IMG/VR virus record: IMGVR_UViG_3300017971_000250 | Location: 1 to 64,000 of that record | Source: a virus | Strand: one strand, 5' to 3' | Length of the DNA stretch: 64,000 bases | In this document: one piece after another, positions 1 to 64,000 of the stretch | Position numbering within the stretch: the first letter of the stretch is position 1 | Layout: each line of letters opens with the position of its first letter | Notes under the pieces: generated by a model | What the model was told of the DNA's origin: nothing | Databases searched by the model: none | Seen by the model: only the letters and a program-made list of their open reading frames with translations | Translations under genes and position numbers: made by a program

Positions 1-1565
1 GGGGGAGGGGCACTTTGCCCCCGACGAAGCCCTACCGCCGCCCGTGTCCGCCCCCGGCCGCTGACCCGGCCCTACCGCCCGGGGTGTTCGGTACGGCCCC
101 GGCACGCCCGCCGTGTGGGGATCGGCTGGATTCTAGCCGGATCAGGCCCGCCCCGGCCCGGCTGACCCCGGGGACCCCCGCCCGGCCTCGCCTCACCGCC
201 TGATCACCCTCCGCCCCGGGGGGAGGGGGAGGCTACCCGGCGCGCCCGGCCTCGCCCCGGGGGCTGATCAGGACCCCGCCCGGGGGAGGTGACACCCCCG
301 GGGGAGGGGCTGACCCCCTGGAGGACATCGGGAGAACATCGGAGAACATCACCGGCCCCCGGCTGACCCCGGGACCCGCGCCCGGGCTGGCCGCCGTGGC
401 CGCCCTGCTTCTGTTTGCTTCTGTGGCTAAGTTGCGCGCTTTGCCGCACTTAGCGTCCGCCGCACTGTGTCTGCTGCACTGTCTGTGCTGTGCTGGTGTG
501 CGCCTGCTGCGTGGCCGCTGCTGAGCGCGTGATCAGCAGGTGATCAGGCCCGGGACAGCACCCGGGGCAGATCAGGCTAAGTGGCGGTGTGTGCGGCAGT
601 TAGGCGGATTCGGGCCGTCGGCGCGGGCGGCCCGGGACCGCACCGGAGGGGACCGGAGGGGGAGCAGGGGGAGGCACGCGGGGAGCGCGCCTTCCGCAGG
701 GGCTCAGGGTGATCACTCGCCCTTGCCAGGCCACGCGCCCGCGTTTGGGCCGTCCCGCGTAGGTTCGCCGCCCGGGGTTCGCGGCTGTAGTGGCCGCCGT
801 TCACCCGGGGGAGTTTGCCGTGACCGAGCGCCCGGGGTGTTCACGCTGACCCGCGCCTTTGTGGGGGACGCCGCCCGTAGGACCTGATCAGTTTGCGTGT
901 GGTTGCGCGTATGCCCCTCGCCCGTATCCGCCCGCCCGCTAGGGTGAGCGCCCTTTCGGTTTGCGCCCGTTCGCGCCGTGTGTTACCCGGGGTGTGCGGG
1001 GTTTGGGACCGGCCCTGCTTGTCGCCGACGTTTAGGGAGTTAGCGGGTTTATCGGCTCTCCACTTCTGAAAGGGTAGCCGGGCGCGTTACCCGCGCACGC
1101 CTTTGCCGAGGGGGAGCCCTCTACCTGGTAGCCGCGCCCTTTCCCTTTGTCGCCCTTCCTGCCTACTCCCCGGGGGTCTTTTTTTTGCCGTTTGGACCCG
1201 GGGTTGCTTTGTCCCGATGAGCGCGCCGCCCGTGCGATCACCCCGGCCGCCCCGGCTTGTTGCTCGCCCCGATGAGGTCACCCGGCGCGCCCCGCGCGCC
1301 CGCGTACCCGCGCAGGCCCGAATCAGGGAGGGGGACGGCCCGGAATCGGCCGCCACGCTTACACCGGCCCCGCGTCCCGGCCCCGGGGGTCGATCTAGGT
1401 ATCAGCGCCCCGGAACCCGGGAGAGAGGCCCGTAGAGGCCCTCAAACGCAATTCGGCCCTCCGGCCCGCGTCACCGGCCGGAAGGCCCTGGTCCCTGGAA
1501 TGAGGCGCGCCCCGGGACCCGCGACCGGGAGACGCGCCGTGTGGCGGCCCTGACCCCGAGCCGCG
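1..1565. other. Repeat-rich GC-rich region without convincing genes
   Basis: No reading frame here looks like protein: those present are Arg/Pro/Gly-rich, lack good ribosome-binding sites and overlap one another on both strands. The DNA is very GC-rich with G and C runs. It holds short direct repeats: CGGCTGACCCCGGG at 159-172 and 360-373, GCCCGGGGTGTTC at 77-89 and 830-842, and tandem GGAGAACATC at 331-350. It also holds six TGATCA hexamers (201, 265, 530, 541, 710, 885). No tRNA or clear promoter was seen. It could be a genome-end, packaging or replication-control region; this is inference. Confidence 0.6.
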
Positions 1566-1796
1566 CTATGGTGGCCAGGGGAGGTCGTAGCGCCGCGCGA
1601 AGGCCCGCGCGTGCCGCGTACACCGCCCCGAGGTCGCCTGCCGCCGAACGTAGACCCAACCGCGCCGCATGAGGACCTTTGGAGGGTAGCTCCAGGACGC
1701 CCGGTAGCGCGCCACCTCCCCGCACCCGGGAACCGCGCAGGCCCCGCACTGGTCCCGCCGCCGTAACCGCTCGATCATGTGAAGCTCGCCCGCCAT
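1566..1796 (-). CDS. Small zinc-binding protein of unknown function
   Basis: A 76-residue basic protein. Cysteines and a histidine (CGACAVPGC near the N-terminus, then a CTRH motif near residue 60) suggest a small treble-clef-like zinc site of the kind common in phage early genes. The ATG overlaps the stop of the upstream gene (TGATG), with AGAGGAAGAG just before it, so I prefer it to the GTG one codon earlier. It is the last convincing gene of the minus-strand block before the non-coding left end. No function can be assigned. Confidence 0.6.
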   Translation of the reverse strand: MAGELHMIERLRRRDQCGACAVPGCGEVARYRASWSYPPKVLMRRGWVYVRRQATSGRCTRHARAFARRYDLPWPP

Positions 1797-2104
1797 CACT
1801 CTTCCTCTTCCGAATCCACCATCATTCCGTCCAGCGCTTCCCCAACAATCTTGCGGGACGCCGCGAGCATCAATCTGTCCTCGTCTTCGTCGCCGTTACG
1901 ATCAACCAACATCACTCGCAGGATCTTCTCGATATACAGCGCCCAATCACCAAACCTGTCGGTGTCATACTCAGCAACCGACAGCCCCTCCCCACCGGGC
2001 AGCACACTGATCACCATCTTATGCTCCATGCAGCAAATCAGATAATCGACCAGGAAGTCGGCGGCCGCCTCAAACTCGACATCCTCCTTCCCTTCAAGCT
2101 CCAT
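1796..2104 (-). CDS. Acidic hypothetical protein
   Basis: A protein of about 102 residues, strongly acidic at both ends and ending in a Glu run, with a hydrophobic stretch in the N-terminal third (FLVDYLICCMEHKMVISVL). The ATG at 2104 lies 11 bases after GGGAGG; in-frame GTG codons at 2113 and 2107 are alternatives. It overlaps the end of the upstream gene and its stop overlaps the next start (TGATG), so the three small genes here are probably translationally coupled. I do not recognise a family. Confidence 0.6.
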   Translation of the reverse strand: MELEGKEDVEFEAAADFLVDYLICCMEHKMVISVLPGGEGLSVAEYDTDRFGDWALYIEKILRVMLVDRNGDEDEDRLMLAASRKIVGEALDGMMVDSEEEE

Positions 2105-2354
2105 CACATCCACGCCCTCCCGAGACGATGATCAGCCACCGCCCGTCCTCCAACTCAATCTCGCCCCACTTCTTTCCGTGGCCACAGCAGGAGCCCCTCA
2201 TGTTGACGCCACTCTCCTGGAGCGCCCGGACGATCGGGGCAATGCACGCATCGATCCGCATCCGTTTCCACTTCGCGCGTCCCGAGCAGCTCAGGTCGGC
2301 GGGGATCCGCACACGGACCAACTCATGCGTGCCCCACTTACACACAGTCACCAT
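2094..2354 (-). CDS. Small Cys-rich conserved-type phage protein
   Basis: An 86-residue protein. The central part (MRIDACIAPIVRALQESGV) followed by RGSCCGHGKKWGEIELEDGR resembles a small phage family with a CCGHG motif that I have seen in other tailed phages, where its role is unknown. The Cys-Cys-x-His cluster suggests metal binding. The start ATG overlaps the last 17 bases of the preceding 41-codon gene. Function is not assigned. Confidence 0.65.
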   Translation of the reverse strand: MVTVCKWGTHELVRVRIPADLSCSGRAKWKRMRIDACIAPIVRALQESGVNMRGSCCGHGKKWGEIELEDGRWLIIVSGGRGCDGA

Positions 2355-2463
2355 CCACGTCGGGACCTTCGGGAGCCGAGGCGAGATCCCCGTATTTCTC
2401 CCACGCCGCCGAGAGCCGCTCGTAGACGAGCACCGCCAGCTTCTCAGCCTGCGCGAGGGGCAT
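2338..2463 (-). CDS. 41-residue hypothetical protein
   Basis: A short frame, MPLAQAEKLAVLVYERLSAA and then an acidic tail ending DGDCV. It fills the space between its neighbours exactly and overlaps the next gene by 17 bases, the arrangement seen throughout this strand. Codon use matches its neighbours (G or C in third positions). The ribosome-binding site is weak. The helical N-terminal half may be an interaction motif. It is too short for family assignment. Confidence 0.5.
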   Translation of the reverse strand: MPLAQAEKLAVLVYERLSAAWEKYGDLASAPEGPDVDGDCV

Positions 2464-2481
2464 CTGTGGAGGCCCCCACGT

Positions 2482-2541
2482 CTAGACCAATTCGTTGATC
2501 GCCCGCTTCACTTCCGTCGGATTGAACTCCTCGTGCTCCAT
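2482..2541 (-). CDS. 19-residue candidate micropeptide
   Basis: MEHEEFNPTEVKRAINELV is preceded by a strong AGGAGG six bases before ATG, placed right after the stop of the upstream repeat protein. A longer in-frame extension into the upstream gene exists but reads as a shadow frame. Without the ribosome-binding site I would not list it. It could be a real micropeptide or the remnant of a larger gene. Confidence 0.3.
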   Translation of the reverse strand: MEHEEFNPTEVKRAINELV

Positions 2542-2549
2542 CTCGCCTC

Positions 2550-3611
2550 CTAGACCACAAACGGCTTCTTTGCCGCAGGCCCTGCGATACGCATCGGGGC
2601 TTCGTACCAGATCCGAAGCTCGGGCTTGTTCGACCCCGCCTCCATCGAATCGAAGGTCTTGATCGCGCTGCTGAGCCCGTACAGGCAAAAGAACCAGGCT
2701 TCGTCCCAACGGTTGAGAAGCTCGGTCCGGAAGCCCGCTTCGTCCGCGAGTACGAGGTATCCCGTCCCCCCCGCGAGCGCCCGTGCCGTTGCGAACTTCT
2801 TACCCGTATCCCGATCGGTGTCGTCGCCCTGCGCGCCGCTCGAAGTCCACGCCGAGCCGCTTTTGTAGTTGTTCCAGGTCGCCTCAGTGATCACCGAATC
2901 GTCCCGCTTGATCACATAAGAGTCATAGCTCATCCCGCCCGCGCCCGCGTCGGTACAGTAGGCGCGAAGCTGCGCCCTGATAACCGACGCCCCGGCAGGA
3001 AACCGGGGCAGCGGTCCGATCCGGAACATCGGGAAGTCTCCCGAACTGCCCGCGCCCGAGAAATAGAACGAACTCAGGCCCGCCTTGACCGTCGTCGGGT
3101 CGGTCTCGTCGAGGTAGGAGTCGGCGAGGCATCCCGTGCTCAAGTCCATCCGGTGCGAGATTGGAGCATAGCTCGTACCCGGAACCACGATGATCAAACG
3201 GTCGCAGGTCGGGCAGCGCGCCCAGTGCGTCGCGCTCGCCTCGGCAGGATGGTCGTTCCCGCTCGCCCCGGGAGCGCCCGCGTTGAGACTGATCGACTGG
3301 ACGTCGGCGGAGCTACCATGCGCCTTGCAGGTGATCGTAGGCGTCGCCGACTTGAGGATGATCGTGGTCAGCGGAGCATGGTTGCCCGTCGTCGTGCGCG
3401 CGATGGTCGGCCAGCGCTTCGTCGCCGAAACGATAGGGGAGCCGAAAGAGATCGTCGTAGAGATTGCGGTGACTTCGATGTTGAGGTCTAGCTGCACCGT
3501 TCCAAAGGCAAGACCCGACACGATCCCGGATGGGGAGACGTTCAGGTCTAGCTGCGGGCTGCCGAGCGCCGCCGTGGACGCGATACCGCCCGCTCCTGTG
3601 ATATCAGGCAT
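2550..3611 (-). CDS. Virion-type protein with GIAS repeats and DNRLRE-like domain
   Basis: A 353-residue protein. Residues about 8-60 carry three degenerate copies of the GIAST.AFG...LDLNI repeat, which is massively expanded in the protein at 47327-50266. The middle has a CPTCD zinc-like pair. From about residue 165 there is a beta-rich segment with an ADSYLDE start, a hydrophobic strand ending in RAQLRAYCTD, and TEATWNNY. This matches the layout of DNRLRE-type domains of surface and fibre proteins. A role as minor fibre or decoration protein is inferred from the shared repeat. It lies 45 kb from its relative, next to a glycoside-hydrolase-like gene. Confidence 0.6.
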   Translation of the reverse strand: MPDITGAGGIASTAALGSPQLDLNVSPSGIVSGLAFGTVQLDLNIEVTAISTTISFGSPIVSATKRWPTIARTTTGNHAPLTTIILKSATPTITCKAHGSSADVQSISLNAGAPGASGNDHPAEASATHWARCPTCDRLIIVVPGTSYAPISHRMDLSTGCLADSYLDETDPTTVKAGLSSFYFSGAGSSGDFPMFRIGPLPRFPAGASVIRAQLRAYCTDAGAGGMSYDSYVIKRDDSVITEATWNNYKSGSAWTSSGAQGDDTDRDTGKKFATARALAGGTGYLVLADEAGFRTELLNRWDEAWFFCLYGLSSAIKTFDSMEAGSNKPELRIWYEAPMRIAGPAAKKPFVV

Positions 3612-3701
3612 GACACACCTCCGCCGTCAGTATATCCTGCCGCGTGAGCGCCCGCAGCAACCACTCCGCCGTCTACCCGATCTTCGCAGTCGAGCGAGCG
3701 C

Positions 3702-3827
3702 TCACCGCTTCCTTCCTCGCAGGTAGACGCGCAACAGCCCGACCCCCAAACTCAGCAGCGCCGCCCCCAAACAGAGAGCGAGTAACTGCTCGACCGCGCG
3801 CGCCCATTCTACGAAAAACTCGTCCAT
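3702..3827 (-). CDS. 41-residue single-pass membrane protein
   Basis: The frame encodes MDEFFVEWARAVEQ, then a hydrophobic segment of about 20 residues (LLALCLGAALLSLGVGLL), then a basic tail (RVYLRGRKR). This is an N-out/C-in pattern for a tiny membrane protein. The start ATG overlaps the stop of the upstream gene (TGATG), so it is probably translationally coupled. It could be a small holin-like or accessory membrane peptide, but the lysis genes are elsewhere (37490-39465). The role is unknown. Confidence 0.55.
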   Translation of the reverse strand: MDEFFVEWARAVEQLLALCLGAALLSLGVGLLRVYLRGRKR

Positions 3828-5530
3828 CACCAAGGACGCCCCGCCTCTACCTTCACCGTTTCGATCACCGGGCTCCAGCGCCCGAGCACCTGCGCCCGCA
3901 GGCCGAGGTAGGTTGTCCCTTCACCCACGACGATCAGGCCGCCACGCCGCAGGTCTTTCCAAACACGCTCCGTCGCCTCCTCGACCGTCGCCGCCCCGCC
4001 GATCGTAACCGGCCGCATCACCTGCCGCGCCGCGTCCCACGTCTCCGCCGTGATCGAATCGGGCGAGGCCCGGAGGTGGTAGACCGTCTCGACGTCGGGG
4101 AGGTTGCGCAGGCCATACCACTGAGGCCAGACGAACCGCCACCACGATCGAACTGTGAAGTGCTGCCCGTCGCACCAGTAAGTGAACCGCGCGTCCAGCG
4201 ACCCGATCCCGTTACGGGGCTGCGCGTTGGGGTTGACTTCGACCAGACCGTATCGGTAGCCACGCGTGTAGAGCGTATCCTGTCCGTGCAGCTCTTTCTG
4301 GAACTCTCCGCTCGGTTGCCCAAGATCCATGTCCCACACGCGTGGCCAATAGAACAACCGCCCCGTCCCGCCTTGCCCCTGATGCGTAACCTGCGCCATG
4401 CCCTGCCCGCCTAAGAGCGCCGTGCCCGTTGCGAGCCGTACCCGACGAGGTGTGCTGTTCGGGTAGCGCGGATCGTGGTAGGCAGTGATCCACGCAACGT
4501 CCCATCCCTGGAGCCGGTCCGGCAACCCGGGACGCCCGAAGGCTTGCTCCTGGAAATAGTATCCGATCCCGTTCGAGCCGTAGAACCAGTCCCACCAGTC
4601 CATGTGACGCGAGGAGGCCATGAAGTTTTCCATCTTCATCCCGCTAAGCTGGAACCGCCACATCGGATCGCCATAGTTGGAGCCGTCGTTGACGAGCACC
4701 ACCATCTCGGGATGCTCATTAACGAACGGACCGAAGTCCCTCCAGAACGAGAAATTCTCCATGCGCGTCAACAGGTCGTAAGGCTGGTTTCCATCTTCGG
4801 AGCAGCTACGACAGGTGCCCTCCGCGATCCCGTCACGGTTTGGATCCGCGTCGCAAAGTACCTCCCGCGAGACCGTACCGAGGCAGTCGCTGAAGACCTC
4901 CAGGATGAGCGCGTTCTGTGCCGCGCCCTCATAGTTGTCCCACGACCACGGCTCCCCGATCCCGGGTTCGCCGAAGCGATGAAGCAGCAACCACGGCAGG
5001 ACGACCTCCGCGATCCATTCCGAAGCCCGCAGGCCCTTCGACGTCCCGTAGGTGCCGACCGGGCAGTGCCGCGTCCAGTTTAGGAACGTCCAGAAGTCGG
5101 AGCCGCCGTAGTCACGGATCCGTTCGCCCCTGGTGTTGTAGAGCCACCAGTCATTCTGCTGCGCGTAGAATCCGATCAGCCGTAGCGGGCTCCAGGTCGT
5201 GTCGGCGTGCCACCAGTCCGATTCGTCGTAGACCGCCCATTGAGGCTGCCAGGCATAGATGAACCTCAGATCGCGCTCGCCCCCTATCCGCGACCGGCGA
5301 TCCCGAAGCTCCCTGTACATCTCGGGACGGTCGAAGGTCACCACGACGTCGTGCCAGGCGATCGTATCGCGCGCCGCCTCCGACCAGTGCCCGATCGAGT
5401 GCGTGTAGACGAGCGAGCCGGGGAAGCCACGCTTCCCCTTCGTCGCATCGACCGGAGCAATCCATCCCGCGAGCCCCTGAAGGAGTAGGAAACCGAGAAA
5501 GACCAGAAGACCGATCAGCAGCCGTTTCAT
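3827..5530 (-). CDS. Secreted putative glycoside-hydrolase-like protein
   Basis: A 567-residue protein with a clear N-terminal signal or anchor (MKRLLIGLLVFLGFLLLQGL then AGWIAP). The rest is rich in Trp, Tyr and Asp, with blocks such as LRFIYAWQPQW, WWLYNTRGERIRDYGG, WDNYEG and FVNEHPEMVVLVNDG. The pattern is typical of TIM-barrel hypothetical glycosyl hydrolases (the GHL15-type Pfam group). Several Asp/Glu residues at predicted strand ends could be catalytic, but I cannot identify the pair. A signal sequence on a phage protein suggests action in or outside the host envelope, for example on surface polysaccharide. It could instead be a host-derived accessory gene. Confidence 0.5.
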   Translation of the reverse strand: MKRLLIGLLVFLGFLLLQGLAGWIAPVDATKGKRGFPGSLVYTHSIGHWSEAARDTIAWHDVVVTFDRPEMYRELRDRRSRIGGERDLRFIYAWQPQWAVYDESDWWHADTTWSPLRLIGFYAQQNDWWLYNTRGERIRDYGGSDFWTFLNWTRHCPVGTYGTSKGLRASEWIAEVVLPWLLLHRFGEPGIGEPWSWDNYEGAAQNALILEVFSDCLGTVSREVLCDADPNRDGIAEGTCRSCSEDGNQPYDLLTRMENFSFWRDFGPFVNEHPEMVVLVNDGSNYGDPMWRFQLSGMKMENFMASSRHMDWWDWFYGSNGIGYYFQEQAFGRPGLPDRLQGWDVAWITAYHDPRYPNSTPRRVRLATGTALLGGQGMAQVTHQGQGGTGRLFYWPRVWDMDLGQPSGEFQKELHGQDTLYTRGYRYGLVEVNPNAQPRNGIGSLDARFTYWCDGQHFTVRSWWRFVWPQWYGLRNLPDVETVYHLRASPDSITAETWDAARQVMRPVTIGGAATVEEATERVWKDLRRGGLIVVGEGTTYLGLRAQVLGRWSPVIETVKVEAGRPW

Positions 5531-5544
5531 AACGCCCTCCCTGG

Positions 5545-6312
5545 CTAGATTTCCAATGCGCCCTGCTCGTCCTGCGTGTCTTGTTCGTCCTCGTCCTCGT
5601 TACCTTCCTCCAGCCTACGGATCGCGACCTGTACCTTCCCGGGGTCTCGCTCGACACCAACCACGCGCCGCCCCAAATCCCGCGCCGCCTTCAAGACCGG
5701 CCCCGTCCCAAAGCAGGGATCCAGGACCTTATCGTTCTCGCCGCTGGAGGTTTCGATCATCTTCCTGACGAGCCAGACGGGCTTGCGCGCCCGCCCGTTG
5801 AGCTTCTTCTCACTACAGGCCGCGCCGACGAGCACGTTGTGGATGTACCCGCCCGGCGCGAAGCGATAGGCTTTGTCGTTGCCGTCCCAGGCACCGAAGA
5901 CGCCCCCCTCGGCCGCGTTCAATGGATGCCGGAACCCGAAGGCGGGAGATGGATTGGTCTTGTGCCAGAAGAACGGCACCCAAGGGTGGAGCCCCGCGTC
6001 ACGCGCCGCCTGGCGGACGATGTCAAGCCGCCAAATATCATAGAAGCACCACCAGAGCCCGCCAGGCTTCAGGAGCCGTTTGATCTGGACGAAGAGCCCG
6101 GAGAGGTCGAAGGGTTCGTGGTCCCATTCCCCGAAGTCGTGATCGCGCTCATATCCGCACTGGACGAAACGAGAGCGCCGCTTGCTGATCTTGTAAGGCG
6201 GATCCGCGATCACCAGGTCCACGGTCCCCCCGCGCAGCCCCGGGAGAACGTCCTCCCAACGCGCCTCGTAGACCTTGATCCCCTTCTCCTTGTAGGCGGC
6301 CCGAATCGCCAT
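5545..6312 (-). CDS. DNA adenine-N6 or cytosine-N4 methyltransferase
   Basis: A 255-residue protein. The catalytic motif IV DPPY lies near residue 37 (VIADPPYKISKRR). A C-terminal AdoMet-binding segment, KVLDPCFGTGPVLKAARDLGR, lies near residues 192-212. The order (catalytic motif before AdoMet motif) is that of beta-class amino-methyltransferases. A variable region between them would hold target recognition. The acidic, Gln-rich tail (EDEDEQDTQDEQ) is unusual. No restriction enzyme lies nearby, so it is an orphan enzyme that probably modifies phage DNA against host restriction or for regulation. The start overlaps the upstream stop (TGATG). Confidence 0.85.
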   Translation of the reverse strand: MAIRAAYKEKGIKVYEARWEDVLPGLRGGTVDLVIADPPYKISKRRSRFVQCGYERDHDFGEWDHEPFDLSGLFVQIKRLLKPGGLWWCFYDIWRLDIVRQAARDAGLHPWVPFFWHKTNPSPAFGFRHPLNAAEGGVFGAWDGNDKAYRFAPGGYIHNVLVGAACSEKKLNGRARKPVWLVRKMIETSSGENDKVLDPCFGTGPVLKAARDLGRRVVGVERDPGKVQVAIRRLEEGNEDEDEQDTQDEQGALEI

Positions 6313-6554
6313 CAGTCGTCGGCTTCCTTGAGTCGAAGCCCCTTGATCGCCGTGAAGAGAAAGCGCTCGGAATTGTTGAGCACCGCCTGGTACGGCAGGT
6401 CAGCCGTCACGCCCTGAATCTCGATCGGTTTGAACTCGACGCCCGTCAGGCGGTCGTCCTTGCGGATGAACCCGTCGTGCGTCAGAAGCACGATCTTCTG
6501 CCCGATCAGCATCCCCAAATCAATCTGCCACTGAATCGTTACCTTGTTCGGCAT
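6312..6554 (-). CDS. Hypothetical 80-residue protein
   Basis: A compact protein with alternating hydrophobic strands (QKIVLLTHDGF, LTGVEFKPIEIQGV, ERFLFTAIKGLRL) suggesting a small beta-barrel or Sm/OB-like fold. A GGGGGCGAGG sequence precedes the ATG. It overlaps the zinc-protein gene upstream, and its TGA overlaps the methyltransferase ATG. No family is recognised. Confidence 0.65.
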   Translation of the reverse strand: MPNKVTIQWQIDLGMLIGQKIVLLTHDGFIRKDDRLTGVEFKPIEIQGVTADLPYQAVLNNSERFLFTAIKGLRLKEADD

Positions 6555-6759
6555 CGGCCTCGCCCCCCTTGTTCCGCTTGACCTTGTTTGCGCATTCCTC
6601 GCTACACCACATCTTCGAACGCGGGATATCGCACCCGCACGAAAGGCAGCGCGCGATCTTGAAGATACTCAATCGGCCCTGCTCCCGTAGCTGCCGGAAG
6701 AGGGTCAACTCGTCGCCCACGCAATAGGGTCTCTCTAGTTTTTTCTCGGTGCTTCCCAT
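6520..6759 (-). CDS. Small zinc-ribbon/FCS-like protein
   Basis: A 79-residue protein with CLSCGCDIPRSKMWCSEEC in the middle, a CxxC...CxxxC treble-clef or FCS-type zinc finger, and a basic C-terminus followed by an acidic tail. I chose the ATG at 6759 because GGAGGGG precedes it; the longer frame upstream reads poorly. Such proteins in phages often bind nucleic acid or protein partners, but the target is unknown. Confidence 0.65.
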   Translation of the reverse strand: MGSTEKKLERPYCVGDELTLFRQLREQGRLSIFKIARCLSCGCDIPRSKMWCSEECANKVKRNKGGEADAEQGNDSVAD

Positions 6760-7142
6760 GTCAAATCCCCTCCGCAGTCGTAGACCCGGAAATTGCAACA
6801 TGGCTGCTGCACCCGCTTCGTCGGCGTGTCGCAATTGCGATCACGCAACTGAACCGACGGAGATCCGTTCGTGCCAACCCTGATCCGGACCGCCTGTTCT
6901 CCCGTCATGGCGTAAAGCTCGATGTAGGACACGCCTCCGTCAGAGACAGTCCAAAGCCCCCGCAACGAACCGCCCGCATCGACTAGCTCGAATCGCTGCG
7001 CGCGGACGACGCCCGAATCGGCCGTGGCGATGTGAACCTGGACCGCGAGGACGCCCACGAACACCAACGCCGCAATCCCCACCGCAACAAGAGACCCCAC
7101 GTACCGACGGAGCCATCTCTGATGTCTAAGTAACTCGTTCAT
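6735..7142 (-). CDS. Membrane-anchored beta-rich protein
   Basis: A 135-residue protein. A basic N-terminus (RHQRWLRRYV) precedes a transmembrane helix at about residues 16-37 (VGSLVAVGIAALVFVGVLAV). An exported beta-rich domain follows (RAQRFELVDAGGSLRGLWTV...). It resembles small membrane-anchored proteins in which a short helix carries a repeated V.A..F.LVD..G..R beta domain. A cluster of four cysteines near the C-terminus may form disulphides. It overlaps the glycosylase stop by ATGA. Confidence 0.6.
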   Translation of the reverse strand: MNELLRHQRWLRRYVGSLVAVGIAALVFVGVLAVQVHIATADSGVVRAQRFELVDAGGSLRGLWTVSDGGVSYIELYAMTGEQAVRIRVGTNGSPSVQLRDRNCDTPTKRVQQPCCNFRVYDCGGDLTWEAPRKN

Positions 7143-7930
7143 CTTGTCTCTCCTTTCACCGCCCGGAGGACCGCACGCAGGTCGGTTCGGAATGACTCCA
7201 ATTCGCCCGCGTTACGGATGCGCCCGGGCAAGAGCGCTGCGGGATGATACGTCGCCAGCACCGGGATCGAATCCGCCTCGTCTCCAGTATCGCAGTCGGG
7301 CGGAAGCCAATTCCCCACGCCCGGGAGCCATTGCCCCCGCCAGCGCGTGATGCCGACCTCTCCCGTCAGCACCGTCAGAGCCGCGCCCCCAAGAGCAAGG
7401 ATAGCCTTCGGACGCGCAGCCTGCACGATTTCCCGAAGGCGCGGCGCGCACGCCTCCACCTCATCCGGCATCGGGATCCGGTTGCCGGGAGGCTTGCAGC
7501 CGAGGACGTTCGTGATGTAGTGCGCAACCACGTCGTTCCACTGTACCTTTAGCTCCCGCATCAGTAGCTCGCCCGCAGGCCCGACGAACGGGAGCCCCTT
7601 CCGATCCTCCTGCGCCCCGGGAGCCTCACCAACAAGCACGACCTCGGCGGGAAGGCCGCCCTTACCATAAACAACATTCGTGCGCCCCTTCGCAAGGCGG
7701 CACCGCTTGCAGGTCGTCCAGTAGCGCATCAGGTCCACCGTCGCGCCCGCCCACTTCATCGAGCCCCGTGCCGAGGTAGGGTTCACTCTCACTTTCCCCT
7801 CCGCATCAAAGTCGAACTGGAAAACCGTAACGTCGTCAACGTCGCGTCCCTCCGAGGGAAAGTAGCCGCGCGCCCTCGTGATCGTAGAGACCGCCCCTTC
7901 GGGTAGGATCAGGTTTGCCGCGGCATCCAC
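7139..7930 (-). CDS. Family 4 (Fe-S) uracil-DNA glycosylase
   Basis: A 263-residue protein. The core begins near residue 70 and has four cysteines placed as in [4Fe-4S] family 4 uracil-DNA glycosylases (CKRCRLA, GCKPPGN, EACAPRL). It also has the active-site motif GEAPGAQED, the PFVGPAGELL segment and the C-terminal ATYHPAALL motif. It excises uracil from DNA, starting base-excision repair. The roughly 65-residue N-terminal extension is atypical and unassigned. AGGTGG precedes the ATG, which lies inside the end of the resolvase gene. In a phage it may protect DNA from cytosine deamination or dUTP misincorporation. Confidence 0.88.
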   Translation of the reverse strand: MDAAANLILPEGAVSTITRARGYFPSEGRDVDDVTVFQFDFDAEGKVRVNPTSARGSMKWAGATVDLMRYWTTCKRCRLAKGRTNVVYGKGGLPAEVVLVGEAPGAQEDRKGLPFVGPAGELLMRELKVQWNDVVAHYITNVLGCKPPGNRIPMPDEVEACAPRLREIVQAARPKAILALGGAALTVLTGEVGITRWRGQWLPGVGNWLPPDCDTGDEADSIPVLATYHPAALLPGRIRNAGELESFRTDLRAVLRAVKGETR

Positions 7931-8640
7931 CTATCATCGGCCACCAACCACTCACGCCCAAGCACACTCACCGGCCGCGCCATCGTCGCACGGTTGAACG
8001 CACGGATCTCCGCCTCCGCCAGGTCCCTCATCTTGATCACGCCCTTACGGAGCAGGTCTTCGGTCCACGCCATGCGCGCAAGGCAGCAAGCGTCAGCGAG
8101 GTCACCGAGCACGGTGTTGACGCCCGCCTGCGTGAGCCCCTTGACGACCGCGACCACCTCGTCCAGCCCTGGCCACCAGCGCTCCACGACGGCCCCGATC
8201 ATCTGCTCAGGCTCGGGATCCCCTTCGTGCGCAGAGAACAACTTGACGTCCATCGGATTGTGCAGTCGCAGCTTCGAGCCGGAGGTGAGCGCCAGGTAGC
8301 GCGCGATCCCGCTGATCGCCGCGATGTCGTGCTGCCCCCGCGTCCGGGAGCCGAAGGCGAACTCCTCGATCGCCACGAAGTCCGGCCGTCGTATCTGGAA
8401 CCAGTGATCGAGTAGCTGCCCCCAAAACTGCAGCCGCGCGACGTGAAGGTAGTCGGGGTCCCTACCGCTCGCCTTCTTCATCTTCGCAACCGGGAGGTGG
8501 TGGCCGCACCCGAGCGCGCCCTTGCGCACCGCCTTCTGGACGTCCGTGACGTAACCGTACCAGGCAGGCTTGCCATCGTCGCCTAGCTCGACGACGGCCC
8601 CGTGATTCGTGCTCAGGTCGTAGCCGTGGAAGCGAGGCAT
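7909..8640 (-). CDS. RuvC-like Holliday junction resolvase
   Basis: A 243-residue protein with RNase H-fold nuclease signatures: a first acidic strand GYDLSTNHGAVVEL near residue 6, a second acid in PDFVAIEEFAFG near residue 88, and a C-terminal DLADACCLARMAW helix supplying the last Asp. Spacing and hydrophobic context match phage RuvC-like crossover-junction endonucleases. It would resolve four-way junctions before packaging, acting with the UvsX-like and UvsW-like proteins of this phage. The start overlaps the upstream stop (TAATG). The divergent middle means the exact subfamily is uncertain. Confidence 0.72.
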   Translation of the reverse strand: MPRFHGYDLSTNHGAVVELGDDGKPAWYGYVTDVQKAVRKGALGCGHHLPVAKMKKASGRDPDYLHVARLQFWGQLLDHWFQIRRPDFVAIEEFAFGSRTRGQHDIAAISGIARYLALTSGSKLRLHNPMDVKLFSAHEGDPEPEQMIGAVVERWWPGLDEVVAVVKGLTQAGVNTVLGDLADACCLARMAWTEDLLRKGVIKMRDLAEAEIRAFNRATMARPVSVLGREWLVADDRWMPRQT

Positions 8641-8939
8641 TATGGCCGCAGCCCTCGTAGCACCGAATCTGCGTCCTCAAGGCTCCGATCGATCCTGTGG
8701 ACCCGCGCGCGTAACTCGGCGAGCCGGTTCATCACCGCCCCAATGTGATCGCTCGGCGGAGGATCCTTCTCGGGATTCATCGCCTTCTCGACCGTCTTCG
8801 GTTCGTCGCGGTCACCGAATGCCGACGCGCGAATCGACCGCGCCCGCTCCTCCAGAGCAGAGACTACCTTGTCGGTCTCTTCGAACTCCGTCCAGACCGT
8901 GCGTGCTCGGCACGCGCCGTCCTGCCCGCCCTCGTACAT
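8640..8939 (-). CDS. Hypothetical helical protein
   Basis: A 99-residue protein. A charged N-terminal half is followed by MNRLAELRARVHRIDRSLEDADSVLRGL, a likely coiled coil. GGAGTG precedes the ATG, and the stop overlaps the resolvase start (TAATG). No family is recognised. Coupling to the resolvase gene hints at a recombination or DNA-processing context, nothing firmer. Confidence 0.6.
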   Translation of the reverse strand: MYEGGQDGACRARTVWTEFEETDKVVSALEERARSIRASAFGDRDEPKTVEKAMNPEKDPPPSDHIGAVMNRLAELRARVHRIDRSLEDADSVLRGLRP

Positions 8940-8954
8940 TTCACTCCTCCCTTC

Positions 8955-9728
8955 TTATGGACCGCTGTCGACGTTCTCCTCGTCGGCGATCACTTCATCG
9001 TCGGCCTTGCCGCCAAGGTTCCCGAAGCGTGTCTCCCTCGGGATCCCGGGGACCTCGACGCCCTGCGCGAGCGCGGGGTCGGACGTCCCGTCTCCAATCG
9101 GATCCCCGCTCCCATCGCCGACCGTAACCGAGTCGCCCCCCGCCCGGTAGGCGACGATCGAATCCGATGCCGCCGCGAAGGCCGCCCGCGTCCCCATCCC
9201 GGTCCCCGAGTAGCCAGCCGACTGCGCCGCCACAAATCCGAGGTTCTGCCGTGCATCCTGGAGCGCGTTCTGGTCTGCCGCCAGGAAGACGAACTGCCAG
9301 CCCCGGACCTCGCGCCGCTGATCAATCATCGCCTGAACCTGATCGCGTTTGTACTCCCGGCTCGCGTTCTCCTGGCCGTCGGTCAGGATCACGACCACGA
9401 CCTTCTCGGGCTGCTCCGCGTCGGGCAGCTTCTCGATATCCTCGTCGAGCGTCGTGATCGCGCGCCCAATCGCATCGTAGAGCGCCGTCTGTCCTCGCGG
9501 CGCGTAGGTGCTCTGGTCCAGGAACGGGACCGCGAGGATCTTCTCGGTCCGGTACGGCTCCTGGTATTCGTGATCGAAGAGAATCAAACTCAGCGTCGCC
9601 TCCCCGGGCGCTACCCGCTGCCCGTGGACGAATCGGTTGAACCCCTCGATCGCGTCGTCCCTGATCGCCGCCATCGATCCAGAGCGGTCGACGACCGCCA
9701 CGATAGCTGTAAGTCCTACCTTCGGCAT
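8955..9728 (-). CDS. von Willebrand A (MIDAS) domain protein
   Basis: A 257-residue protein. The N-terminal 185 residues form a vWA domain with a complete metal site: DRSGSM at about residue 14, the Thr in RGQTALYDAIG near residue 80, and LTDGQENAS near residue 116. The tail is flexible and Gly/Asp-rich. vWA proteins use the bound Mg2+ to bind an acidic partner, often a MoxR-type AAA+ ATPase; the CobS-like ATPase at 30906 is a possible partner. GGAGGG precedes the ATG. Confidence 0.85.
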   Translation of the reverse strand: MPKVGLTAIVAVVDRSGSMAAIRDDAIEGFNRFVHGQRVAPGEATLSLILFDHEYQEPYRTEKILAVPFLDQSTYAPRGQTALYDAIGRAITTLDEDIEKLPDAEQPEKVVVVILTDGQENASREYKRDQVQAMIDQRREVRGWQFVFLAADQNALQDARQNLGFVAAQSAGYSGTGMGTRAAFAAASDSIVAYRAGGDSVTVGDGSGDPIGDGTSDPALAQGVEVPGIPRETRFGNLGGKADDEVIADEENVDSGP

Positions 9729-9739
9729 CTTGCCCTCCC

Positions 9740-9991
9740 TTACAATCCCAGGTCGCCCTGGCAGTTGTCTCGCGGTCGTGGGGGATCGGTCATTCGATAC
9801 TCGAAGTCGCTCGTCCCCGGAACGCGCCGCTTGACGATGTTGAACCCTTCATCCCGTAGCTCCCGAAGGCGGCGCAGGCCCTCCGGAGCAGGCCGCTCCG
9901 GGGTGCCCGCCGCCCCGCAGACCTCCTGGCCGCCATGCCATTCCCCGTCGCACATCAGAAGCCGGACCCTATCGCGCCCCGCGTCACCCAC
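9740..9991 (-). CDS. Small winged-helix-like protein
   Basis: About 83 residues from a GTG (9991) that overlaps the upstream stop and has GAGG nine bases before it; an ATG at 9955 is an alternative. The C-terminal half, GLRRLRELRDEGFNIVKRRV followed by DFEYRMT, has the pattern of small phage winged-helix proteins (recognition helix, then a beta wing). An N-terminal CDGEWHGGQEVCG pair may bind zinc. A DNA-binding regulatory role is inferred. Confidence 0.55.
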   Translation of the reverse strand: MGDAGRDRVRLLMCDGEWHGGQEVCGAAGTPERPAPEGLRRLRELRDEGFNIVKRRVPGTSDFEYRMTDPPRPRDNCQGDLGL

Positions 9992-10223
9992 GGGGCGAAA
10001 CCTCAATGTCCCAACCCATCCCCTGTATGATCGAAAGCGCCTGCGCATGAAACTCCGGGGGCAGATTCTCGAAGTCGAAGACCGCGTCGACCGTCCCAAC
10101 CACCTTACCGCCCTTCCGCTCCCTGAAAACGATCATGTCCACGAAGTGCGCCTTCGGCTCCGAGATCACCGTGACCGCCTGGCCGTCGATAATCACGACG
10201 CCCCGTTTACGCTCACCGCTCAT
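9984..10223 (-). CDS. Hypothetical 79-residue protein
   Basis: The frame starts at the ATG that overlaps the SbcC stop (ATGA) and ends overlapping the next gene. It has a beta-rich N-terminal half (VVIIDGQAVTVISEPK) and a helical C-terminal half (PPEFHAQALSIIQGMGWDIEV). It may be co-translated with the SbcC-like ATPase. No function is recognised. Confidence 0.6.
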   Translation of the reverse strand: MSGERKRGVVIIDGQAVTVISEPKAHFVDMIVFRERKGGKVVGTVDAVFDFENLPPEFHAQALSIIQGMGWDIEVSPRG

Positions 10224-12880
10224 GCCGCCTCCAGAATCGAGACGCCGCCTTCCTTCACCGCCCGGAAGGTCCGCTCGAAGACGTCGCTCATCGCAGGCGC
10301 GTGCGAGATCACCACGATCGAGTGCCGCTTCGCCCGCAGGTGAGTCAGTAGGTCCACGACGCGCGCCTGCCCGGTAGCGTCCAGGCCGTCGAGCGCCTCG
10401 TCCATGATCAGCAGGTCGATGGCCGCCCGCTCGCGCCGGGCAACCAGGTCCATCAGCGCCAGGTCGGCCGCGATGGTTATCTTCCTCCACTGGCCTCCGC
10501 TCGGCTGGACGTTGCCCGCGCCCTCGACGTCGACGACGATGCTGAACTTGTCTCGCTTGCCGCCGCCCTTGAGCGCCGCCTCGGTATCGTAGGCGACCCG
10601 GACATCCCCATCGCTCAAGACCTCCAGGTAGCCGTTCGTCAGGTCGGCAAGCTCGCCGATGATGTCGTCGAGGATCTGACTGCGCAGGCCCTGGTTGCCG
10701 AAGCCGCGCACCCAAAACTCCGCGACCGACACTGCCTCCTCCGCGCGGTCTCGCTCGCCCTTCGCCGCATCAATCTCGCCCGCCAGCCGTTTGCGCTCCT
10801 TCCCCACCGCCGCCAGCCTCTTCGACAATCGCTCTGCTGTCTGCTGCAAGGTCCGCACCTGCTCGGCGACCCCGTCGATCCCGACCAGGTCCCGCCGCGC
10901 CGCTTCGAGTCCATCCCTGATCGCATCCCGATCCTTGACCTCCTGCTCTAGCTCGCGTTCGTCCTCCTCGGCGCTGCTGAGTGCCTTCACCGCAGCCGCA
11001 CGCTCCTTGTCCGCCTTCAATGCCTTGCTCGTATGCGCCGCCGCCGCCCTCTTCAGAGATTCGATCGTGGCCGCGACGGTCTCCGCCCCGGTCGGCGTCC
11101 CGCATTCCGGGCACTTGCCTTCGTCCACGAAGGCCGCAACGCGGTCCAGCTTCTCGGAAGCCGCGCGCGTCTCCGCCTGGCTCGTCTGCCGCAGTCCGGC
11201 GATCTTGCTCGATAGCTCCCGCTGCTGCTGCCGGAGCGCCCGCAGGTCGCCTTCGAGGTCACCGGACTCCTCCAACGTCGCCTCCGCCTCGGAGATTGTT
11301 TCGACCAGCGCCTGACGCCCCGCCGTCCGAACCTTGAGCCGTTCCTGCTGCTCCCGGTTCTCCTGAAGGTCGTCTTTGATGCCCTGAAGGTCCTGCCCCT
11401 GCAACGCGGTCTCCAACGGTACGATCCGCGCCGCCGCCGCGTCGCGCTCGCGCTCGGCTGCGGTCCGCTCAGCCTTCACGAACTCCAGCGCCAGGTCCAG
11501 ACCGTCCAGCCGCAGCACCCGGAAGAGGATCGCCTTGCGCTCGGAGTCGGTCGTGCGAGGCATCGCAAACCGCGAGTGGTCGTCCTGCCCGTAGAGGACT
11601 GTCGAGCGGAAGGTTCGGAAGTCGAGCCCGAGCAGCGCCTCGATCTGTTTCTGCGTCTCGGTCATAACCGGCCGCGTGACGTCCTTGCCCGCGTGGGTCA
11701 GCGTCAGCGTGCCCTGCTTCTTGGTCCTCGTTCGGGTGACGAGGTAGGTCTCCCCATCGACGATAATCTCCTGCGTGCCGACCGCCTCCTTCGCCCCGCG
11801 CCGAATGACCTCCTCGTAGCGGTCGCCTTCGATCGTCTCCCCGAAAACGATCCACGACAGCAGCTTCGGTAGGTGGCTCTTGCCGCTATTATGGACCACA
11901 ACACCATTCGCAATGAAGCTGTCCGCGCCCGGGACAGTTATATCGTACACATCAGCCACTCCAGCGGGCTCAACCGAAAGAACAGTGTGGTTCACCGCCT
12001 CTCGTTCCCGCTTGGCACGGAATAACGCACGCATCGTCTCGCTGCGCTTGCGCCTCGTCTCCACGCTCTGCGCGCGTCTCGAATTCGCTGCGCGCATCCT
12101 CGCCTTCGTTTCGGCCGTATGGTGCTTCCCCTTCATCCCACGAGGATGAATCCCCGTTCTCTGCCACCCCAATTTGCCAGCTCGGTTACGCTCGCTCGTA
12201 TGCTGCGAGAGATGCTCTCCACGATTCTTCCATTCCAGATTCCCAATGGAATGATCGAACGGATTACCGTTCAGATGATGAACCTGCTTGTCCCGGAAAC
12301 GCGGTCCGTGTACGGCCCTGCAGACAAATTGCTGCTCACTCACAGCCTGCGAACGTCCCGTCCAATGAATCAGCGTCCTCCACCCTCCCGCCCCTCTCCG
12401 ATACATCGAACACAATCGATCTCCGGGACGAAGATCCCCCAAAGCCCTCCACGTTTGCCCGTCCGAAAGAAGGACCGGATGATCAGCAGTCCCAACAAGC
12501 TCCTGTGGCGGGATGTATTTTTCACCCTGCCCCGCCCCCTGTCGCGTCGCATACTTCGAAAGCATCACCCGAATCACGGGGGCGGACTTCTTGGTCAAAA
12601 CAACTCGCGAAGCTCTCCGAATCACAATTCGCCCATCCGACCACGCATAAACCCAGGGGCGCTCTCCCACCAAATCCCCGATCGGGATCCCTTTTGGAAA
12701 CCGACGCAGATCGCGTGGACAATCAATCAACGTCTCTCCCACTAAACAGCCGTTCGAGCCCGCCGAGGTGGTGTCGTGATTGTCGCCGTCGATCAGGGTG
12801 AGCCCGGGAAGGCTCCAGTCGAACTCGACCTCTTTGAAGGGACCGAAATCACGCCCGCTCATCTTGCCGAATTGGATCAT
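10220..12880 (-). CDS. sbcC: SbcC/Rad50-like ATPase interrupted by an intein
   Basis: An 886-residue precursor. The Rad50/SbcC ATPase is split inside its P-loop: GSNG (residues 41-44), an intein (45-331), then SGKS (332-335). After splicing, about 599 residues remain: the N-terminal ATPase half, long charged coiled coils, a zinc hook CPEC (590-593), the ABC signature variant SGGQWRK (794-800), and Walker B LLIMDE (823-828) with D-loop and VVISH switch. The family forms a DNA-end-processing nuclease with SbcD/Mre11, which is encoded at 13984-15150. The ATG overlaps the upstream stop. ATPase activity should require splicing, because the insertion destroys the nucleotide-binding loop. Confidence 0.9.
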   Translation of the reverse strand: MIQFGKMSGRDFGPFKEVEFDWSLPGLTLIDGDNHDTTSAGSNGCLVGETLIDCPRDLRRFPKGIPIGDLVGERPWVYAWSDGRIVIRRASRVVLTKKSAPVIRVMLSKYATRQGAGQGEKYIPPQELVGTADHPVLLSDGQTWRALGDLRPGDRLCSMYRRGAGGWRTLIHWTGRSQAVSEQQFVCRAVHGPRFRDKQVHHLNGNPFDHSIGNLEWKNRGEHLSQHTSERNRAGKLGWQRTGIHPRGMKGKHHTAETKARMRAANSRRAQSVETRRKRSETMRALFRAKREREAVNHTVLSVEPAGVADVYDITVPGADSFIANGVVVHNSGKSHLPKLLSWIVFGETIEGDRYEEVIRRGAKEAVGTQEIIVDGETYLVTRTRTKKQGTLTLTHAGKDVTRPVMTETQKQIEALLGLDFRTFRSTVLYGQDDHSRFAMPRTTDSERKAILFRVLRLDGLDLALEFVKAERTAAERERDAAAARIVPLETALQGQDLQGIKDDLQENREQQERLKVRTAGRQALVETISEAEATLEESGDLEGDLRALRQQQRELSSKIAGLRQTSQAETRAASEKLDRVAAFVDEGKCPECGTPTGAETVAATIESLKRAAAAHTSKALKADKERAAAVKALSSAEEDERELEQEVKDRDAIRDGLEAARRDLVGIDGVAEQVRTLQQTAERLSKRLAAVGKERKRLAGEIDAAKGERDRAEEAVSVAEFWVRGFGNQGLRSQILDDIIGELADLTNGYLEVLSDGDVRVAYDTEAALKGGGKRDKFSIVVDVEGAGNVQPSGGQWRKITIAADLALMDLVARRERAAIDLLIMDEALDGLDATGQARVVDLLTHLRAKRHSIVVISHAPAMSDVFERTFRAVKEGGVSILEAA
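11888..12748 (-). mobile_element. Intein with in-frame HNH endonuclease in SbcC P-loop
   Basis: 287 residues. It starts with Cys (CLVGETLIDCPRD, block A) and has block B GTADHPVLLSDGQTWRALGD. It ends with block F/G (VADVYDITVPGADSFIANGVVVHN region), the terminal His-Asn followed by extein Ser. The middle holds an HNH segment (VHHLNGNPFDHSIGNLEWKN) and a NUMOD-like helix (MKGKHHTAETKARMRAANSR), so homing is by an in-frame endonuclease. DNA from about 12150 to 12640 is visibly less GC-rich than its surroundings, as expected of a recent mobile insert. Confidence 0.9.
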
Positions 12881-13056
12881 ATCCCAGTCGCCTCCCCGTC
12901 GCCGCCGTAGCCATAGCTGCGCTGCCGCTCAAGCCGCGCGCGCAACCGCTCCCTCTTGATCGCACGCTTCGACGCCAGGTGGTCCGAGATAACGCCGAGC
13001 CCCCATCCGAGAATGAACGTCCCAATCGAAAGCAGCGCCACTCCCCAGTCCGGCAT
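12877..13056 (-). CDS. 59-residue membrane protein
   Basis: MPDWGVALLSIGTFILGWGL and further hydrophobic residues form one transmembrane helix. A highly basic cytoplasmic segment (ASKRAIKRERLRARLERQR) and a Gly-rich end follow. Its ATG overlaps the upstream stop (TGATG), and its own stop overlaps the SbcC ATG (ATGA). No function is recognised. Confidence 0.6.
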   Translation of the reverse strand: MPDWGVALLSIGTFILGWGLGVISDHLASKRAIKRERLRARLERQRSYGYGGDGEATGI

Positions 13057-13478
13057 CACTCGATTCTCCTGAACCGCGACCCCGCGTAGCCGCTCTCCCA
13101 CGGCGGCACGCCGATCTTGTACGGGTTATACCACCAGAACCGTTCGATGAACTGCTGCGCGACGACCTCAATCGTATCGCGCGGGACCCATCCGAGTAGG
13201 GTAGGCCCAATCACGAAAGTCGAATCGGGCTGCCAGAGCGTGTCGGGCTCCGTCGAGTAGGCCATCATCGATACCTCGTAGCGCCCGGGTTCGACACCCT
13301 CCGGGAGCCCATAGGTGATCTTGAATAGCTGGAGCGAATCCTCGGGCGGGCTCACCAATTCGATCAACGCCCTGCCCGTGACGTGCTGCCGCTTGAAGAG
13401 AACCGTCCCCTCGTCCTGTGCCGCAGCCGCCGTCACCAGCGCGACCGCGAGCGCCGCCATCAAGATTGCTGTTCGCAT
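13056..13478 (-). CDS. Secreted or periplasmic hypothetical protein
   Basis: A 140-residue protein with a textbook signal peptide (MRTAILMAALAVALVTAAAA, cleavage after AAA-Q). The mature domain is beta-rich and aromatic (GRYEVSMMAYSTEPDTLW, ERFWWYNPYKIG). I chose the ATG at 13478, which overlaps the upstream TGA (TGATG) and has GGGAGG before it; the longer frame upstream is a shadow. Export suggests action at the host envelope. It is not a recognised family. Confidence 0.65.
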   Translation of the reverse strand: MRTAILMAALAVALVTAAAAQDEGTVLFKRQHVTGRALIELVSPPEDSLQLFKITYGLPEGVEPGRYEVSMMAYSTEPDTLWQPDSTFVIGPTLLGWVPRDTIEVVAQQFIERFWWYNPYKIGVPPWESGYAGSRFRRIE

Positions 13479-13987
13479 CACGACCTCCCCTGCGTCGGGA
13501 AGTCGCCGACCCGACGCCCTTTCGGCCTCGAACCCCCCGCCGCCTTCGCCGCCGCGCGGTCGTCCGCCTGCGCCTTCTTGTGTTCGAGGAAACGCATCAG
13601 CGCCTCCGGTCGCGCGCCGAAGGCCATCTCCAAGCCCGGCTCCTCGGGTTGCGCCAGGTAGGCGCGCATCGAAACCTGCGACCGTAGCACCGGCAGGTGG
13701 AGCGCCCGCGCAAGCTCCTCCTCGGCCTTCGCCCCCTCTGATTCCTCCCATCCCGGGAGCAGGTACACCGCGTCGCAGCGCGTCAGCGCCTCCAGATATC
13801 CCATCAGAAACGCCTCATCGGGAATCCCCGCTGCCCTGTGAAAGAATCGCGTGTTGGTGTGGGGGCAGAACGCCATCCCGCCCGCGCGCCAAACCTCCAA
13901 CGCCGCCTCCTCCGCTACCCGGACCCGCTGCTCGACCTCCCAGGCCGTCTCGCCCCGGAACGGACCCACGATAAAGACCACCCTCAT
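13478..13987 (-). CDS. DUF4406/nucleoside deoxyribosyltransferase-like protein
   Basis: A 169-residue protein. The N-terminal 110 residues match the nucleoside 2-deoxyribosyltransferase/DUF4406 pattern: VFIVGPFRG, then a helix, FCPHTNT, FLMGYLEALTRCDAVYLLPGWEESEGAKAE-type motif, then a helix and LPV. The Glu in the ESEGA motif is the expected catalytic nucleophile. The tail is basic and Ala/Gly-rich. The likely role is base exchange or salvage of deoxynucleosides, or a related nucleotide-sensing activity. It overlaps sbcD by ATGA. Confidence 0.72.
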   Translation of the reverse strand: MRVVFIVGPFRGETAWEVEQRVRVAEEAALEVWRAGGMAFCPHTNTRFFHRAAGIPDEAFLMGYLEALTRCDAVYLLPGWEESEGAKAEEELARALHLPVLRSQVSMRAYLAQPEEPGLEMAFGARPEALMRFLEHKKAQADDRAAAKAAGGSRPKGRRVGDFPTQGRS

Positions 13988-15150
13988 AGCTTCTCCCCCG
14001 CCGCGCTCAGCGCCCGCTCCCCTAGCTCCAGGACCCGCGCGCGGTCCAGCCCCTCGGGGTTCTGTTGCTCGACGTATCCCCGCATCGCAGCAGGGATACT
14101 GATCGTGCCGCCCGCCGTCTTCTTGATCTTGAGCCTGCTCTTTGCCGCCGCCGTGACGACGTGCGTCACCTTCACGAGCCGCACACCGACCTCACGCTGG
14201 AGCATCTCGTATTGACTAGTCCACTCCTCGGTCCGCTTGACCGCATCCTCGGTCCCATGAACCTGCACCCAAACGTAGTCGCCCGCCTGCGGGGCGGCCG
14301 CCTGCCCCGTTTCATCATCGACGTCGACGCGCAGCTTGCCGCCCTCGATCGTCGCCTGAACCGGGATTACATGAAACTTCGGCACGCTCGTAACGCGGAC
14401 CTTCGTACGCTCGACGATCTTGGGGCCTTCGATCGAGATATCCCAAAAGCCCCGCTCGCTCCCCGCGTCGCCGAAGGTATGCTGTAGCGGGGCACCGAGG
14501 TAGAAGATCTGGTCCGTGATGTCTTGAGGGTCGTGGTAGTGACCAAGGATAGCGCCCGCAAAGGGAGCAAGCTCCTGCGGTCGGATCCCGTCGGGAGCGA
14601 TCCACTCCCCGGAGCGAACGCCGACGATGGTCTGGTGACCGACGACGAAGGTGTCCTTCGCCCACTTCTGCTCAGCCGCCTCCTCCAGAATCTCGCGCGT
14701 GGCCATCTTGGGCTTGTAGGAGACCGGGAGAAAGCGCACGCCCCCGAATTCCTCGGGGGGCAAAGGCCGCTCCTCGGCATCATAGATCCGGATCCGGTCT
14801 TCCCCCATCTCGCTCAGCGCGTCGAGCGTATAGTAGACCGCCGCCGCGTCGTGCGCATCGTGGTTGCCACCTATCATGTGGATCCGATTCACCGCGTCCG
14901 TAGCGAGCAGCTTGTGAAGGGTCCGAATGACGGCCCGCAGGGTGATCGCATCGAGCAGCCGCTTATCGAATAGGTCGCCAGCGATCCAGAGGTCCTCGAT
15001 TCCGTTCGTCTGCGCGTAGCGCCCCATCTCCTTGAGCACGGAGACCGTATCGATCAAGCGGTCCGTGATCAGGGAGTCCGCTCCGCGCTTCGCATAGGGG
15101 AGCCCGTTGTAGATGTGGACATCGGCGGTCCAGAGCGCACGGTAGCTCAT
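13984..15150 (-). CDS. sbcD: SbcD/Mre11-like metallophosphoesterase nuclease
   Basis: A 388-residue protein with the calcineurin-like phosphoesterase motifs in order: TADVHIYN (residue 8), AGDLFDKR (about residue 58), GGNHDAHD (about residue 94), a VGHQT motif (about residue 170) and GHYHDP (about residue 198). A helical C-terminal capping region follows. It is the nuclease partner of the SbcC-like ATPase, from which it is separated by three small genes. Together they would trim or open DNA ends and hairpins, feeding the UvsX-type recombinase. The ATG overlaps the preceding mini-frame (ATGA). Confidence 0.9.
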   Translation of the reverse strand: MSYRALWTADVHIYNGLPYAKRGADSLITDRLIDTVSVLKEMGRYAQTNGIEDLWIAGDLFDKRLLDAITLRAVIRTLHKLLATDAVNRIHMIGGNHDAHDAAAVYYTLDALSEMGEDRIRIYDAEERPLPPEEFGGVRFLPVSYKPKMATREILEEAAEQKWAKDTFVVGHQTIVGVRSGEWIAPDGIRPQELAPFAGAILGHYHDPQDITDQIFYLGAPLQHTFGDAGSERGFWDISIEGPKIVERTKVRVTSVPKFHVIPVQATIEGGKLRVDVDDETGQAAAPQAGDYVWVQVHGTEDAVKRTEEWTSQYEMLQREVGVRLVKVTHVVTAAAKSRLKIKKTAGGTISIPAAMRGYVEQQNPEGLDRARVLELGERALSAAGEKL

Positions 15151-15188
15151 TGCGACGCCTCCAGGATCGTCTCCATGATCCGGTCCAT
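15147..15188 (-). CDS. 13-codon coupling mini-frame
   Basis: ATG at 15188 overlaps the previous stop (TGATG), and the TGA at 15147 overlaps the sbcD ATG (ATGA), giving MDRIMETILEASQ. The peptide may have no function. The geometry suggests a translational bridge that carries ribosomes across to sbcD. Confidence 0.25.
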   Translation of the reverse strand: MDRIMETILEASQ

Positions 15189-15358
15189 CAATTCATCGGC
15201 CCTATCTCACCATCCTCGGGACAACCAAGCCGCGCCTCGAAGTAGGACACCAGTGCGATCGCCAGGTTGTCCTCGAAGCTATCGCTATTCTCAATGGCAT
15301 CGAGGCAGCCAACCTTCTGACGGATCTCCTCCCACCTCCGCGATCCTTTTTCAATCAC
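15188..15358 (-). CDS. 56-residue hypothetical protein
   Basis: It begins at a GTG overlapping the stop of the zinc protein upstream (GTGA), with GGGGAGG 11 bases before it. The sequence begins VIEKGSRRWEEIRQKVGCLD and includes a helical ALVSYFEARLG. It fills an otherwise empty slot between the small zinc protein and sbcD. No family is recognised. Confidence 0.5.
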   Translation of the reverse strand: MIEKGSRRWEEIRQKVGCLDAIENSDSFEDNLAIALVSYFEARLGCPEDGEIGPMN

Positions 15359-15522
15359 TGCGCCTCATCCTCCCCGAATGCCTTCTTGATTGCGGCCTCG
15401 ACGACCCGGGGCTTCGACCACCCATCGACGCGCATTTCGACGTCGCCACAGTCCTTGCACTTCCGAATTAGGATGTAGCCGTCATAAAACAAGATATCGA
15501 ACCGATCGTGCTTGCACATCAT
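15355..15522 (-). CDS. 55-residue zinc-ribbon-like protein
   Basis: MMCKHDRFDILFYDGYILIR is followed by KCKDCG, a C-x-H plus CxxC pair suggesting a small zinc ribbon, then an acidic helical tail. The ATG overlaps the upstream stop (ATGA). Similar small Cx1H...CxxC proteins occur widely in phages without known roles. Confidence 0.55.
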   Translation of the reverse strand: MMCKHDRFDILFYDGYILIRKCKDCGDVEMRVDGWSKPRVVEAAIKKAFGEDEAQ

Positions 15523-15716
15523 GCGCCCCGCACGCTCACCTGGACGAGGACCGCCTTCGGGGCCGGGTCGCCGAGCACCTTCTTGGCGATGTAGATGTTC
15601 GCTACCGGAGCCTCGGGGTCCTTCGCCTCGTAGCGGATCGAATGCTTGCAGACCTTCCCCTGCTCCAACTCGATCGCGATTCCGTCTCCGCCCTCGGCCA
15701 GTTTCTGATCACTCAT
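15519..15716 (-). CDS. 65-residue hypothetical protein
   Basis: MSDQKLAEGGDGIAIELEQG, a CKHSIRYEA segment and a beta-strand end (AVLVQVSVRGA). The ATG overlaps the recombinase stop (ATGA). The composition suggests a single small beta-sheet domain. A longer reading frame through the same DNA is a shadow of the recombinase gene. Tight coupling to the recombinase is the only clue to function. Confidence 0.6.
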   Translation of the reverse strand: MSDQKLAEGGDGIAIELEQGKVCKHSIRYEAKDPEAPVANIYIAKKVLGDPAPKAVLVQVSVRGA

Positions 15717-16771
15717 TGTTTCCTCCCGAATTTGAGCTTCGCCTCGATCGCCTCCAGGACCTCGGTCCGATCCGCGATCAGCTTCCGAAAGCCCCGGACG
15801 CCCTGCCACTTGATCGGCTTGCCGCCGTTGGTGAGCGGAGGCATATCGTACCAACCGCCCGCACCCGAATTCAGGACGCCCTCCTTCTCCGCCTGCCGGA
15901 GCAACGCGTCCTCGTAGTCGACGCCCTCTCCGAAGCGAACCACGAAGTCGGCCTTCGCCCACGGCATCCCAATCTGGCTCTTGATGATCGTAGCCTCGAC
16001 GTTCTGCGCGACCGCCTTGCCGCCCCCCTCCTCGCCGCCATCCTTGACCTGCTTGCGCCGCGCCAGGTCGATCACCAGCGCCGAGTAGAACTCCGGAGCC
16101 CGGCCGCCCGCGATCTTCTTGCGCGCCTTGTAGGCTCCGATCATCTCGCGCGTTTGGGAAATGAAGACGAGCGCAACCGAGAGCCCGTCCATATCCACGA
16201 TCAGCTTCGGAAGGATCCAGGACATTACACTCGCCTGCGAGCCCGGGCGCGGGGAGTCGCCATAGTCGGACTCGTAGTCGCCCTCCGCAATCGCCGCGTT
16301 GATCGAATCGAGCACGACGAGCACCGGGGTCGCCGCGTCCTTCTCCCGCACCGCCGTCACCATTCCCCTCAGCAGTTGACAGCACTCCTCTAGGTGCTTC
16401 GGTCGCGGAACGATCAGGTCCCCCAACTTCACCCCTAGATCCCGCGCGTATCCCCAGTCCGCCTTTCGCTCGGCATCGATGAAGACCGCGATGCCGCCGC
16501 GCTCCTGGACCTCCGCGCATAGCTGAAAACCGAGCGTCGTCTTCCCGGTAGACGGATCGCCCGTGATGATTGTCAGGCGCGCGAGCGGAACGCCCCCGCG
16601 CTTCGTCGCGGCGTCCAGGGTCGGACAGCGAGTCGAGATCACCCCCGGGATGGTGAGCGGGACCTCGCTACCGAGACGCACCAGGCCGTCGCCTCGGCCC
16701 TTCCCCATTGACGAGACGATCCGGCTCACCAGCCGGTCGCTCGGCGGACGCCGCGACGTCTTCTTCTTCAC
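15713..16771 (-). CDS. RecA/UvsX-like recombinase
   Basis: About 352 residues from the GTG at 16771, which follows the upstream TAG; GTG at 16789 is an alternative. RecA-fold motifs: Walker A GDPSTGKTTL (about residue 72), catalytic-Glu region FIDAERKADWGYARDLG, Walker B VLVVLDSINAA, and the ALVFISQTRE motif with the Gln used in DNA-dependent ATPase switching. An IPGVISTRCPTLDAATKRGG N-terminal segment is typical of phage RecA-like strand-exchange proteins. It sits directly downstream of the SSB-like and UvsY-like genes, as expected of a recombination-dependent replication module. Confidence 0.88.
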   Translation of the reverse strand: MKKKTSRRPPSDRLVSRIVSSMGKGRGDGLVRLGSEVPLTIPGVISTRCPTLDAATKRGGVPLARLTIITGDPSTGKTTLGFQLCAEVQERGGIAVFIDAERKADWGYARDLGVKLGDLIVPRPKHLEECCQLLRGMVTAVREKDAATPVLVVLDSINAAIAEGDYESDYGDSPRPGSQASVMSWILPKLIVDMDGLSVALVFISQTREMIGAYKARKKIAGGRAPEFYSALVIDLARRKQVKDGGEEGGGKAVAQNVEATIIKSQIGMPWAKADFVVRFGEGVDYEDALLRQAEKEGVLNSGAGGWYDMPPLTNGGKPIKWQGVRGFRKLIADRTEVLEAIEAKLKFGRKQ

Positions 16772-16772
16772 G

Positions 16773-18074
16773 CTAGCCAGCCTTCGCACGCCGTGCTGAC
16801 TTCCGCTTCGCTCCGGCCGTTCCGGTCTTGCGCTTCTTCTTGTCTAGCTCCTGCCGAAGACGCGACACCGATTCGGGCTGCTCCGGTTCGGGAGCCTTCG
16901 CAGGGTTCTCCTTACCGTCCTCGCCCTCGCCATCAAAAGGGATGCCGTCGTCCTCGTCGTCCAGGACCTCGTCGTCCTCGTCGTCCAGGACCTCGTCGTC
17001 GTCCCCAACCACGAGCGGGGTCACCTTCATGGTCGGCTTCGCCTTGACGCGTTTGCCGTCGTTCGTCGTGAAGATCGCAAGGCCACCTTCGATGCCCTCG
17101 AACTTCCCCTCGCGCCCCTTGAAGCCATACCACTCGCCGACCTCCGCGTCCTGCGCGGGGATCTCCTCAGCGGGCTCGGCCTCTTCCTCTTCCTCTTCCA
17201 CGTCGTCGTCGTCGTCGCCCGGCTCGCGCTCCTCCGGGGCAGCGGATTCGTCTTCGTCGTCTTCGAGAGCGGGGCCGTCACTCTCCTCAACCTCGGCCTC
17301 CTCGTCCTCTTCGGCGACCGCAACGCCCTCCAGGAACCCCGCCGCCGTCGGGCGGTCATAGCAGAGCTTTGCCGCCATCTGATACATATCGCCGGAGCCG
17401 CCGTGCTGGAGCGCGTCTTCGATCATGGCCACCATCTCGTCGCCGAGCCGCTTCGGCTTCTGCGCCGTCGTAGCGTCGACCGATACCTTGTACTTCGTGC
17501 CGTGCTTGCCCGAGCCGACACGGTTCACGCGCGCAAAGATCGCGGCATCGTAGTCGCTCGGGTCGTCGAACTCGCCAAAGATATCGAGCAGGCCGTCGTA
17601 GATCGTCCAGCCCTCGAAGATCGGGACGACCTCGTAGGGCTCCAACTTCTTCCATCCCGCCCCGCCACTACGGCGGAACGCGATCGGCACGACGTTCCAC
17701 AAATACTTCCACTTGAGCTTCATGTCCTCGGCCGCCTCACCCGTCACCGCGCCGGAAGCGAGCGCCTCGCAGACCGGGCAGCCGCCTTCGATGTCCTTCT
17801 CCGCGAGGAACTCCTGAATGAATGGGTGCGCCAGGATCTTGTTTTTCGCCGGATCCAGACAGACCACCATCTTGTTGTCCGGCCCGACGCCGTAGTGAAC
17901 CGCGACCGGATAGACGCATCGCTTGTCCTCGGGTCGACAAACCGGGCAAACGAAGATCAGCGTGTCGCCCTCGTTGAACCCGAAGAAGTCCTTGCGCCCG
18001 CCTTCGAAGCGAGCCAGCCGCATCGATTCGGTGTCGGTCTTACGACTCGCCCGACGTCTCGTCTTCACCGCCAT
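16773..18074 (-). CDS. gp32-like single-stranded DNA-binding protein (putative)
   Basis: A 433-residue protein. The N-terminus is basic. Residues 43-102 hold six cysteines in pairs (CPVC, KRC, VCLD, CPVC), consistent with a structural zinc site. A W/Y-rich domain follows (KWKYLWNVVPIAF, FEGWTIYDGLL). From about residue 255 the chain is extremely acidic and carries tandem DEVLDDED copies, like the acidic regulatory tails of SSB proteins. A basic patch ends the protein. I infer a gp32-type SSB from the architecture and from its place between UvsY-like and UvsX-like genes; direct motif evidence is limited. GGGAGAG precedes the ATG at 18074. Confidence 0.62.
   Translation of the reverse strand: MAVKTRRRASRKTDTESMRLARFEGGRKDFFGFNEGDTLIFVCPVCRPEDKRCVYPVAVHYGVGPDNKMVVCLDPAKNKILAHPFIQEFLAEKDIEGGCPVCEALASGAVTGEAAEDMKLKWKYLWNVVPIAFRRSGGAGWKKLEPYEVVPIFEGWTIYDGLLDIFGEFDDPSDYDAAIFARVNRVGSGKHGTKYKVSVDATTAQKPKRLGDEMVAMIEDALQHGGSGDMYQMAAKLCYDRPTAAGFLEGVAVAEEDEEAEVEESDGPALEDDEDESAAPEEREPGDDDDDVEEEEEEAEPAEEIPAQDAEVGEWYGFKGREGKFEGIEGGLAIFTTNDGKRVKAKPTMKVTPLVVGDDDEVLDDEDDEVLDDEDDGIPFDGEGEDGKENPAKAPEPEQPESVSRLRQELDKKKRKTGTAGAKRKSARRAKAG
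16944..17001 (-). repeat. 24-bp tandem repeat encoding DEVLDDED
   Basis: Two direct copies of a 24-base unit (about 16950-16973 and 16974-16997) encode DEVLDDED twice in the acidic tail of the SSB-like protein. A related sequence encoding DEVLDDEQ ends the gene at 27667-28155. Exact unit boundaries are approximate. Confidence 0.7.
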
Positions 18075-18606
18075 CAGACTCTCCCTTCTTGCGCCGACGC
18101 CGCGAACGCGACATCGCCGCCTCCATCTTGCCCAGTTTCTCTTCCTCGGTCTTCGTGGTCGGCTCATCGCTCGGGTCCTCGCCGACACGACCGTGGATTT
18201 CCTCCGCTCGTTCACGGCCGAGCATCCGCGTCAGGATTTCGGCCTTCTGCCGGAAGCAGTCGAAGAGAACGCGCGCCTTGGCCGCGTTCGATTCAGCCTC
18301 CGCGATGTTGTCCTTCAGGGCTCGGAACGCGGGGTCCTGCTCCATGAAGGCGACCGCCTTCCACTCGGCCGGATCCTTCCCCTTGTCTCCCGTTCCCATC
18401 TGTGCGGTCAGCGCCTGGCCGCGCCAGCTTCGGTACGCGATGTCAGCACGCTCGCGCTCCCCAACCGCCGCCGCCCACACCGCTCCCCAAAACCCCATCT
18501 CCGCACAGACCCTTTGCCGCGCCGCTTCCGGGGAGCCGGTGATCGTTAGCTCCTTCTCGATATCGACGACGTGGGTTTCCCCGTCGACGACCATTTCAAT
18601 CTTCAT
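18040..18606 (-). CDS. UvsY-like recombination mediator (putative)
   Basis: A 188-residue protein starting at the ATG after GGAGG. After a beta-hairpin start (MKIEMVVDGETHVVDIEK), residues 40-160 are helical, with WGAVWAAAVGERERADIAYR, an acidic PAEWKAVAFMEQDPAF stretch, then a helix with ALKDNIAEAESNAAKARVLF. This layout (short helices, Trp-rich start, two antiparallel helices, DP.....L segment) resembles T4 UvsY-type mediators, which load UvsX onto gp32-coated DNA. The C-terminus is basic. The assignment is inferred from pattern and neighbourhood, since the gene overlaps the SSB-like gene and precedes the UvsX-like one. Confidence 0.5.
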   Translation of the reverse strand: MKIEMVVDGETHVVDIEKELTITGSPEAARQRVCAEMGFWGAVWAAAVGERERADIAYRSWRGQALTAQMGTGDKGKDPAEWKAVAFMEQDPAFRALKDNIAEAESNAAKARVLFDCFRQKAEILTRMLGRERAEEIHGRVGEDPSDEPTTKTEEEKLGKMEAAMSRSRRRRKKGESDGGEDETSGES

Positions 18607-18707
18607 CGTGCCCTCCAGCGGGGGCGAGCAGGGGCCGGTTCGAGTCGCCGAGGAACCGATGTGAACCACTGCGCCCGTCGCGGCATCCCTGCTCCCCGCA
18701 TCGTTTG
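18607..18707. other. Intergenic gap, nothing specific
   Basis: About 100 bases between the HU-like and UvsY-like genes. It contains the ribosome-binding site of the UvsY-like gene. A GGTTCGAGTC sequence on the plus strand recalls a tRNA T-arm but has no matching stems. Confidence 0.5.
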
Positions 18708-19040
18708 CTATCCTGTGCCACGCCCTCTTCCCATGAGCCGTCTCCGAACGTGGTCCCGGAGCGACTGGAGCGGTCTGAATCGAAACTCCAGCCCGGCCGG
18801 GACGACGCGGTTTCGGATGCGTCTCGACCCCGGACTAACCGGGACCCGCTGCACCCGCTCCTCGCGGGGCCGACCATAGAAGCGCCCGAACCGAGGTATC
18901 ATCACCTGGCGTCCCGTCAGGACCGCCTCGGTGATTTGCTTGAAGAGCGCCCGCGCCTCATCGGGTTCGACTCCAGCGTCCTCACATAGCTGCGCGAACG
19001 AATAGAGCTTCAGCGATGAGACCTTTCTCGAACGTGGCAT
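18708..19040 (-). CDS. HU/IHF-family DNA-bending protein
   Basis: A 110-residue protein with the HU fold: two N-terminal helices (FAQLCEDAGVEPDEARALFK), then VMIPRFGRFYGR (the IPGFG-type strand), the arm with RIRNRVVPAGLEFRF (compare the R-P-rich arm and IPA..V.F strand of HU), and a C-terminal helix SLRDHVRRRL. It would bend or coat phage DNA during replication or compaction. AAGGAGG precedes the ATG. The gene lies just downstream of the polymerase. Confidence 0.78.
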   Translation of the reverse strand: MPRSRKVSSLKLYSFAQLCEDAGVEPDEARALFKQITEAVLTGRQVMIPRFGRFYGRPREERVQRVPVSPGSRRIRNRVVPAGLEFRFRPLQSLRDHVRRRLMGRGRGTG

Positions 19041-19075
19041 CCTTCTGCCTCCTTCCCTATGTGCGGCCGCTGTCC

Positions 19076-22000
19076 CTACTGGCGCACCTGATCAAACTGG
19101 ATCGGGCAAACTTCGTCGGCAATGCAGATCGCCTCCGCCGCCGTCCAATCCGGCTCCTTCGCGGAATCCACAAGCGCCTGCGAGACTTCGATTTGCCAGC
19201 CGCGCTTGCCGATGCGCGACCACACCTTGGAGAAGTTATCGTGCAGCCATTTCTCATTCGGAACGAGCGCGCGCAACGCGCCCGCCTTCAGGAGCGCCAG
19301 CGCGACGCCACGATGGCAGCGCCGCCGATCGACGCGCTCCGCGAAGTCAACGAAGTCCTGATATGGCTGCGTCTTCACAATCGCGCCGACCGCAGCCGGA
19401 CCGACGCCTTTGATCGTGATCAGGCCCGCAACGATGTCCCGCTTATCGAGCCCCCACGTCCGGCCCGCGAGGTTCACGTCGGGCGGCAGGACGCGCACTC
19501 GCAGTCGTCGCGCCTCGCCCACAAAACGGTTTCGTGCCTCCTCCCCGGGAGTGTGGGTCAGCAGCGCCCACACGAATTCCGTGGGGAAGTAGGTCTTCAA
19601 GTACATCTCCCGGTAGGCGATCAGGCCGTAGGCGGTCGCGTGGCTGTTATGGCTTACGATTCCGTTCGAGAGGGCAAAGAGGTGGGGCGAATCGACTTCG
19701 AGGTCAACCATCGGCCTCGGTCCCAGGGAACGAATCGATACAAGTCGCCGATACAGATAAGGCCCGGCTGCGGATTCCGGATCGCGCTGAGGACCAGATC
19801 GCGACACCACTCCCGCAAATGACCGCCCGTTGTGAAACAATCCAAAGAAATCCGGACCATCGCAAACATCCGCCGGGCCGCCTCCTGATTGAGCATCGCA
19901 TCGCGTTCCAAAACCAGTACCAATCGCTCCTCCCCAAAAATCGGACGAAAGTGATGCAGCCCATCCACCTCGATCCATTCTCCCGGCAAGACGAAATCGA
20001 CCTGTCTCCTTTTCAACCCACATCGCACCTGCGCGTCTCGTCTCGCACCCGGAACTAGATCTGCAATACATTCCTCCAAACGAGACCTTGTACGACGACG
20101 CGACCCGGCCGCCGACATTGCCCGACCTCGCGCAAGAATCGCGGCGATCTTCTCGGGATTCCTGCACCGCCATTCGCGGAGGACTTTCGAACGCCGCTCC
20201 TGAATGTCCGCACGAGCCGAAGTCTTCTTCGCGGTTTCGGATCGAATCCGCTGAAAGCGCTCTCGATACTGATAGCACACCCTCTTCAACGTCTCGGACC
20301 GAATCCGACGACGCACCCCAGGAAACTTCGAGCAAGTCCGAGAATGATTCCATTTCTCCGCTCTGGTTCGAAAAACGAGATCGCAGCACGTCGCCCGCCA
20401 TCCCCCGGGACGTGCTCGGAATGGCCGCCCACGCAACCGCCGCTTTGAAATCAACGACCTGCCGAAGCGACAGGATTCCCTTGTTTGTGAGGAACCGATG
20501 CCCGATCGAACACGTGACTTTCGAACCATCATCGAAGGTTGCCTCCAGTGCCTCAACAAACCCATGGTCATGAACCGCACGAACCGACGCCGGGCGTGCC
20601 CCCCGAGGCCCGCAGACATAGACAAGATCCCCTTGCCGGATTTCGCCCGCAGGTTTCTCTCCATCTGCAGTAGCAACACCCTGTGCGATGTCAACCGATT
20701 TATTGAAGATGTAAGCTCCCGCGTGCATCATCGCCTCGGCCAGGCCCTCCGCCTCCCGCTTCTGCATCCCGCGCGATATCGCGCCATCGACGAATGGCCG
20801 GAGCGCCTTCTTGACCGCCGCCTTGCCGTGCTTCTTACCGACCATCTTGCGGACCTTGTCGGCGTCCTCCGGGGTGTAACCACCTAGCTCGCGCAGCAAT
20901 CGGATCATGTGTTCCTGGTAGATAATCGCGCCCCGGCTCTCACGGCAGATCGATGCCACTATCGGATGCGTCCCCTTTGCCGCCCGGACGCCGATTCGTT
21001 TTCGCTTCCGATAGGTGTCCGAAAGACCGCTGTGCGACACGCCGGGTCGCCCGAGCGCGTTCAGGATAGCGACCTCCTCGAAGCTCTCGAACTTGAGCCC
21101 CTCGCAGAGCCGGTGCGCGAGCGGAGTGTCTAGCTGAAAAATCCCCGCGAGGTTGCGCCGCGTGAACCCCACCAGCACCTTCGGATCGTTCAGACTGATC
21201 GCAGTCAGGTCGGGCGCTCGCTTGCCTCGCCGCTCGATCGCCTCCAGGGCGTCACGGATCACCTTCAGGTTGTGGAGCCCGAGGATGTCCAGCTTGACGA
21301 GCCCGAGCGCCTCGACGCCGTGCATATCGAGCGCCGTGACCGGGACGCGCTCGCCGTTGCTCTCGCGCGACTCCAGGGGGCAAACGTCGACGATCGGCTC
21401 GGGGGAGATCACGACGCCCGCAGGATGAACCGTGAGCGCCTTCGTCGAACCCTCCAGCTTCAGCGCCGTCTCGACGACGGGCGGATACTTCTGTGCGAAC
21501 TTCCTGCAAGCCGCCTCATTCTCAAACGGCCCCTTGAGCCCGCCCTCGTCTATCTCGGTCTGCGTGATGTACTTCTCCGGGATGAGCGGGATCAATTCCT
21601 CGATCTCCCGAATCGGAACCTGGAAAACGCGCCCGACGTCTTTCAGGCACTGCCGCCCGCGCATCGTCGAGCGCGCCGAGATGCGAGCGAAGTGATCGGC
21701 CCCGTAGACCGCCTGCAGATGCGCCAGCACCTCGTCGCGCTGGTCGCTGGCAAAATCACAGTCGATGTCCGGCAGATCGCTGTTTGAAACAAGAATGCCA
21801 CCAGCGAAGTATTCATGCTGGCCCTCTACCGAGAGGTCATAGACGGGACCGGAGAGAACGATTCGTCTGATGCTCGTGATCGTCGCTCGCGCCAGCGAGC
21901 CCATCGCAGCTTGTTCGCGCAACTCAGCGAGCAACATTCCTGACTCCTGGTCACGGGGGCGCGGAACATCGCTCCACACCACACACATGCACGATCGATC

Positions 22001-24274
22001 ATCTTGAACCCGGCATATTTGATGCGTCTGGACGTTTCCACAAGGACATCCGTCAATCCCGCCCCCCTGATACTCCTGACAAAATCGTCCTGATAGAGCA
22101 CCCGTAGGCGATCGCCAAGAAGCCGCTTCGCCAAGATCAGCTTGCGTCCATCCTGACCACGCCATCCCTTCAATTCGTAGAAGAGATCCTCCTGTGGGAG
22201 ATAGAAGTCGGGGCAATACGTCGTCCCGTCTGCCAACCGAAACCGCTCCGCCTCGTATCGGTAGTCCATGCCCATCCGGCGCAACAAACGCGCGAAGTCC
22301 GCCTCCAGCCCTGAACGCACGAAATGGCCCAGGTCGGGACGGTATCCGGCCCGCCCCCGCGAATGCGTTCTTGTTCCTTGCAAAGCCCGCCCACACTTCC
22401 GGGAGCACGCCTTCTGCCGCTTCCCGCCCTTGAATTCCATTCCACAAACACAACACTGTCGATGGTGACTCCGAACAACCGCAAGGTAACGACATCGCTC
22501 GCTGCAATAGATTTGATTCCCAGTCCTGCGACGAAATACTCGGTCGCACCAAGGACATTCCGTTTCGCTCCCCACCTTCACCCACACGGGAGGACGGCTG
22601 CGTTTCGCCGGAGGAATCATCATCGAACGGGTATGGCATCTCCGACTGCAATACTTTCTCTTCTGCGACGGATAGGCCCTGATTGCCATCCCGCAAACAG
22701 GACAGTAGCTCGTCACCAACTTCGAGCTTACAGGCCGCCGCCTTCTCGTACCCTTCTTTGCGCCTGCCTCGCCTGAAGATTCTGTGCCCATAAGTACAGC
22801 GTACTAGAAAAGGCTTTCCGTCGCTAGTCGTTCCTTCGATTTTCACCCCCGGCTCTTTGCCCCACCGCGCATGGCGTGCCAGAACCCGCCGCAAGCCCAT
22901 CCGCGTCCAAACCATCATCCCCGGCCGGACGTCATGGATCGGAAGTGCCCCCACAGAAGTCGACACCAGCGTCTCCCCGGGAAAACACCGCCCGGGAGCG
23001 AGGAAGCGCTCGAACATGAGCCCGTGCCGGATCGGATCGATCTGCGTGATCCCGAGCAGGTAGGCGACCAGGCTGCCACCAACCGAACCGCGCCCCGGCC
23101 CGACCATGATCCCTTCCTGCTTCGCCCAGTCGTAAAGCTCTTTGACCGCGAGGAAGTAGTCGACGACGCCACGCTCTTCGATTGTCGCTAGCTCGTGATT
23201 GAGACGGGTCTCGTATTTGTCGTCCGCCCCATGAAGCAATCCACCGTTCGAGAGATACGCCAGCGCCAACAGGCAGCTTTCCTGTAGATAATCGGCGTGC
23301 GTATGGCCGACCAAGACCTTGATCGGCGGCACGACGGGATCCCGGCGCGGTAGCTCGCTCAGCGCCGCGCACCGTTCGGAGACCTCCCTCGTGCGCAGGA
23401 CAGCCCCGTCCGTAAAGGTCGCCCGCAGCCGGGGATGATTCGCCCTGAACGCCCGGACCATTTCGTCCTGGCTTCGCAGATGATACTCGCGCGTCTTGAG
23501 CCGGAACCTGGTCGGGCTCAGTAGGACGCCATGGGTATGAATCGCAAGCAGCGCTTCCTGGTAACGCCAGTCGTCCGCGTCAGGATAATGCGCGTCCTGT
23601 GTGGCGACCGCAGGAATGCCGAGCGCCTCGCCGATCTCGTAGAGCGCCTCGTTGGCGACCCGTAACTCGTCCAGGTCGTGCGGCATGATTTCCAGATAGA
23701 AGCGGTCGCCGAGCCGCTCCTGGAATTCCTCCGCGAGCGCGATCGCGTCCGAAGTCCGTCCCTGGTTCACCGCCAGCGAAACCGGCCCGACCATGCAACC
23801 GCTCAGAACGATCAGGCCCTCGGAGTGTTTCCAGAACGTCGGCAGGTCCACGCACGGCCGCCAGTGAAATCCCTCCAGCCAGGCGATCGAAGTTAGCCGG
23901 TAGAGATTGCGGAGCCCGGTTTCGTTCATGGCCAGGAGCGTCAGGTGCTGTCTGGTGAGTCCGCGCCGCTCCTCTTCAGCCTTCAGGATTTCGCGCCGCC
24001 TCCGGTACGGGGTCCCTTTGGTGATCTCTTTGATCTCTTCCTTCGAGAACCCGCGCCACGCCATGTCCTCGATCACATAAAGCTCGACGCCGAAGATCGG
24101 CCGGATGCCGAGACGCTGCGCCGCCTTGTCGAAGTCGTGAATCCCGCGCAGCGTGCCGTGCTCCGTAGTCGCGATCGCGTCGTGACGCATTTCGAGCGCC
24201 CGCTTGATGAACGCGGCAGGCTTCCTGAAACCGTCGAATCCCGTGTGATCGGTGTGAACGTGAAGATGAATCAT
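19076..24274 (-). CDS. dnaE: DNA polymerase III alpha (DnaE-type) with two inteins
   Basis: A 1732-residue precursor from the ATG at 24274 (ATGA overlap, AGGA upstream); the exteins total about 979 residues. The N-terminal PHP domain begins HLHVHTDHTGFDG, and ATTEHGTL follows. The palm has GPGRGSVGGS (from residue 392) and the catalytic PDIDCDF (835-841). Intein 1 (430-831) splits R from SDLPDID, next to the catalytic aspartates. Intein 2 (1193-1543) splits FNK from SHATAYGL. Later parts include a helix-hairpin-helix-like ITIKGVGPAAVGAI. It is the replicative polymerase. Both inteins must splice out to restore it. The extein is shorter than bacterial DnaE (about 1160), as is usual in phages. 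Confidence 0.93.
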   Translation of the reverse strand: MIHLHVHTDHTGFDGFRKPAAFIKRALEMRHDAIATTEHGTLRGIHDFDKAAQRLGIRPIFGVELYVIEDMAWRGFSKEEIKEITKGTPYRRRREILKAEEERRGLTRQHLTLLAMNETGLRNLYRLTSIAWLEGFHWRPCVDLPTFWKHSEGLIVLSGCMVGPVSLAVNQGRTSDAIALAEEFQERLGDRFYLEIMPHDLDELRVANEALYEIGEALGIPAVATQDAHYPDADDWRYQEALLAIHTHGVLLSPTRFRLKTREYHLRSQDEMVRAFRANHPRLRATFTDGAVLRTREVSERCAALSELPRRDPVVPPIKVLVGHTHADYLQESCLLALAYLSNGGLLHGADDKYETRLNHELATIEERGVVDYFLAVKELYDWAKQEGIMVGPGRGSVGGSLVAYLLGITQIDPIRHGLMFERFLAPGRCFPGETLVSTSVGALPIHDVRPGMMVWTRMGLRRVLARHARWGKEPGVKIEGTTSDGKPFLVRCTYGHRIFRRGRRKEGYEKAAACKLEVGDELLSCLRDGNQGLSVAEEKVLQSEMPYPFDDDSSGETQPSSRVGEGGERNGMSLVRPSISSQDWESNLLQRAMSLPCGCSESPSTVLCLWNGIQGREAAEGVLPEVWAGFARNKNAFAGAGRIPSRPGPFRAFRAGGGLRAFVAPDGHGLPIRGGAVSVGRRDDVLPRLLSPTGGSLLRIEGMAWSGWTQADLGEAASWRSPTGALSGRFCQEYQGGGIDGCPCGNVQTHQICRVQDDRSCMCVVWSDVPRPRDQESGMLLAELREQAAMGSLARATITSIRRIVLSGPVYDLSVEGQHEYFAGGILVSNSDLPDIDCDFASDQRDEVLAHLQAVYGADHFARISARSTMRGRQCLKDVGRVFQVPIREIEELIPLIPEKYITQTEIDEGGLKGPFENEAACRKFAQKYPPVVETALKLEGSTKALTVHPAGVVISPEPIVDVCPLESRESNGERVPVTALDMHGVEALGLVKLDILGLHNLKVIRDALEAIERRGKRAPDLTAISLNDPKVLVGFTRRNLAGIFQLDTPLAHRLCEGLKFESFEEVAILNALGRPGVSHSGLSDTYRKRKRIGVRAAKGTHPIVASICRESRGAIIYQEHMIRLLRELGGYTPEDADKVRKMVGKKHGKAAVKKALRPFVDGAISRGMQKREAEGLAEAMMHAGAYIFNKSVDIAQGVATADGEKPAGEIRQGDLVYVCGPRGARPASVRAVHDHGFVEALEATFDDGSKVTCSIGHRFLTNKGILSLRQVVDFKAAVAWAAIPSTSRGMAGDVLRSRFSNQSGEMESFSDLLEVSWGASSDSVRDVEEGVLSVSRALSADSIRNREEDFGSCGHSGAAFESPPRMAVQESREDRRDSCARSGNVGGRVASSYKVSFGGMYCRSSSGCETRRAGAMWVEKETGRFRLAGRMDRGGWAASLSSDFWGGAIGTGFGTRCDAQSGGGPADVCDGPDFFGLFHNGRSFAGVVSRSGPQRDPESAAGPYLYRRLVSIRSLGPRPMVDLEVDSPHLFALSNGIVSHNSHATAYGLIAYREMYLKTYFPTEFVWALLTHTPGEEARNRFVGEARRLRVRVLPPDVNLAGRTWGLDKRDIVAGLITIKGVGPAAVGAIVKTQPYQDFVDFAERVDRRRCHRGVALALLKAGALRALVPNEKWLHDNFSKVWSRIGKRGWQIEVSQALVDSAKEPDWTAAEAICIADEVCPIQFDQVRQ
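19646..20698 (-). mobile_element. DnaE intein 2 (351 residues)
   Basis: It starts with Ser (SVDIAQGVATADGEKPAGEI, block A), has block B KVTCSIGHRFLTNKGILSLR, and ends MVDLEVDSPHLFALSNGIVSHN followed by extein Ser. Ser instead of Cys at position 1 is less common but known. The stretch between about 20450 and 19790 is open in the intein frame but not protein-like; the +1 frame there encodes a nuclease. The insertion site, FNK/SHATAYGL, is a highly conserved DnaE motif. Confidence 0.88.
19654..20694 (-). CDS. Nested +1-frame VSR/EDxHD-like homing endonuclease
   Basis: An open frame of 346 codons nearly coextensive with intein 2, again one base out of phase with dnaE. Protein-like sequence begins about 20360 (RRRIRSETLKRVCYQYRERF...), with Arg-rich helices reminiscent of homing-enzyme DNA-binding repeats. 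A nuclease core follows: RRQVDFVLPGEWIEVDGLHHF, then VLERDAMLNQEAARRMFAMVRIS. The VDF...E.DG..H arrangement matches very-short-patch-repair (EDxHD) homing enzymes. The first 110 codons look like a shadow of the intein, so the real start is probably an internal codon (for example GTG or TTG around 20290-20320). No strong ribosome-binding site was found. Confidence 0.7.
   Translation of the reverse strand: MTSHRVLLLQMERNLRAKSGKGILSMSAGLGGHARRRFVRFMTMGLLRHWRQPSMMVRKSRVRSGIGSSQTRESCRFGRSLISKRRLRGRPFRARPGGWRATCCDLVFRTRAEKWNHSRTCSKFPGVRRRIRSETLKRVCYQYRERFQRIRSETAKKTSARADIQERRSKVLREWRCRNPEKIAAILARGRAMSAAGSRRRTRSRLEECIADLVPGARRDAQVRCGLKRRQVDFVLPGEWIEVDGLHHFRPIFGEERLVLVLERDAMLNQEAARRMFAMVRISLDCFTTGGHLREWCRDLVLSAIRNPQPGLICIGDLYRFVPWDRGRWLTSKSIRPTSLPSRTES
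21782..22987 (-). mobile_element. DnaE intein 1 (402 residues)
   Basis: It starts CFPGETLVSTSVGALPIHDV (block A) and continues with a block B-like LVRCTYGHRIFRRGRRKE and LEVGDELL. It ends VYDLSVEGQHEYFAGGILVSN followed by extein Ser, so the penultimate residue is Ser instead of His. Between about 22700 and 21900 the intein frame is open but compositionally unlike protein (Ser/Gly/Pro-rich, no domain). The +1 frame over the same DNA encodes a convincing endonuclease. The insertion point is immediately before the polymerase catalytic PDID motif, a strongly conserved site typical of homing targets. Confidence 0.88.
21826..22791 (-). CDS. Nested +1-frame PD-(D/E)XK homing endonuclease
   Basis: A 321-residue frame inside intein 1, one base out of phase with dnaE. 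It carries four Cys4-type fingers: CPVC...CSRRC, CPWC...CSERC, CCVC...CSRKC near the N-terminus, and CVWC...CSLSC at the end. Between them lies a nuclease core, LEADFARLLRRMGMDYRYEAE, with CPDFYLP and then YELKGW (PD-x-ExK) and a downstream Lys. This is the pattern of small homing and repair nucleases. The ATG at 22791 has no good ribosome-binding site; TTG/GTG near 22725 just before the first finger are alternatives. DNA is less GC-rich than in the exteins. It is presumably the homing enzyme for the surrounding intein. Confidence 0.8.
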   Translation of the reverse strand: MGTESSGEAGAKKGTRRRRPVSSKLVTSYCPVCGMAIRAYPSQKRKYCSRRCHTRSMMIPPAKRSRPPVWVKVGSETECPWCDRVFRRRTGNQIYCSERCRYLAVVRSHHRQCCVCGMEFKGGKRQKACSRKCGRALQGTRTHSRGRAGYRPDLGHFVRSGLEADFARLLRRMGMDYRYEAERFRLADGTTYCPDFYLPQEDLFYELKGWRGQDGRKLILAKRLLGDRLRVLYQDDFVRSIRGAGLTDVLVETSRRIKYAGFKMIDRACVWCGAMFRAPVTRSQECCSLSCANKLRWARWRERRSRASDESFSPVPSMTSR

Positions 24275-24798
24275 GGCGTCTGTGTTCCTATGTGACCGAG
24301 AGGCACCACGCGCATCTTGAGCTTGCCGCTCGGAGATCGCGGGGCGGTGTGGTTCAACCACGCCTCGACGATATCGCGTAGCTCGGCGGGAAAGGTCTCG
24401 GTCAGCATCCACTCCAGATAGCCGCGCCCTTCCTGTGGATCACTCGCTAGCTCTGAAACGCTGTGCCCCGCATGGCGACCGAATTGGAGAATCGCATCAG
24501 TCGGCACACCCCCGAGCGTCGACGGCACAATCGCATAGTTTGCCCGGGGACGCTGCTTCCCGCGCGATCCGGGAACCTTACTCTCTCTCATCGCTGAAAG
24601 GTCCACGGCGCGATTCGGTGTCTTCACAACCCGGTCACCTTCCTGCCCGCCCATCCCCTCGATCAGATCCTTGAGTTGGGCTTCCGAATCCTTCTCGTCC
24701 GCCGTTGCTCCTGGAACCGCGTCGTCGCCGCCTTCGTCCTTCTTCTTGGGGAGGAACTTGCGGCGCATCTCGTCGAGTGATTTGCCTTCAGCGCTCAT
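24271..24798 (-). CDS. Protein with exonuclease-X-like C-terminal domain
   Basis: 175 residues from an ATG preceded by GGAGG. It begins MSAEGKSLDEMRRKFLPKKK; the SLDEMRRKFLPK element reappears in the next gene upstream. An Arg/Lys linker (SRGKQRPRANY) precedes a C-terminal domain, LQFGRHAGHSVSELA...GYLEWML. That is the small FGKHKG...YL.WLL domain found at the end of ExoX-type exonucleases and in DUF3820 proteins. Being translationally coupled to DnaE (ATGA), it may act at the replication fork; this is inference. Confidence 0.65.
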   Translation of the reverse strand: MSAEGKSLDEMRRKFLPKKKDEGGDDAVPGATADEKDSEAQLKDLIEGMGGQEGDRVVKTPNRAVDLSAMRESKVPGSRGKQRPRANYAIVPSTLGGVPTDAILQFGRHAGHSVSELASDPQEGRGYLEWMLTETFPAELRDIVEAWLNHTAPRSPSGKLKMRVVPLGHIGTQTP

Positions 24799-24799
24799 C

Positions 24800-25621
24800 T
24801 CACCAAGCCCTCCTGATTGCTTTCCCGACGCCCGCGAGCCACTTCCACTGCTTGACCGTTGCGACGTCCAATTCCGATGCCGGGGGCGGGGCCTCGGATG
24901 GGAGTCCTTTGATCTTGGCGGCATCGACCTTGAGCGGGGGGAGGTTATTGAAGGCACCAGCGTGCAGCGCGCCCTGAAGTGCGCGGGCGGCCTTTCCCCG
25001 TAAATGCTTCTCAAAACTATCCTTCTCTCCCTGCGCGACCCATCGGTCCTCGATCGCCTTCTCCGCCAGCATCGCAGACGCGACGCCGATCAGGTATTCG
25101 AAGAGGCCCTCCAACGTACCGGCCGCCGCCCCCACGAGCGAAGACTCGTCGATCTTGATGAAGCCCGCGAGGTCCGGCTTGCCGCGTCCGCTGAGCCCAA
25201 ACCGAAACGAATAACAATCCTCCATCGGGATCCGCTCGACCTGGACCGTCATGTTCATCGCGTGGCCGGGACCGCCGTCCCATTGATTCCTCGTCTTCGG
25301 GAACATCCCCTCGACTGACGTGCCGATCTGGCCCGCCGCACTGGCGACCGCCTTGATCGCTTCGGCAGCCTGCTGGACCGTCGCTCCCGACTGAGCAGCC
25401 AACTGTGCCGCTTGCCGCACACGCTCTTCTAGCTTCTGCCGCTTCCTCTCCTCCGCGCGCGCCGAACGTAGCTCTCTCGCCTTCGCGCGTTCCTCGCGCA
25501 GCTTGCGGCCCTGCTCCTCGCGCACCTTGCGCGCGGCTTCCTCGGCGACCTTCTCGGCAGCGATCTCCTCCTCCGTCTTCGGGAGGAACTGTCGCCGCAT
25601 TTCCTCGATCGTCTTTCCCAT
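24800..25621 (-). CDS. Coiled-coil protein sharing an N-terminal EMRRQFLPK motif
   Basis: A 273-residue protein. It starts MGKTIEEMRRQFLPKTEEEI, a near copy of the start of the next gene. A very charged coiled coil (KVREEQGRKLREERAKARE...) runs to about residue 75, then an Ala/Gln-rich segment and a globular domain with RIPMEDCYSFRFGLSG and DLAGFIKIDESSLVG. The ATG at 25621 overlaps the upstream TGA (TGATG) after GAGGAG. The gene lies between unknown genes and dnaE. The function is unknown; a shared docking peptide is the best clue. Confidence 0.65.
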   Translation of the reverse strand: MGKTIEEMRRQFLPKTEEEIAAEKVAEEAARKVREEQGRKLREERAKARELRSARAEERKRQKLEERVRQAAQLAAQSGATVQQAAEAIKAVASAAGQIGTSVEGMFPKTRNQWDGGPGHAMNMTVQVERIPMEDCYSFRFGLSGRGKPDLAGFIKIDESSLVGAAAGTLEGLFEYLIGVASAMLAEKAIEDRWVAQGEKDSFEKHLRGKAARALQGALHAGAFNNLPPLKVDAAKIKGLPSEAPPPASELDVATVKQWKWLAGVGKAIRRAW

Positions 25622-27039
25622 CACTCCTCGGGGAGACCGATATGCAAGTCGAGCGCCGCGCCCGCGATCCGCTCCGTGACAAACTTGACCGCGTCGCGGT
25701 CGACCATCTGGAGGATGCTTCTGAACGCGCCGTGCTTGCGGGGCTTCACGAACTGCTCCAGCTTGCCCTTGTAGACCACGTGGTCAGGACCGAAGGGCAA
25801 CTGGACGTGTATCGCTCCCAGGTTCCGCTTCGGCCAGAGCCGGATGAACGAGACCTCTTTCCCGTCGACGACGCGGTAGCCGGTCAAGAACCCGCCCTTC
25901 TCCGCTACCGTCAGGAAGCACTCGCCCTCGTTCGGCTGATCGGGATCGTCGGCGGGGAGAATCCCTAGCTCCTCCAGCAGCGCGACCCAAAAGTCCTCGG
26001 CTAGCGTCTGGACCTCCTCGGCCGTGATCTGCGTCTTCGGCGGGGGAGGAGGCTCGCGCTTGGCCTTGAGAGCCGTTTTCGCGGGCTCTCCCGGCCCCGG
26101 GACCGCCTTCCGGTCCAACCGGCCGCCCGGCTTCCCCTTCACCGGCCTCGGGGGCTCCTGCGGCTTCGCCGGTTCCCCGGCCCCCGGAGGCCCCTCCACC
26201 ATGCCCGCAGGCGCGTGCGCCTCGGCCCCCTTCCCGGCCGACGCCTTCAGGCTCGGCGGGGGCTCGTAGGGACCGAACCGATCCAGTAGCTCCCCGGTCA
26301 GCTTCACGATCGCCGCGTGGTCGAGCGGGGTGCCGTCGGGCTTGCTCGTCGCCTCCTCGATCGGCTTCCCCTGCGTCCGGCAGAAATCCTGGAGCGCCAT
26401 GCAGCGCTCGCGCCAGGTGCAAGGCGGATCCAGCTTCCCGCGCTTCGGATCATAGGAGCCGTCACAGACCCGCTCCTCGACGTGATACCCGACGCACCCA
26501 GGATGCGCAGGCTGCGCCTTTACCTTCGGCTTCGGAGCCGTAACCGACTTCGCACCCGGGGTGCCCGGCCCGGGGACGCCTTCCTCTTCGACCGGCTCCT
26601 CCTCGACGATGTCGTCGTCATAGTCGTCGGCTTCGATTTCCTCCAGGTCGTCCTCCTCCATCGCCTCGACCGCCTCTTCGAATTTCATCAGGTCGGGATC
26701 GTCGTGCTCGCCGCGTTCGGCAGCCGCCGTCGCCGCGAGCTTCCTGTACCACGCGACCGCGTCGCTGAGGCTGCCAGAATCGGCACCACTGATTTCGCCC
26801 GTATCGATGTCGAGATCCCCGACCGCAACGACCGTCGCGTGCTGCCCGGCCTTCTTGTTCGACAGAAACAGGACGTGCCCCCACGGATACATTTCGATCT
26901 TGCGCGTCCAATCTTCGGTCTCAAAGCTCGCCATGGGCTCCTGCGCGAAGCCGTCAACCGGACGCGGATCCAGCTTGTGCTGCCGCATCACCTTCGAGAC
27001 GAATGCCGTGTCCCAAAACTTCCCACTGACTTCAATCAT
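25621..27039 (-). CDS. Large hypothetical protein with Cys-rich insert
   Basis: A 472-residue protein. The N-terminal domain (about residues 1-95) is followed by acidic low-complexity sequence. A Cys-rich stretch at about 180-225 (GCVGYHVEERVCDGSYD, PPCTWRERC, QDFC) looks like a metal or disulphide module seen in other phage proteins of unknown role. A long Pro/Lys/Ala linker follows, then a C-terminal domain with TAEEVQTLAEDFWVALLEELG. GGAGGAACCGATG is a strong start. The size and linkers suggest a multi-domain scaffold. I do not recognise it. Confidence 0.65.
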   Translation of the reverse strand: MIEVSGKFWDTAFVSKVMRQHKLDPRPVDGFAQEPMASFETEDWTRKIEMYPWGHVLFLSNKKAGQHATVVAVGDLDIDTGEISGADSGSLSDAVAWYRKLAATAAAERGEHDDPDLMKFEEAVEAMEEDDLEEIEADDYDDDIVEEEPVEEEGVPGPGTPGAKSVTAPKPKVKAQPAHPGCVGYHVEERVCDGSYDPKRGKLDPPCTWRERCMALQDFCRTQGKPIEEATSKPDGTPLDHAAIVKLTGELLDRFGPYEPPPSLKASAGKGAEAHAPAGMVEGPPGAGEPAKPQEPPRPVKGKPGGRLDRKAVPGPGEPAKTALKAKREPPPPPKTQITAEEVQTLAEDFWVALLEELGILPADDPDQPNEGECFLTVAEKGGFLTGYRVVDGKEVSFIRLWPKRNLGAIHVQLPFGPDHVVYKGKLEQFVKPRKHGAFRSILQMVDRDAVKFVTERIAGAALDLHIGLPEE

Positions 27040-27664
27040 CGGTTCCTCCTGACGTCCTGACGTCCAACGTCACCGCCGCGAGCCCTCGACTACGCGATAA
27101 ACTGCGGCGGACCTGATCGATCGTGAGCCCGGTGAAGAGCGCGATTGCCTCCCTGCTCACCCGCCTGCGGACCCGCGCGAGTAGGTTCCGATCCAAGACT
27201 ACCAGCTCGGGCGGCGGGGCGATGCGTAGATACAACACGCCACGGTCGCATGGCGATAGCTCCTTCCAGAAGCCCCGCTGCCGCTCGCGCCACTGAATGA
27301 AGTCACTCCATGCCCACGCACGCGGTTGGCGCGGGGCCGCTATCGGTAGCTGCAGCCCGTTCAGGCTGACCAGTCGTCTGCGCTCGTTGCGCACCGCGAC
27401 CACACGATCCCGGAGGTAGCAACGAACCATCGCCGCTATCAGACCATCGATGGTTTTGACGTTCGGCCTGTTGCGGTATTCCTGGATCGCGTAGAGCGCC
27501 AGCATAGCTCCCTCGCTCTCCATGTCGCTCCGCTCCAGATACGGGTCGTCACCGTAGCGCCGCACCTGGCTCCGAACGATCCGCAACCATCGCTCCGGTG
27601 CCTCTTCAAAGATCCGCACCGCGTCGGGTTTCGGGGTCCAGCCCTCCGGGATCGCGCGTCGCAT
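27032..27664 (-). CDS. Sigma-factor-like protein (putative)
   Basis: A 210-residue protein. Residues 45-105 (SDMESEGAMLALYAIQEYRN, then LIAAMVRCYLRDRVVAVRNE) follow the sigma region 2 pattern D..SEG..AL..A...Y.....F.......I..R.RD..R. The C-terminal part has a helix-turn-helix-like REAIALFTGLTIDQVRRSLS, as in region 4. It could redirect host RNA polymerase to phage late promoters. The match is by pattern only; a sigma-like fold without sigma activity is also possible. GGAGGG precedes the ATG. Confidence 0.5.
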   Translation of the reverse strand: MRRAIPEGWTPKPDAVRIFEEAPERWLRIVRSQVRRYGDDPYLERSDMESEGAMLALYAIQEYRNRPNVKTIDGLIAAMVRCYLRDRVVAVRNERRRLVSLNGLQLPIAAPRQPRAWAWSDFIQWRERQRGFWKELSPCDRGVLYLRIAPPPELVVLDRNLLARVRRRVSREAIALFTGLTIDQVRRSLSRSRGLAAVTLDVRTSGGTDD

Positions 27665-27666
27665 TT

Positions 27667-28155
27667 CTATCCCTCCTGCTCGTCGTCCAGGACCTCGTCC
27701 TCACCGACAGGCTTCAGGACCCGCGCCGACACTTCGACGTCCGGGGAGTCGTCGCCGCTCTCGATGAGCACCTTCGCCCATCCGTTCGCCGCTCGCTCGC
27801 CGCTGGACCAGGTGATGAACTTCGCGGGGATGTCCTCGCCTTGGTAACGGACCGTCACCGTGTCGCCGAGGCTGAACTCGTCCTCGTTGCAGGAGGCCCA
27901 CTTCGAGGTTCGCTCGGCATCCTCGAAAAGGCCGCCCGCGTTCAGGCCCGCGCGCGCCAGCTTGACCGCCGCCTGAAAGACAATCCGCGTCCGGGGCGGG
28001 ATGCCCTCACCGTCGGTGCCCTTCACGAAGACATCGCCGATCCGCTTGCCGAGCGCGATCACCGCGTCGTTCTTCTTGAGCACGTCCAACTCCTGCTTCC
28101 GCTCGGCCGCCCGCTTGCGGTCCGCCAGCTTCTGCTCGTCGGTTCTCGTTGCCAT
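27667..28155 (-). CDS. Hypothetical protein with acidic DEVLDDE tail
   Basis: A 162-residue protein. A Lys/Glu-rich N-terminal helix precedes a central domain with a beta stretch (FSLGDTVTVRYQGEDIPAKF) that could be a small KOW/SH3-like barrel. The end is GEDEVLDDEQEG, an acidic element also present twice in the SSB-like protein. GGAGGAG precedes the ATG. The function is unknown; the shared acidic tail may mark a common partner. Confidence 0.65.
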   Translation of the reverse strand: MATRTDEQKLADRKRAAERKQELDVLKKNDAVIALGKRIGDVFVKGTDGEGIPPRTRIVFQAAVKLARAGLNAGGLFEDAERTSKWASCNEDEFSLGDTVTVRYQGEDIPAKFITWSSGERAANGWAKVLIESGDDSPDVEVSARVLKPVGEDEVLDDEQEG

Positions 28156-28192
28156 CTCTCACTCCTCCATCGGGCTCTCGCCCGTTCAGGGT

Positions 28193-30250
28193 TTAGGTCG
28201 TCCGCCGTTCGGGCTTGCGCCCGTCCCTGCGGTCGACCAGCAACCGGCTCAGCACCCTCATTAGTGCGGCCGGAAACGTCGCCAGGTTATCGACCTGGAA
28301 CCAGGTCGGGTAGTAGTGGCGCGGCGCGTCCGTCTGGATCCCCGCGCCGATGCACTCGATGCCCGCCTTGCCCGCGCGCTTGACGATCTCGCGTAGGTGG
28401 TCGCCGAGAATCTGCTGCGAGTCCCAACCCGATGGCTCGTAGGGCTGGCCGTCGCAGAAGGTGATCAGGATCTTACGTTCCTCGGGGCGGGTCGCTAGCT
28501 GGCGTGCCGCGAAAAGCACCGCCTCGTCCTCCGGGGTGCAGCCGTCCGCCGTGATCCCCATCATCTTCAGGCGGGTCTCTTTGCCGTAGCGCTCCTCCCA
28601 GTCCTTGTAGATCCGGATGCGGACCCGGTTGAACCGGGTGTAAGGCCCCTCGACGCGGATCCCGCTGCACTCCGAGTCGTAGCCGCAAACCATGAAGCTC
28701 GCGCCGTTGACCTTCGAAAGGCACTCGCTCATCGCCAGCGCCGCCGCCCGCGCGTAGGTGGTTCTGTTGTTGCTCTGCATACTGTCCGACTCGTCGATCA
28801 CGATCGCGACCGCCGCGCCGAGCTTCTCACCGGGCTCGCGCTCGGCGAAAACCCTGCGGTTGCCGAGCCGCACGCTGTAGAGGGTCGAGGCGTCAACCGA
28901 ACCGCGCTCCTTGCCGCCGCGCCAGGTCGCCGCCGCGCGCGTCCGCAGGACCGCGAGGATCTTCTGCTTCAGTGTCGTGGCTGGTCCGTGGACCTCCTTG
29001 GCCACGCTGTTCAGGATCTTCTGGCGCTGGTCACGGTCGCTATCCTTGACCCGCTCGCGGATCACCCGGTCCATCGCCTGCGCCTGGGGATGCGGCAGGT
29101 AGCGGCGGTTCCCCTGCGCGTCCAGCGCCGCCGCCGCTTCGATCTGCTTGCGGACCTCGTCCTTCACGTCCAGCGTCTCGGGGAGGCCCTCGTTCAGCTT
29201 CCGGGCGAAATCGTCGCGCTCTGGATTCGGCTGGCTCTGCTGGCCGCCCTCGTTGCCCTCACCGCCGCCCGGCTTGTTTTCGTCACCGCTGCTCGGCTTG
29301 CGTCCCTTCCCGGGCTTGCCTCCGCCCGGGGTGCCCGGCTCGCTGCTCTCTTCGCCGCTGCCCTCGCCGCCGTCACCGTCGCCGCTCTCATCACCCTGGT
29401 CGTCGCCGTCCGTCCCGTCGCCCTCGCCCGCATCGCCATCCTCATCACCCTCGTCGCCGCCCTTGCTCTTTCCGCCCTGGCCGCTGCCCGGGGTGCCCGC
29501 GCCCTGGTCGTCGCCCTCTTCACCGCCGTCGCCCTGGTCCATCGGCTGCGGCGGCGGGGGGATCAGGTTCTTGATCCGCTCAACGGTCTCGCGCGCCAGC
29601 TTCAGCGCGTCGTCGACGCTGGTCTGGTGCTTCGCCCGCTCGATCAGGTCGGTCAGCATATCGGCTACCGCCCGCGCGCCCGGGGAAAGGTAGCTGTCGT
29701 CCGCACCCTGCGCCCGGTCGATAATCGCGCAGCCGATCTCCCACCAGGGGTCGGGGGTTTCACCGGCCGCGATCTTCTGGCCGTTGCGCTTGCGCATGAA
29801 GGAACCGAGGCGGGAAAGGTTCTCCGCGACCCCAGGGTAGTCAGCGCGACCGCCCGCCTCGATCCGAATGTCCTCGTAGGCGTTCAGCAGCATCGTCTCT
29901 TTGGCGATGGTCAGGATCAGGTTCTGGTCCGGCTTCGGGCTCCGAAGCTCCCGCTCCATCCGTCCCTGCTGCGCCTTCATAACGCTCATCGGCGAGGTGT
30001 AGCGCAGGCCCGCCCGCGTCGCCTCCTTCGCCCGGGCCTCCTCACGAACGTGCAGCCACTCGTGATCGATCATCCCCTCCAGCAGCCGCTGGTCGGCGTC
30101 CCGAAGGTAGTCGGCGTTTGCCGGGATCGCGATCACGTTGCCGTCCGTCGCGCAACCCGCGCCCGTCAGGACAACCCTCACGTCGCGCTGCTGTGAGAAC
30201 ACCCTGGCAATTTTCTCAAAATACGATTCCAACCGTGCCGCCGTCTTCAT
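28193..30250 (-). CDS. cobT: CobT-like vWA protein
   Basis: A 685-residue protein. The N-terminal half has the CobT-type metal-like DHEWLHVREE motif (about residue 62) and helical sequence. The middle is a long Asp/Glu/Gly-rich low-complexity stretch (about 230-330). The C-terminal vWA domain has VIDESDSMQSN (MIDAS DxSxS), TADGCTPED and an ITFCDGQPYE strand. CobT-like subunits work with a CobS-like AAA+ ATPase, encoded just upstream. In cobalamin-making bacteria the pair helps insert cobalt. No other cobalamin genes occur here, so a MoxR/vWA-type remodelling machine is more likely. ATGA overlap with the HNH gene. Confidence 0.82.
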   Translation of the reverse strand: MKTAARLESYFEKIARVFSQQRDVRVVLTGAGCATDGNVIAIPANADYLRDADQRLLEGMIDHEWLHVREEARAKEATRAGLRYTSPMSVMKAQQGRMERELRSPKPDQNLILTIAKETMLLNAYEDIRIEAGGRADYPGVAENLSRLGSFMRKRNGQKIAAGETPDPWWEIGCAIIDRAQGADDSYLSPGARAVADMLTDLIERAKHQTSVDDALKLARETVERIKNLIPPPPQPMDQGDGGEEGDDQGAGTPGSGQGGKSKGGDEGDEDGDAGEGDGTDGDDQGDESGDGDGGEGSGEESSEPGTPGGGKPGKGRKPSSGDENKPGGGEGNEGGQQSQPNPERDDFARKLNEGLPETLDVKDEVRKQIEAAAALDAQGNRRYLPHPQAQAMDRVIRERVKDSDRDQRQKILNSVAKEVHGPATTLKQKILAVLRTRAAATWRGGKERGSVDASTLYSVRLGNRRVFAEREPGEKLGAAVAIVIDESDSMQSNNRTTYARAAALAMSECLSKVNGASFMVCGYDSECSGIRVEGPYTRFNRVRIRIYKDWEERYGKETRLKMMGITADGCTPEDEAVLFAARQLATRPEERKILITFCDGQPYEPSGWDSQQILGDHLREIVKRAGKAGIECIGAGIQTDAPRHYYPTWFQVDNLATFPAALMRVLSRLLVDRRDGRKPERRTT

Positions 30251-30909
30251 GACCGCGCCCCCTTGGCGGCATTGCAGCTCCGATGCGCCGCCTGCAGATT
30301 CTCGGGTGTCGTCTTCCCTCCCACCGCGATCGGAGTAACGTGATCAACCTCCGCCGAAAGCGGATGCGGGAACGAGAGCGTCGGATCAATCGCCCCACCA
30401 CAAAGCCCACAAATCCAACCGTCTCGTTCAAGAATTCTCGTCCGCGCAACAGCCGCGCCCTTTCCGGCACGGGCTCTGCGATTCCTGTTCCTCATTACCT
30501 TGACCGCCCGGGGGTTTCGCTTCCGCCACCGCTCATTCCGCTCCCGCGCCCATTCGGGATCCGCCTTCTGCCGTGCATTCGCTGCAGCAATCACTCGCTC
30601 GCGGTTCTTCTCGTACCACCGCCTCTGCGCTCTACGAACCCTGTCAGGGTTCGCCAGACGCCAGGCTTCGCTTCCCGCCCGAATGCGCCCGGGGTTCGCC
30701 ACTCGGTAGCACCGCGCCCGTTCGTTGTCCTTCGCCGCATTCGCCGCGTGTCTAGCACGCCGCCTAGCACGAATCGAATCGCCCTCCCTCTCCCGATAGC
30801 GACGATCACAAATCGCCTTCCCGCACCGTCTCGAACACCCACGCTGATCGCGCCGCCAAGGAACAAACGCCACCCCACAAGATCCACACACACGCTCCTG
30901 GAGGTTCAT
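30247..30909 (-). CDS. Free-standing HNH endonuclease
   Basis: A 220-residue protein. An N-terminal zinc finger (CGSCGVAFVPWRRDQRGCSRRC) and a long Arg-rich region with tandem ANP(G/D)R.RA repeats precede the C-terminal HNH nuclease: RDGWICGLCGGAID, LSAEVDHVTPIAVGGKTTPENLQAAHRSCNAAKG by position 175-215. It sits between the CobS-like and CobT-like genes with 4-base overlaps on both sides, and its DNA is less GC-rich. It is typical of a homing endonuclease that has settled in a conserved gene pair. Confidence 0.88.
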   Translation of the reverse strand: MNLQERVCGSCGVAFVPWRRDQRGCSRRCGKAICDRRYREREGDSIRARRRARHAANAAKDNERARCYRVANPGRIRAGSEAWRLANPDRVRRAQRRWYEKNRERVIAAANARQKADPEWARERNERWRKRNPRAVKVMRNRNRRARAGKGAAVARTRILERDGWICGLCGGAIDPTLSFPHPLSAEVDHVTPIAVGGKTTPENLQAAHRSCNAAKGARS

Positions 30910-32129
30910 GGCTCGCTCCTCCCGAAGTGACGCTGCAGGACCCCCGCGACGAACTTGCGGTCGTCGGGTCCGAGCTTGTTGAGCACCGCGATCTCCGAGG
31001 CGCGCCGCGTCCCTAGCTGCCCGCTCTTCTCCGCCCAGGAAAGTAGGCGGCGCAGGCTGAAGGTGCAGCCGCAGTCCTCGTTGGCGTAGCCGAGGCGAAC
31101 CGTCGTGGCTACCTCCACCATCTTCTCGGCCTTGCTACGCTCGATCCCGGTCTTGGCCACCAGGATCCCGATCTCCTTGCTGCCTACCGGGTAGCCTTGC
31201 TGGATCACGATTCCGAAGCGGTCCAGGAAGGCTTCGTTCAGGACGTTGGTCCCGGTATAGAGCCCGGTGTCGTCGCCGCGCCCGAGCGTGTTGGCGGTAG
31301 CGATGATCCGGAAGGTCGGCGCGATCCTCACGACCCGGCCACCGTCGCCCGTCAGGACCAGGCGGCGGTTCTGCTCTAGCAGCGCCTGTAGCGCGAAAAG
31401 AATCTCGGGCGGAGCCGCGTCGATCTCGTCAAGCAGGAGCGCGTATCCCCGGGTCGCCGCCGTAGGCGCGATGCCGTCCTTCCAGGTCACGATGCTCTGC
31501 CCGGTCTCGGGATCGACGTCCAGGACCTTCTCACCGAGAAAGTCGGCCGCCCTGAAGTCGCCGTTCAGGTTCACCCGGATCGTCGGCCAGTTGAGGATGC
31601 TCAGTAGCTCCAGCGCCCCGCTGCTCTTGCCGCAGCCGGTCGGCCCTACGATCAGGACGTTGTCGTCATTGGCCAGCCCGAGCGCGAGCGCCTGCAGGCT
31701 CTCGTCGTCGAATTCATAGTGGGGGTCGTGCTCGGGTACGAAAGCCCGGTCCCGCTCGCTCAGGTCCGCGCGGATCCGAATCTTCACCGGCCCGAACTCT
31801 AACTCGGTGCCGAACAGGTCCTCGGCCTCGTCCTTCGGTAGCGAGGGATCGGCGGCTTGCGCCGTCTGCGCATCCGTCTTTGCCGCCATCACCTTCGCAA
31901 CCCGCTCCTTCTCCTTCTGCCTGCGTGCCCGGCTCCAGCGACCCTTCTGGCCGACGCTGCCCTTCTTGCTCGCAGCCACGCCGATGGTCTCCGCACCCGG
32001 GTGCTTCTCCCGATACTGCTCGGTGCTCATCCCGTGGACGAGCCCGAGGTGGGTCGATAGCTGCTCGAAGCGCTTACCGCACTCCAGGCACTCGACCTTG
32101 CCGTCGCCTTTCATGGTTCCCTGGTTCAT
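30906..32129 (-). CDS. cobS: CobS/MoxR-like AAA+ ATPase with N-terminal MucR-like finger
   Basis: 407 residues from ATGAACCAGGG (32129); an ATG at 32138 is an alternative. The N-terminal CLECGKRFEQLSTHLGLVHG with STEQYREKHPGAE is a ROS/MucR-type zinc finger, unusual on this enzyme. The ATPase has Walker A VGPTGCGKSS, Walker B LLLDEIDAAPPEIL, sensor ATANTLGRGDDTG and arginine-finger region NEAFLDRF. It should drive the CobT-like vWA partner. The HNH gene between the two is probably a later insertion. Confidence 0.85.
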   Translation of the reverse strand: MNQGTMKGDGKVECLECGKRFEQLSTHLGLVHGMSTEQYREKHPGAETIGVAASKKGSVGQKGRWSRARRQKEKERVAKVMAAKTDAQTAQAADPSLPKDEAEDLFGTELEFGPVKIRIRADLSERDRAFVPEHDPHYEFDDESLQALALGLANDDNVLIVGPTGCGKSSGALELLSILNWPTIRVNLNGDFRAADFLGEKVLDVDPETGQSIVTWKDGIAPTAATRGYALLLDEIDAAPPEILFALQALLEQNRRLVLTGDGGRVVRIAPTFRIIATANTLGRGDDTGLYTGTNVLNEAFLDRFGIVIQQGYPVGSKEIGILVAKTGIERSKAEKMVEVATTVRLGYANEDCGCTFSLRRLLSWAEKSGQLGTRRASEIAVLNKLGPDDRKFVAGVLQRHFGRSEP

Positions 32130-32151
32130 CGGTTCCATCTCCCCTCGGCCC

Positions 32152-32391
32152 CTAGCTCAGCACCTTGACTTCGCGCTCGCCGTGGTCGGCCGCGTAGCGG
32201 ATCGCCATCCTCTTCGCCTCGGCGAAGGAGCCGACCTGCCAGAAACGCTCGCTACCAATCTCGAAGGCCCAGTGGCCGTAGCCGCGCGGCTTGCGTCTAT
32301 GCGCCCACTCGAACTCGGTCGTCACGACCCTCACGCTGCTCTGCGCTACCCGCGCCTCGCTTCCCGTTCCCGTCTGGCTTCCCTGGTTCAT
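32152..32391 (-). CDS. Small hypothetical protein
   Basis: A 79-residue protein, MNQGSQTGTGSEARVAQSSV then RRKPRGYGHWAFEIGSERFW and AKRMAIRYAADHGEREVKV, a compact alpha/beta domain of unknown type. I chose the ATG at 32391 because AGGAGGAACCG precedes it. Its first bases (ATGAACCAGGGAA) and leader are the same as those of the ATPase gene downstream, pointing to local duplication of the start region. Confidence 0.6.
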   Translation of the reverse strand: MNQGSQTGTGSEARVAQSSVRVVTTEFEWAHRRKPRGYGHWAFEIGSERFWQVGSFAEAKRMAIRYAADHGEREVKVLS

Positions 32392-32437
32392 CGGTTCCTC
32401 CTCGGTTCCGGCCGGGGCCCCTTCCCCAACCACCATC

Positions 32438-32466
32438 ATTATCGTCTCGGCCGCCCAGGAAGTCCA
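32438..32466 (-). promoter_or_regulatory. Candidate sigma70-type promoter
   Basis: On the minus strand TGGACT (-35, 32466-32461), a 17-base spacer and GATAAT (-10, 32443-32438) match sigma70 consensus at 4/6 and 5/6. It would start transcription about 40 bases before the gene at 32391 and could drive the CobS/CobT block. It overlaps a gap of about 137 bases, one of the few in this strand. Confidence 0.4.
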
Positions 32467-32528
32467 GAGAAATCTTCGCCGATCCCCCAACTTTCTGCTA
32501 TCGCCTACGGCCGCCGCCACTTACGGGG

Positions 32529-33599
32529 TCACAGCAGCCCCCTCAATCGCCTGGTCACGGCCGCCCGCAGCGCCGATTCCAACGGCCGCGCGCCCTGGAC
32601 CGCGCGCCTCAGCACATCGGGCGGGGCCTCCCCGGGGTCGCCGTAGCCTTCGAGGTCGTCCGTGATGCACGCGTCGATTCCGGCCCGGATGATTTGCTCG
32701 ATCGCTTCGTCGTGCGCCTCGGGGTCGAGGCTCAGCACCAGCCGCGTTCCGCCTAGCATTCGAATCGTGCGCAGCGGTCCGAGCCCCTTACCGAGCAGCG
32801 CGACCGAAGCGAAGCCCGCGCGATCGTAGGCGAGCACATCGAAGACGCCCTCGGCGATCACGAGCGCCCGCTTGCCCGCCGCGATACGGGACGCCGCCTG
32901 AAACCATCCGAAGACCAGCTTGCCCGTCCCCGGCCCCGAGAGGTATCGGATCTCGGCCGCCTTCGAAACCGCACGCGCCGTGAAGCTCAATCCCTCGGGA
33001 CAAACGACCGGGAAGATGATCCTGCCGGAGTAGCGACCCGAATTGCAAAAGCCGATCTCGTAGCGCCGCGCCTGCTCGCGCGTCACCCCACGCTCCTGGA
33101 GATACTTCGGGAAGCGCCACACCGGATCACGACTGCTGTCGTAGATAGGCTCCAGCCCGGGGATGCGCTCCTTCGCCAAAATCGCAAGCGCCCCGAGATG
33201 CGTGTTCGCCCGCCACTCGATAGGTCCCTGCGGAGCGGACACGGGCCGGTGCGGTGTCCGGTTTTTGTCCCTTGTCCGGACTGCTGACCCGAAGCCAGCA
33301 CCTCCCCGCACTTCGATCACCAGTGCTGCCTTGGCCTCGTGGGGTTCGAGCCCTTCGTGCTCTGCGTAGAGCGGAGCGAACCCGGATCCCTTGCGCCCGC
33401 ATCGAAAACAGATCCAAGCCCCGCGCTCATGGGTGCCGTGCTCGTCTTCCCACTCTTCGAGATTGACGTAGCAGCGGTCGGCGCTCTTGCAATCTTCGAA
33501 CGGACACGGCCCGACCATCTGAGGAACCTTCCCGGTCGACGGCCGGTAGCCTGCCGCTTCGAGGTATCCCTCTAGGTCGAACTCGTCCAGGAAGCCCAT
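32529..33599 (-). CDS. DNA primase (zinc finger plus Toprim)
   Basis: A 356-residue protein. The N-terminal zinc-binding domain has CPFEDCKSADRCYVN, then CFRCGRKGSGFAPLYAEHE, as in DnaG/gp4-type primases. A middle region (FPVVCPEGLSFTARAVSKAA) precedes the Toprim domain: VIAEGVFDVLAYDRAG (metal-binding Glu) and RLVLSLDPEAHDEAIEQI (the Asp of the DxD-type motif). It makes primers for lagging-strand synthesis. The ATG overlaps the helicase stop (TGATG). Confidence 0.88.
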   Translation of the reverse strand: MGFLDEFDLEGYLEAAGYRPSTGKVPQMVGPCPFEDCKSADRCYVNLEEWEDEHGTHERGAWICFRCGRKGSGFAPLYAEHEGLEPHEAKAALVIEVRGGAGFGSAVRTRDKNRTPHRPVSAPQGPIEWRANTHLGALAILAKERIPGLEPIYDSSRDPVWRFPKYLQERGVTREQARRYEIGFCNSGRYSGRIIFPVVCPEGLSFTARAVSKAAEIRYLSGPGTGKLVFGWFQAASRIAAGKRALVIAEGVFDVLAYDRAGFASVALLGKGLGPLRTIRMLGGTRLVLSLDPEAHDEAIEQIIRAGIDACITDDLEGYGDPGEAPPDVLRRAVQGARPLESALRAAVTRRLRGLL

Positions 33600-34891
33600 C
33601 AGGTATCACTCACTGGCGGGGCCTTGATCAGCATCCGGGAGAAGTCGCAGACCGCCTGCACCCTGAATCGCGCGCGCCGCGTTCGGCCCTTGCTGATCCA
33701 GATATCCCGATGCGTCTCGCGGTCGAGGTTCGGGTCCTCCGGCATATTCACGCTCAGCACGATCGACGCGATCTCGCCCTTGCTCTGCGCGCCCCGGAGG
33801 TGCCGCGTTCCCGCCATCTTTCCCTCGGCCGATTTGTCCGCCTGCGTCATAACCCAAAGGCCCGCGTCGTGGCGTTGCGCCAGGCCCGCGAGCCTTCGGT
33901 AAACCGTCGTCAGATAGGCCCATCCATACTTCGGATCGAACGTGCCGCCCTCGCCCATCTTGAGGTGGTCAGGCGAGTCGAAGACGACGAGGTCCGGGAT
34001 GAAGCCCCGGGCCTCTAGCTCCGTCCACGCCGCCTCGACGTCGGCCACGGTCGCCTGCTCGACGCCGATGTAGAGGACCTGTAGCTGCTCGGCCAGCCGC
34101 TTGTGATTGCGCTTCAACCAGGTCGTCAATAGCTGCTTGTGCGCGCCGCTGTAGCTCCCGCTTTCGATCAGCGCGTGCGGGATCCGCGTGAACCGCGAGA
34201 TCACCCGCGAGGTCGTCACCCGCTCCCCGTTCTCCGAATCGACATGGAGGACCCGGAAGCCCTGCCGGATAGCCGCGAAGTCGAGCGAGACGCCGAGCGA
34301 GGATTTGCCGTGCCCGGTGACGCCGAAGACGATGCCTAGCTCGCCGCGCCCGATCCCGTCGATGACTTCGTCCAGCGCGTAGAGCCCAGTCGGGATCCGC
34401 TCGGCCCCGGGGATGTGGAGGAGATTCTTGGGGACGAGGGGACGCGCGCTCGGCCGCGACGACGACACGACGCCGCCAGCGAAGGTGCGGTCCAGGAGCG
34501 CGAGTGCCGCCTCGTCCTGTCCCTTCTCAAACCGTTTCGTCGCGCGGTCTATCGTGGTCAGCACCCGCCGCTTCGTCTGCCGCTTGGCGAGCATCCGCGC
34601 GACCACGCGCGGCCGCGCCTCGGGGACCGCCGTGGCAATCCCGTCGAGCGCATCATTGAGCGGATCGTGGAGGTCCGGGGGCAGCGCGAGCACCGCCGCC
34701 CGGAGCGCCGTCATGGACGGGGACTCGCCCGTTGCCTCGTAGGTTTCAACGACCTGTTTCCAGAGCCATCCGTGCTCGGGCTCGGCCCACTCGTAGCCGC
34801 CTAGCTCGGCGATCGTGGAGGCGCAGGACCCGCTGTCAACGATACAACGATGCAACAAGCAGGCTTCCAACTCGCCCCACTTCGCCTCCAT
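33599..34891 (-). CDS. DnaB-like replicative helicase
   Basis: A 430-residue protein. The N-terminal helical domain (LHRCIVDSGSCASTIAELGG...) matches DnaB N-domains. The RecA-like motor has Walker A FGVTGHGKSSLG (about residue 192), a catalytic Glu in DSENGER, Walker B DLVVFDSPDHL, and the RHLRGAQSKGEIASIVLS block corresponding to DnaB motif 4. It is translated just before primase, the classic helicase-primase pairing, and unwinds DNA at the fork for the DnaE polymerase. Confidence 0.88.
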   Translation of the reverse strand: MEAKWGELEACLLHRCIVDSGSCASTIAELGGYEWAEPEHGWLWKQVVETYEATGESPSMTALRAAVLALPPDLHDPLNDALDGIATAVPEARPRVVARMLAKRQTKRRVLTTIDRATKRFEKGQDEAALALLDRTFAGGVVSSSRPSARPLVPKNLLHIPGAERIPTGLYALDEVIDGIGRGELGIVFGVTGHGKSSLGVSLDFAAIRQGFRVLHVDSENGERVTTSRVISRFTRIPHALIESGSYSGAHKQLLTTWLKRNHKRLAEQLQVLYIGVEQATVADVEAAWTELEARGFIPDLVVFDSPDHLKMGEGGTFDPKYGWAYLTTVYRRLAGLAQRHDAGLWVMTQADKSAEGKMAGTRHLRGAQSKGEIASIVLSVNMPEDPNLDRETHRDIWISKGRTRRARFRVQAVCDFSRMLIKAPPVSDT

Positions 34892-34906
34892 GCGAACCCC
34901 CCGATC

Positions 34907-35614
34907 CTAAAGCGTATCGCCATCACTCTCGTCCACCTCCCGTCGTTTGCACCCGCGTGCAAGATACTCGCGTCGCGCACGCCCCATCGATGGCCACGGG
35001 AGACGAAGCCAGATGTGCGTTTGCCCGCGACGCGATTCCAATAACTTCCTCGTATTCTCGTCGGCCTCCTTGACCGCCGCGCGATCCTCGCGCTCCCCGG
35101 GAGGGATCCACTCGGGCACCATGCTAAGCACTGCGGGACCGACAACATTGCGCAGCGGCGGATACCGAAGATGTCCAGGTCTGCGATAGTAGTCCTCCGC
35201 GACGTCGAAGAGGCGCTCGACCGTGAAGCCGTACTCCAGCAACCACGTCGCACCCTTCTTACAGAGAGCGTCCGCGTTGCCGCCGTAATCCCGCCAGGCA
35301 ACAACGGGACGGTTATGGGCGGAAGCCCATCGGGCAGCGTAGGTGCGACGGATCGTCTCGGCGAGACCGTCGACGGCCGCATACCAAAGCGCGCGACGCG
35401 CACTAGATCGGGAGCGCTTCCATTCAAGAAGCACCAATCGATCCTCCTCGCTGAGCGCTTGCCTTCCCGCGATGAGGCTCACCTGATAGGGTTTCTTCTT
35501 CCCAAGCACCGGAAGCGCGATCTCCCGGGGACGGCCCACTCCCTTCCGTCCCTCCCGCCGCTTCTTACACATGGACGGTTCCGATTGGCGCTTTTCCTGA
35601 TCACGATATGGCAT
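34907..35614 (-). CDS. Hypothetical basic protein next to origin-like region
   Basis: About 235 residues from MPYRDQEKRQ (GGAAGGGATC before it); an upstream ATG at 35662 is possible. It has a very basic N-terminus, a helical middle (ARRALWYAAVDGLAETIRRTY) and a conserved-looking WLLEYGFTVERLFDVAEDYY segment. It is the first gene after the AT-rich iteron region and directly precedes helicase and primase. That is where an initiator or helicase loader would be expected, but I see no ATPase or recognised DNA-binding motif. The assignment is open. Confidence 0.6.
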   Translation of the reverse strand: MPYRDQEKRQSEPSMCKKRREGRKGVGRPREIALPVLGKKKPYQVSLIAGRQALSEEDRLVLLEWKRSRSSARRALWYAAVDGLAETIRRTYAARWASAHNRPVVAWRDYGGNADALCKKGATWLLEYGFTVERLFDVAEDYYRRPGHLRYPPLRNVVGPAVLSMVPEWIPPGEREDRAAVKEADENTRKLLESRRGQTHIWLRLPWPSMGRARREYLARGCKRREVDESDGDTL

Positions 35615-35684
35615 GATCCCTTCCGGAGATGGGGTAGACAGGTTTGAATTTTGCGATTTCATACCTAACCCTTTGCAGCAAGCG

Positions 35685-35802
35685 AAGATCAGATTTTAGG
35701 CAAAACCCGGACCTCCCTAAGAATTAAGAATTAAGAATTAAGAATTAAATCTCTCTCTTATATATATAAGAGAGGTGGCCTTTTTGCCTGAAATCTGATC
35801 TT
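35685..35802. promoter_or_regulatory. Origin-like element: inverted repeats, iterons, AT palindrome
   Basis: Two 21-base arms, 35685-35705 and 35782-35802, are inverted repeats with one mismatch (AAGATCAGATTT[T/C]AGGCAAAA). Between them lie four exact tandem copies of the heptamer TAAGAAT (35718-35745) and a perfect 22-bp palindrome (35753-35774, centre TATATATA, flanks CTCTCT/AGAGAG). It is the most AT-rich stretch of the window, in one of the few sizeable intergenic gaps, next to helicase/primase genes. Iterons plus an AT-rich unwinding element plus inverted arms suggest a replication origin. A divergent regulatory hub is the alternative. Confidence 0.6.
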
Positions 35803-35851
35803 GCGATCCCGCATAGCGTTAACCCTGATCAGCCCCATAATCCAATTTGTC

Positions 35852-35938
35852 GCTCCAGCATTCCGAGGAGCCGCTCGGTATCGCGGAGGGTAGGGGCGCA
35901 ACCCCGAGCGGTCTCCCCGTGGGACTGATCACAGTCCC
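35852..35938 (-). ncRNA. Candidate structured RNA or terminator cluster
   Basis: Three adjacent stem-loops: GGGACT/AGTCCC (35921-35926 with 35933-35938), which begins at the stop of the upstream helicase gene; an 8-bp stem CCGCTCGG/CCGAGCGG (35871-35878 with 35904-35911) enclosing a GGGG/CCCC hairpin (35893-35905); and GCTCC/GGAGC (35852-35856 with 35867-35871). No U-tract follows, so simple intrinsic termination is unproven. It may be a structured 3' end, an attenuator or part of the neighbouring origin region. Confidence 0.35.
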
Positions 35939-37431
35939 GAACTCCCCGGGAGCAGGTCGTCCGGTATCCGTGCCGGACGCGTCATTCCCTCGATCACCCT
36001 TATCCTGAACCCCCGCGTCTCGTCGTAGAGGTCAAGCCGCGCAAGTGAATGCTCTTGCATGTGCCTTTGCCCCAAGTCGGCGAAGTCGATCACAATAGCG
36101 CGCGTCTTGCCTTCCGAGACCGTCAGGTTCCGAAGGCGCTGCATGACCGCGATCCGGCTCTTTCCTCCCTCGGCATTGATCACCACTTCAAGCTCCGGGA
36201 TATCGACGCCCTCTCCCAGGATGGTCCCGATCACGACCGCGACCTTGCGCTTCTGGAACCGCTCGACGACGCGCCGCCGCCGCGCGGGAGGCGTCGAGCC
36301 GTGGAGCGTCTCGACCTCGACGCCGCGCGCGCTCAGCATCTCCTCCAGCCGCCGCATCTGATCAAGCCGCCCGGTGTCGATGAGTGTCAGCAGGCCCGCC
36401 TTCGCAGCCTGCTCGGCCAGGTCCGCAATCGTCGCGTTACGCTCCTCATTGTTGGCGATGAACTCCGAGTAAGTCCGCCCGTAGCGCCAGCGCTGCGGAG
36501 CGCCGTGCAGCGGCATCCGGTAGAGCAGGACGGTCGGCTGTAGCAGATGCCCCTCCTGAATCAGCCGCTCGATCGGGACCTCGTAGCGGATCGGCCCGGT
36601 GCAGGCCCGCACCCAAATCGCCGAGCGCTCCTGTGGGATGTCGGGATCCTCGAAGAGCGTCGCGCTGAGTCCTATCTTCCCAAAGGCATCGGTGCGCATG
36701 ATCGGTTTGCGCCATTCATCGGCACGCATGTGGTGGACCTCGTCGATCAGGAGTAGATCCGTCTTCGCCTCCAGAGCCCGCGCCTCGCGTGGTCGCGCAA
36801 GCAGCGTCTGGACCGTTGCTACCGTGACCCACCTCGGATCCCATTCCCCGGAGCCGCAGACGCCGATCCATTCGTCCCTGAACGAACGCGGATGCAGATA
36901 GCTGCGGAGTGCCCGCGCGGTTTGCCCGAGGAGCATTTCCGATTCGACGACGAAAAGCGTGCTCCAGCCTAGCTCCGCGAGGATGCGCCCGGCGATGAGC
37001 GTCTTGCCCCCACGGATCGGGACCTTGATGATACCACGCGGGGCGAGTCCGCGCACGCGACATCGGTCGAGGATTGCGCGCACGGCTTCGCCCTGGTAGC
37101 CGCGCGGATCGGGACCAACCCACTCGAAATCCATGCGCCCCTTCGGCCGCCGCCGCTTATCAGCGAATCGGTATCCCTTCAGGTGGCGCTGCGCGACGGC
37201 GAGGAGTCCGGTAGGAATGAGGAGGGGCTTCGGCTCACCGCGCTTCCCGCGCCGGGAGCGCCGCACTAGCTGGATCCGGCCGTCCCACACGCCGCTCTGG
37301 AACTTATCGGTGTGCTCGTGTCCGGCTACTAGATAGGCGGTCTCCTTGCGGAGCGCTTCGAGTGCGGTCCTGCCTCGCCTAGTAGCCTCCAGCCCTAGAA
37401 CCCGAATGTAGTCGTTGTGGACGATGATCAC
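35929..37431 (-). CDS. UvsW-like SF2 DNA helicase
   Basis: About 500 residues from the GTG at 37431, nine bases after GGAGGGG; a GTG at 37449 is less likely. The start (MIIVHNDYIRVLGLE after decoding GTG as Met) and a DKFQSGVWDGRIQLV segment recall the UvsW N-terminal domain. Helicase motifs: Walker A-type VPIRGGKTLIAG, DEVHH box, GLSATLFED, later VVIGTILGEGVDIPELEVVI and the arginine-rich MQRLRN motif. It would drive branch migration, D-loop removal and the switch from origin to recombination-dependent replication, consistent with the origin-like element just downstream. Confidence 0.85.
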   Translation of the reverse strand: MIIVHNDYIRVLGLEATRRGRTALEALRKETAYLVAGHEHTDKFQSGVWDGRIQLVRRSRRGKRGEPKPLLIPTGLLAVAQRHLKGYRFADKRRRPKGRMDFEWVGPDPRGYQGEAVRAILDRCRVRGLAPRGIIKVPIRGGKTLIAGRILAELGWSTLFVVESEMLLGQTARALRSYLHPRSFRDEWIGVCGSGEWDPRWVTVATVQTLLARPREARALEAKTDLLLIDEVHHMRADEWRKPIMRTDAFGKIGLSATLFEDPDIPQERSAIWVRACTGPIRYEVPIERLIQEGHLLQPTVLLYRMPLHGAPQRWRYGRTYSEFIANNEERNATIADLAEQAAKAGLLTLIDTGRLDQMRRLEEMLSARGVEVETLHGSTPPARRRRVVERFQKRKVAVVIGTILGEGVDIPELEVVINAEGGKSRIAVMQRLRNLTVSEGKTRAIVIDFADLGQRHMQEHSLARLDLYDETRGFRIRVIEGMTRPARIPDDLLPGSSGL

Positions 37432-37489
37432 GAGTTGCGCCCCCTCCACCTCTACTGTGCGGGGGAGGCGCTGACCGGCGCAGGAATTT

Positions 37490-37825
37490 CTAGCGGGAGA
37501 GGAAGTAGATCAGGAGCGTTATCCCGCAAGGCAACAACGCCCCGAGCAGGCCCCACATGGCACTCATTCCCTTGAGCTTCAGCGCCAGCGGGGAGATCCG
37601 TTCCTCGACGCACTTCTGCTCAGCCCTCTGCCGTTCGAGCCGAACGGACGCGATCTCTCTCGTCCACTTGAGATCGAGCGTATAGATCGCCTCCAGAAGC
37701 TCCTGCTTTGCCTTAACCAACTCCTTGCCGCCATCGCTGATGGCGTCGCGTAAATCTTTGAGGTCTTCGGTGACGTTCTGCGCCCACTCACGCAGTGGGT
37801 CGTCCCTCGGGATTCCGTTCGGCAT
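37490..37825 (-). CDS. Coiled-coil protein with C-terminal membrane anchor
   Basis: A 111-residue protein. Residues 10-85 are a charged coiled coil (TEDLKDLRDAISDGGKELVK...). One transmembrane helix ends the chain (MWGLLGALLPCGITLLIYFL). The layout resembles XhlA-type haemolysin/holin-associated proteins. Proximity to the endolysin supports a lysis or membrane-tethering role. GGAG precedes the ATG. Confidence 0.6.
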   Translation of the reverse strand: MPNGIPRDDPLREWAQNVTEDLKDLRDAISDGGKELVKAKQELLEAIYTLDLKWTREIASVRLERQRAEQKCVEERISPLALKLKGMSAMWGLLGALLPCGITLLIYFLSR

Positions 37826-38279
37826 CGGGCGGCTCCTTCACAAGGTCGAGTAGCTCCTCCATCGGTCCCGGCCAGCGCGGATCTCCCGGGAGGGTCATGG
37901 CGAGGAACCAGGTGTCTACGGGGAACTCGGCGCGGTGCGCCGTGTTCGGTTCCAGAGTTATCGCTTCATGTTGCGCGACTCGCGTTTCGGTCCAATCTTC
38001 AATCGGGGTGTCGGCACGCCCCGAGCGAACAATCATCTCTCCCCTGATCACCGCGAGCACCTCGCGGCACGAATGCGTGTGGCTCGGAAAGACTGAACCG
38101 GCGCTGCAGAATGTGCGAGCGACTGCGCAGTCGTGATTCTTGAAGAGCCCAACGGAAAGCCCGGTCCCCTCCTCCATCTTGATCTGCTGAGCGAAGAGGT
38201 TGTTGCACCCAAGAAGCTCCGCGTAGTTTGGGATCTGTTTTGCCAGCCGCTCCAGCTTATCGATGCGCTCCGGGTTCAT
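37788..38279 (-). CDS. Cupin-domain protein
   Basis: 163 residues from the ATG after GGAGGAGAGTG. A double-stranded beta-helix is indicated by FPSHTHSCREVLAVIRGEMIV (metal-site HxH and Glu) and the later AITLEPNTAHRAEF strand with a further His. About 50 N-terminal residues are helical. Cupins range from enzymes to sugar or ligand binders, and the substrate cannot be told. It overlaps the downstream gene by 38 bases. Confidence 0.75.
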   Translation of the reverse strand: MNPERIDKLERLAKQIPNYAELLGCNNLFAQQIKMEEGTGLSVGLFKNHDCAVARTFCSAGSVFPSHTHSCREVLAVIRGEMIVRSGRADTPIEDWTETRVAQHEAITLEPNTAHRAEFPVDTWFLAMTLPGDPRWPGPMEELLDLVKEPPDAERNPEGRPTA

Positions 38280-38289
38280 CACTCTCCTC

Positions 38290-38607
38290 CTACAACAGCC
38301 CGTCCCAAAACCCGCGCCCGATCGACTTTCGGACCCGTCCCCTCGGGATGCCCCATACGACCGAGACACCCTTCGGGCCGCCCTGACGGAACGACGTGCG
38401 ATACTCGAAGCGGGTCTTGTCGGGGTCGTACTGCCGGAAGCGCAGGAAGTTGGCGGCGCGATCTAGACCGTCGATCCGGTAGTCGTGCTCGTTCAACCAC
38501 CTGCGCGCCCGGCTCTCATCCCAAAGGTCCCTGTCAAATAGGACGCTCTGAGCGTGCGTCTTGTTCGGAGCCGATCGTCCGACCCTCGGCTTCCCGATAT
38601 GGATCAC
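38290..38607 (-). CDS. Conserved phage protein of unknown function
   Basis: A 105-residue protein starting at a GTG nine bases after GGAGG. The pattern LWDESRARRWLNEHDYRI, then ANFLRFRQYDPDKTRFEYRT, then VVWGIPRG matches a small alpha/beta domain frequent in tailed phages (A..WL..H......Y.RF.Q.dP..F...FR), sometimes within protease or scaffold genes. Its stand-alone role is unknown. Confidence 0.65.
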   Translation of the reverse strand: MIHIGKPRVGRSAPNKTHAQSVLFDRDLWDESRARRWLNEHDYRIDGLDRAANFLRFRQYDPDKTRFEYRTSFRQGGPKGVSVVWGIPRGRVRKSIGRGFWDGLL

Positions 38608-38610
38608 CGA

Positions 38611-38883
38611 CTACGACCTCCGCGTGACCTCGTTCTTGATGGTCAGCAACAGATTGTCCGACTTCGCCTGCGCCCACCGTGCGCGGATCGTGTTCCAGCC
38701 GACGAGCAGGATTCCCGCATCGGCCAGCAGCATATCGAGGAACGAGAACCGCCCCTCCATCATCAGCACCAGCGACAGCAGACCGAACGCGACCATTCCA
38801 AGGATCGCCGTCCAGCCGCTGCCCGTCTTGAACATCGCCGCGAACGCGGACCAGATTTCCCTTGGGCTCGGTATCGATGGCAT
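38611..38883 (-). CDS. Putative holin (two transmembrane helices)
   Basis: A 90-residue protein with two hydrophobic helices (AILGMVAFGLLSLVLMM and FLDMLLADAGILLVGWN) joined by a short charged turn, and a charged C-terminus (KNEVTRRS). Size, topology and position immediately after the endolysin gene (38899-39465) fit a class II holin that would release the endolysin. GGGAGGTCTGGA precedes the ATG. Holins cannot be proven from sequence alone. Confidence 0.6.
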   Translation of the reverse strand: MPSIPSPREIWSAFAAMFKTGSGWTAILGMVAFGLLSLVLMMEGRFSFLDMLLADAGILLVGWNTIRARWAQAKSDNLLLTIKNEVTRRS

Positions 38884-38898
38884 TCCAGACCTCCCTCT

Positions 38899-39465
38899 CT
38901 AGACCCCGGTGTTCGAGGCGTTCGGGGTTCCGATTTCAATTCCCGGGCTCCACAGTCGTCGCGTGCCCAGGATGCGGTCGGTATCGTACTCTCCAACGCC
39001 GACCGCATTCTGCTGGTTGCCGCCTAGCAACAGCACCTTCCCGCCATCAAGCCCCGCGAAGAACCCGACGTGTCCCGTAGCATTGATCACCTCGGGACCC
39101 GGTTGGTTGCCGCCGCCCCGTTTCAGGACGACGACGTCGAAGCCGACGCGCGCGTCCGTGATCTTGATCACTGGCGTGCCGACCTGGAGCCAGGTCCGGG
39201 CGCGCAGCGACTTCGAGCGCGGGAGCCGTAGGAGCCACGCGACGTAGTTTACGAACGCGCTGCACCACGCGACCTCATCGTTCTCTGGCCAGTCAGCATC
39301 GAGCTTCAGCATCGCCAGCACCTGCGGGTTGTCCTCGCGCCCCGGGATCTCCTGGACCCCGACGAACCGTTCTGCTAGCTGATAGGCCGTCAGCACCAGG
39401 CCCTGCGGCTGCGGGGACGGCGGCGGCAGGAACCAGAACGGCGACATGGACATCCGTCCCGCCAT
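38899..39465 (-). CDS. Endolysin, NlpC/P60-like (TIGR02594 type)
   Basis: A 188-residue protein. The TIGR02594-type peptidase runs from about residue 25: LAERFVGVQEIPGREDNP, then DEVAWCSAFVNYVAWLL (catalytic Cys near residue 68), SKSLRARTWLQVG, GFDVVVLKRGG, then GHVGFFAG (catalytic His near 131) and LLGGNQQNAVGV. It should cleave cell-wall peptide cross-links. There is no signal peptide, so it depends on a holin. Neighbours are holin candidates and the tail fibre. Confidence 0.87.
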   Translation of the reverse strand: MAGRMSMSPFWFLPPPSPQPQGLVLTAYQLAERFVGVQEIPGREDNPQVLAMLKLDADWPENDEVAWCSAFVNYVAWLLRLPRSKSLRARTWLQVGTPVIKITDARVGFDVVVLKRGGGNQPGPEVINATGHVGFFAGLDGGKVLLLGGNQQNAVGVGEYDTDRILGTRRLWSPGIEIGTPNASNTGV

Positions 39466-39816
39466 CTAGTTTCCCCTTCCCGCCCCGGGAGGTGCGGGGG
39501 TCTTCCTGCCATCACCAGACGGACCGTCCTTCTTGGCGGCTGCGTCAATGCGATTTAGCTCCTTGAGCACCATCGCTTCGCAGACCTCCCGACCGCCGAG
39601 GATCTTGAGGTGGCGTTCCTGGATCTGTGCCAGGCGCGCCTGGAGCGCGCGCACCTCATTCTCGATCGCTGGCTCCTTCTCGATTAGCTCGTACCATTGA
39701 GCAACGAGCGACTTCAGCGTTTCGTTCGGCTGGTTGTCCTGCCTTTGCAGAACGGCTAGCAGCCGGTCGTCGCGCAGGATCGTTCTTGCCATCTGCTGTG
39801 GCTGATTTCGGTCCAT
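39466..39816 (-). CDS. Hypothetical coiled-coil protein
   Basis: A 116-residue protein. The middle is a clear coiled coil (EPAIENEVRALQARLAQIQE) and the C-terminus is Pro/Gly-rich and flexible. AGGAGAAGTC precedes the ATG. Lying between the fibre gene and the endolysin, it could be a fibre-assembly chaperone or a lysis accessory. No family is recognised. Confidence 0.6.
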   Translation of the reverse strand: MDRNQPQQMARTILRDDRLLAVLQRQDNQPNETLKSLVAQWYELIEKEPAIENEVRALQARLAQIQERHLKILGGREVCEAMVLKELNRIDAAAKKDGPSGDGRKTPAPPGAGRGN

Positions 39817-39833
39817 GACTTCTCCTCTCCTTG

Positions 39834-42800
39834 TTATGGGACGATCGCGTTCAGCGTAGCGTCGCCGATCGACCCGGTTCCAGAAACGCTCAACGACCCG
39901 TCGAGTATGTTACCAATGACCGTGCAGTATGCGCCGGTCGAGGTGATATCGTTCATGTAGGCACCACCAATGCAGCAGTTGCCGGTGATCGAGCAGTAAT
40001 TCCCGTCGTTGTAGATCGCGTCGGTACCGCTCGCCGTTCCGTGGTTTCCCGTGATCGTCGTATTCTGGCACGTGTTGTAGATAAACTTTCCGGCTGCGAT
40101 GTAGCCGCTGTTTCCCGCAATCGTCAGACCGTGATCCGTCGAGTAGTTGGTTTCGATTCCCCTTGTCAGGGTGCCGGTCCCGGTGATGTTGATATAGTTG
40201 TCACGAATGAACGCGTGGCCAGCGGTCAGTCGGATTCCGTATATCGTCTCCCCACTAGATGCGCTGCCGGTAAACTTGCAATCACTGATGTGCGTGTAGG
40301 TCGCGCCCGTCACGATGACCCCGCCTTGGGTTCCGCCCACACCGGTGACCGACGACTCGCACTTGCTAATATGCACAGTCTCGGCATTTGCGATTTGTGC
40401 AAAGATGCGGGCCGTGTTCGATTCACAATCGCGGATCGTGATAGTAGACGTGCCCCCTTCGATATTGAAGATCGTCGGAGTGACCGAGCCCGTGTTCCAG
40501 TAGAAGCGACAGTCCTCAACTAGGAGCCGGTGGAATTGGTAGGAAGCAGTGTCGGACCGGAAAACGGTCACGCCCGCAGGGTCCGTCATGCAATTAGAGA
40601 AGCGGCAATCGCTCACACGCAGGTTGTAGATCGATCCGCCGTAGGCTCCAACGAAGGTGCGCCACGGATAATCGTTGTAGCGATTCAGAATCCGACAGTG
40701 AAGAAACGCGATGTCCCACGTTGCCGTTCCAACATAGAAGAGGTTGCTGTTCACATACGATCCCGTGTGCTCGTAGACAAACGTCAGGTCGCGGAAGGTG
40801 ATGTTGGTGACGGACGGAGAGCCCTGCGTTCTGAAAAGCCAGCTCGGCGTGCCCGTCCCTTCCCAAATAATCGCGGCGGTGCCGAAGTCCGATTCGGTCC
40901 CGTATCCCCACCAGGCCGACTCGTCGGCGTGGCCAACACCCCGGATCGTCAATCCCGAGTGCTCGGGCCGGAGGTCGTAGCCGCCGAGGCCGGTGAGGTC
41001 CGTCGTACCGACGATCACGATTTCAATTTCCGGCCACTCCATTGACGTCAATTGCGCCCGGACGTCGCGCACCCAATTGAGCGCCTCGAATAGGTTAGCG
41101 AAGTCGCAAAGCGAATCTGGATCCGCCGAGGAGCCGACCGTGACGACGTGCCGCCGCCCGACGGTGCCGATGAACGGCCGCCCTGAACGAAGATCGGTCA
41201 CCGCCGAACTGTCCGTAACCGCCGCCCCCAGGACGAGCGTATCTCCGGCTGCCGGGTAGGCGGTCGCCTGCGTCGTCGTGGAGGTGATCGTCCCCGCGTT
41301 GGTGATGTAGATGTAGTTGGTCTGGTTCGTTGCGAGCGTAAGCTCCGTCGTGCCCGAATAGGTGTACCGTACCCCGTTCACAATCGCCGAGCCCGTGTTG
41401 ACCGTGACCTTCGGGGGGCTGCTGCCAGTGATCGAAAGCGCGAGGTCGTTTAGATTTTCCTGGACGCCCGATACCCGAAGCCCCGCAGACGCGGTGCGGA
41501 TTTCATCGATCGCCCCGAGCAACGACTGCGCGCCGGTATTGAGCTGCGTCCCTCCGGTTTCACTGTTGCTGCTTAGCGGGATCCCCGCGCTCGGAGTGAT
41601 GTACTGATCGTCGAGATAGAGCGGACCGGCTCCAGTGTCACCACGGAGCTTTGCTGGAGAGCCGCGCATGAGGATTTCGCCGTCCTCGATGCGGAGACCG
41701 CCACGCCCCACTCCGGTGTTCCGAATCCAGAAGTAGCGTTCACTTGGGTCGGAAATCTGCGCGACCAGGTAACGCAACGTGTTGTCGTAGTACATCTCCC
41801 AATAGCCACTGTTCCCGTAGAAAAATAGTGGTGGCGAACTCCCCGAAGGATTGATTCCGAGGAAAATCGGTCCGTCGGTCTTGATCCCAAAGACGCCACC
41901 GCCGCCATCGTTGCGCACTTCGAGATAGCTCTCTCCGCCGACCGCGTCGTTGCGGCGGATCGTGATACCGCTGCTCTCCGCATAGATTTCACGGTCAATG
42001 CTACTTGCCGCAAAGATGATTTTACCGCCCGGGTCGGCCTCGTCGTCGTCGCCGATGTAGAGGTTCGACCAGCGATCGTAGGGGGCCGAGTCGGTTTTCT
42101 CCCCCGCATGAAGCCGTAGCTGCGACCAAAGCTCCATCGTATCGGTGCTCGGGTCGTCGCCGACCTCCGTGCTCCCGAGCACGATTTCGACGTCGGTGAT
42201 TGTCTCCGAGCCGCCAACGACTAGGTCGCCGCTCATCGTGACGTCGCCGTCCTTGTCAACTTTGAAGACCGGCGTTCCCCCGGTATCGAGCACGCTGATC
42301 TGACGCTGGTCCGCCGCCTCCCCCGCGTAGACCTGGACCGCGACCTTGGCGTGTGCGTTGACCGGGTCGTACTCGATGAAGTCCTGCGCGAAGATGGCCA
42401 GGTCGCCGTGGAGGTTCTGGAGCGACAAATCGATCGAGGAGATTGTATTGCCGCTGGCCGCCGCCGTGACCTCGGCGAGGTACACGACTCCCGCGACCCC
42501 AGTAAGGTCCTGGACCGCCTTGCGTTTGATCTTCGGGCCGATCAGCAGCACCCGGTAGTCGGCAGCCGTCGTTGACGGGGAGTCCTGGCCTAGATGCGCC
42601 GTCGTGAGGATCGAGTTGTTCGGGTTGCTGTAAGTGACCGCAACCTCCTCGAAGGCCACGTCAGCGTCCTGGCTCTGCGGCCCCGGGCCGCCGTCCTGGA
42701 CCGACTTCAACCAGACCCGCACCGTGCGTCCGGAGTGATCGTAGCCTGACTCCAGGAGCGAATTGACCGTCACCCGGAGGCCGCCGCCTTCGACCGCGAC

Positions 42801-43229
42801 CGAATCCGGGGTGCCGAGCACGCCGATCTCTTCCTCGAAGTAGTCGTACTCGTACTCGCCAGTGCGCGGGTTCGTGACGACGCCCTGATCAGTCAGGGCG
42901 AACTCGAAGCCGAGGTGGTAGAGGTCGGTTGCCCCGGGGTCGGGCGGGATCTTGATCCCCTGGAGATACGATTCCCCCGCGCTGCCCTCCAGGAGGTGCC
43001 CGTCGCCATCAGTGCTAGCGAAGGCCGCAGCCGCCGCGATGTCGACCTTGTTCGGCGAGGCGCTGGCCGCGACGGTGACCTGCGTGTCGAACGCGCCGTC
43101 GCTCCGAAAGATTCTGCTCAGGGCGCTCTCGACCGCCCCGGCCGTGTAGTCGAGAACGCGGTCGCGCCAATCCTCCAGCGAGAGGATTCGCTTATTGAAC
43201 ATGTGGACCTTTTTGCTACCAGTCGCCAT
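39834..43229 (-). CDS. Long tail fibre/tailspike with beta-helix
   Basis: A 1131-residue protein. The N-terminal virion-attachment part starts MATGSKKVHMFNKRILSLED. The central region has Asp/Gly-rich fibre-like sequence and repeated INxG-type motifs (GGGVFGIKTDGPIFLG). From about residue 720 there are short repeating strands (ISDCKF, LRVSDCRFSNC, LVEDCRFYWN, ISKCESSV, IRDNYINI, IAGNSGYI, ITGNHG), the signature of a right-handed parallel beta-helix of the pectate-lyase type. Such spikes bind or cleave host polysaccharide. GGTGGAGCT precedes the ATG. Confidence 0.82.
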   Translation of the reverse strand: MATGSKKVHMFNKRILSLEDWRDRVLDYTAGAVESALSRIFRSDGAFDTQVTVAASASPNKVDIAAAAAFASTDGDGHLLEGSAGESYLQGIKIPPDPGATDLYHLGFEFALTDQGVVTNPRTGEYEYDYFEEEIGVLGTPDSVAVEGGGLRVTVNSLLESGYDHSGRTVRVWLKSVQDGGPGPQSQDADVAFEEVAVTYSNPNNSILTTAHLGQDSPSTTAADYRVLLIGPKIKRKAVQDLTGVAGVVYLAEVTAAASGNTISSIDLSLQNLHGDLAIFAQDFIEYDPVNAHAKVAVQVYAGEAADQRQISVLDTGGTPVFKVDKDGDVTMSGDLVVGGSETITDVEIVLGSTEVGDDPSTDTMELWSQLRLHAGEKTDSAPYDRWSNLYIGDDDEADPGGKIIFAASSIDREIYAESSGITIRRNDAVGGESYLEVRNDGGGGVFGIKTDGPIFLGINPSGSSPPLFFYGNSGYWEMYYDNTLRYLVAQISDPSERYFWIRNTGVGRGGLRIEDGEILMRGSPAKLRGDTGAGPLYLDDQYITPSAGIPLSSNSETGGTQLNTGAQSLLGAIDEIRTASAGLRVSGVQENLNDLALSITGSSPPKVTVNTGSAIVNGVRYTYSGTTELTLATNQTNYIYITNAGTITSTTTQATAYPAAGDTLVLGAAVTDSSAVTDLRSGRPFIGTVGRRHVVTVGSSADPDSLCDFANLFEALNWVRDVRAQLTSMEWPEIEIVIVGTTDLTGLGGYDLRPEHSGLTIRGVGHADESAWWGYGTESDFGTAAIIWEGTGTPSWLFRTQGSPSVTNITFRDLTFVYEHTGSYVNSNLFYVGTATWDIAFLHCRILNRYNDYPWRTFVGAYGGSIYNLRVSDCRFSNCMTDPAGVTVFRSDTASYQFHRLLVEDCRFYWNTGSVTPTIFNIEGGTSTITIRDCESNTARIFAQIANAETVHISKCESSVTGVGGTQGGVIVTGATYTHISDCKFTGSASSGETIYGIRLTAGHAFIRDNYINITGTGTLTRGIETNYSTDHGLTIAGNSGYIAAGKFIYNTCQNTTITGNHGTASGTDAIYNDGNYCSITGNCCIGGAYMNDITSTGAYCTVIGNILDGSLSVSGTGSIGDATLNAIVP

Positions 43230-43241
43230 AGCTCCACCTCT

Positions 43242-44429
43242 CTACCCGCAGAAGCTGCTGGAGGTCGTGATCCCGTCTGGACCGTGGATCGCCCATCGTA
43301 GCGGCCGCCTCCAAACCTCCATGTTATCAATCTGATTGTTCTCCGTCGACCCCGCGCTGTTCCCGATGTAGATGGTTCCGTAGCGCAGGGACGTCGATTC
43401 GCCGCCCGACGGCGACTCGTACTGCAACACATCGTCAATGTAGACTTTCAGATACGGCGCGGGGTCGTTGATCGTCTCGATGCGTAGCTTGTAGAAAGCC
43501 CCCGGGACAATCGTGATTCCGCCAATCGCGTCTCCCGAGTAGATCGTTGTGGGGATGCCGGTTGCCCACCTTCGGATGATAATCTGCGGGGACGTGTCGG
43601 TGATCTGAATCGAGAGCAGCGAACTGCCCGAGAGCCTGTACCAGCAGACGAGATGGTCGTTTCCCGTCACCCCGAGCAGAAATTTGTGAACGATGGTGTA
43701 GTCCTGCAATTCGGTCACCGGGACGATCTCGATATTCGGTTCGTAGAAGCTCCCCGGGACGATATTGAAAACGCCGCCTTCAATGTAGGAGAGCGTCCCC
43801 GTTCGACGCGTCCATCGGTCCAACGACCCGCTGAAGGTATCGAGGAAGTCCATCAGGACCGCCTCGATGTACTCGTTCGTCGGGCGCATCAAGCCGATCA
43901 GATCCAGCAGCAGGATTTCGTCGATCGTGCCGTTGTCCATGATGCGTATCGTGGAGACGAACGGACTGCGTGGCGGGGTCTCGCTCGTGATAATCCAGGG
44001 ATCCGTGCCGATCTGATCGAGCCCGATCTGCGTTTCCCCGACGACGAAGCGGTAGTCAAACCAGTCCTGGTACATCGGCGTGCGCCCGGTGAATTGGATC
44101 CCGAGTGAAACGACACCCTGCCCCGTCCCCTTCTGCCGCCAGAACGGGACGGCCGTGTCGACCAGCTTTCGAAGCGTGGCGACGCTGAGCCGGTCCGTGA
44201 TCTCAGCCAGGTCGGCCGTGAATCCGACGTGCGGCAGCAGATACTTCACCAGCGCGTCCGGGCAGGCCCCGGGGCTGTCGGTATTCTCCAGCGACCGGAT
44301 CCGCGTTTCGGTTTCGTCGAAGTGATATTGCGGTCGCTCCAGGAGCGCCTGCAGGAGCCCGCCTCCTAGCTGCTCGTCGAGCGTGCGGAGCGCCAGGATG
44401 AGGGAGTCGTATAGGGTCGGCTTTTCCAT
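43242..44429 (-). CDS. Tail protein I-like with C-terminal LamG/ConA-like domain
   Basis: A 395-residue protein. The N-terminal 170 residues match P2 gpI/T4 baseplate proteins that connect fibres: LYDSLILALRTLDEQLGGGL, CPDALVKYLLPHVGF, LRKLVDTAVPFWRQKGTGQG. The C-terminal half is a beta-sandwich (GTLSYIEGGVFNIVPGSFYE, VYIDDVLQYESP) typical of concanavalin/laminin-G domains, perhaps carbohydrate-binding. It lies between gpJ and the fibre as in P2-like baseplates. Confidence 0.78.
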   Translation of the reverse strand: MEKPTLYDSLILALRTLDEQLGGGLLQALLERPQYHFDETETRIRSLENTDSPGACPDALVKYLLPHVGFTADLAEITDRLSVATLRKLVDTAVPFWRQKGTGQGVVSLGIQFTGRTPMYQDWFDYRFVVGETQIGLDQIGTDPWIITSETPPRSPFVSTIRIMDNGTIDEILLLDLIGLMRPTNEYIEAVLMDFLDTFSGSLDRWTRRTGTLSYIEGGVFNIVPGSFYEPNIEIVPVTELQDYTIVHKFLLGVTGNDHLVCWYRLSGSSLLSIQITDTSPQIIIRRWATGIPTTIYSGDAIGGITIVPGAFYKLRIETINDPAPYLKVYIDDVLQYESPSGGESTSLRYGTIYIGNSAGSTENNQIDNMEVWRRPLRWAIHGPDGITTSSSFCG

Positions 44430-46607
44430 CTAGGCCACCATCGTGAGGGTGATCGTCCCGATTGTCGGTAGCTCGCGCGCCGCCATCACCACGTCCGACG
44501 CGGGAGCCGTGAGCACGACGTTTCGTGGATACGGGGCCGTGCCCATGATCGCCGCGATGATTCGGCTGCGTGGGATGTCCTCGCCGAAGTCCCACTCGTA
44601 GGTCACGCCATCGCTCCTAAGCGCCCCGGCCGAGAGGAAGGTAGCGAGTGCCGATTCGATCGCCTCCTGCTCGCCGCCGTAGACCGTAGCCGTGACGTCG
44701 ATCGCGTGTGGGGTGTAGTTTGAAGCGGTCGCCTCGGTATTCAGGAGCAGCACGCCGCGCGTCGTCCGATCCGCCGTGCCATTGAAGTACTCCTCCAATT
44801 CGGTGAGGTAGTCGGTCGGCACCGTGGAACCGCCCGCGCCCACCACCACCACCTCGACCGTCTTGTCCCCGAAGCTCTCTTCGATCGCGAGCGCCCGCCC
44901 GAAGGGCTTGGTGCTGTCTGCGGCCTCGAAGTCCTTAGTCAACAGCTCGATGTCCTGCGGAGTGACGCCACGCCCCTGAACTCGTAGCTCGGCCGGGCCG
45001 GTGATCTTCGCTAGCTCCAGCCCCGCCTCCGTGGAGCCCTCCGCTACCGCGTAGCCGCTGGCCGCGCGCGGATTCGTGATCGCTCCGAGGTACGCATTAC
45101 CCGCACGGTTGACCGTGATCGTCCCCGCACCAACATTGCCATTCTGCTCTTCGAGCACACGATAGGCGGCGCTGATATTATCGGTCCCCGCATCGGGGGT
45201 CTTGCCGTTCGTCCCGTCGCCGAACTGGATCGTCGCTCGGCCGTCATTGTCAAATATCACCCGGAAGTGCTTGCTCTGATAGGTGGAGTTGATGAAGTTG
45301 TCGACCCGCGTCCACGCCTCGTCACCGCTACCCTCATCGACGTAGACGATCAACGTCACGTCGTCGATCACGGGATAGTTTGCAAACGTGAATTCCTGAT
45401 TTGCCATCCCGTCCGAGGAGCCGAGCGGATCCTCAGAGTAGGCTTGTCCCTGCGTCGCGCTCGATAGCAGGTAGCGGTCTCCGGTTGATGGATCATAGGC
45501 AGCAAGCGAAGGGATCGAACCGCCCGAGGCGCTGATCACCCGGAAGCGGATCCAGTAGGCTTCGACTTGCGCCCCCGTAGGACCAAGCAACAGCTTCTTC
45601 CAGTCCAACGTCGTCGTTTGCGGGAGCGTAAAGGAGAGCGATTTCGTCCCCGTGATCTTGAGCATCCCCGTCTCGTCGACGACGTCGGGGAATTCCTGCC
45701 AAAGCGAGCCGACGCTGTAGTCCTCGGTGTCGGTCGAGATCGTTGCCTGGCCTAGCTTGCCAGCCGTGTCGACCTTGTTGACCCCGCCCGAATAGTAGAC
45801 CGCGAGGTCGTCCTCGTAGGCCCCGGTCAGATTGCACTTCACCCGGACGAGTGTGCCTGTGCGATCGCTCGTACCAAGCCAGTCGTTCAATTCGAGCGTG
45901 ATGTAGGTCGTTTGATCCGTAACCGAATCGGGGGTTGTGTCTTCGAGGTCGCCGTCATAGTACTCCCAAACGCCCTGCGTGAGGCCGCTAGCGGCGGTGC
46001 TGACGTACATCGCCAGCGTGCTCCAGAGCATATCGGTGTGTCCGAAGTAGAGCAGGTCCCCGGCTTCAGGAGCCCCTGCCCATCCCGGAGTCACCGCCGC
46101 GCCGATGGTGTGCGTCGTCCATGTGCTCGTCGACTCATCATAGGAAAAGATGTCCGTAAGCTCGTCGGTCCGTGCTGTCGCAACATCTGTCAGCACCTCG
46201 AATTGGATCCCCTCCGTCTCGGCGGTCGCCTCAGTCGCAAAGGCGGAGTTGGCGGGGATCACCGTCGTCTGCGCGGTGAACTCGCGCGAAAGCTCGAAGA
46301 GTAGATCGGCGACGGCGGGGTTCGGCTGGTCGAGCGTGACGCCGATCAACGCCAGGTGCGCTGCGACCGAAGTCCGCAGACGCGCGGTCGTGATAAAGCG
46401 CTCGCGCGCAACGGCATCGAGCAGCACGTTGTTGAGGTGTGCCGCCAGTGCGACCGACCGCAGGATCTGGATGTAGGGTTCGGCGGGGTCCTCGTCGTCC
46501 AGGTCCGGGAGAGCCGTCCGGTTGTAGAGGATGAGGTCCTCTAGAATCTCGGGATAGTAGAAGCCCGAATACTCGAAGTCGGGAACTTCAATCGTGACCG
46601 ATGGCAT
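44430..46607 (-). CDS. Baseplate J-like protein
   Basis: A 725-residue protein. An N-terminal segment typical of baseplate J/gp47/gp6 wedge proteins: DEDPAEPYIQILRSVALAAH, LNNVLLDAVARERFITTARL, TSVAAHLALIGVTLDQP. Then a beta-rich core, DVTLIVYVDEGSGDEAWTRV, DGRATIQFGDGTNGKTPDAG, and a C-terminal YNVV-type part with ITGPAELRVQGRGVTPQDIE. It forms the baseplate wedge periphery. GGAGGTGTAGG precedes the ATG. Confidence 0.88.
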   Translation of the reverse strand: MPSVTIEVPDFEYSGFYYPEILEDLILYNRTALPDLDDEDPAEPYIQILRSVALAAHLNNVLLDAVARERFITTARLRTSVAAHLALIGVTLDQPNPAVADLLFELSREFTAQTTVIPANSAFATEATAETEGIQFEVLTDVATARTDELTDIFSYDESTSTWTTHTIGAAVTPGWAGAPEAGDLLYFGHTDMLWSTLAMYVSTAASGLTQGVWEYYDGDLEDTTPDSVTDQTTYITLELNDWLGTSDRTGTLVRVKCNLTGAYEDDLAVYYSGGVNKVDTAGKLGQATISTDTEDYSVGSLWQEFPDVVDETGMLKITGTKSLSFTLPQTTTLDWKKLLLGPTGAQVEAYWIRFRVISASGGSIPSLAAYDPSTGDRYLLSSATQGQAYSEDPLGSSDGMANQEFTFANYPVIDDVTLIVYVDEGSGDEAWTRVDNFINSTYQSKHFRVIFDNDGRATIQFGDGTNGKTPDAGTDNISAAYRVLEEQNGNVGAGTITVNRAGNAYLGAITNPRAASGYAVAEGSTEAGLELAKITGPAELRVQGRGVTPQDIELLTKDFEAADSTKPFGRALAIEESFGDKTVEVVVVGAGGSTVPTDYLTELEEYFNGTADRTTRGVLLLNTEATASNYTPHAIDVTATVYGGEQEAIESALATFLSAGALRSDGVTYEWDFGEDIPRSRIIAAIMGTAPYPRNVVLTAPASDVVMAARELPTIGTITLTMVA

Positions 46608-46608
46608 C

Positions 46609-47004
46609 CTACACCTCCACCTGCGCGACGCCGCTCAGCGCAGTCGCGTAGAGGATGCTGATTTCCTCCTCGCGCGTCGTTTCGAGATTGACGTAGCGCA
46701 CCTCGCAGTGAAGCTCCTGGCTCACCTGATCAGCGGTGAAGATCGGATATCCCTGCGAGAGCCGGGCGCGGCCCTCGCGCTCCAGCCGCTTGAAGAGCGT
46801 GGCGATGTTGCGCGAGATTCGGGCGCGCGTCGTTGGATCGTCGACGTCGAAAACCATCGCCGACCCGATCCCGATATCTTGGAACGGATTGGAGCTTTCG
46901 CAATCGGAGAGGTTGAGCACGATGACCTTGCGAAGCTGGTCCTCACCCCGGACCGTTTCGAGTCGCCCCGCACTCGCCTGTATTGGTATCCTTAGTCCCT
47001 TCAT
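46609..47004 (-). CDS. Baseplate wedge gp25-like protein
   Basis: 131 residues from the ATG overlapping the upstream stop (TAATG). The gp25/GpW pattern is present: an N-terminal strand, IVLNLSDCESSNPFQDIGIG (the conserved R/C..NP..G segment), ISRNIATLFKRLEREGRARL and a C-terminal V.Y.N..T.EEEIS strand. gp25 nucleates the wedge and shares an LysM-interacting fold with the sheath initiator. The order wedge then gpJ is conserved in myoviruses. Confidence 0.82.
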   Translation of the reverse strand: MKGLRIPIQASAGRLETVRGEDQLRKVIVLNLSDCESSNPFQDIGIGSAMVFDVDDPTTRARISRNIATLFKRLEREGRARLSQGYPIFTADQVSQELHCEVRYVNLETTREEEISILYATALSGVAQVEV

Positions 47005-47330
47005 TATGTCGTCACCGGGTCGAGGTTCTCGTAGACCTGAAAGGTCTCCCGGCTCGACCACCACTTCCCCGTGGGGAATTCGAGATAGGCTTGCATCTCC
47101 CAAGGCCCCGCTTCGTCGATATCACCGAGGACCGTCTCGTACTTCAGAATGCCGTCGGTGCCGTCCGTGTCGAACTCGGCCGTCTTCTCGATGATCGTTC
47201 CGCCCGGCTTCTTGAACCGAAACTTCTTGACCGTCGCCGCGCTGATGTTCTGAACGGCACCCTCCTCCATGATCCGGGCCTTGAGAGCGGTCCCGATATC
47301 TCCAACGTGGACTTCTTCGGTTGCGCTCAT
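47004..47330 (-). CDS. BppU-like baseplate/fibre domain protein
   Basis: A 108-residue all-beta protein: VGDIGTALKARIMEEGAVQN, ISAATVKKFRFKKPGGTII, then GPWEMQAYLEFPTGKWWSSR. This is the BppU N-terminal/Ig-like pattern (G..L...V.d.g....l..a......i.kP.G) found in baseplate periphery proteins. It overlaps the repeat-protein stop (ATGA). Confidence 0.68.
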   Translation of the reverse strand: MSATEEVHVGDIGTALKARIMEEGAVQNISAATVKKFRFKKPGGTIIEKTAEFDTDGTDGILKYETVLGDIDEAGPWEMQAYLEFPTGKWWSSRETFQVYENLDPVTT

Positions 47331-50266
47331 AGCTCCACCAGCTCCTTGTAGATTTCGCGGTCGATCGATAGGTCCATCTGCTGCACGCGGTTCAAGACCT
47401 GATCGACCTGCTGGTTCCGATTCAAAACTAGGTCCGGCTGTGCCGAACGATTGATGCGGATCTCGACTAGCTCCGCCCGGTTCAGTTTCAGGTCCGCCAC
47501 GAGGATATCACGAACGGCGGCTCCGAAGTAGACCGTAGCCGAGCCGAACGCGACTGTGGAGGCGATGCCGTTGCCCGAGCAATTGATGACCTGCATCAAT
47601 TGCTGCACCAGCACCGTTCCGAAAACGACGCCCGACGCGATCCCGTTCGCCGTGATGTTGAGGTCTAGCTGCGGGCTGCCGAAGGCGGCGGTCGACGCGA
47701 TCCCGGTCGGGGCAATGGTGAACCCGACCGAGGCCGTTCCGAAGGCGGCGGTCGACGCGATCCCACTCGGGGCGATATCGAGGGTCAGCTTTGCCGTGCC
47801 GAAGGTAGCCGTGGAGGCGATGCCGCTCGGGGCGATGCTGAGATTTAGCTGCGGGCTGCCGAGCGTAGCCGTGGAGGCGATGCCGCTCGGGGCGATGCTC
47901 AGCTTGACGTGGGCCGTGCCGAAGGTAGCCGTGGAGGCGATCCCCGTACAGGTGATCGTTTGCGGTCCCGCTTCCGGCTGGACCGTAGCGGTCCCGAACG
48001 CGACCGTGGGGGCGATACCGTTCGCCGTGATGTTGAGGTCTAGCTGCGGGCTGCCGAAGGCGGCGGTAGGGGTGATGCCCGTGGGGGCGATGCTCAGCTT
48101 GACGTGGGCGGTGCCGAAGACGGCGGTAGGGGCGATGCCGCTCGGTGCGACATCCTGATCCGGAGAGACCGTAGCGGCCCCGAACGCCGCCGTGGGGGCA
48201 ATGCCCGTCGTAGTGATATTGAGGTCTAGCTGCGGAGTCCCGAAGGCGGTCGTGGAGGCGATCCCGTTGCCGGAGCAGTCGATTGTTTGCCCCGTCGTGA
48301 CCGAGGCCGCTCCGAACGCGACCGTGGAGGCGATCCCGCTTGCCGTGATGTTGAGGTCTAGCTGCGGGGCCCCGAACGCAGCCGTGGAGGCAATACCACT
48401 CGGGGCGATGCTCAACTTGACGTGGGCGGTTCCGAAGGCGGCGGTAGGAGCAATGCCGCTCGGGGCGACATCCTGCTCGGGCGCTACTGTTGCCGTTCCG
48501 AAGGCGGCGGTAGGAGCGATGCCTGTGGGAGTGATGTTGAGGTCTAGCTTCGCGGTTCCGAAGGCGACCGTGGGAGCAATGCCCGAGCAGATGATTGTTT
48601 GTCCCGCTGCTACCGTCGCGGTTCCGAACGCGACCGTGGAGGCGATGCCGCTCGGGGCGATGCTCAGCTTGACGTGGGCCGTGCCGAAAGCGGTCGTGGA
48701 GGCGATGCCGTTTGCCGTGATGTTGAGGTCCAGCTTCGCGGTGCCGAAGGCGGCGGCTGGAGGAATCCCGCTTGGGGCGACGTTGAGGTCTAGCTGCGCC
48801 GTTCCGAACGCGACCGTGGAGGCGATTCCGGACGGAGCGACTTCCTGATCAGGTGCTACCGTCGCGGTTCCGAACGCGACCGTGGAGGCGATGCCGTTCG
48901 CCGTGATGTTGAGGTCTAGCTTCGCGGTTCCGAAGGCTGCTGTTGGCGCAACACCACTCGCCGTGATGTTGAGGTCTAGCTTCGCGGTTCCGAACGCGAC
49001 CGTGGAGGCGATGCCGTGGTCGGTGCAGTCGATCTCCTGCGCTACTTGCGTCTCGACCGTGGCGGTTCCGAAGGCGACGCCCGACGCGATACCGTTCGCC
49101 GTGATGTTGAGGTCTAGCTTCGCGGTTCCGAACGCGACCGTGGAGGCGATGCCGTTACCCGAGCAACTGATCGCTTGCTCGGGCTTGACTAGGATCTCGC
49201 AATAGATCGCCGTGCAGCGCCCCGTGCCAAGGGAGAAGACGTTGAGATGAACGCCGCCCTGGTAGTCGTTGAAATAGGTCGGCGTCCAGGGATCGTTCGT
49301 GTGCCCGAAGTCGACGAGGTCCATCTTCGTGCGGAAGACATAAGAGCTTCCAGGATTGTTATTCGTGGTCGTCGTATCGTCGACGCTGTTCGACCGCGAA
49401 ATGTAGCGCAGATTGATCGTCCCACCAGCCGTTTTCACAACATAATAGAGACGCAGGCAGGCGATCACGTCGCCATCGTTCATCCCGACCGTCGAGTAGT
49501 TTTCGAAGGTGACTAGCTCTTTCTGCCCATTCGTGAGAGAAGAAATGTAGTCGGAGTCGCTGGTGTGGGGCAATTCGTCGACGTCGGTGTAGTCACCACT
49601 CCATGCTGTATAGTAGCCATTCCCGTCAGGCAGCGCGATCGGGACCTCGAACTCCGAGTCCATCCGGCTCGTGTCGACAACAAAATCGTCAATGTAGATC
49701 GTGAAGGCGCTAGAGCTTCGACGGATGTAGTCGCCAAAGTAAATCCGGTCGGCCGACTCGCTCGAAAAGTCCGCAGTCCCGGAGTACTCAAGATCGCCAT
49801 TGATGTGAAGCTCATAGTTACCAGACGCCCCGCCGTCGCACCGCACCTCGATCCGATACCAGGTATCGGTTGCGAGGACCGTCGTCCCGGTGCCCTGCTC
49901 GTTGCTGTTCTTGTCGTAGAGATTGAGCTTCCCGTCGCTGGTGAGCCCGATGTAGCACATCTGCTTATTCGTCTGCGTGCGATACTGGAGGATCTCTTCG
50001 TGGCCAGACGAAGGGCGCGACGCCGCGCGGAGATAGAAGCAGACCCACGCCGGGCTGATACCGAGAAACGTCGCCAGCGTGCCTTCAGCATTGCCGGAGG
50101 CGTCGCCAATCGAGGCGTAGTTTGTCGTCGCGCCGTCACCAGTGATCTTCATAGACCGATCACCAGTGCGGACAATCGAAGACTCTAGTGCGACCGATCC
50201 GCTCGTGACCAGGAAGTAGGCTGTTAGGTCACGAACCTCCAGGCCGCCGAAGGCGCGCAACGCCAC
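47327..50266 (-). CDS. Repeat-containing virion protein with LamG-like head
   Basis: 979 residues from a GTG. Residues 1-190 form a jelly-roll (STVLATDTWYRIEVRCDGG, ADRIYFGDYIRR) and continue as beta-rich sequence to about 365. Then come 26 tandem copies of GIA(S/P)T.AFG(T/S)....L.L.I.., mostly 20 residues each, and a 61-residue end with LNR/INR motifs every ten residues (LKLNRAELVEIRINRSAQPD). Similar repeats occur in phage fibre proteins and once more in this window (2550-3611). It is probably an elongated fibre or decoration protein. The ribosome-binding site is weak, perhaps because an HNH gene was inserted just upstream. Confidence 0.75.
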   Translation of the reverse strand: MALRAFGGLEVRDLTAYFLVTSGSVALESSIVRTGDRSMKITGDGATTNYASIGDASGNAEGTLATFLGISPAWVCFYLRAASRPSSGHEEILQYRTQTNKQMCYIGLTSDGKLNLYDKNSNEQGTGTTVLATDTWYRIEVRCDGGASGNYELHINGDLEYSGTADFSSESADRIYFGDYIRRSSSAFTIYIDDFVVDTSRMDSEFEVPIALPDGNGYYTAWSGDYTDVDELPHTSDSDYISSLTNGQKELVTFENYSTVGMNDGDVIACLRLYYVVKTAGGTINLRYISRSNSVDDTTTTNNNPGSSYVFRTKMDLVDFGHTNDPWTPTYFNDYQGGVHLNVFSLGTGRCTAIYCEILVKPEQAISCSGNGIASTVAFGTAKLDLNITANGIASGVAFGTATVETQVAQEIDCTDHGIASTVAFGTAKLDLNITASGVAPTAAFGTAKLDLNITANGIASTVAFGTATVAPDQEVAPSGIASTVAFGTAQLDLNVAPSGIPPAAAFGTAKLDLNITANGIASTTAFGTAHVKLSIAPSGIASTVAFGTATVAAGQTIICSGIAPTVAFGTAKLDLNITPTGIAPTAAFGTATVAPEQDVAPSGIAPTAAFGTAHVKLSIAPSGIASTAAFGAPQLDLNITASGIASTVAFGAASVTTGQTIDCSGNGIASTTAFGTPQLDLNITTTGIAPTAAFGAATVSPDQDVAPSGIAPTAVFGTAHVKLSIAPTGITPTAAFGSPQLDLNITANGIAPTVAFGTATVQPEAGPQTITCTGIASTATFGTAHVKLSIAPSGIASTATLGSPQLNLSIAPSGIASTATFGTAKLTLDIAPSGIASTAAFGTASVGFTIAPTGIASTAAFGSPQLDLNITANGIASGVVFGTVLVQQLMQVINCSGNGIASTVAFGSATVYFGAAVRDILVADLKLNRAELVEIRINRSAQPDLVLNRNQQVDQVLNRVQQMDLSIDREIYKELVEL
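47513..49153 (-). repeat. 26 tandem ~60-bp coding repeats (GIAST.AFG)
   Basis: About 1.64 kb of imperfect direct repeats, unit mostly 60 bp, with variants of 66-78 bp. They encode GIA(S/P)T(V/A)AFGTAKLDLNITA-type units. Variants alternate between L-D-L-N-I, V-K-L-S-I and T-V...Q endings, suggesting a higher-order period of two or three units. Copy number is likely to vary by recombination. Confidence 0.92.
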
Positions 50267-50272
50267 GGAACT

Positions 50273-50707
50273 CTACTCTTTCTCAAAACACCGGCCCCCC
50301 GGACAGTGATAGTCCGAAGACCGAATTCCTGGAGGATCTTTCATTTTCCAAAGCTCCAGATTCTCGGGACGGTTATCATCTCGCTTCCCATTCTTGTGAT
50401 GGACCCGTTCTCCCGAAAGAAGGGGGCGGCCAAGGATTCGAGACATGACAAAACGGTGTTCGAGCACATAGACCCCCCGTTTCCCCCAGGTGCTTCCCGA
50501 AGCATTGGGATGTCCTGGCGCATACCGCCAGATGTAGCCATTTGGTCCCCGAATTTTCTGTCGTGGCTTTCGCTCTCCCTGCCGCCATTCCCTCTTCCGC
50601 GCACAGGAACGCGAACAGGTCCTCACCCTACCATCGGGCCGTTGTTTGAATTCGCCACCACAAATGGGACAGATCGCGGCAACCCATCGCCTTTGTTCCA
50701 GTTGCAT
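50273..50707 (-). CDS. Free-standing HNH endonuclease
   Basis: 144 residues from the ATG after AGGAGGAACCGATCA. A zinc finger (CPICGGEFKQRPDGRVRTCSRSC) and a linker precede an HNH_3-type core: EHRFVMSRILGRPLLSGERV, then HHKNGKRDDNRPENLELW. It lies directly upstream of, and in the same frame as, the repeat protein: its TAG is followed by two codons and the GTG start. DNA is less GC-rich than its neighbours. It is a likely homing gene. Confidence 0.88.
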   Translation of the reverse strand: MQLEQRRWVAAICPICGGEFKQRPDGRVRTCSRSCARKREWRQGERKPRQKIRGPNGYIWRYAPGHPNASGSTWGKRGVYVLEHRFVMSRILGRPLLSGERVHHKNGKRDDNRPENLELWKMKDPPGIRSSDYHCPGGRCFEKE

Positions 50708-50757
50708 TGATCGGTTCCTCCTTTCCAAAGGAGAACCTACCAATGGGACTATAGTGC

Positions 50758-51192
50758 CTACAAGGCAAAGATCTTATTCGCGCCCGAGTCCCAGGTGACA
50801 TTGATGTCGCCGTCGTTCGGGGTCACCGGGAGCCCCGTCGCCGTGTCGATGAAGGCGATCAGCGGGCTCGTCGAGGCGGTCCCCGTGTCCTTGTAGATCA
50901 CGAGCGACTCGCACGGGTCTCCGGACGCGACCGCAGAGAAGACCGTATCAGCCGCGTCGAAGACGCCACCCGTGATCGCCTTCGAGCTAAGGTTCGCCGT
51001 CGTCGCCACGATCCCCGCCGAGATGTCGTCGAGGTACTCATCGGTCGCCGGGACCGGAGTATCGAGCGCGTGGTCGACAAGGCAGACCTTGATGTTGTCG
51101 TCGATCAGGTCGACCGCCGTACCGCTCGTGGTTCCGAGCGTGCCGGGGTCCATGATCTTCTCCTTGTACTTCGTGAAGAGCGCGTTTGCCAT
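50758..51192 (-). CDS. Conserved phage structural-type protein
   Basis: 144 residues from the ATG after GGAGGAGGAAC. It begins MANALFTKYKEKIMD, then IKVCLVDHAL, AITGGVFDAADTVFSAVASG and TATGLPVTPNDGDINVTWDS, ending NKIFAL. This is a widespread phage protein family (LTDGVFDADDVTFSAVSG...TGLPVTPNGGDI) found among virion genes; its exact function is unknown to me. Confidence 0.75.
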   Translation of the reverse strand: MANALFTKYKEKIMDPGTLGTTSGTAVDLIDDNIKVCLVDHALDTPVPATDEYLDDISAGIVATTANLSSKAITGGVFDAADTVFSAVASGDPCESLVIYKDTGTASTSPLIAFIDTATGLPVTPNDGDINVTWDSGANKIFAL

Positions 51193-51203
51193 TGTTCCTC
51201 CTC

Positions 51204-51794
51204 CTAGAACACCGTGCAGGTGTTCGTCACAGGCAACGGCCCCGTTGGCGGCGGGGTCGTATCGAGACCACTGATCAGGACCGTCACGTCCGCCGTGGTC
51301 GCGTTGTGAAAGCACTGCGCGATCGCGAGCGCTTTCGCTGCTCCATCCGTGGAGAGATTATTGAACTCGGAAAGCAGCGCCGCCTGAAGCGACGTCCCGA
51401 CGGCCGCTATCACCGCGCTCGTGTTCTCCACTGCGAAAATCTTAGTGCCCGATCCCTGGTTTGCACAGGGCGGACTTCCCGTCCCCGAAATCAGCGAGCC
51501 GACCGCGAAGCTCCCCCCGGTCCAGTAGGCGACGAATGCGGCCGCCATCGCCGCCGCCGCATCGGCCGCCGTCCAGGTGCTCAGCATCGCATTGAGCGCC
51601 GAGCGGAATCCGGACGGGGACTTCGAGGCGACCGAATCGCCGGAGTAGTCCTCCGCATCGCTCGCGTAGGTGTCATAAGCGTCACGGATCCGGTCCAGCG
51701 CCTCCGAGCGCGTGCTCGACCAGTAGAACCCCCCGGCCCCGGGATCGAACATCGGCAGGAACTCGTCCCGCAGTTTCGTGACGCTGAGGCTCAT
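51204..51794 (-). CDS. Hypothetical virion-region protein
   Basis: 196 residues from the ATG overlapping the spike stop (TGATG). It begins MSLSVTKLRDEFLPMFDPG, followed by helical Ala-rich sequence (AADAAAAMAAAFVAYW) and a Thr/Pro-rich end. It lies between the spike and the conserved small protein and is probably a minor baseplate or virion protein. No motif supports more. Confidence 0.65.
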   Translation of the reverse strand: MSLSVTKLRDEFLPMFDPGAGGFYWSSTRSEALDRIRDAYDTYASDAEDYSGDSVASKSPSGFRSALNAMLSTWTAADAAAAMAAAFVAYWTGGSFAVGSLISGTGSPPCANQGSGTKIFAVENTSAVIAAVGTSLQAALLSEFNNLSTDGAAKALAIAQCFHNATTADVTVLISGLDTTPPPTGPLPVTNTCTVF

Positions 51795-52597
51795 CACTTC
51801 ACCTTGTGGTTTGATGAGAGCGCGCTCGACGGCAGGTTCGTCTCCGATACCGTCGGCGGTCCGCTCGGCCCCGTACCCGTAGGATGGATGTGCGCATTGT
51901 ACTTCGAGACGTGACCGTCGAGCCAGGTCTTGACGTCGTCGCCCCGGAGAATCGCCTGGGTTGCTCCCTTGTCAAGTTTGATATTCGTCGCGTGAACCGT
52001 GGTCGTTCCGTCCGCCGCCATCACGATAAACGAATCGCTCGCCTTGGATTGGATCGTTACCGTCCCATCGGGCTCCATCTTCAGAAGCGTCTCGTCCTCG
52101 GTAGACTGCAGCGTGATCACGCCGTCTTGATCCATCTCAAAAAACGTGATCCGGTTCTTGTGCTTGACCGTGATCACCTCGGCGTCCTTGGTATCGTCGA
52201 AGATCACGACGTGCCCGCTCGGTGACATAAAACCCCGGCGCTTCGGGTAGTTGGCCTCCGTGAAATGCGCCGGGGGCTTGAGCGCCATCGAGAACGGCCC
52301 CGTCAGGTAGCGAGTCGTCTTGGGATTGGAAACGAAGCTCTCCCAGGGTGCCGAGTCCCCACTTGCCTCGATCAGCACCTCCAGGATCACGCGCGTCTCT
52401 AGCTCCGGGATGAAGAACCAGCCTGCCCCACCTGTGGCGTCCATCGTCGGCTTCGATGCGCAGCCGCCCGCAGGCGGGATCCAAAACGGAAGCGCGATGC
52501 CCTTGGCAACCAGGTCCTGGCACTCGACCTTGATGCGTCCGAGCTTCTCGGGATCGTCGTTATCCGTAACGATTGCGTTATAGCGTTCCCACTTCAT
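51794..52597 (-). CDS. Baseplate central spike (gpV/gp5 OB-fold type)
   Basis: A 267-residue protein. The N-terminal OB-fold is typical of spike proteins (YNAIVTDNDDPEKLGRIKVE, LPFWIPPAGG, GGAGWFFIPELETRVILEV). The C-terminal part has triple-helix-like short repeats, TFFEMDQDGVITLQSTEDET, LLKMEPDGTVTIQSKASDS, IVMAADGTTTVHATNIKLD, as in membrane-piercing needles. A His-rich HVSKYNAHIHPTG end may bind metal at the tip. It overlaps the hub stop by ATGA. Confidence 0.85.
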   Translation of the reverse strand: MKWERYNAIVTDNDDPEKLGRIKVECQDLVAKGIALPFWIPPAGGCASKPTMDATGGAGWFFIPELETRVILEVLIEASGDSAPWESFVSNPKTTRYLTGPFSMALKPPAHFTEANYPKRRGFMSPSGHVVIFDDTKDAEVITVKHKNRITFFEMDQDGVITLQSTEDETLLKMEPDGTVTIQSKASDSFIVMAADGTTTVHATNIKLDKGATQAILRGDDVKTWLDGHVSKYNAHIHPTGTGPSGPPTVSETNLPSSALSSNHKVK

Positions 52598-53922
52598 ACC
52601 AGCACCTTGTTTGCGATGAACTCGGTCTCGTAGGCGAGCCCGCCGCCGAGGTCCATCTTGTGACGCACTGCGTGGAAATAGTACGCGCCGGAGAGCCGTG
52701 GCCCGAGCCCCTGTAGCTCATGGACCTGTCGCTTCTGAAGTAGCTCGCAGCCGACGGTCTTCCCGCGCGCCATGACGAAGTGATCCTTCCGCTGCCGGAA
52801 CCACTCGGTCGCCCAGTTTGCTGCCTCGGCCAGGCCCCCGAAAGGCCGCCCCGCAATGACGTCGATCGAGACGCCGCCCGCCGCCATTCGGAATTTCGTG
52901 CTGCTGGTGATCGCGTCCATCAGCACCTCCTCCGAAGCGCCCGCGCCCTCCTCGGGATCCTCGGTGCCCTCCGCCTGGGTCCGCCGACTCGCGCGCCCGG
53001 TCCCCTTGCGCCATTTCGGATCCGGCCCCATTGCGTTCTCGACCAGGACGGTGCTGACCCAGGAATGGTAGTCCTCGCTCCAAGCTAGAACGTGGACGTC
53101 CGTGATCGTATCGCGGATCCCATAGTCAAGCTCGATTTCCAGGAGCGTACTCTCGTCGCCTTCGTTGTACTTGAAGACCAGCTCAGGCTTGATGTTGTAG
53201 CGCTCCGGGATGCGCTTCCAATTGCAAACCCAACGCCGCAGGTCGCGGTCCCAATCGATCCAGAACTCGAAGTTGTTGAGCGTGGCCAGGATGCGAAGGA
53301 ACTCGTAGTCGGACATTCCTTTCGGCTGGACGAGCCCCTCGCCCGGCTCAAAGGTCTTCGCGCTCGTGATCGGATCGATGTTCGGATGCAGGCCCCACTT
53401 CTTTGCGATCTCGCGCACGATTTCGTGGTGCTGCTTCTCGACATAGACCTGCCCGGAGTCCTCCTTCTTTTCGTTCGTGGGGTCCTCGACGGCCGCGCGC
53501 ACGCGCGTCTCTGCACCGCCCGTGATCTCGCCTTCCATGTTCATCAGGAAGAACGCCTTGTCGTGACCGAGAATCTCCAGCATGGGAACGCCGTCGGCAG
53601 GGAACTGCGGAAGGTGACGCGCAAGGATCGCGCGCCCGATAAACTTAAGGCTCGCCTCGCCTCCGTATCCCATGAAGACATCGACCTCGTTGCCGGGCTG
53701 AAAAACCTTGTGGGACACCAGGTCGGGAGGCAGGTCGCCGGAGGTGAAACCGAAGCCCTGGTTGATAACCGAGATGCGAAGCTCGTCGGATAGGTCAACC
53801 GCCGACTCGAATTCGACGGTGCTGATCAGGCGCGAAATGTCCCCCGTGACATCGTTGCCCTCAACGACGAGAGCGACGCGCGGGACGAGGTCCTCTCCGT
53901 ATGCTCGCTCGACCAATGCCAT
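52594..53922 (-). CDS. Baseplate hub protein (gpD/gp27-like)
   Basis: A 442-residue protein. It begins like phage late control D proteins (PRVALVVEGNDVTGDISRLI, STVEFESAVDLSDELRISVI). A QPGNEVDVFMGYGGEA strand and DYEFLRILATLNNFEFWIDW, the conserved hub segment, follow. The C-terminal end (FHAVRHKMDLGGGLAYETEF) is the strand entering the spike-binding barrel. It forms the trimeric tube-to-spike adaptor together with the LysM protein upstream. The start has only weak ribosome-binding sequence. Confidence 0.85.
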   Translation of the reverse strand: MALVERAYGEDLVPRVALVVEGNDVTGDISRLISTVEFESAVDLSDELRISVINQGFGFTSGDLPPDLVSHKVFQPGNEVDVFMGYGGEASLKFIGRAILARHLPQFPADGVPMLEILGHDKAFFLMNMEGEITGGAETRVRAAVEDPTNEKKEDSGQVYVEKQHHEIVREIAKKWGLHPNIDPITSAKTFEPGEGLVQPKGMSDYEFLRILATLNNFEFWIDWDRDLRRWVCNWKRIPERYNIKPELVFKYNEGDESTLLEIELDYGIRDTITDVHVLAWSEDYHSWVSTVLVENAMGPDPKWRKGTGRASRRTQAEGTEDPEEGAGASEEVLMDAITSSTKFRMAAGGVSIDVIAGRPFGGLAEAANWATEWFRQRKDHFVMARGKTVGCELLQKRQVHELQGLGPRLSGAYYFHAVRHKMDLGGGLAYETEFIANKVLV

Positions 53923-53924
53923 CG

Positions 53925-54743
53925 CTACAACACATGGGACACGCGCGACTTGCGGCGGTCCTCAAAAAGCTCCCTTCGCATCGTGCTCGCCGCAGTCGTC
54001 CGCACCAGCGGGATCGAGTATGGGGTCGGTGTGAGGCCCCGGAATCGACTCGGCTTCAGGACGTCGACGGTCTGCCCTCCCACCAGGAATTCCTTTGACG
54101 GATTGCGCCTCCGTAGGAGGTCGCCCTTGAGCGCCTCCTTGTAGTGCAGCCGGGCAAGCTCCTCCCAGGTATCCCCGGTCCGGACGATGTGATGAAACGT
54201 ATCACGGTCCAGATCGGCGAGGCTCGGAATCTCGATCCCGAACGGCTCGTAGTGCTTCAGGCGCATCCGGAACTGGACGGTGCGTAGCTGCTGTCCCGGG
54301 CCGGTCCCGAGCAGCGCCCCGTAGAGCCGATCAGCAATGACCCCGGTGATCGTATCGTTTGCCCGGGGCTCGCCGTACTCAATGCCGCCGACCGATTCGA
54401 TAATGACGCTGGTGTCGATGATGAAGTCGCCCCAGGAGAAGGTCCAGAGGGGCGGCCGCTTGAGCGTCGCGTTCGCGCGCACCGCCGCGATGAGCGCCTC
54501 GACCTTGTCCGAAATCGTGTCGGTCGTCCGCTCCGCGAAGAGCAGCGCCCGGAAGGAGTAGGTTTCCGATTCCTGCGTGACGTATTGGAGCACGGGATGA
54601 TCGCGTCCGAAGGCGGACTTCTCCGCCCAATTGGACGCCACGTTTCGAATGAAACGATCCGGGACGAACTGGAACTCGATCGCCCGGTATCCTTCGTCGT
54701 TCGGATCCAACCTCGGCTTCGGTGCTCGTTTCAGAATACCCAT
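53925..54743 (-). CDS. LysM-type tube-terminal/hub protein (gp53-like)
   Basis: A 272-residue protein. The N-terminal part follows contractile-injection-system EVR1/gp53 proteins (FVPDRFIRNVASNWAEKS, HPVLQYVTQESETYSFRALL). The C-terminal LysM-like part has FHHIVRTGDTWEELARLHYK, LLRRRNPSKEFLVGGQTVDVL. Such proteins connect tube, hub and wedge. AGGAGCAGAGCG precedes the ATG. It sits between tape measure and hub, as expected. Confidence 0.82.
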   Translation of the reverse strand: MGILKRAPKPRLDPNDEGYRAIEFQFVPDRFIRNVASNWAEKSAFGRDHPVLQYVTQESETYSFRALLFAERTTDTISDKVEALIAAVRANATLKRPPLWTFSWGDFIIDTSVIIESVGGIEYGEPRANDTITGVIADRLYGALLGTGPGQQLRTVQFRMRLKHYEPFGIEIPSLADLDRDTFHHIVRTGDTWEELARLHYKEALKGDLLRRRNPSKEFLVGGQTVDVLKPSRFRGLTPTPYSIPLVRTTAASTMRRELFEDRRKSRVSHVL

Positions 54744-54753
54744 CGCTCTGCTC

Positions 54754-57700
54754 CTAGACCCTGACCGGGGTCATGTCGACGGCGCGCACGATCAGCGACC
54801 GCCGCTGCCACGGTTTCGTCTTCGCGCCCGCCCGGTCCCGGATGCCGACGCGATACTTCTCTGTGGCGACTGCGACTTTCTGACCGTCGATCTCGACGTT
54901 GGTGACATGAGTCATGTCAATTGGTGGGATCTCTTCTCCTTCCTCCTCTCCACGCTTCTCTCTGATCGTCTCCGCTAGCTGCTCCTCAAGTGATTTAGGT
55001 TTTCCCCCATACAGCTCCTCCATCATCTTCTCATAAGGCGTTACCGGATGCGTGGGGGCGAGCGAAATTTCCGATTCGCTAAGCTCGCGGAGTCCCTGGA
55101 CCGCACCCGACAGGTCGATTCCGATCTTCTTCGCAATTCCAGAAATCGAATCCAGGATAGTCGCCAAGATTCCCGCTGCCGTCCGCATTGGGGTGAGGAG
55201 CCAATTCACAAGCTGGACGCCGAATTCTCCGACCTTCCGTGCCGCCTCCGCGAACAGTTTGATCATCGCCGGAAGCACCATCGCAACGTATTTACCCGCT
55301 TGAATGAAGAGCCAGACGAGGGGACGGAACGCGGCCCATAGGATCTTCCCGACGACCACTAGTCCTTTAATCGCCACTCCGATGAGTTTGAAGATGATCA
55401 CGAGCACGTCAGCAATCGGGCGCATCGCGGACATCCAGGTGCCGCCAACCTCACCCGCCGCCTGTCCGAACATACCCAATACATCCCCCATGACCGTCCG
55501 GAACAGATCACCGATCGGGGCGACGGCTTCCATGAACGCATCGATCACGGGCCCGAATATCAGGCTGAGTTTGTGCCAGGTTGTTCTCACGAATTCGATC
55601 GACTTTCCAAAGCCCGATGCAATAGCGCCGCCAATACGCCCAAACATCTCACCCGTGCTCTCGCCACGTTTCTGAAGTAGAAGCAGCAGCACACCCACGA
55701 TCGCCCCGACAATCCCGAGCGCCTTGAGTGATCCCGCCGCCGCCCCGGCACCTCGGGCAATCCAGGATCCCGCCCGGCCGAAGCGCCCGGCCGCGACGGC
55801 CGCCCCGATCAAAGCGCCCTCGGTCTTCGCCGTCGCCGGAGTCGTCCGCGCTGCCGCTGCCCCGATAGCCTGAAGCCCGGCCGCCGCCGCCGCCGTTCCG
55901 CCCGCCGCCTGGGTCCCCGCCGCCCCAAGGCCCCGAAGCGCACCGGCAGCCCCCGTGATGGGGCCTGTGGCTGTCGTAGCGGCCGTCCCTGCCTCTCCAA
56001 GCGCCGTGGCGGTAGCTTGGACCGGACCGGGAGCCGTTAGGGCCGCTGTGCGCAGCGCTCGCATTGCCGATGCCGCGCTGAGGGTTCCGCCCGCCGCCAT
56101 CTCGGCTTTGATGGCTTCGTCGCTCAGCGCCGTCGAGGTCCGGTAGATCGGCGTCGCCGCCTGGGAGGCCGCCGTACCAACCGCCGAGGTCCCGACCGCC
56201 GCCGCCTCGGTCGTAGCCGCTGCCGCTCCAGCCGCCGCGCCCAGGGTCCCGACGCCAGTAGCCGCCGCTGCTGACTCAGCACCGGCAGCAGCCGCTGATG
56301 TCCCCATCCCCAGTAGGCCGCCGCCGAGCCCAGTGACCACGCCGATTGCGCCCCGGACGATGTTGACCCCTCCGGTCAGGATTCCGAAGAGCCCGCCGAA
56401 GGCGAACTTCAAACCAACGACCGACAGCAACACCGGCCCGGCCACCGCGCCCACGAGCGCGATGGTCGTTGCGAAACGTGCCGCCGCGCGGATCCCTTCC
56501 TCACTCATTGACGTTAGTCCGAGCGCCTCGGCTCCACGCTTGACCGTATCGAAGAGCCCCGTGACCGCGTCGGCAATTCCCTGGACCGCCTCGAAGATCC
56601 CCCGAGCGATCGCAACCGCCGTCTCTGGATTGAGGAAGCTATCCTTCTCCGCCCCCATCATCACCGCAATCGAACCGACCGACTCCATCTGGTCCCGGAC
56701 ATTCTGGAGCGGGTCGGCAACGCCCGCCTGGACCGCGCGCATCCCGAAGACGATGCTGTTGAGCCCATCGATCACGCGCCCGATGGCGATAGCAAACGGC
56801 TCCTCGAATTTCTCCTCCAGGGTGATCCAGAATGCCTCGACGGACGCGCCCACCATCTTGAGCGCCCCCGAGACGTTCTTGAGCCGCGTATCGGCCATCC
56901 GCTTCGCGGCCCCGTCCGCACCCTCGAATTGCTTGGTCAACTCCTGGAGCCGTCCCGCCTCCGTCTTCAGGAGCGCATTCCCGGCACGCATCCCCCGGAT
57001 CCCGAATAGCGTCTGCAGCGCGCTCTCCTTCTGGACCGGGGTGAGCTTTTCGAGCCCTGTGCGAAGACGATCAACAACCGTTCCGAGACCGTAGGTTGTC
57101 ACGCTAACCTGGTGTGCCTGCAGCCCCATATCCATGAGCAGCTTCTTCGCCTGCTTCGATGGGCTCGCCAGGTGGATCAGCATTTGCGAGAAGTTTGTCC
57201 CCGCCATCGACGCGCGGACACCACGGTCGGCCATGACCGCAAAGGCGGCCGTCGTCTCTTCGAGGCTGATATTCATCATCGACGCCTGCGCCGCGCCGTA
57301 GACGAACGACTCCCCGAGCATTCGGATGTTCGTATTGGCGCTGGCCGCCGCGTTCGCAAGGACATCGGCAACGTGCCCCGCGTCGCTGGCGTCGAGGTTC
57401 ATCCCCCGGACCGCGATGGAGATGATATCGGCGGCCTCGGCCATCTCCAGCCCTTCGGCTGCGGCTGCGGCAAGAACACCCGGGGTCGCCCCCAGGACTT
57501 CGTTGACGTTGAAGCCCGCGCGGGAGAGAATCTCCATCGCGTTAGCGACCTGGGTTCCGGTGTAGACGGTCTGTAGAGATAGATCGACGGCGTTCTGACG
57601 CAGCCGACTCATGTCCTCGCTGGTTGCATTCGTGATCGCCTGGACGCCGGACATTCCCTCGTTGAACTTCGTCGCGGAGCGGACGCCCATAGCGACCGGG

Positions 57701-57822
57701 ACGGTGAGCGCAAGAAGGGAGCCGCCAAGAGCACCGGCTCCCATCGTGACCTGGCTCATGCCCTGCTTCATCCGGCCGACCGATGCGTGCAGTGACTGGA
57801 ACTGCCGCTGCGTTTGTCGCAT
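54754..57822 (-). CDS. Tail tape measure protein
   Basis: At least 1022 residues. The N-terminal TIGR01760-type region has VRSATKFNEGMSGVQAITNA, SLQTVYTGTQVANAMEILS, RAGFNVNEVLGATPGVLAAA, and GTNFSQMLIHLASPSKQAKK. It is followed by Ala/Thr-rich low complexity (about 480-680) and several hydrophobic helices. It sets tail length and is ejected into the host. The frame is also open and protein-like upstream of this ATG back to 57894 (NLFENVGIGAVLSFDNSRAV region), but without a normal start codon; an HNH gene directly abuts it (see findings). Confidence 0.9.
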   Translation of the reverse strand: MRQTQRQFQSLHASVGRMKQGMSQVTMGAGALGGSLLALTVPVAMGVRSATKFNEGMSGVQAITNATSEDMSRLRQNAVDLSLQTVYTGTQVANAMEILSRAGFNVNEVLGATPGVLAAAAAEGLEMAEAADIISIAVRGMNLDASDAGHVADVLANAAASANTNIRMLGESFVYGAAQASMMNISLEETTAAFAVMADRGVRASMAGTNFSQMLIHLASPSKQAKKLLMDMGLQAHQVSVTTYGLGTVVDRLRTGLEKLTPVQKESALQTLFGIRGMRAGNALLKTEAGRLQELTKQFEGADGAAKRMADTRLKNVSGALKMVGASVEAFWITLEEKFEEPFAIAIGRVIDGLNSIVFGMRAVQAGVADPLQNVRDQMESVGSIAVMMGAEKDSFLNPETAVAIARGIFEAVQGIADAVTGLFDTVKRGAEALGLTSMSEEGIRAAARFATTIALVGAVAGPVLLSVVGLKFAFGGLFGILTGGVNIVRGAIGVVTGLGGGLLGMGTSAAAAGAESAAAATGVGTLGAAAGAAAATTEAAAVGTSAVGTAASQAATPIYRTSTALSDEAIKAEMAAGGTLSAASAMRALRTAALTAPGPVQATATALGEAGTAATTATGPITGAAGALRGLGAAGTQAAGGTAAAAAGLQAIGAAAARTTPATAKTEGALIGAAVAAGRFGRAGSWIARGAGAAAGSLKALGIVGAIVGVLLLLLQKRGESTGEMFGRIGGAIASGFGKSIEFVRTTWHKLSLIFGPVIDAFMEAVAPIGDLFRTVMGDVLGMFGQAAGEVGGTWMSAMRPIADVLVIIFKLIGVAIKGLVVVGKILWAAFRPLVWLFIQAGKYVAMVLPAMIKLFAEAARKVGEFGVQLVNWLLTPMRTAAGILATILDSISGIAKKIGIDLSGAVQGLRELSESEISLAPTHPVTPYEKMMEELYGGKPKSLEEQLAETIREKRGEEEGEEIPPIDMTHVTNVEIDGQKVAVATEKYRVGIRDRAGAKTKPWQRRSLIVRAVDMTPVRV

Positions 57823-57899
57823 CGCCCCAACGGCCCGACTATTGTCGAAGCTGAGGACTGCGCCTATGCCGACATTTTCAAACAGGTTGGGCTCTCAAT

Positions 57900-58427
57900 C
57901 TACGGCCCCACATGACTCCAATTTGTCCTGTCAAGAACAAAACGGATCGTGCTGCGCGTGACGCCGTATTCACGCGCTAGAGCACCGATATTCAATTCGG
58001 GAAACCGGAATCGCCGTTGTCGGATCTCACGCACCTGTGCTTCGGTAAGTTTTGCCCGCGAATGCGTTTCACCACGCGTCCCTGGACCACGCATGTGACC
58101 CTTCGTCGCTGCGTCCTGAATGTTGTCTTTCTGCGTTCCTAGAAATAGGTGATCAGGATTCACACAAAGGGGGTTATCGCAATGGTGACAAACCTGCAGA
58201 CCGCGTGGAATCGCTCCGCGATGAAGGATCCAGGAGGCACGATAAGCCGTTGTCCGCTTCCCGTTGTCTAGAACGGTTTGTCCCCTGGACTGATCGACTC
58301 CGCACCGCGCTCCGGTCCAGAGCCAGCAACCGGACCGATTCCGTTGGATGTACTGATAGAATCGCTCCCGTAGAGGAATCCGTGCGAACGTCCCATCATC
58401 GCAACGCACTGCGTTCAGATTTGCCAT
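57900..58427 (-). CDS. Free-standing HNH endonuclease at tape-measure 5' end
   Basis: A 175-residue protein. LRERFYQYIQRNRSGCWLWTG, a CGVDQSRGQT segment, CHHCDNPLCVNPDHLFLGTQ and KDNIQDAATKGHMRGPGTRG form the HNH_3-type homing nuclease core. A C-terminal helix-turn-helix (LTEAQVREIRQRRF, IGALAREYGVTRSTIRFVL) would recognise DNA. It begins MANL, and NLFENVGIG occurs in the tape-measure frame right after its stop, as if the tape-measure start had been taken over. Less GC-rich DNA supports acquisition. Confidence 0.9.
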   Translation of the reverse strand: MANLNAVRCDDGTFARIPLRERFYQYIQRNRSGCWLWTGARCGVDQSRGQTVLDNGKRTTAYRASWILHRGAIPRGLQVCHHCDNPLCVNPDHLFLGTQKDNIQDAATKGHMRGPGTRGETHSRAKLTEAQVREIRQRRFRFPELNIGALAREYGVTRSTIRFVLDRTNWSHVGP

Positions 58428-58454
58428 CGTCGCCCACCTTGTAGGTGTCGCCGT

Positions 58455-58745
58455 CTATCGTTTGCGGCCGCGCGTCTTCGGAACCAGTAACCGAGCTAGT
58501 TGTCGGACAGCTCCACCAAACGCGCCGACCTCTTGCTGCCTTCTTTTAAGCTCCTTCCCCACGAACTCCGCGTGAGCCTCGCGCTCTCGACTCGTCATGT
58601 GGTGGACCTCCGTCCAGGTCAGTCCACCGTGATACACCAAGAAGAAAATCTCCTCGGCTATTTCTCTCCACTCTCGGAGGGGGAAGAGAGCCCGAAAAAA
58701 ACGTCGTAACTCCACTCGATCGTCTGCATCAGCGACCGCGCGCAC
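58455..58745 (-). CDS. Tail assembly chaperone T extension (via -1 frameshift)
   Basis: A 96-codon frame overlapping the end of the chaperone gene in the -1 frame. It has no useful start of its own. It is expected to be made as a fusion after slippage at 58694-58700: 300 residues of G plus 79 residues (RALFPLREWREIAEEIFFLV, GGLTWTEVHHMTSREREAHA...) giving about 379. The position just before the tape measure and the -1 geometry are those of lambda gpG/gpGT. The T part normally recruits tube subunits to the tape measure. Confidence 0.8.
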   Translation of the reverse strand: MRAVADADDRVELRRFFRALFPLREWREIAEEIFFLVYHGGLTWTEVHHMTSREREAHAEFVGKELKRRQQEVGAFGGAVRQLARLLVPKTRGRKR

Positions 58746-59593
58746 TTCTCGCAGTCCGCCTCGATGAATAGCTGCGGTCCCGCCATCGACTCCTGGACGG
58801 CAGCCATCAACTCATTCTTGGTCTTGACCCTCATCCGCGCCCGCTCCAGATCCTGCAGCGTCACGATGATCGGTTTGCCGTCTAGCTCCTTGATCGCGCC
58901 TTTGAGCATCACCATGTCCCGGATCGCGGGGTTGAAGGCATGAATCCCCTCCAGCGCCGGGGTATCCATCGCTGCCCACTCGATCGGTCCAATCGTGAGC
59001 GCCGTCCCCGTTTCCTTTCCGAAAGTGATCGGCTCGTCGAGGATATGCTCGAAGGTCTGATCGACGAGCGTGTCCTCCTCGCCGTCCCCGTAGTCGATCA
59101 CCTTGACGTCGAGGTCGTTCAAGTCGGTGCTGAAGCGGAAGGTTGACCGGCAACCGGGGCAAGTGATCCCGATCGGGAACTCGGTGCCGAGCGATTCGAC
59201 GCGGACCCAAAAGTAGGTGTAGAGAACGTCCATCATTTGCATCTTGGCCAGCGCGACGAGCCGCTCCGACTTCTTCATCTTCTCGAAGTCGTGCGGCCCT
59301 AGCTGCGTGCAGGTGACGGACAGCACCTCGGAGACCAGGCGGCCAGCCGTGAGGCCCTTCGCCTTCGCCCGGAAGCCACCGATCTCCTTTTCCTCGGCAA
59401 GCGTGAATTCACGAACGCCGATCGTGCGCTCGAACTTCTGACCGGAAGGAATGCCGACAGGAAGGCGCGCCCCTAGATCGCCGAGGGTCGTCGTTCGATA
59501 CCGCGCGATCTTGAGGGGCGCATCAGCCGTTGCCGTTTCGGATTCTGCCTTCTTCATGCCAGGCGACACGCGCCTGATCTTCTTCTCGTCCAT
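58658..59593 (-). CDS. Tail assembly chaperone G-like protein
   Basis: A 311-residue protein. After a charged N-terminus, the core has SGQKFERTIGVREFTLAEEK, a helical MQMMDVLYTYFWVRVESLG, a zinc-ribbon-like CPGCRSTFRF and later CEKCARSL, then MKGAIKELDGK-like sequence and TIEWSYDVFFG at the slip site. Size, Cys pairs and position between tube and tape measure match T4-like/P2-like tail-assembly chaperones. GGAGGATCG precedes the ATG. Confidence 0.75.
   Translation of the reverse strand: MDEKKIRRVSPGMKKAESETATADAPLKIARYRTTTLGDLGARLPVGIPSGQKFERTIGVREFTLAEEKEIGGFRAKAKGLTAGRLVSEVLSVTCTQLGPHDFEKMKKSERLVALAKMQMMDVLYTYFWVRVESLGTEFPIGITCPGCRSTFRFSTDLNDLDVKVIDYGDGEEDTLVDQTFEHILDEPITFGKETGTALTIGPIEWAAMDTPALEGIHAFNPAIRDMVMLKGAIKELDGKPIIVTLQDLERARMRVKTKNELMAAVQESMAGPQLFIEADCEKCARSLMQTIEWSYDVFFGLSSPSESGEK
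58694..58700 (-). promoter_or_regulatory. -1 ribosomal frameshift slippery site U UUU UUC
   Basis: The coding sequence GTT TTT TTC in the chaperone gene contains the canonical X XXY YYZ heptamer U UUU UUC. A one-base backward slip continues in the T frame as CGG GCT CTC. Downstream sequence up to the zero-frame stop at 58658 is CT-rich with no obvious pseudoknot, so a stimulatory structure is not shown. Confidence 0.75.
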
Positions 59594-59646
59594 CGATCCT
59601 CCAATCGCCCCGTGGGGCTTGTGAGGTTAGAGCCTGCACTGACTGG

Positions 59647-59753
59647 AGCGGGTCCCGTCACTGCGGCCGTGAATGATCGGTTTGCGCACTCGTAGCATCG
59701 ACGCTCGCGCCTACCGCCTCATCCCTCTAAGACCCGACCAGCCAGGACCCGCT
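59647..59753. other. Intergenic element with 9-bp closing inverted repeat
   Basis: AGCGGGTCC at 59647-59655 pairs with GGACCCGCT at 59745-59753, enclosing about 90 bases with further short stems. The stop of the tail tube gene lies in the right arm. It is not tRNA-like (no T-loop). A weak terminator or mRNA-stability element that sets the tube:chaperone ratio would fit, but is unproven. Confidence 0.35.
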
Positions 59754-60192
59754 AGACCGGGATCACTTCGTCGACCGAGAGCGCCCAGGAGATATTCACG
59801 ATGTCGCCATCGTTCGCCATATCGAGGTCAGGCGAACTCCGGCTCGTCGGGAATACTCCGATCAGCGAGTAGGATCGGAACCCGGTGCCGTCCACGGTCT
59901 GCATGATGAGCGTCGCAGCCTTCTTGTAGGTCGGGCTGCCCGCCTTCGCCTCACCGAACCACAACTCCATCGCTGCGATTTCGGTATCGTGATGCGCGGG
60001 GAGCGCGATGGTGACTTCGGTCGGGTTGGTATCCCCGCCCGTCGCCCGCGTCCGATCCGGAAGATCGGTCGTTAGCAGCTCCTCGCTGATTCCACTGACC
60101 GTCACTGGCGTCAGTGGCGGAAGCCCAATCACATGAAGCTCGTAACGATTCGTTGCGATGTGATTGGGCTGGAGTGTTCCTTTCAGACCCAT
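59752..60192 (-). CDS. Tail tube protein (gp19-like)
   Basis: A 146-residue protein. The beta-barrel pattern of contractile-tail tube proteins is present: NRYELHVIGLPPLTPVTVSG, a loop region, TEVTIALPAHHDTEIAAMEL, KKAATLIMQTVDGTGFRSYS, LIGVFPTSRS and DGDIVNISWALSVDEVIPV at the C-terminus. Located directly after the sheath region and before the chaperones, as in other myoviruses. GGAGGTAGAAAG precedes the ATG. Confidence 0.82.
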   Translation of the reverse strand: MGLKGTLQPNHIATNRYELHVIGLPPLTPVTVSGISEELLTTDLPDRTRATGGDTNPTEVTIALPAHHDTEIAAMELWFGEAKAGSPTYKKAATLIMQTVDGTGFRSYSLIGVFPTSRSSPDLDMANDGDIVNISWALSVDEVIPV

Positions 60193-60244
60193 CTTTCTAC
60201 CTCCAGGCTTGCACCGCTAGCGCGTGCGGCCAGTGGCCTCGTTT

Positions 60245-60511
60245 CTAAGTCTCGTAGTCGACATACTGCGTGCCCGCGCTCGCCGCACTCGGCGTCAGCG
60301 AATTCTCGGGCGCGCCAGTATCAGGCAGCGAGCACCTCGATGCTGCGTAGGAGCTACCCGGGCACTCGTGGGTGTGTGCGTTGTACTTCGTGCGCAGGTC
60401 TTTCAACTCCTGCACGATGGCGAAGAGCACGTCCTTGACATTCGAGTCGGTGAACCGATCCGTGCCGATCCCGCCCTCGCCGATTGACTTCCTGACTGTT
60501 ACGACCGCCAT
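60245..60511 (-). CDS. Small hypothetical protein between sheath and tube
   Basis: An 88-residue protein, MAVVTVRKSIGEGGIGTDRF, then VKDVLFAIVQELKDLRTKYN and an HTHE motif. A related KYNAHIHPTG-type element ends the spike, and such KYN(A)H.H sequences are frequent in phage fibre and needle proteins. GGAGGAGGGAAAAGG precedes the ATG. It is probably a minor virion or assembly protein. Confidence 0.65.
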   Translation of the reverse strand: MAVVTVRKSIGEGGIGTDRFTDSNVKDVLFAIVQELKDLRTKYNAHTHECPGSSYAASRCSLPDTGAPENSLTPSAASAGTQYVDYET

Positions 60512-60542
60512 CGTCCTTTTCCCTCCTCCTATGAGTGGGTTG

Positions 60543-60616
60543 TTGCGGGAGCGGAAATCGAATCCGCTTCTTCGTGGTTATGAGCCACGCGAGATGCCTT
60601 ACCTCCCCCCCCCGCG
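60543..60616 (-). tRNA. tRNA-Met(CAU), initiator-like
   Basis: A complete cloverleaf read on the minus strand: acceptor 60616-60610 with 60550-60544, D arm 60607-60591 (GGGA/TCTC with one wobble), anticodon arm 60589-60573 (CGTGG CTCATAA CCACG, anticodon CAT at 60582-60580), 5-base variable loop, and T arm GCGGA TTCGATT TCCGC (60567-60551). Position 1 is C and position 72 is A; this C1:A72 mismatch and the CTCATAA loop are hallmarks of bacterial initiator tRNA. The anticodon stem has TGG/CCA instead of three G:C pairs. CCA is not encoded. The nine-G run (60605-60613) could hide a homopolymer length error. Confidence 0.88.
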
Positions 60617-60624
60617 TCAATCCC

Positions 60625-62910
60625 CTATGCCGTCTGCTCGAACACTCCGTCCTTGCTGATCGTGATCACGAACCGCTCGATGGTGTCCGCAAGCTGGAGC
60701 GCGATCTCCGCGTAAAGCTCTCCAGCCGCCCGCGTCGCAGCGGTGTTGATATCATCGTCCACCTTCAGCGAGCAGGCTTCGTCGAACGTCGCGCCGCGCA
60801 GCGCCCGCTTCCGCCACTCCGGCAGGAAGTAGTCCCTCAGCGTCGAAAGGATCTTCTGCTGCATGACCGCATCATTGATTTCGAAGATCGTCCAGTCGAA
60901 GGTCTCGCGCAGCGTGTTCTCGTAGTGGCTCATCATGGCGCGGTGATGCAGGAAGCGCCAGGCCGAGTCGATTGCGATTGTGCGAGCGCCCCAAAGGATG
61001 CAATTGCCCTTCTGGATCTTGACGACGTTGATGCCCTGCGGAGTCAGCACCTCCTCACTGAGCCGCGTCGCGTCCAGACTGACGACCCGCGACAGAACCA
61101 CGCTGGTCCCGGCCGGGGCCTTGTGATATCCGTCGTAGTCCTTCGCAATCTTGGCAACGCGTCCGAGGATCGCTCCGGTGAGCGGGACCGACTTCAGCAT
61201 TCCAGACTTGTCGGGGTCGTCGACGTTCCCGTAGCTCGGGAAGTAGGTCCGAGCGAAGTCGTTACGCCCAATGGTGCTGTTGATGAATTCGATCGCGTCG
61301 TTCTCCGTGAGCTTCGACGGATCGATTTCCACCTGGAACACCCAGTTTTTCCCCTCGGCGAAGTTAATCCCGGCCTTCTGAACCGTCGCGGAGTAGGCTC
61401 CGGGGGTCGCAACGTGAACGAGCCCTTTGTTCTCTCCGACCAGCTCGTTCAGATAGCTCAGGTCGGTATCGAAGTGCGTGGCGGTGTAGTCGGCGTCGGC
61501 AACGCCCGCGATCCCGTCGTACCCGTTGAAGAGACCCTGCGGATACTGGACCATAAACGAGTCATTGATCGCGCCGCTGGTCGTCAGGTCGCCAACCGAG
61601 ACGGTGAGCGTGTTGACCGTGTTGTCGATGATGCGATAGCGCTCGTTCGGTGCGTTGATCTTGTCGGGATAGATGTACCCGCCGATCAGCGCGTCCGGCT
61701 CCCAGGGGAAGTAGTTGATCACGATCTCGTCGTCCTCGGTCGCGCCGGTCGGCGTGATCGTGAACGGAGGAACGTCCGGGCAGCCCGCGTACTGTGCCGC
61801 GAGCGTTTCGGCCGCACCGATCTTGACCTCGTAGCCGTCGGCGAAGGTCGCATAGACGTCCATCGTCGTCACCGTCGCCAGAACGACGCACCGGATCTTG
61901 ACCGGGTACTTCATCGTCTGCGTCAGCGTACCGAGCGCGACGGTGTAGGTGCCCGTCCCGGTGTAGGAGTACTGGTAGGCTTTCGAAGTCAGCACCGTCG
62001 CGGTGACCGCGCTGATCAGCCCGTAGTCGTTCGCCGGGCGGCGCTTCGGATCGGTGTTGCCGCCGTTGTTATCGGTGACCACGATTTCGTGGTTGTTCGA
62101 GTCGTCGTTGATCAGATTGAGGAAGTAGTACTCGGACGCGGGGTCCATCGAGAGGTTCGGATAGTAGAGCGTCGGGTCCCCGTCGACGTAGACGCGCAGG
62201 CTCCACAGCGTAGTGGAATCCGCCTCGCCGTCGCCGATTTCCAGGGTGATCTGCTTCGTCGCCGTCCGCTCAAGCTCCAGGGTGTACCCTTCGTCCGCAT
62301 CGCTGTTCCAGTCGGTCTCCATCGTCGAGTCGGCGGTGACCGTGATCACGCCCGCCGTGGTGTTGGAGACGATCGTGTAGGTCTTCGTGGTGACGGCATC
62401 CAACTTCACCTTGCCGCCCGCCCACTCATTGAGCTTCATCGTGATGCCGGTCGTCAGCGTGGTCTCGGTGATGTTCCCGGCCCCACCGAACTCCCCGGCC
62501 ATAACTCGGGTGCGGCCTCCCCAACGGCCGCCGTTCTTCGCCTCGACCTTGATCACCGCCAGCTTATTCGTGGCGGGGCTGTTGAGGCTCTCGCGCGACC
62601 ATAGGTTGATGAACGCCTTGACCTCCGTGCCGTCCGTCACGCGGCAGAGATGAAGCTCACCCGCGCCGCCGCTGTGATTGAAGAAGTCCTGGCAGGCATC
62701 GGGCAGCGTGCTGTAGTCTACCCGGCCCCCGCAGAGCCGCTTGAAATCACGAGCGCTGTAACACGAGATCAGCTTCGTGGTGTCTCCCTTCTCCAGCATC
62801 CCGACAAAGGCCGTGACGCCGAGGGGAGCCCTCTGGAGTGACTTTCCGGCATCCGCCTCAATGACCGCCACGCCAGGCCCGCGCGTCGGACCGTATCTCC
62901 TCTGTGCCAT
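60625..62910 (-). CDS. Tail sheath protein
   Basis: 761 residues from the ATG at 62910 after GGAGGG; a TTG two codons upstream is not needed. It begins AQRRYGPTRGPGVAVIEADA, followed by sheath-like APLGVTAFVGMLEKGDTTKL and SARDFKRLCGG. The C-terminal domain has GINVVKIQKGNCILWGARTI, WRFLHHRAMMSHYENTLRET, KILSTLRDYFLPEWRKRAL and a last strand VITISKDGVFEQTA, the pattern of contractile sheaths. The large middle insertion (about 150-450) is a decoration domain. The tRNA lies just downstream. Confidence 0.87.
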   Translation of the reverse strand: MAQRRYGPTRGPGVAVIEADAGKSLQRAPLGVTAFVGMLEKGDTTKLISCYSARDFKRLCGGRVDYSTLPDACQDFFNHSGGAGELHLCRVTDGTEVKAFINLWSRESLNSPATNKLAVIKVEAKNGGRWGGRTRVMAGEFGGAGNITETTLTTGITMKLNEWAGGKVKLDAVTTKTYTIVSNTTAGVITVTADSTMETDWNSDADEGYTLELERTATKQITLEIGDGEADSTTLWSLRVYVDGDPTLYYPNLSMDPASEYYFLNLINDDSNNHEIVVTDNNGGNTDPKRRPANDYGLISAVTATVLTSKAYQYSYTGTGTYTVALGTLTQTMKYPVKIRCVVLATVTTMDVYATFADGYEVKIGAAETLAAQYAGCPDVPPFTITPTGATEDDEIVINYFPWEPDALIGGYIYPDKINAPNERYRIIDNTVNTLTVSVGDLTTSGAINDSFMVQYPQGLFNGYDGIAGVADADYTATHFDTDLSYLNELVGENKGLVHVATPGAYSATVQKAGINFAEGKNWVFQVEIDPSKLTENDAIEFINSTIGRNDFARTYFPSYGNVDDPDKSGMLKSVPLTGAILGRVAKIAKDYDGYHKAPAGTSVVLSRVVSLDATRLSEEVLTPQGINVVKIQKGNCILWGARTIAIDSAWRFLHHRAMMSHYENTLRETFDWTIFEINDAVMQQKILSTLRDYFLPEWRKRALRGATFDEACSLKVDDDINTAATRAAGELYAEIALQLADTIERFVITISKDGVFEQTA

Positions 62911-62923
62911 CGGCAATCCCTCC

Positions 62924-64000
62924 TTAGCTAATCGTCACGGCGGCATCGCCCGTCAGCTTCACCGACTGGATCGGGTAGACGCCGTCCTGATCAGTCAACA
63001 CTCCGCGAGTGTGGAAGTACAAATCTGCGATCTCAAACCGTGCTTGGCTGGAATGGAGCCCCTCGGCTGTCGGAACCGTCGTCGAGCGAAACTCGTCAAC
63101 GAGCCGGAGCCCGAAAGGTTCGTCTGTTCCGTTCGTCCGCATGATCCGATTGGCCTCGAAGAACTTAGTTGTCTCCTCCACCAGGCGCTGCAGGTCAACA
63201 CCTCTCGCCGCCGTCGCTATGATATCACAGAGAAAGGTCATGCGATAGGGCGGGGGAAAGACCAGGATCGTTGGATCGACCGCGTCTTTGTCCGTAACCG
63301 AATCACGCAGCGCCGTCGGGTGCGTCCCCGTCGGCGTCAGGCCCGTCAGCACCAGGGCCGGGACCTTTTCTAGCTCGATGAAGTCCGGGCTCGTCGCTTC
63401 GAAGACAAGCTCGGGCTCGATGGTCGCCTCGATGAAGGCGACCTTGGACGATGCCAGCGACCCGGAGAGCGTGATAATCTGCGTCGTCGAATTGTAGCTG
63501 CTGAGTAGATCGCTCAGGTGACCGGAGTCGTCGGTGTGGTTGTAGACCGCATCCACGCCGACGATCTGGTAGGTCATTTTTGTCGCCGTCAGCACCGCGC
63601 CGAGGTCGATAGAAGACGAACCAGCCCCATTCGTAACAAACCTGGCGACCGGCCGCACCGCCGCAGACATCGCAGGTAGCAGCGTCCGGTAGACCAGGTC
63701 CTCCTGCTCGCTCCGAAGGTTTGCCTCGTAGGCGAGGCGGAGCCCTCTCAGGATCGGCGTGTAGCTCTTGTTCGTCGTTTTGAGATTGACCACGATCCGG
63801 AGGGTCCGCGTCGCGGTCGCAATGTAACTGCTTATATTCGTTGCGATTTCCGCTTCGGCGTTCCAGGTGCTCGTCCCCTGCTCCCAGGCCGCACCGTTCC
63901 AGAACCACTGGTTCGTGCCGTCGTGGAGCCGGTATTTGGTCGAGGTGACGACGGTCTCGCCGCGCGTCATTCCCTGCTCGACCTCCGCCTGGAACGCGAC
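62924..64000 (-). CDS. Virion protein upstream of sheath (5' end outside window)
   Basis: At least 358 residues; the frame is open through the window edge (VAFQAEVEQG precedes the first Met inside), so the start is missing. Residues after the first Met read as beta-rich (STKYRLHDGTNQWFWNGAAW, LRIVVNLKTTNKSYTPILRG). The second half has DLQRLVEETTKFFEANRIMR and an end typical of small tail-associated proteins (QSVKLTGDAAVTIS). It is likely a tail or neck component, but no family is firmly recognised. Confidence 0.65.
   Translation of the reverse strand, partial: VAFQAEVEQGMTRGETVVTSTKYRLHDGTNQWFWNGAAWEQGTSTWNAEAEIATNISSYIATATRTLRIVVNLKTTNKSYTPILRGLRLAYEANLRSEQEDLVYRTLLPAMSAAVRPVARFVTNGAGSSSIDLGAVLTATKMTYQIVGVDAVYNHTDDSGHLSDLLSSYNSTTQIITLSGSLASSKVAFIEATIEPELVFEATSPDFIELEKVPALVLTGLTPTGTHPTALRDSVTDKDAVDPTILVFPPPYRMTFLCDIIATAARGVDLQRLVEETTKFFEANRIMRTNGTDEPFGLRLVDEFRSTTVPTAEGLHSSQARFEIADLYFHTRGVLTDQDGVYPIQSVKLTGDAAVTIS

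What the first reader, a model, noticed from the sequence alone, without database searches (positions are those of the whole stretch)
21782..22987. DnaE intein 1 carries its homing endonuclease in the +1 frame
Seen: the dnaE frame runs unbroken through a 402-residue intein with good end blocks, but its middle is not protein-like. The +1 frame over the same DNA (21826-22791) encodes four zinc fingers and a PD...ExK nuclease. Usual inteins carry the nuclease in frame between the splicing blocks. Here two proteins would share DNA, with the intein frame kept open as a linker of about 270 residues. The nuclease could be made by internal initiation or by +1 frameshifting. I cannot tell whether this arrangement has been described before.
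Basis: partly seen in the sequence, partly recalled or inferred. Interest (0 to 1): 0.92.

Follow-up and report, generated by a model that had tools for sequence, protein, structure and literature searches.

The report
Inteins hiding nucleases in another frame
Two self-splicing inserts in one phage DNA polymerase gene each encode their DNA-cutting 'homing' enzyme in a shifted reading frame, and over a hundred other phage and prophage inteins turn out to be built the same way, so one stretch of DNA carries a gene that must stay open and a second, hidden gene.

Summary
dnaE (24274-19076, minus strand) carries intein 1 (22987-21782, 402 aa). Its middle encodes, in +1, a protein with four zinc fingers and a T7-endonuclease-I-like core (E-D-ExK aligned). 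A third intein, in a Rad50-like gene, has its HNH in frame.

It is not an indel artefact: 5 of 7 phage-database inteins read, 65 of 80 viral HNH relatives, and 60 of 80 viral inteins of a (biased) survey hide the nuclease out of frame. Across 111 loci the intein frame has 0 stops in the nuclease region, against 245 expected. Substitutions concentrate at nuclease codon position 3; intein-frame amino acids are not conserved. Start codons and some Shine-Dalgarno sites are enriched, slippery heptamers are not: internal initiation, not frameshifting.

At least five nuclease families and both frames are involved. At the intein 1 site other viruses have a split intein with a GIY-YIG gene between the halves, so out-of-frame inteins are plausible intermediates to 'fractured' genes. 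Closest precedent: the ShiLan out-of-frame HNH (2025), not an intein. One unread preprint may overlap.

The parts
19076..24274 (-). dnaE-like DNA polymerase III alpha gene; start ATG at 24274 (MIHLHVHTDHTG...), interrupted by two inteins
   Evidence: Pfam PHP 2e-37, DNA_pol3_alpha 3e-68, finger 9e-30; phrog_405 1.5e-256
21782..22987 (-). Intein 1 in the dnaE frame: Cys1, block B (CTYGH), linker, block F/G (VYDLSVEGQHEYFAGGILVSN), Ser+1; inserted at APGR|...|SDLPDIDCDF
   Evidence: Reading frame; Pfam Intein_splicing 5e-6 in the whole dnaE ORF; same site as split inteins in L016, L021, L045
21826..22791 (-). HEN1 in the +1 frame: three CxxC...CxxxC zinc fingers, T7 endonuclease I-like PD-(D/E)xK core, fourth zinc finger; probable start TTG/GTG at 22719/22716 or ATG 22791
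   Evidence: for homology; for the dual-coding test; for starts
19646..20698 (-). Intein 2 in the dnaE frame, 351 aa, Ser1 ... HN, Ser+1; inserted at IFNK|...|SHATAY
   Evidence: the same site carries in-frame HNH inteins in L046, L047, L049, L050
19654..20532 (-). HEN2 in the +1 frame from ATG 20532: helical region then EDxHD/DUF559-like nuclease (SRLEE...VDFVLP.EWIEVDGLHHF...ERD...MVRI)
   Evidence: hhalign 96.8%, E 2.4e-10 to EDxHD-like phage proteins A3, control 0.2%; aligned with eight relatives at D/IE.DG..H; for the dual-coding test
20541..20547 (-). Shine-Dalgarno sequence (TGGAGG) ahead of HEN2 ATG 20532, inside the intein reading frame
   Evidence: duplex energy -9.3 kcal/mol, like this phage's normal genes
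11888..12748 (-). Third intein (287 aa), in the Walker A of a Rad50/SbcC-like gene, with an in-frame HNH: internal control with the ordinary arrangement
   Evidence: Pfam Intein_splicing 1.1e-11, HNH_3 3.2e-5 in frame; alternative frames closed, 11 and 9 stops

Best explanation
Both dnaE inteins are mobile inteins whose homing endonuclease is a separate gene nested in another reading frame. Shown by sequence: the Hint splicing blocks are in the dnaE frame; the nuclease domains are in the +1 frame; the dnaE frame is free of stops across the nuclease region far beyond chance; in relatives of the design the nuclease frame carries the amino-acid constraint while the intein frame is only kept open. 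Inferred: the ribosome reads dnaE through the intein frame, giving a precursor with a junk linker of about 230-270 residues between Hint-N and Hint-C; the Hint halves still fold together and splice DnaE in cis; the nuclease is made from the same message by internal initiation, cuts intein-less dnaE alleles, and the whole insert is copied in. The design probably arises when a free-standing homing-endonuclease gene with its own start lands in a mini-intein in a frame that leaves the intein open. It would then be one mutation away from a split intein with the nuclease gene between the halves.
For: Two inteins of one gene, unrelated nucleases, same design. Stop avoidance: HEN1/HEN2 0 against 13.4/10.4 expected; 111 HNH-class loci 0 against 245, closed third frame 1787 against 1904; 11 +1-class loci 0 against 120, third frame 157 against 147. 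Substitutions at nuclease codon positions 1/2/3 = 0.25/0.20/0.44; over 91 pairs intein-frame identity 0.389 is close to that of the closed frame, 0.371. Internal initiation: ATG/GTG between the upstream stop and the HNH domain in 107 of 110 loci against 27% in controls, slippery heptamers 9% against 14%; strong Shine-Dalgarno 16% against 2%; HEN2 SD. Series from free-standing genes beside terL through nested to split inteins with the nuclease gene between or overlapping the halves. Pfam hits for out-of-frame nucleases: HNH_3 3e-14, LAGLIDADG_2 1e-21, DUF559 3e-16.
Against: No close relative of either window intein was found, so the comparative tests come from homologous designs, not from these two. 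Splicing, nuclease activity and translation are untested. HEN1 has no convincing Shine-Dalgarno site at any start that keeps all zinc fingers. HEN2 passes no Pfam threshold by itself. AlphaFold models were too poor to use. Without a relative, decay of one of the two nucleases in this phage cannot be excluded.
Confidence: 0.86

Rival explanations
1. Sequencing or assembly indels: each intein really carries its nuclease in frame and paired errors shift it.
For: Single metagenomic contig; no reads available to check.
Against: Would need two compensating indels in each of two inteins and would leave the intein frame open by luck (P=0.0012 and 0.0028 even under phage codon usage). The same design is in isolate genomes (Tetrasphaera phage TJE1, Xanthomonas FoX3, Acinetobacter Highwayman) and in more than 100 loci. 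The third intein of the same contig is normally in frame.
Confidence: 0.02
2. The nuclease is made by programmed frameshifting from the intein frame, as a Hint-N/nuclease fusion.
For: Each nuclease family keeps one fixed relative frame (HNH_3 class nearly all +2; EDxHD-zinc-finger class +1). HEN1 lacks a good Shine-Dalgarno site.
Against: Start codons are strongly enriched and -1 slippery heptamers are not; in the HNH class the nuclease frame is closed shortly upstream of the domain (median region 69 nt). Strong SD sites in many loci and in HEN2. A fixed frame is also expected from common descent.
Confidence: 0.08
3. The intein frame is not used in cis: message or protein is processed (for example trans-splicing, or a group I intron), and the open frame is incidental.
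For: Split inteins with a GIY-YIG gene between the halves occur at the same dnaE site in other viruses.
Against: Zero stops against hundreds expected means the open frame is selected. No Rfam intron or other RNA in 18500-25000. Both Hint parts are on one uninterrupted ORF.
Confidence: 0.04
4. The nuclease ORFs of this phage are decaying relics of former functional nucleases.
For: No close relatives of HEN1/HEN2 to measure constraint; HEN1 start unclear.
Against: Catalytic residues and zinc ligands are intact over about 300 codons; in relatives of the design the nuclease frame is under constraint.
Confidence: 0.08

Closest known systems
ShiLan domain (Arsenault, Gosselin, Gogarten 2025, PMC11855218)
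   Same: An insert open in the host-gene frame with an HNH homing endonuclease with zinc fingers in another frame; way of translating it unknown
   Different: It has no splicing domain, so the insert is thought to stay in the methylase. Here Hint splicing blocks flank the nuclease, the host genes are other and often essential, and several unrelated nuclease families are involved
Fractured genes: split inteins with a free-standing homing endonuclease gene between the halves (Dassa et al. 2009, from memory; paper not held)
   Same: The nuclease is a separate gene lying where the in-frame domain would be; same dnaE site 1 in L016, L021, L045 with a GIY-YIG nuclease
   Different: Here the intein is one unbroken ORF through the nuclease gene, so cis splicing should be kept
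Ordinary HEN-containing inteins (LAGLIDADG or HNH in frame)
   Same: Hint blocks A, B, F, G; nuclease between B and F; conserved insertion sites
   Different: Nuclease in the same frame, excised as a bifunctional protein; here two proteins from two frames
Bacteriophage T7 endonuclease I
   Same: HEN1 core aligns with the catalytic residues (E-D-ExK)
   Different: HEN1 has four extra zinc fingers and sits out of frame in an intein; T7 endonuclease I is a free-standing junction resolvase
EDxHD / Vsr-like homing endonucleases and DUF559
   Same: HEN2 core D...IEVDG..H...RD and alignment to EDxHD-like phage proteins
   Different: HEN2 lacks zinc fingers, is very divergent and lies in the +1 frame of an intein
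[quoted passage not shown]
   Same: Title suggests unusual intein layouts in phages; could describe out-of-frame nucleases
   Different: Not held, could not be read; overlap unknown

Membership tests
Intein (Hint splicing domain) | Nucleophile at position 1, block B His, block F, C-terminal Asn followed by C/S/T | tested here: met
   Intein 1: C1, TYGH, HEYFAGGILVSN|S; intein 2: S1, SIGH, HLFALSNGIVSHN|S; Pfam Intein_splicing 5e-6 in the full dnaE ORF but below the curated cut-off
Intein (Hint splicing domain) | Insertion at a conserved site of the host protein, extein contiguous | tested here: met
   Sites R|..|SDLPDIDCDF and FNK|..|SHATAY; intein-less relatives L002-L005 align through; same sites used in L016, L021, L045-L047, L049, L050
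Intein (Hint splicing domain) | Protein splicing activity | not testable with these tools
   needs expression
Ordinary HEN-containing intein | Endonuclease domain in the same reading frame between blocks B and F | tested here: not met
   HEN1 and HEN2 are in +1; no nuclease match in the intein frame
ShiLan-type out-of-frame insert | Host-gene frame open, nuclease in another frame | tested here: met
ShiLan-type out-of-frame insert | No detectable splicing domain | tested here: not met
   Hint blocks present
Split intein / fractured gene | Intein halves on separate ORFs with a nuclease gene between | tested here: not met
   single unbroken dnaE ORF; contrast L016, L021, L045, L066, L067
T7 endonuclease I-like PD-(D/E)xK nuclease (HEN1) | Catalytic E, D and ExK in order | tested here: met
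   alignment with 1m0d; phrog_9019 3.8e-12
T7 endonuclease I-like PD-(D/E)xK nuclease (HEN1) | Endonuclease I fold | tested here: inconclusive
   single-sequence AlphaFold model, pLDDT 35
EDxHD / DUF559 nuclease (HEN2) | D...IExDG..H...D motif | tested here: met
   hhalign to A3 96.8%, E 2.4e-10; A4 invariant columns
EDxHD / DUF559 nuclease (HEN2) | Match above a curated family threshold | tested here: not met
   no Pfam nuclease hit to HEN2 itself; relatives hit DUF559
Group I intron with ORF | Intron RNA structure, normally with stops in the host frame | tested here: not met
   no Rfam match; frame open

The most novel reading that the evidence does not exclude
Out-of-frame ('overprinted') homing endonucleases are a standing architecture of phage inteins, evolved several times with unrelated nucleases (HNH_3, zinc-finger HNH, zinc-finger EDxHD, T7 endonuclease I-like, LAGLIDADG) in both alternative frames. 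The nuclease is made by internal initiation, the intein frame is selected only to stay open, and these inteins are an intermediate between mini-inteins plus free-standing nuclease genes and split (fractured) inteins.
Probability: 0.72. Interest if true: 0.88.

Novelty: new variant of a known kind. Interest (0 to 1): 0.83.

Why it matters
The textbook intein is one bifunctional protein. Here the splicing domain and the nuclease are separate genes on the same DNA, one in each frame. HNH-type phage inteins of this kind would be read as inteins with an unknown or degenerate middle, and their nucleases go unannotated. It offers a large natural set of long gene-in-gene overlaps (over 21,000 codons in 111 loci) in which one frame is constrained and the other only kept open. 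It gives a concrete, testable route to split inteins, whose origin is an open question and which are widely used tools, and it shows how a homing nuclease can join an intein without any protein fusion.

Tried and rejected
Close relatives of HEN1 or HEN2 in viral contigs: none. HEN2 in phages: no match at E 0.01, only weak hits for its core, which led to the EDxHD set. DnaE relatives L002-L006 have no inteins. Rfam intron search: nothing. Tandem repeats: none. Pfam for HEN2: no nuclease family; the Stonustoxin_helical hit (E 0.04-0.17) was dismissed as chance. AlphaFold of HEN1 (single sequence, pLDDT 35) and HEN2 (9 sequences, pLDDT 47) were too weak to search with, so no fold search was run. 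Alignment A1 could not be used on genome contigs, so the C-block alignment A2 was used. Considered and rejected: paired sequencing indels; incidental open frames in a GC-rich genome (long open alternative runs do occur in this phage's ordinary genes, but permutation tests on AT-rich loci remove that explanation); group I intron; programmed -1 frameshifting. The survey rates (60/80 viral; 15/79 in genomes by the HNH model, plus five further EDxHD ones found by eye) are biased upward for viruses, because A2 was built mostly from out-of-frame inteins.

Full report
CHECK OF THE OBSERVATION. The window is part of an 84,919-base viral contig. The dnaE-like gene on the minus strand runs unbroken from ATG 24274 to 19076 and has PHP, alpha NTPase and finger domains. 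Intein 1 lies at 22987-21782: 402 codons starting CFPGETLVST and ending HEYFAGGILVSN before Ser+1. The +1 frame is open from 22791 to 21826 and encodes three CxxC...CxxxC knuckles, a nuclease core and a fourth knuckle. The core aligns with T7 endonuclease I in the PDB (E=1.1e-4, catalytic E, D and ExK matched), Pfam Phage_endo_I (1.8e-4, under the cut-off), phrog_9019 (3.8e-12) and, for the fingers, phrog_1271 (2.8e-21). The intein-frame middle matches nothing beyond the splicing blocks.

A SECOND CASE IN THE SAME GENE. Intein 2 (20698-19646, 351 aa, S1...HN|S) also has a long +1 ORF, over nearly its whole length. Its core reads VDFVLPGEWIEVDGLHHFRP...ERDAMLN...MVRI. No library names it, but profile comparison with four EDxHD-like phage proteins (Goe21, BpSp, Eldridge, Staphylococcus 110; A3) gives 96.8% and E 2.4e-10, against 0.2% for an unrelated control sequence, and relatives of that type hit DUF559. 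A Shine-Dalgarno sequence (TGGAGG, -9.3 kcal/mol, like this phage's ordinary genes) stands nine bases before ATG 20532. A third intein, in the Walker A of a Rad50-like gene (12748-11888), has its HNH in frame and both other frames closed: an internal control.

CHANCE. Keeping the HEN proteins fixed and permuting their own synonymous codons gives on average 13.4 (HEN1) and 10.4 (HEN2) stops in the intein frame; none of 20,000 permutations was free of stops. With the phage's general codon usage the probabilities are 0.0012 and 0.0028. Ordinary genes of this phage do contain some long open alternative runs, so by itself this is strong but not final.

THE SAME DESIGN ELSEWHERE. Seven phage-database inteins were read, found with the window's own splicing blocks. 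Five hide the nuclease: terL inteins of Rhodobacteraceae phage LS06, Tetrasphaera phage TJE1, Acinetobacter phage Highwayman and a faecal phage (HNH plus zinc fingers, +2), and a helicase intein of Xanthomonas phage FoX3 (LAGLIDADG_2, Pfam 1e-21, +2); two have LAGLIDADG-like nucleases in frame. An alignment of the HNH proteins found 517 or more relatives in viral contigs; of the best 80, 65 lie in the +2 frame of an ORF that is open through the whole nuclease, with intein blocks at both ends in the ones read, and 15 are not nested. A survey by the C-terminal intein block gave 60 of 80 viral inteins with out-of-frame HNH or zinc-finger matches and no in-frame HNH of this family. In bacterial and archaeal genomes 15 of 79 had such matches, and reading the sequences showed further EDxHD ones, while archaeal inteins (Thermococcus and others) have in-frame LAGLIDADG or no hit. 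A second group in the +1 frame, as in the window, is zinc fingers plus EDxHD/DUF559 in DEAH/SNF2-type helicase inteins (L181, L260, L282, L287, L288, L292, L304, L306; DUF559 up to 3.5e-16) and zinc fingers plus HNH in terL (L190, L261, L273). These survey rates are biased, because the block alignment came mostly from out-of-frame inteins.

SELECTION. In 111 unique HNH-class loci (21,372 nuclease codons) the intein frame has 0 stops against 245 expected by synonymous permutation; the third frame has 1787 against 1904. In 11 loci of the +1 class, 0 against 120, third frame 157 against 147. In 16 disjoint pairs substitutions at nuclease codon positions 1, 2, 3 are 0.25, 0.20, 0.44; over 91 pairs the intein-frame amino-acid identity (0.389) is hardly better than in the closed frame (0.371). 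So the nuclease is the constrained protein and the intein frame is merely kept open. The zero count is partly by choice of loci (nested ones were taken by their open frame), but that 65 of 80 relatives qualify is itself the result.

EXPRESSION. Between the last stop and the HNH domain (median 69 nt) 107 of 110 loci have an ATG or GTG, against 27% of control stretches; slippery heptamers are not enriched (9% against 14%). Strong Shine-Dalgarno matches occur in 16% against 2%, some perfect, and in several +1-class loci. Internal initiation is therefore favoured; many loci, HEN1 among them, lack a recognisable SD, so another signal or coupling may be needed.

EVOLUTIONARY SERIES. Relatives of the HNH stand free beside terL in BP10, EauM-23, FBPa53, CL2, SN1, PhiSTP1 and Poludnitsa. 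In Vibrio phage 1.245.O and Brochothrix BL3 the terL intein is split, with HNH coding between or overlapping the halves. At the very site of window intein 1, viruses L016, L021 and L045 have a split DnaE intein with a GIY-YIG gene between the halves, overlapping them by a few bases in L016; at the site of intein 2, L046, L047, L049 and L050 have in-frame HNH. Free-standing gene, nested out-of-frame gene and fractured gene thus form a series; the direction is inference.

KNOWN OR NEW. The nearest description is the ShiLan domain, an out-of-frame HNH insert in a phage methylase without any splicing domain (PMC11855218), and an out-of-frame HNH in a methylase of phage Applejack (PMC12613952). Ten full-text searches found no description of inteins with out-of-frame nucleases, but the library lacks most subscription papers and all bioRxiv; one preprint on 'non-canonical architecture' of actinophage inteins could overlap (not held). 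I therefore call it a new variant of a known kind.

Noticed in passing
window 12748-11888 (-), in gene 12880-10220: Third intein of this phage, in the Walker A of a Rad50/SbcC-like gene, ordinary type with in-frame HNH.
   Followed up: yes
window 30909-30247, 50743-50273 and 58427-57900 (all -): Three free-standing HNH homing-endonuclease-like genes with zinc-binding motifs (Pfam HNH 3.7e-10, HNH_3 8.9e-8 and 9.8e-11).
   Followed up: partly
L016:1735-5670, L021 reverse complement 5423-9359, L045:4983-8960: Viral DnaE fractured at the same site as window intein 1: split intein with a GIY-YIG/NUMOD3 gene between the halves.
   Followed up: partly
L066 and L067: Vibrio phage 1.245.O and Brochothrix phage BL3 terL genes look like split inteins with HNH coding between or overlapping the halves; annotated only as hypothetical or hint proteins.
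   Followed up: partly
L048, about 7588 on the reverse complement: Another dnaE ORF that begins with what looks like an intein C-terminal part at the FNK|S site (possible split intein).
   Followed up: no
L260, L282, L287, L288, L292, L304, L306: Bacterial helicase (DEAH/SNF2-type) inteins with zinc-finger plus DUF559 nucleases in the +1 frame; a distinct family worth its own census.
   Followed up: partly
L145:227-3778: A terL gene with two inteins: an in-frame LAGLIDADG-like one first, then one with out-of-frame HNH.
   Followed up: no
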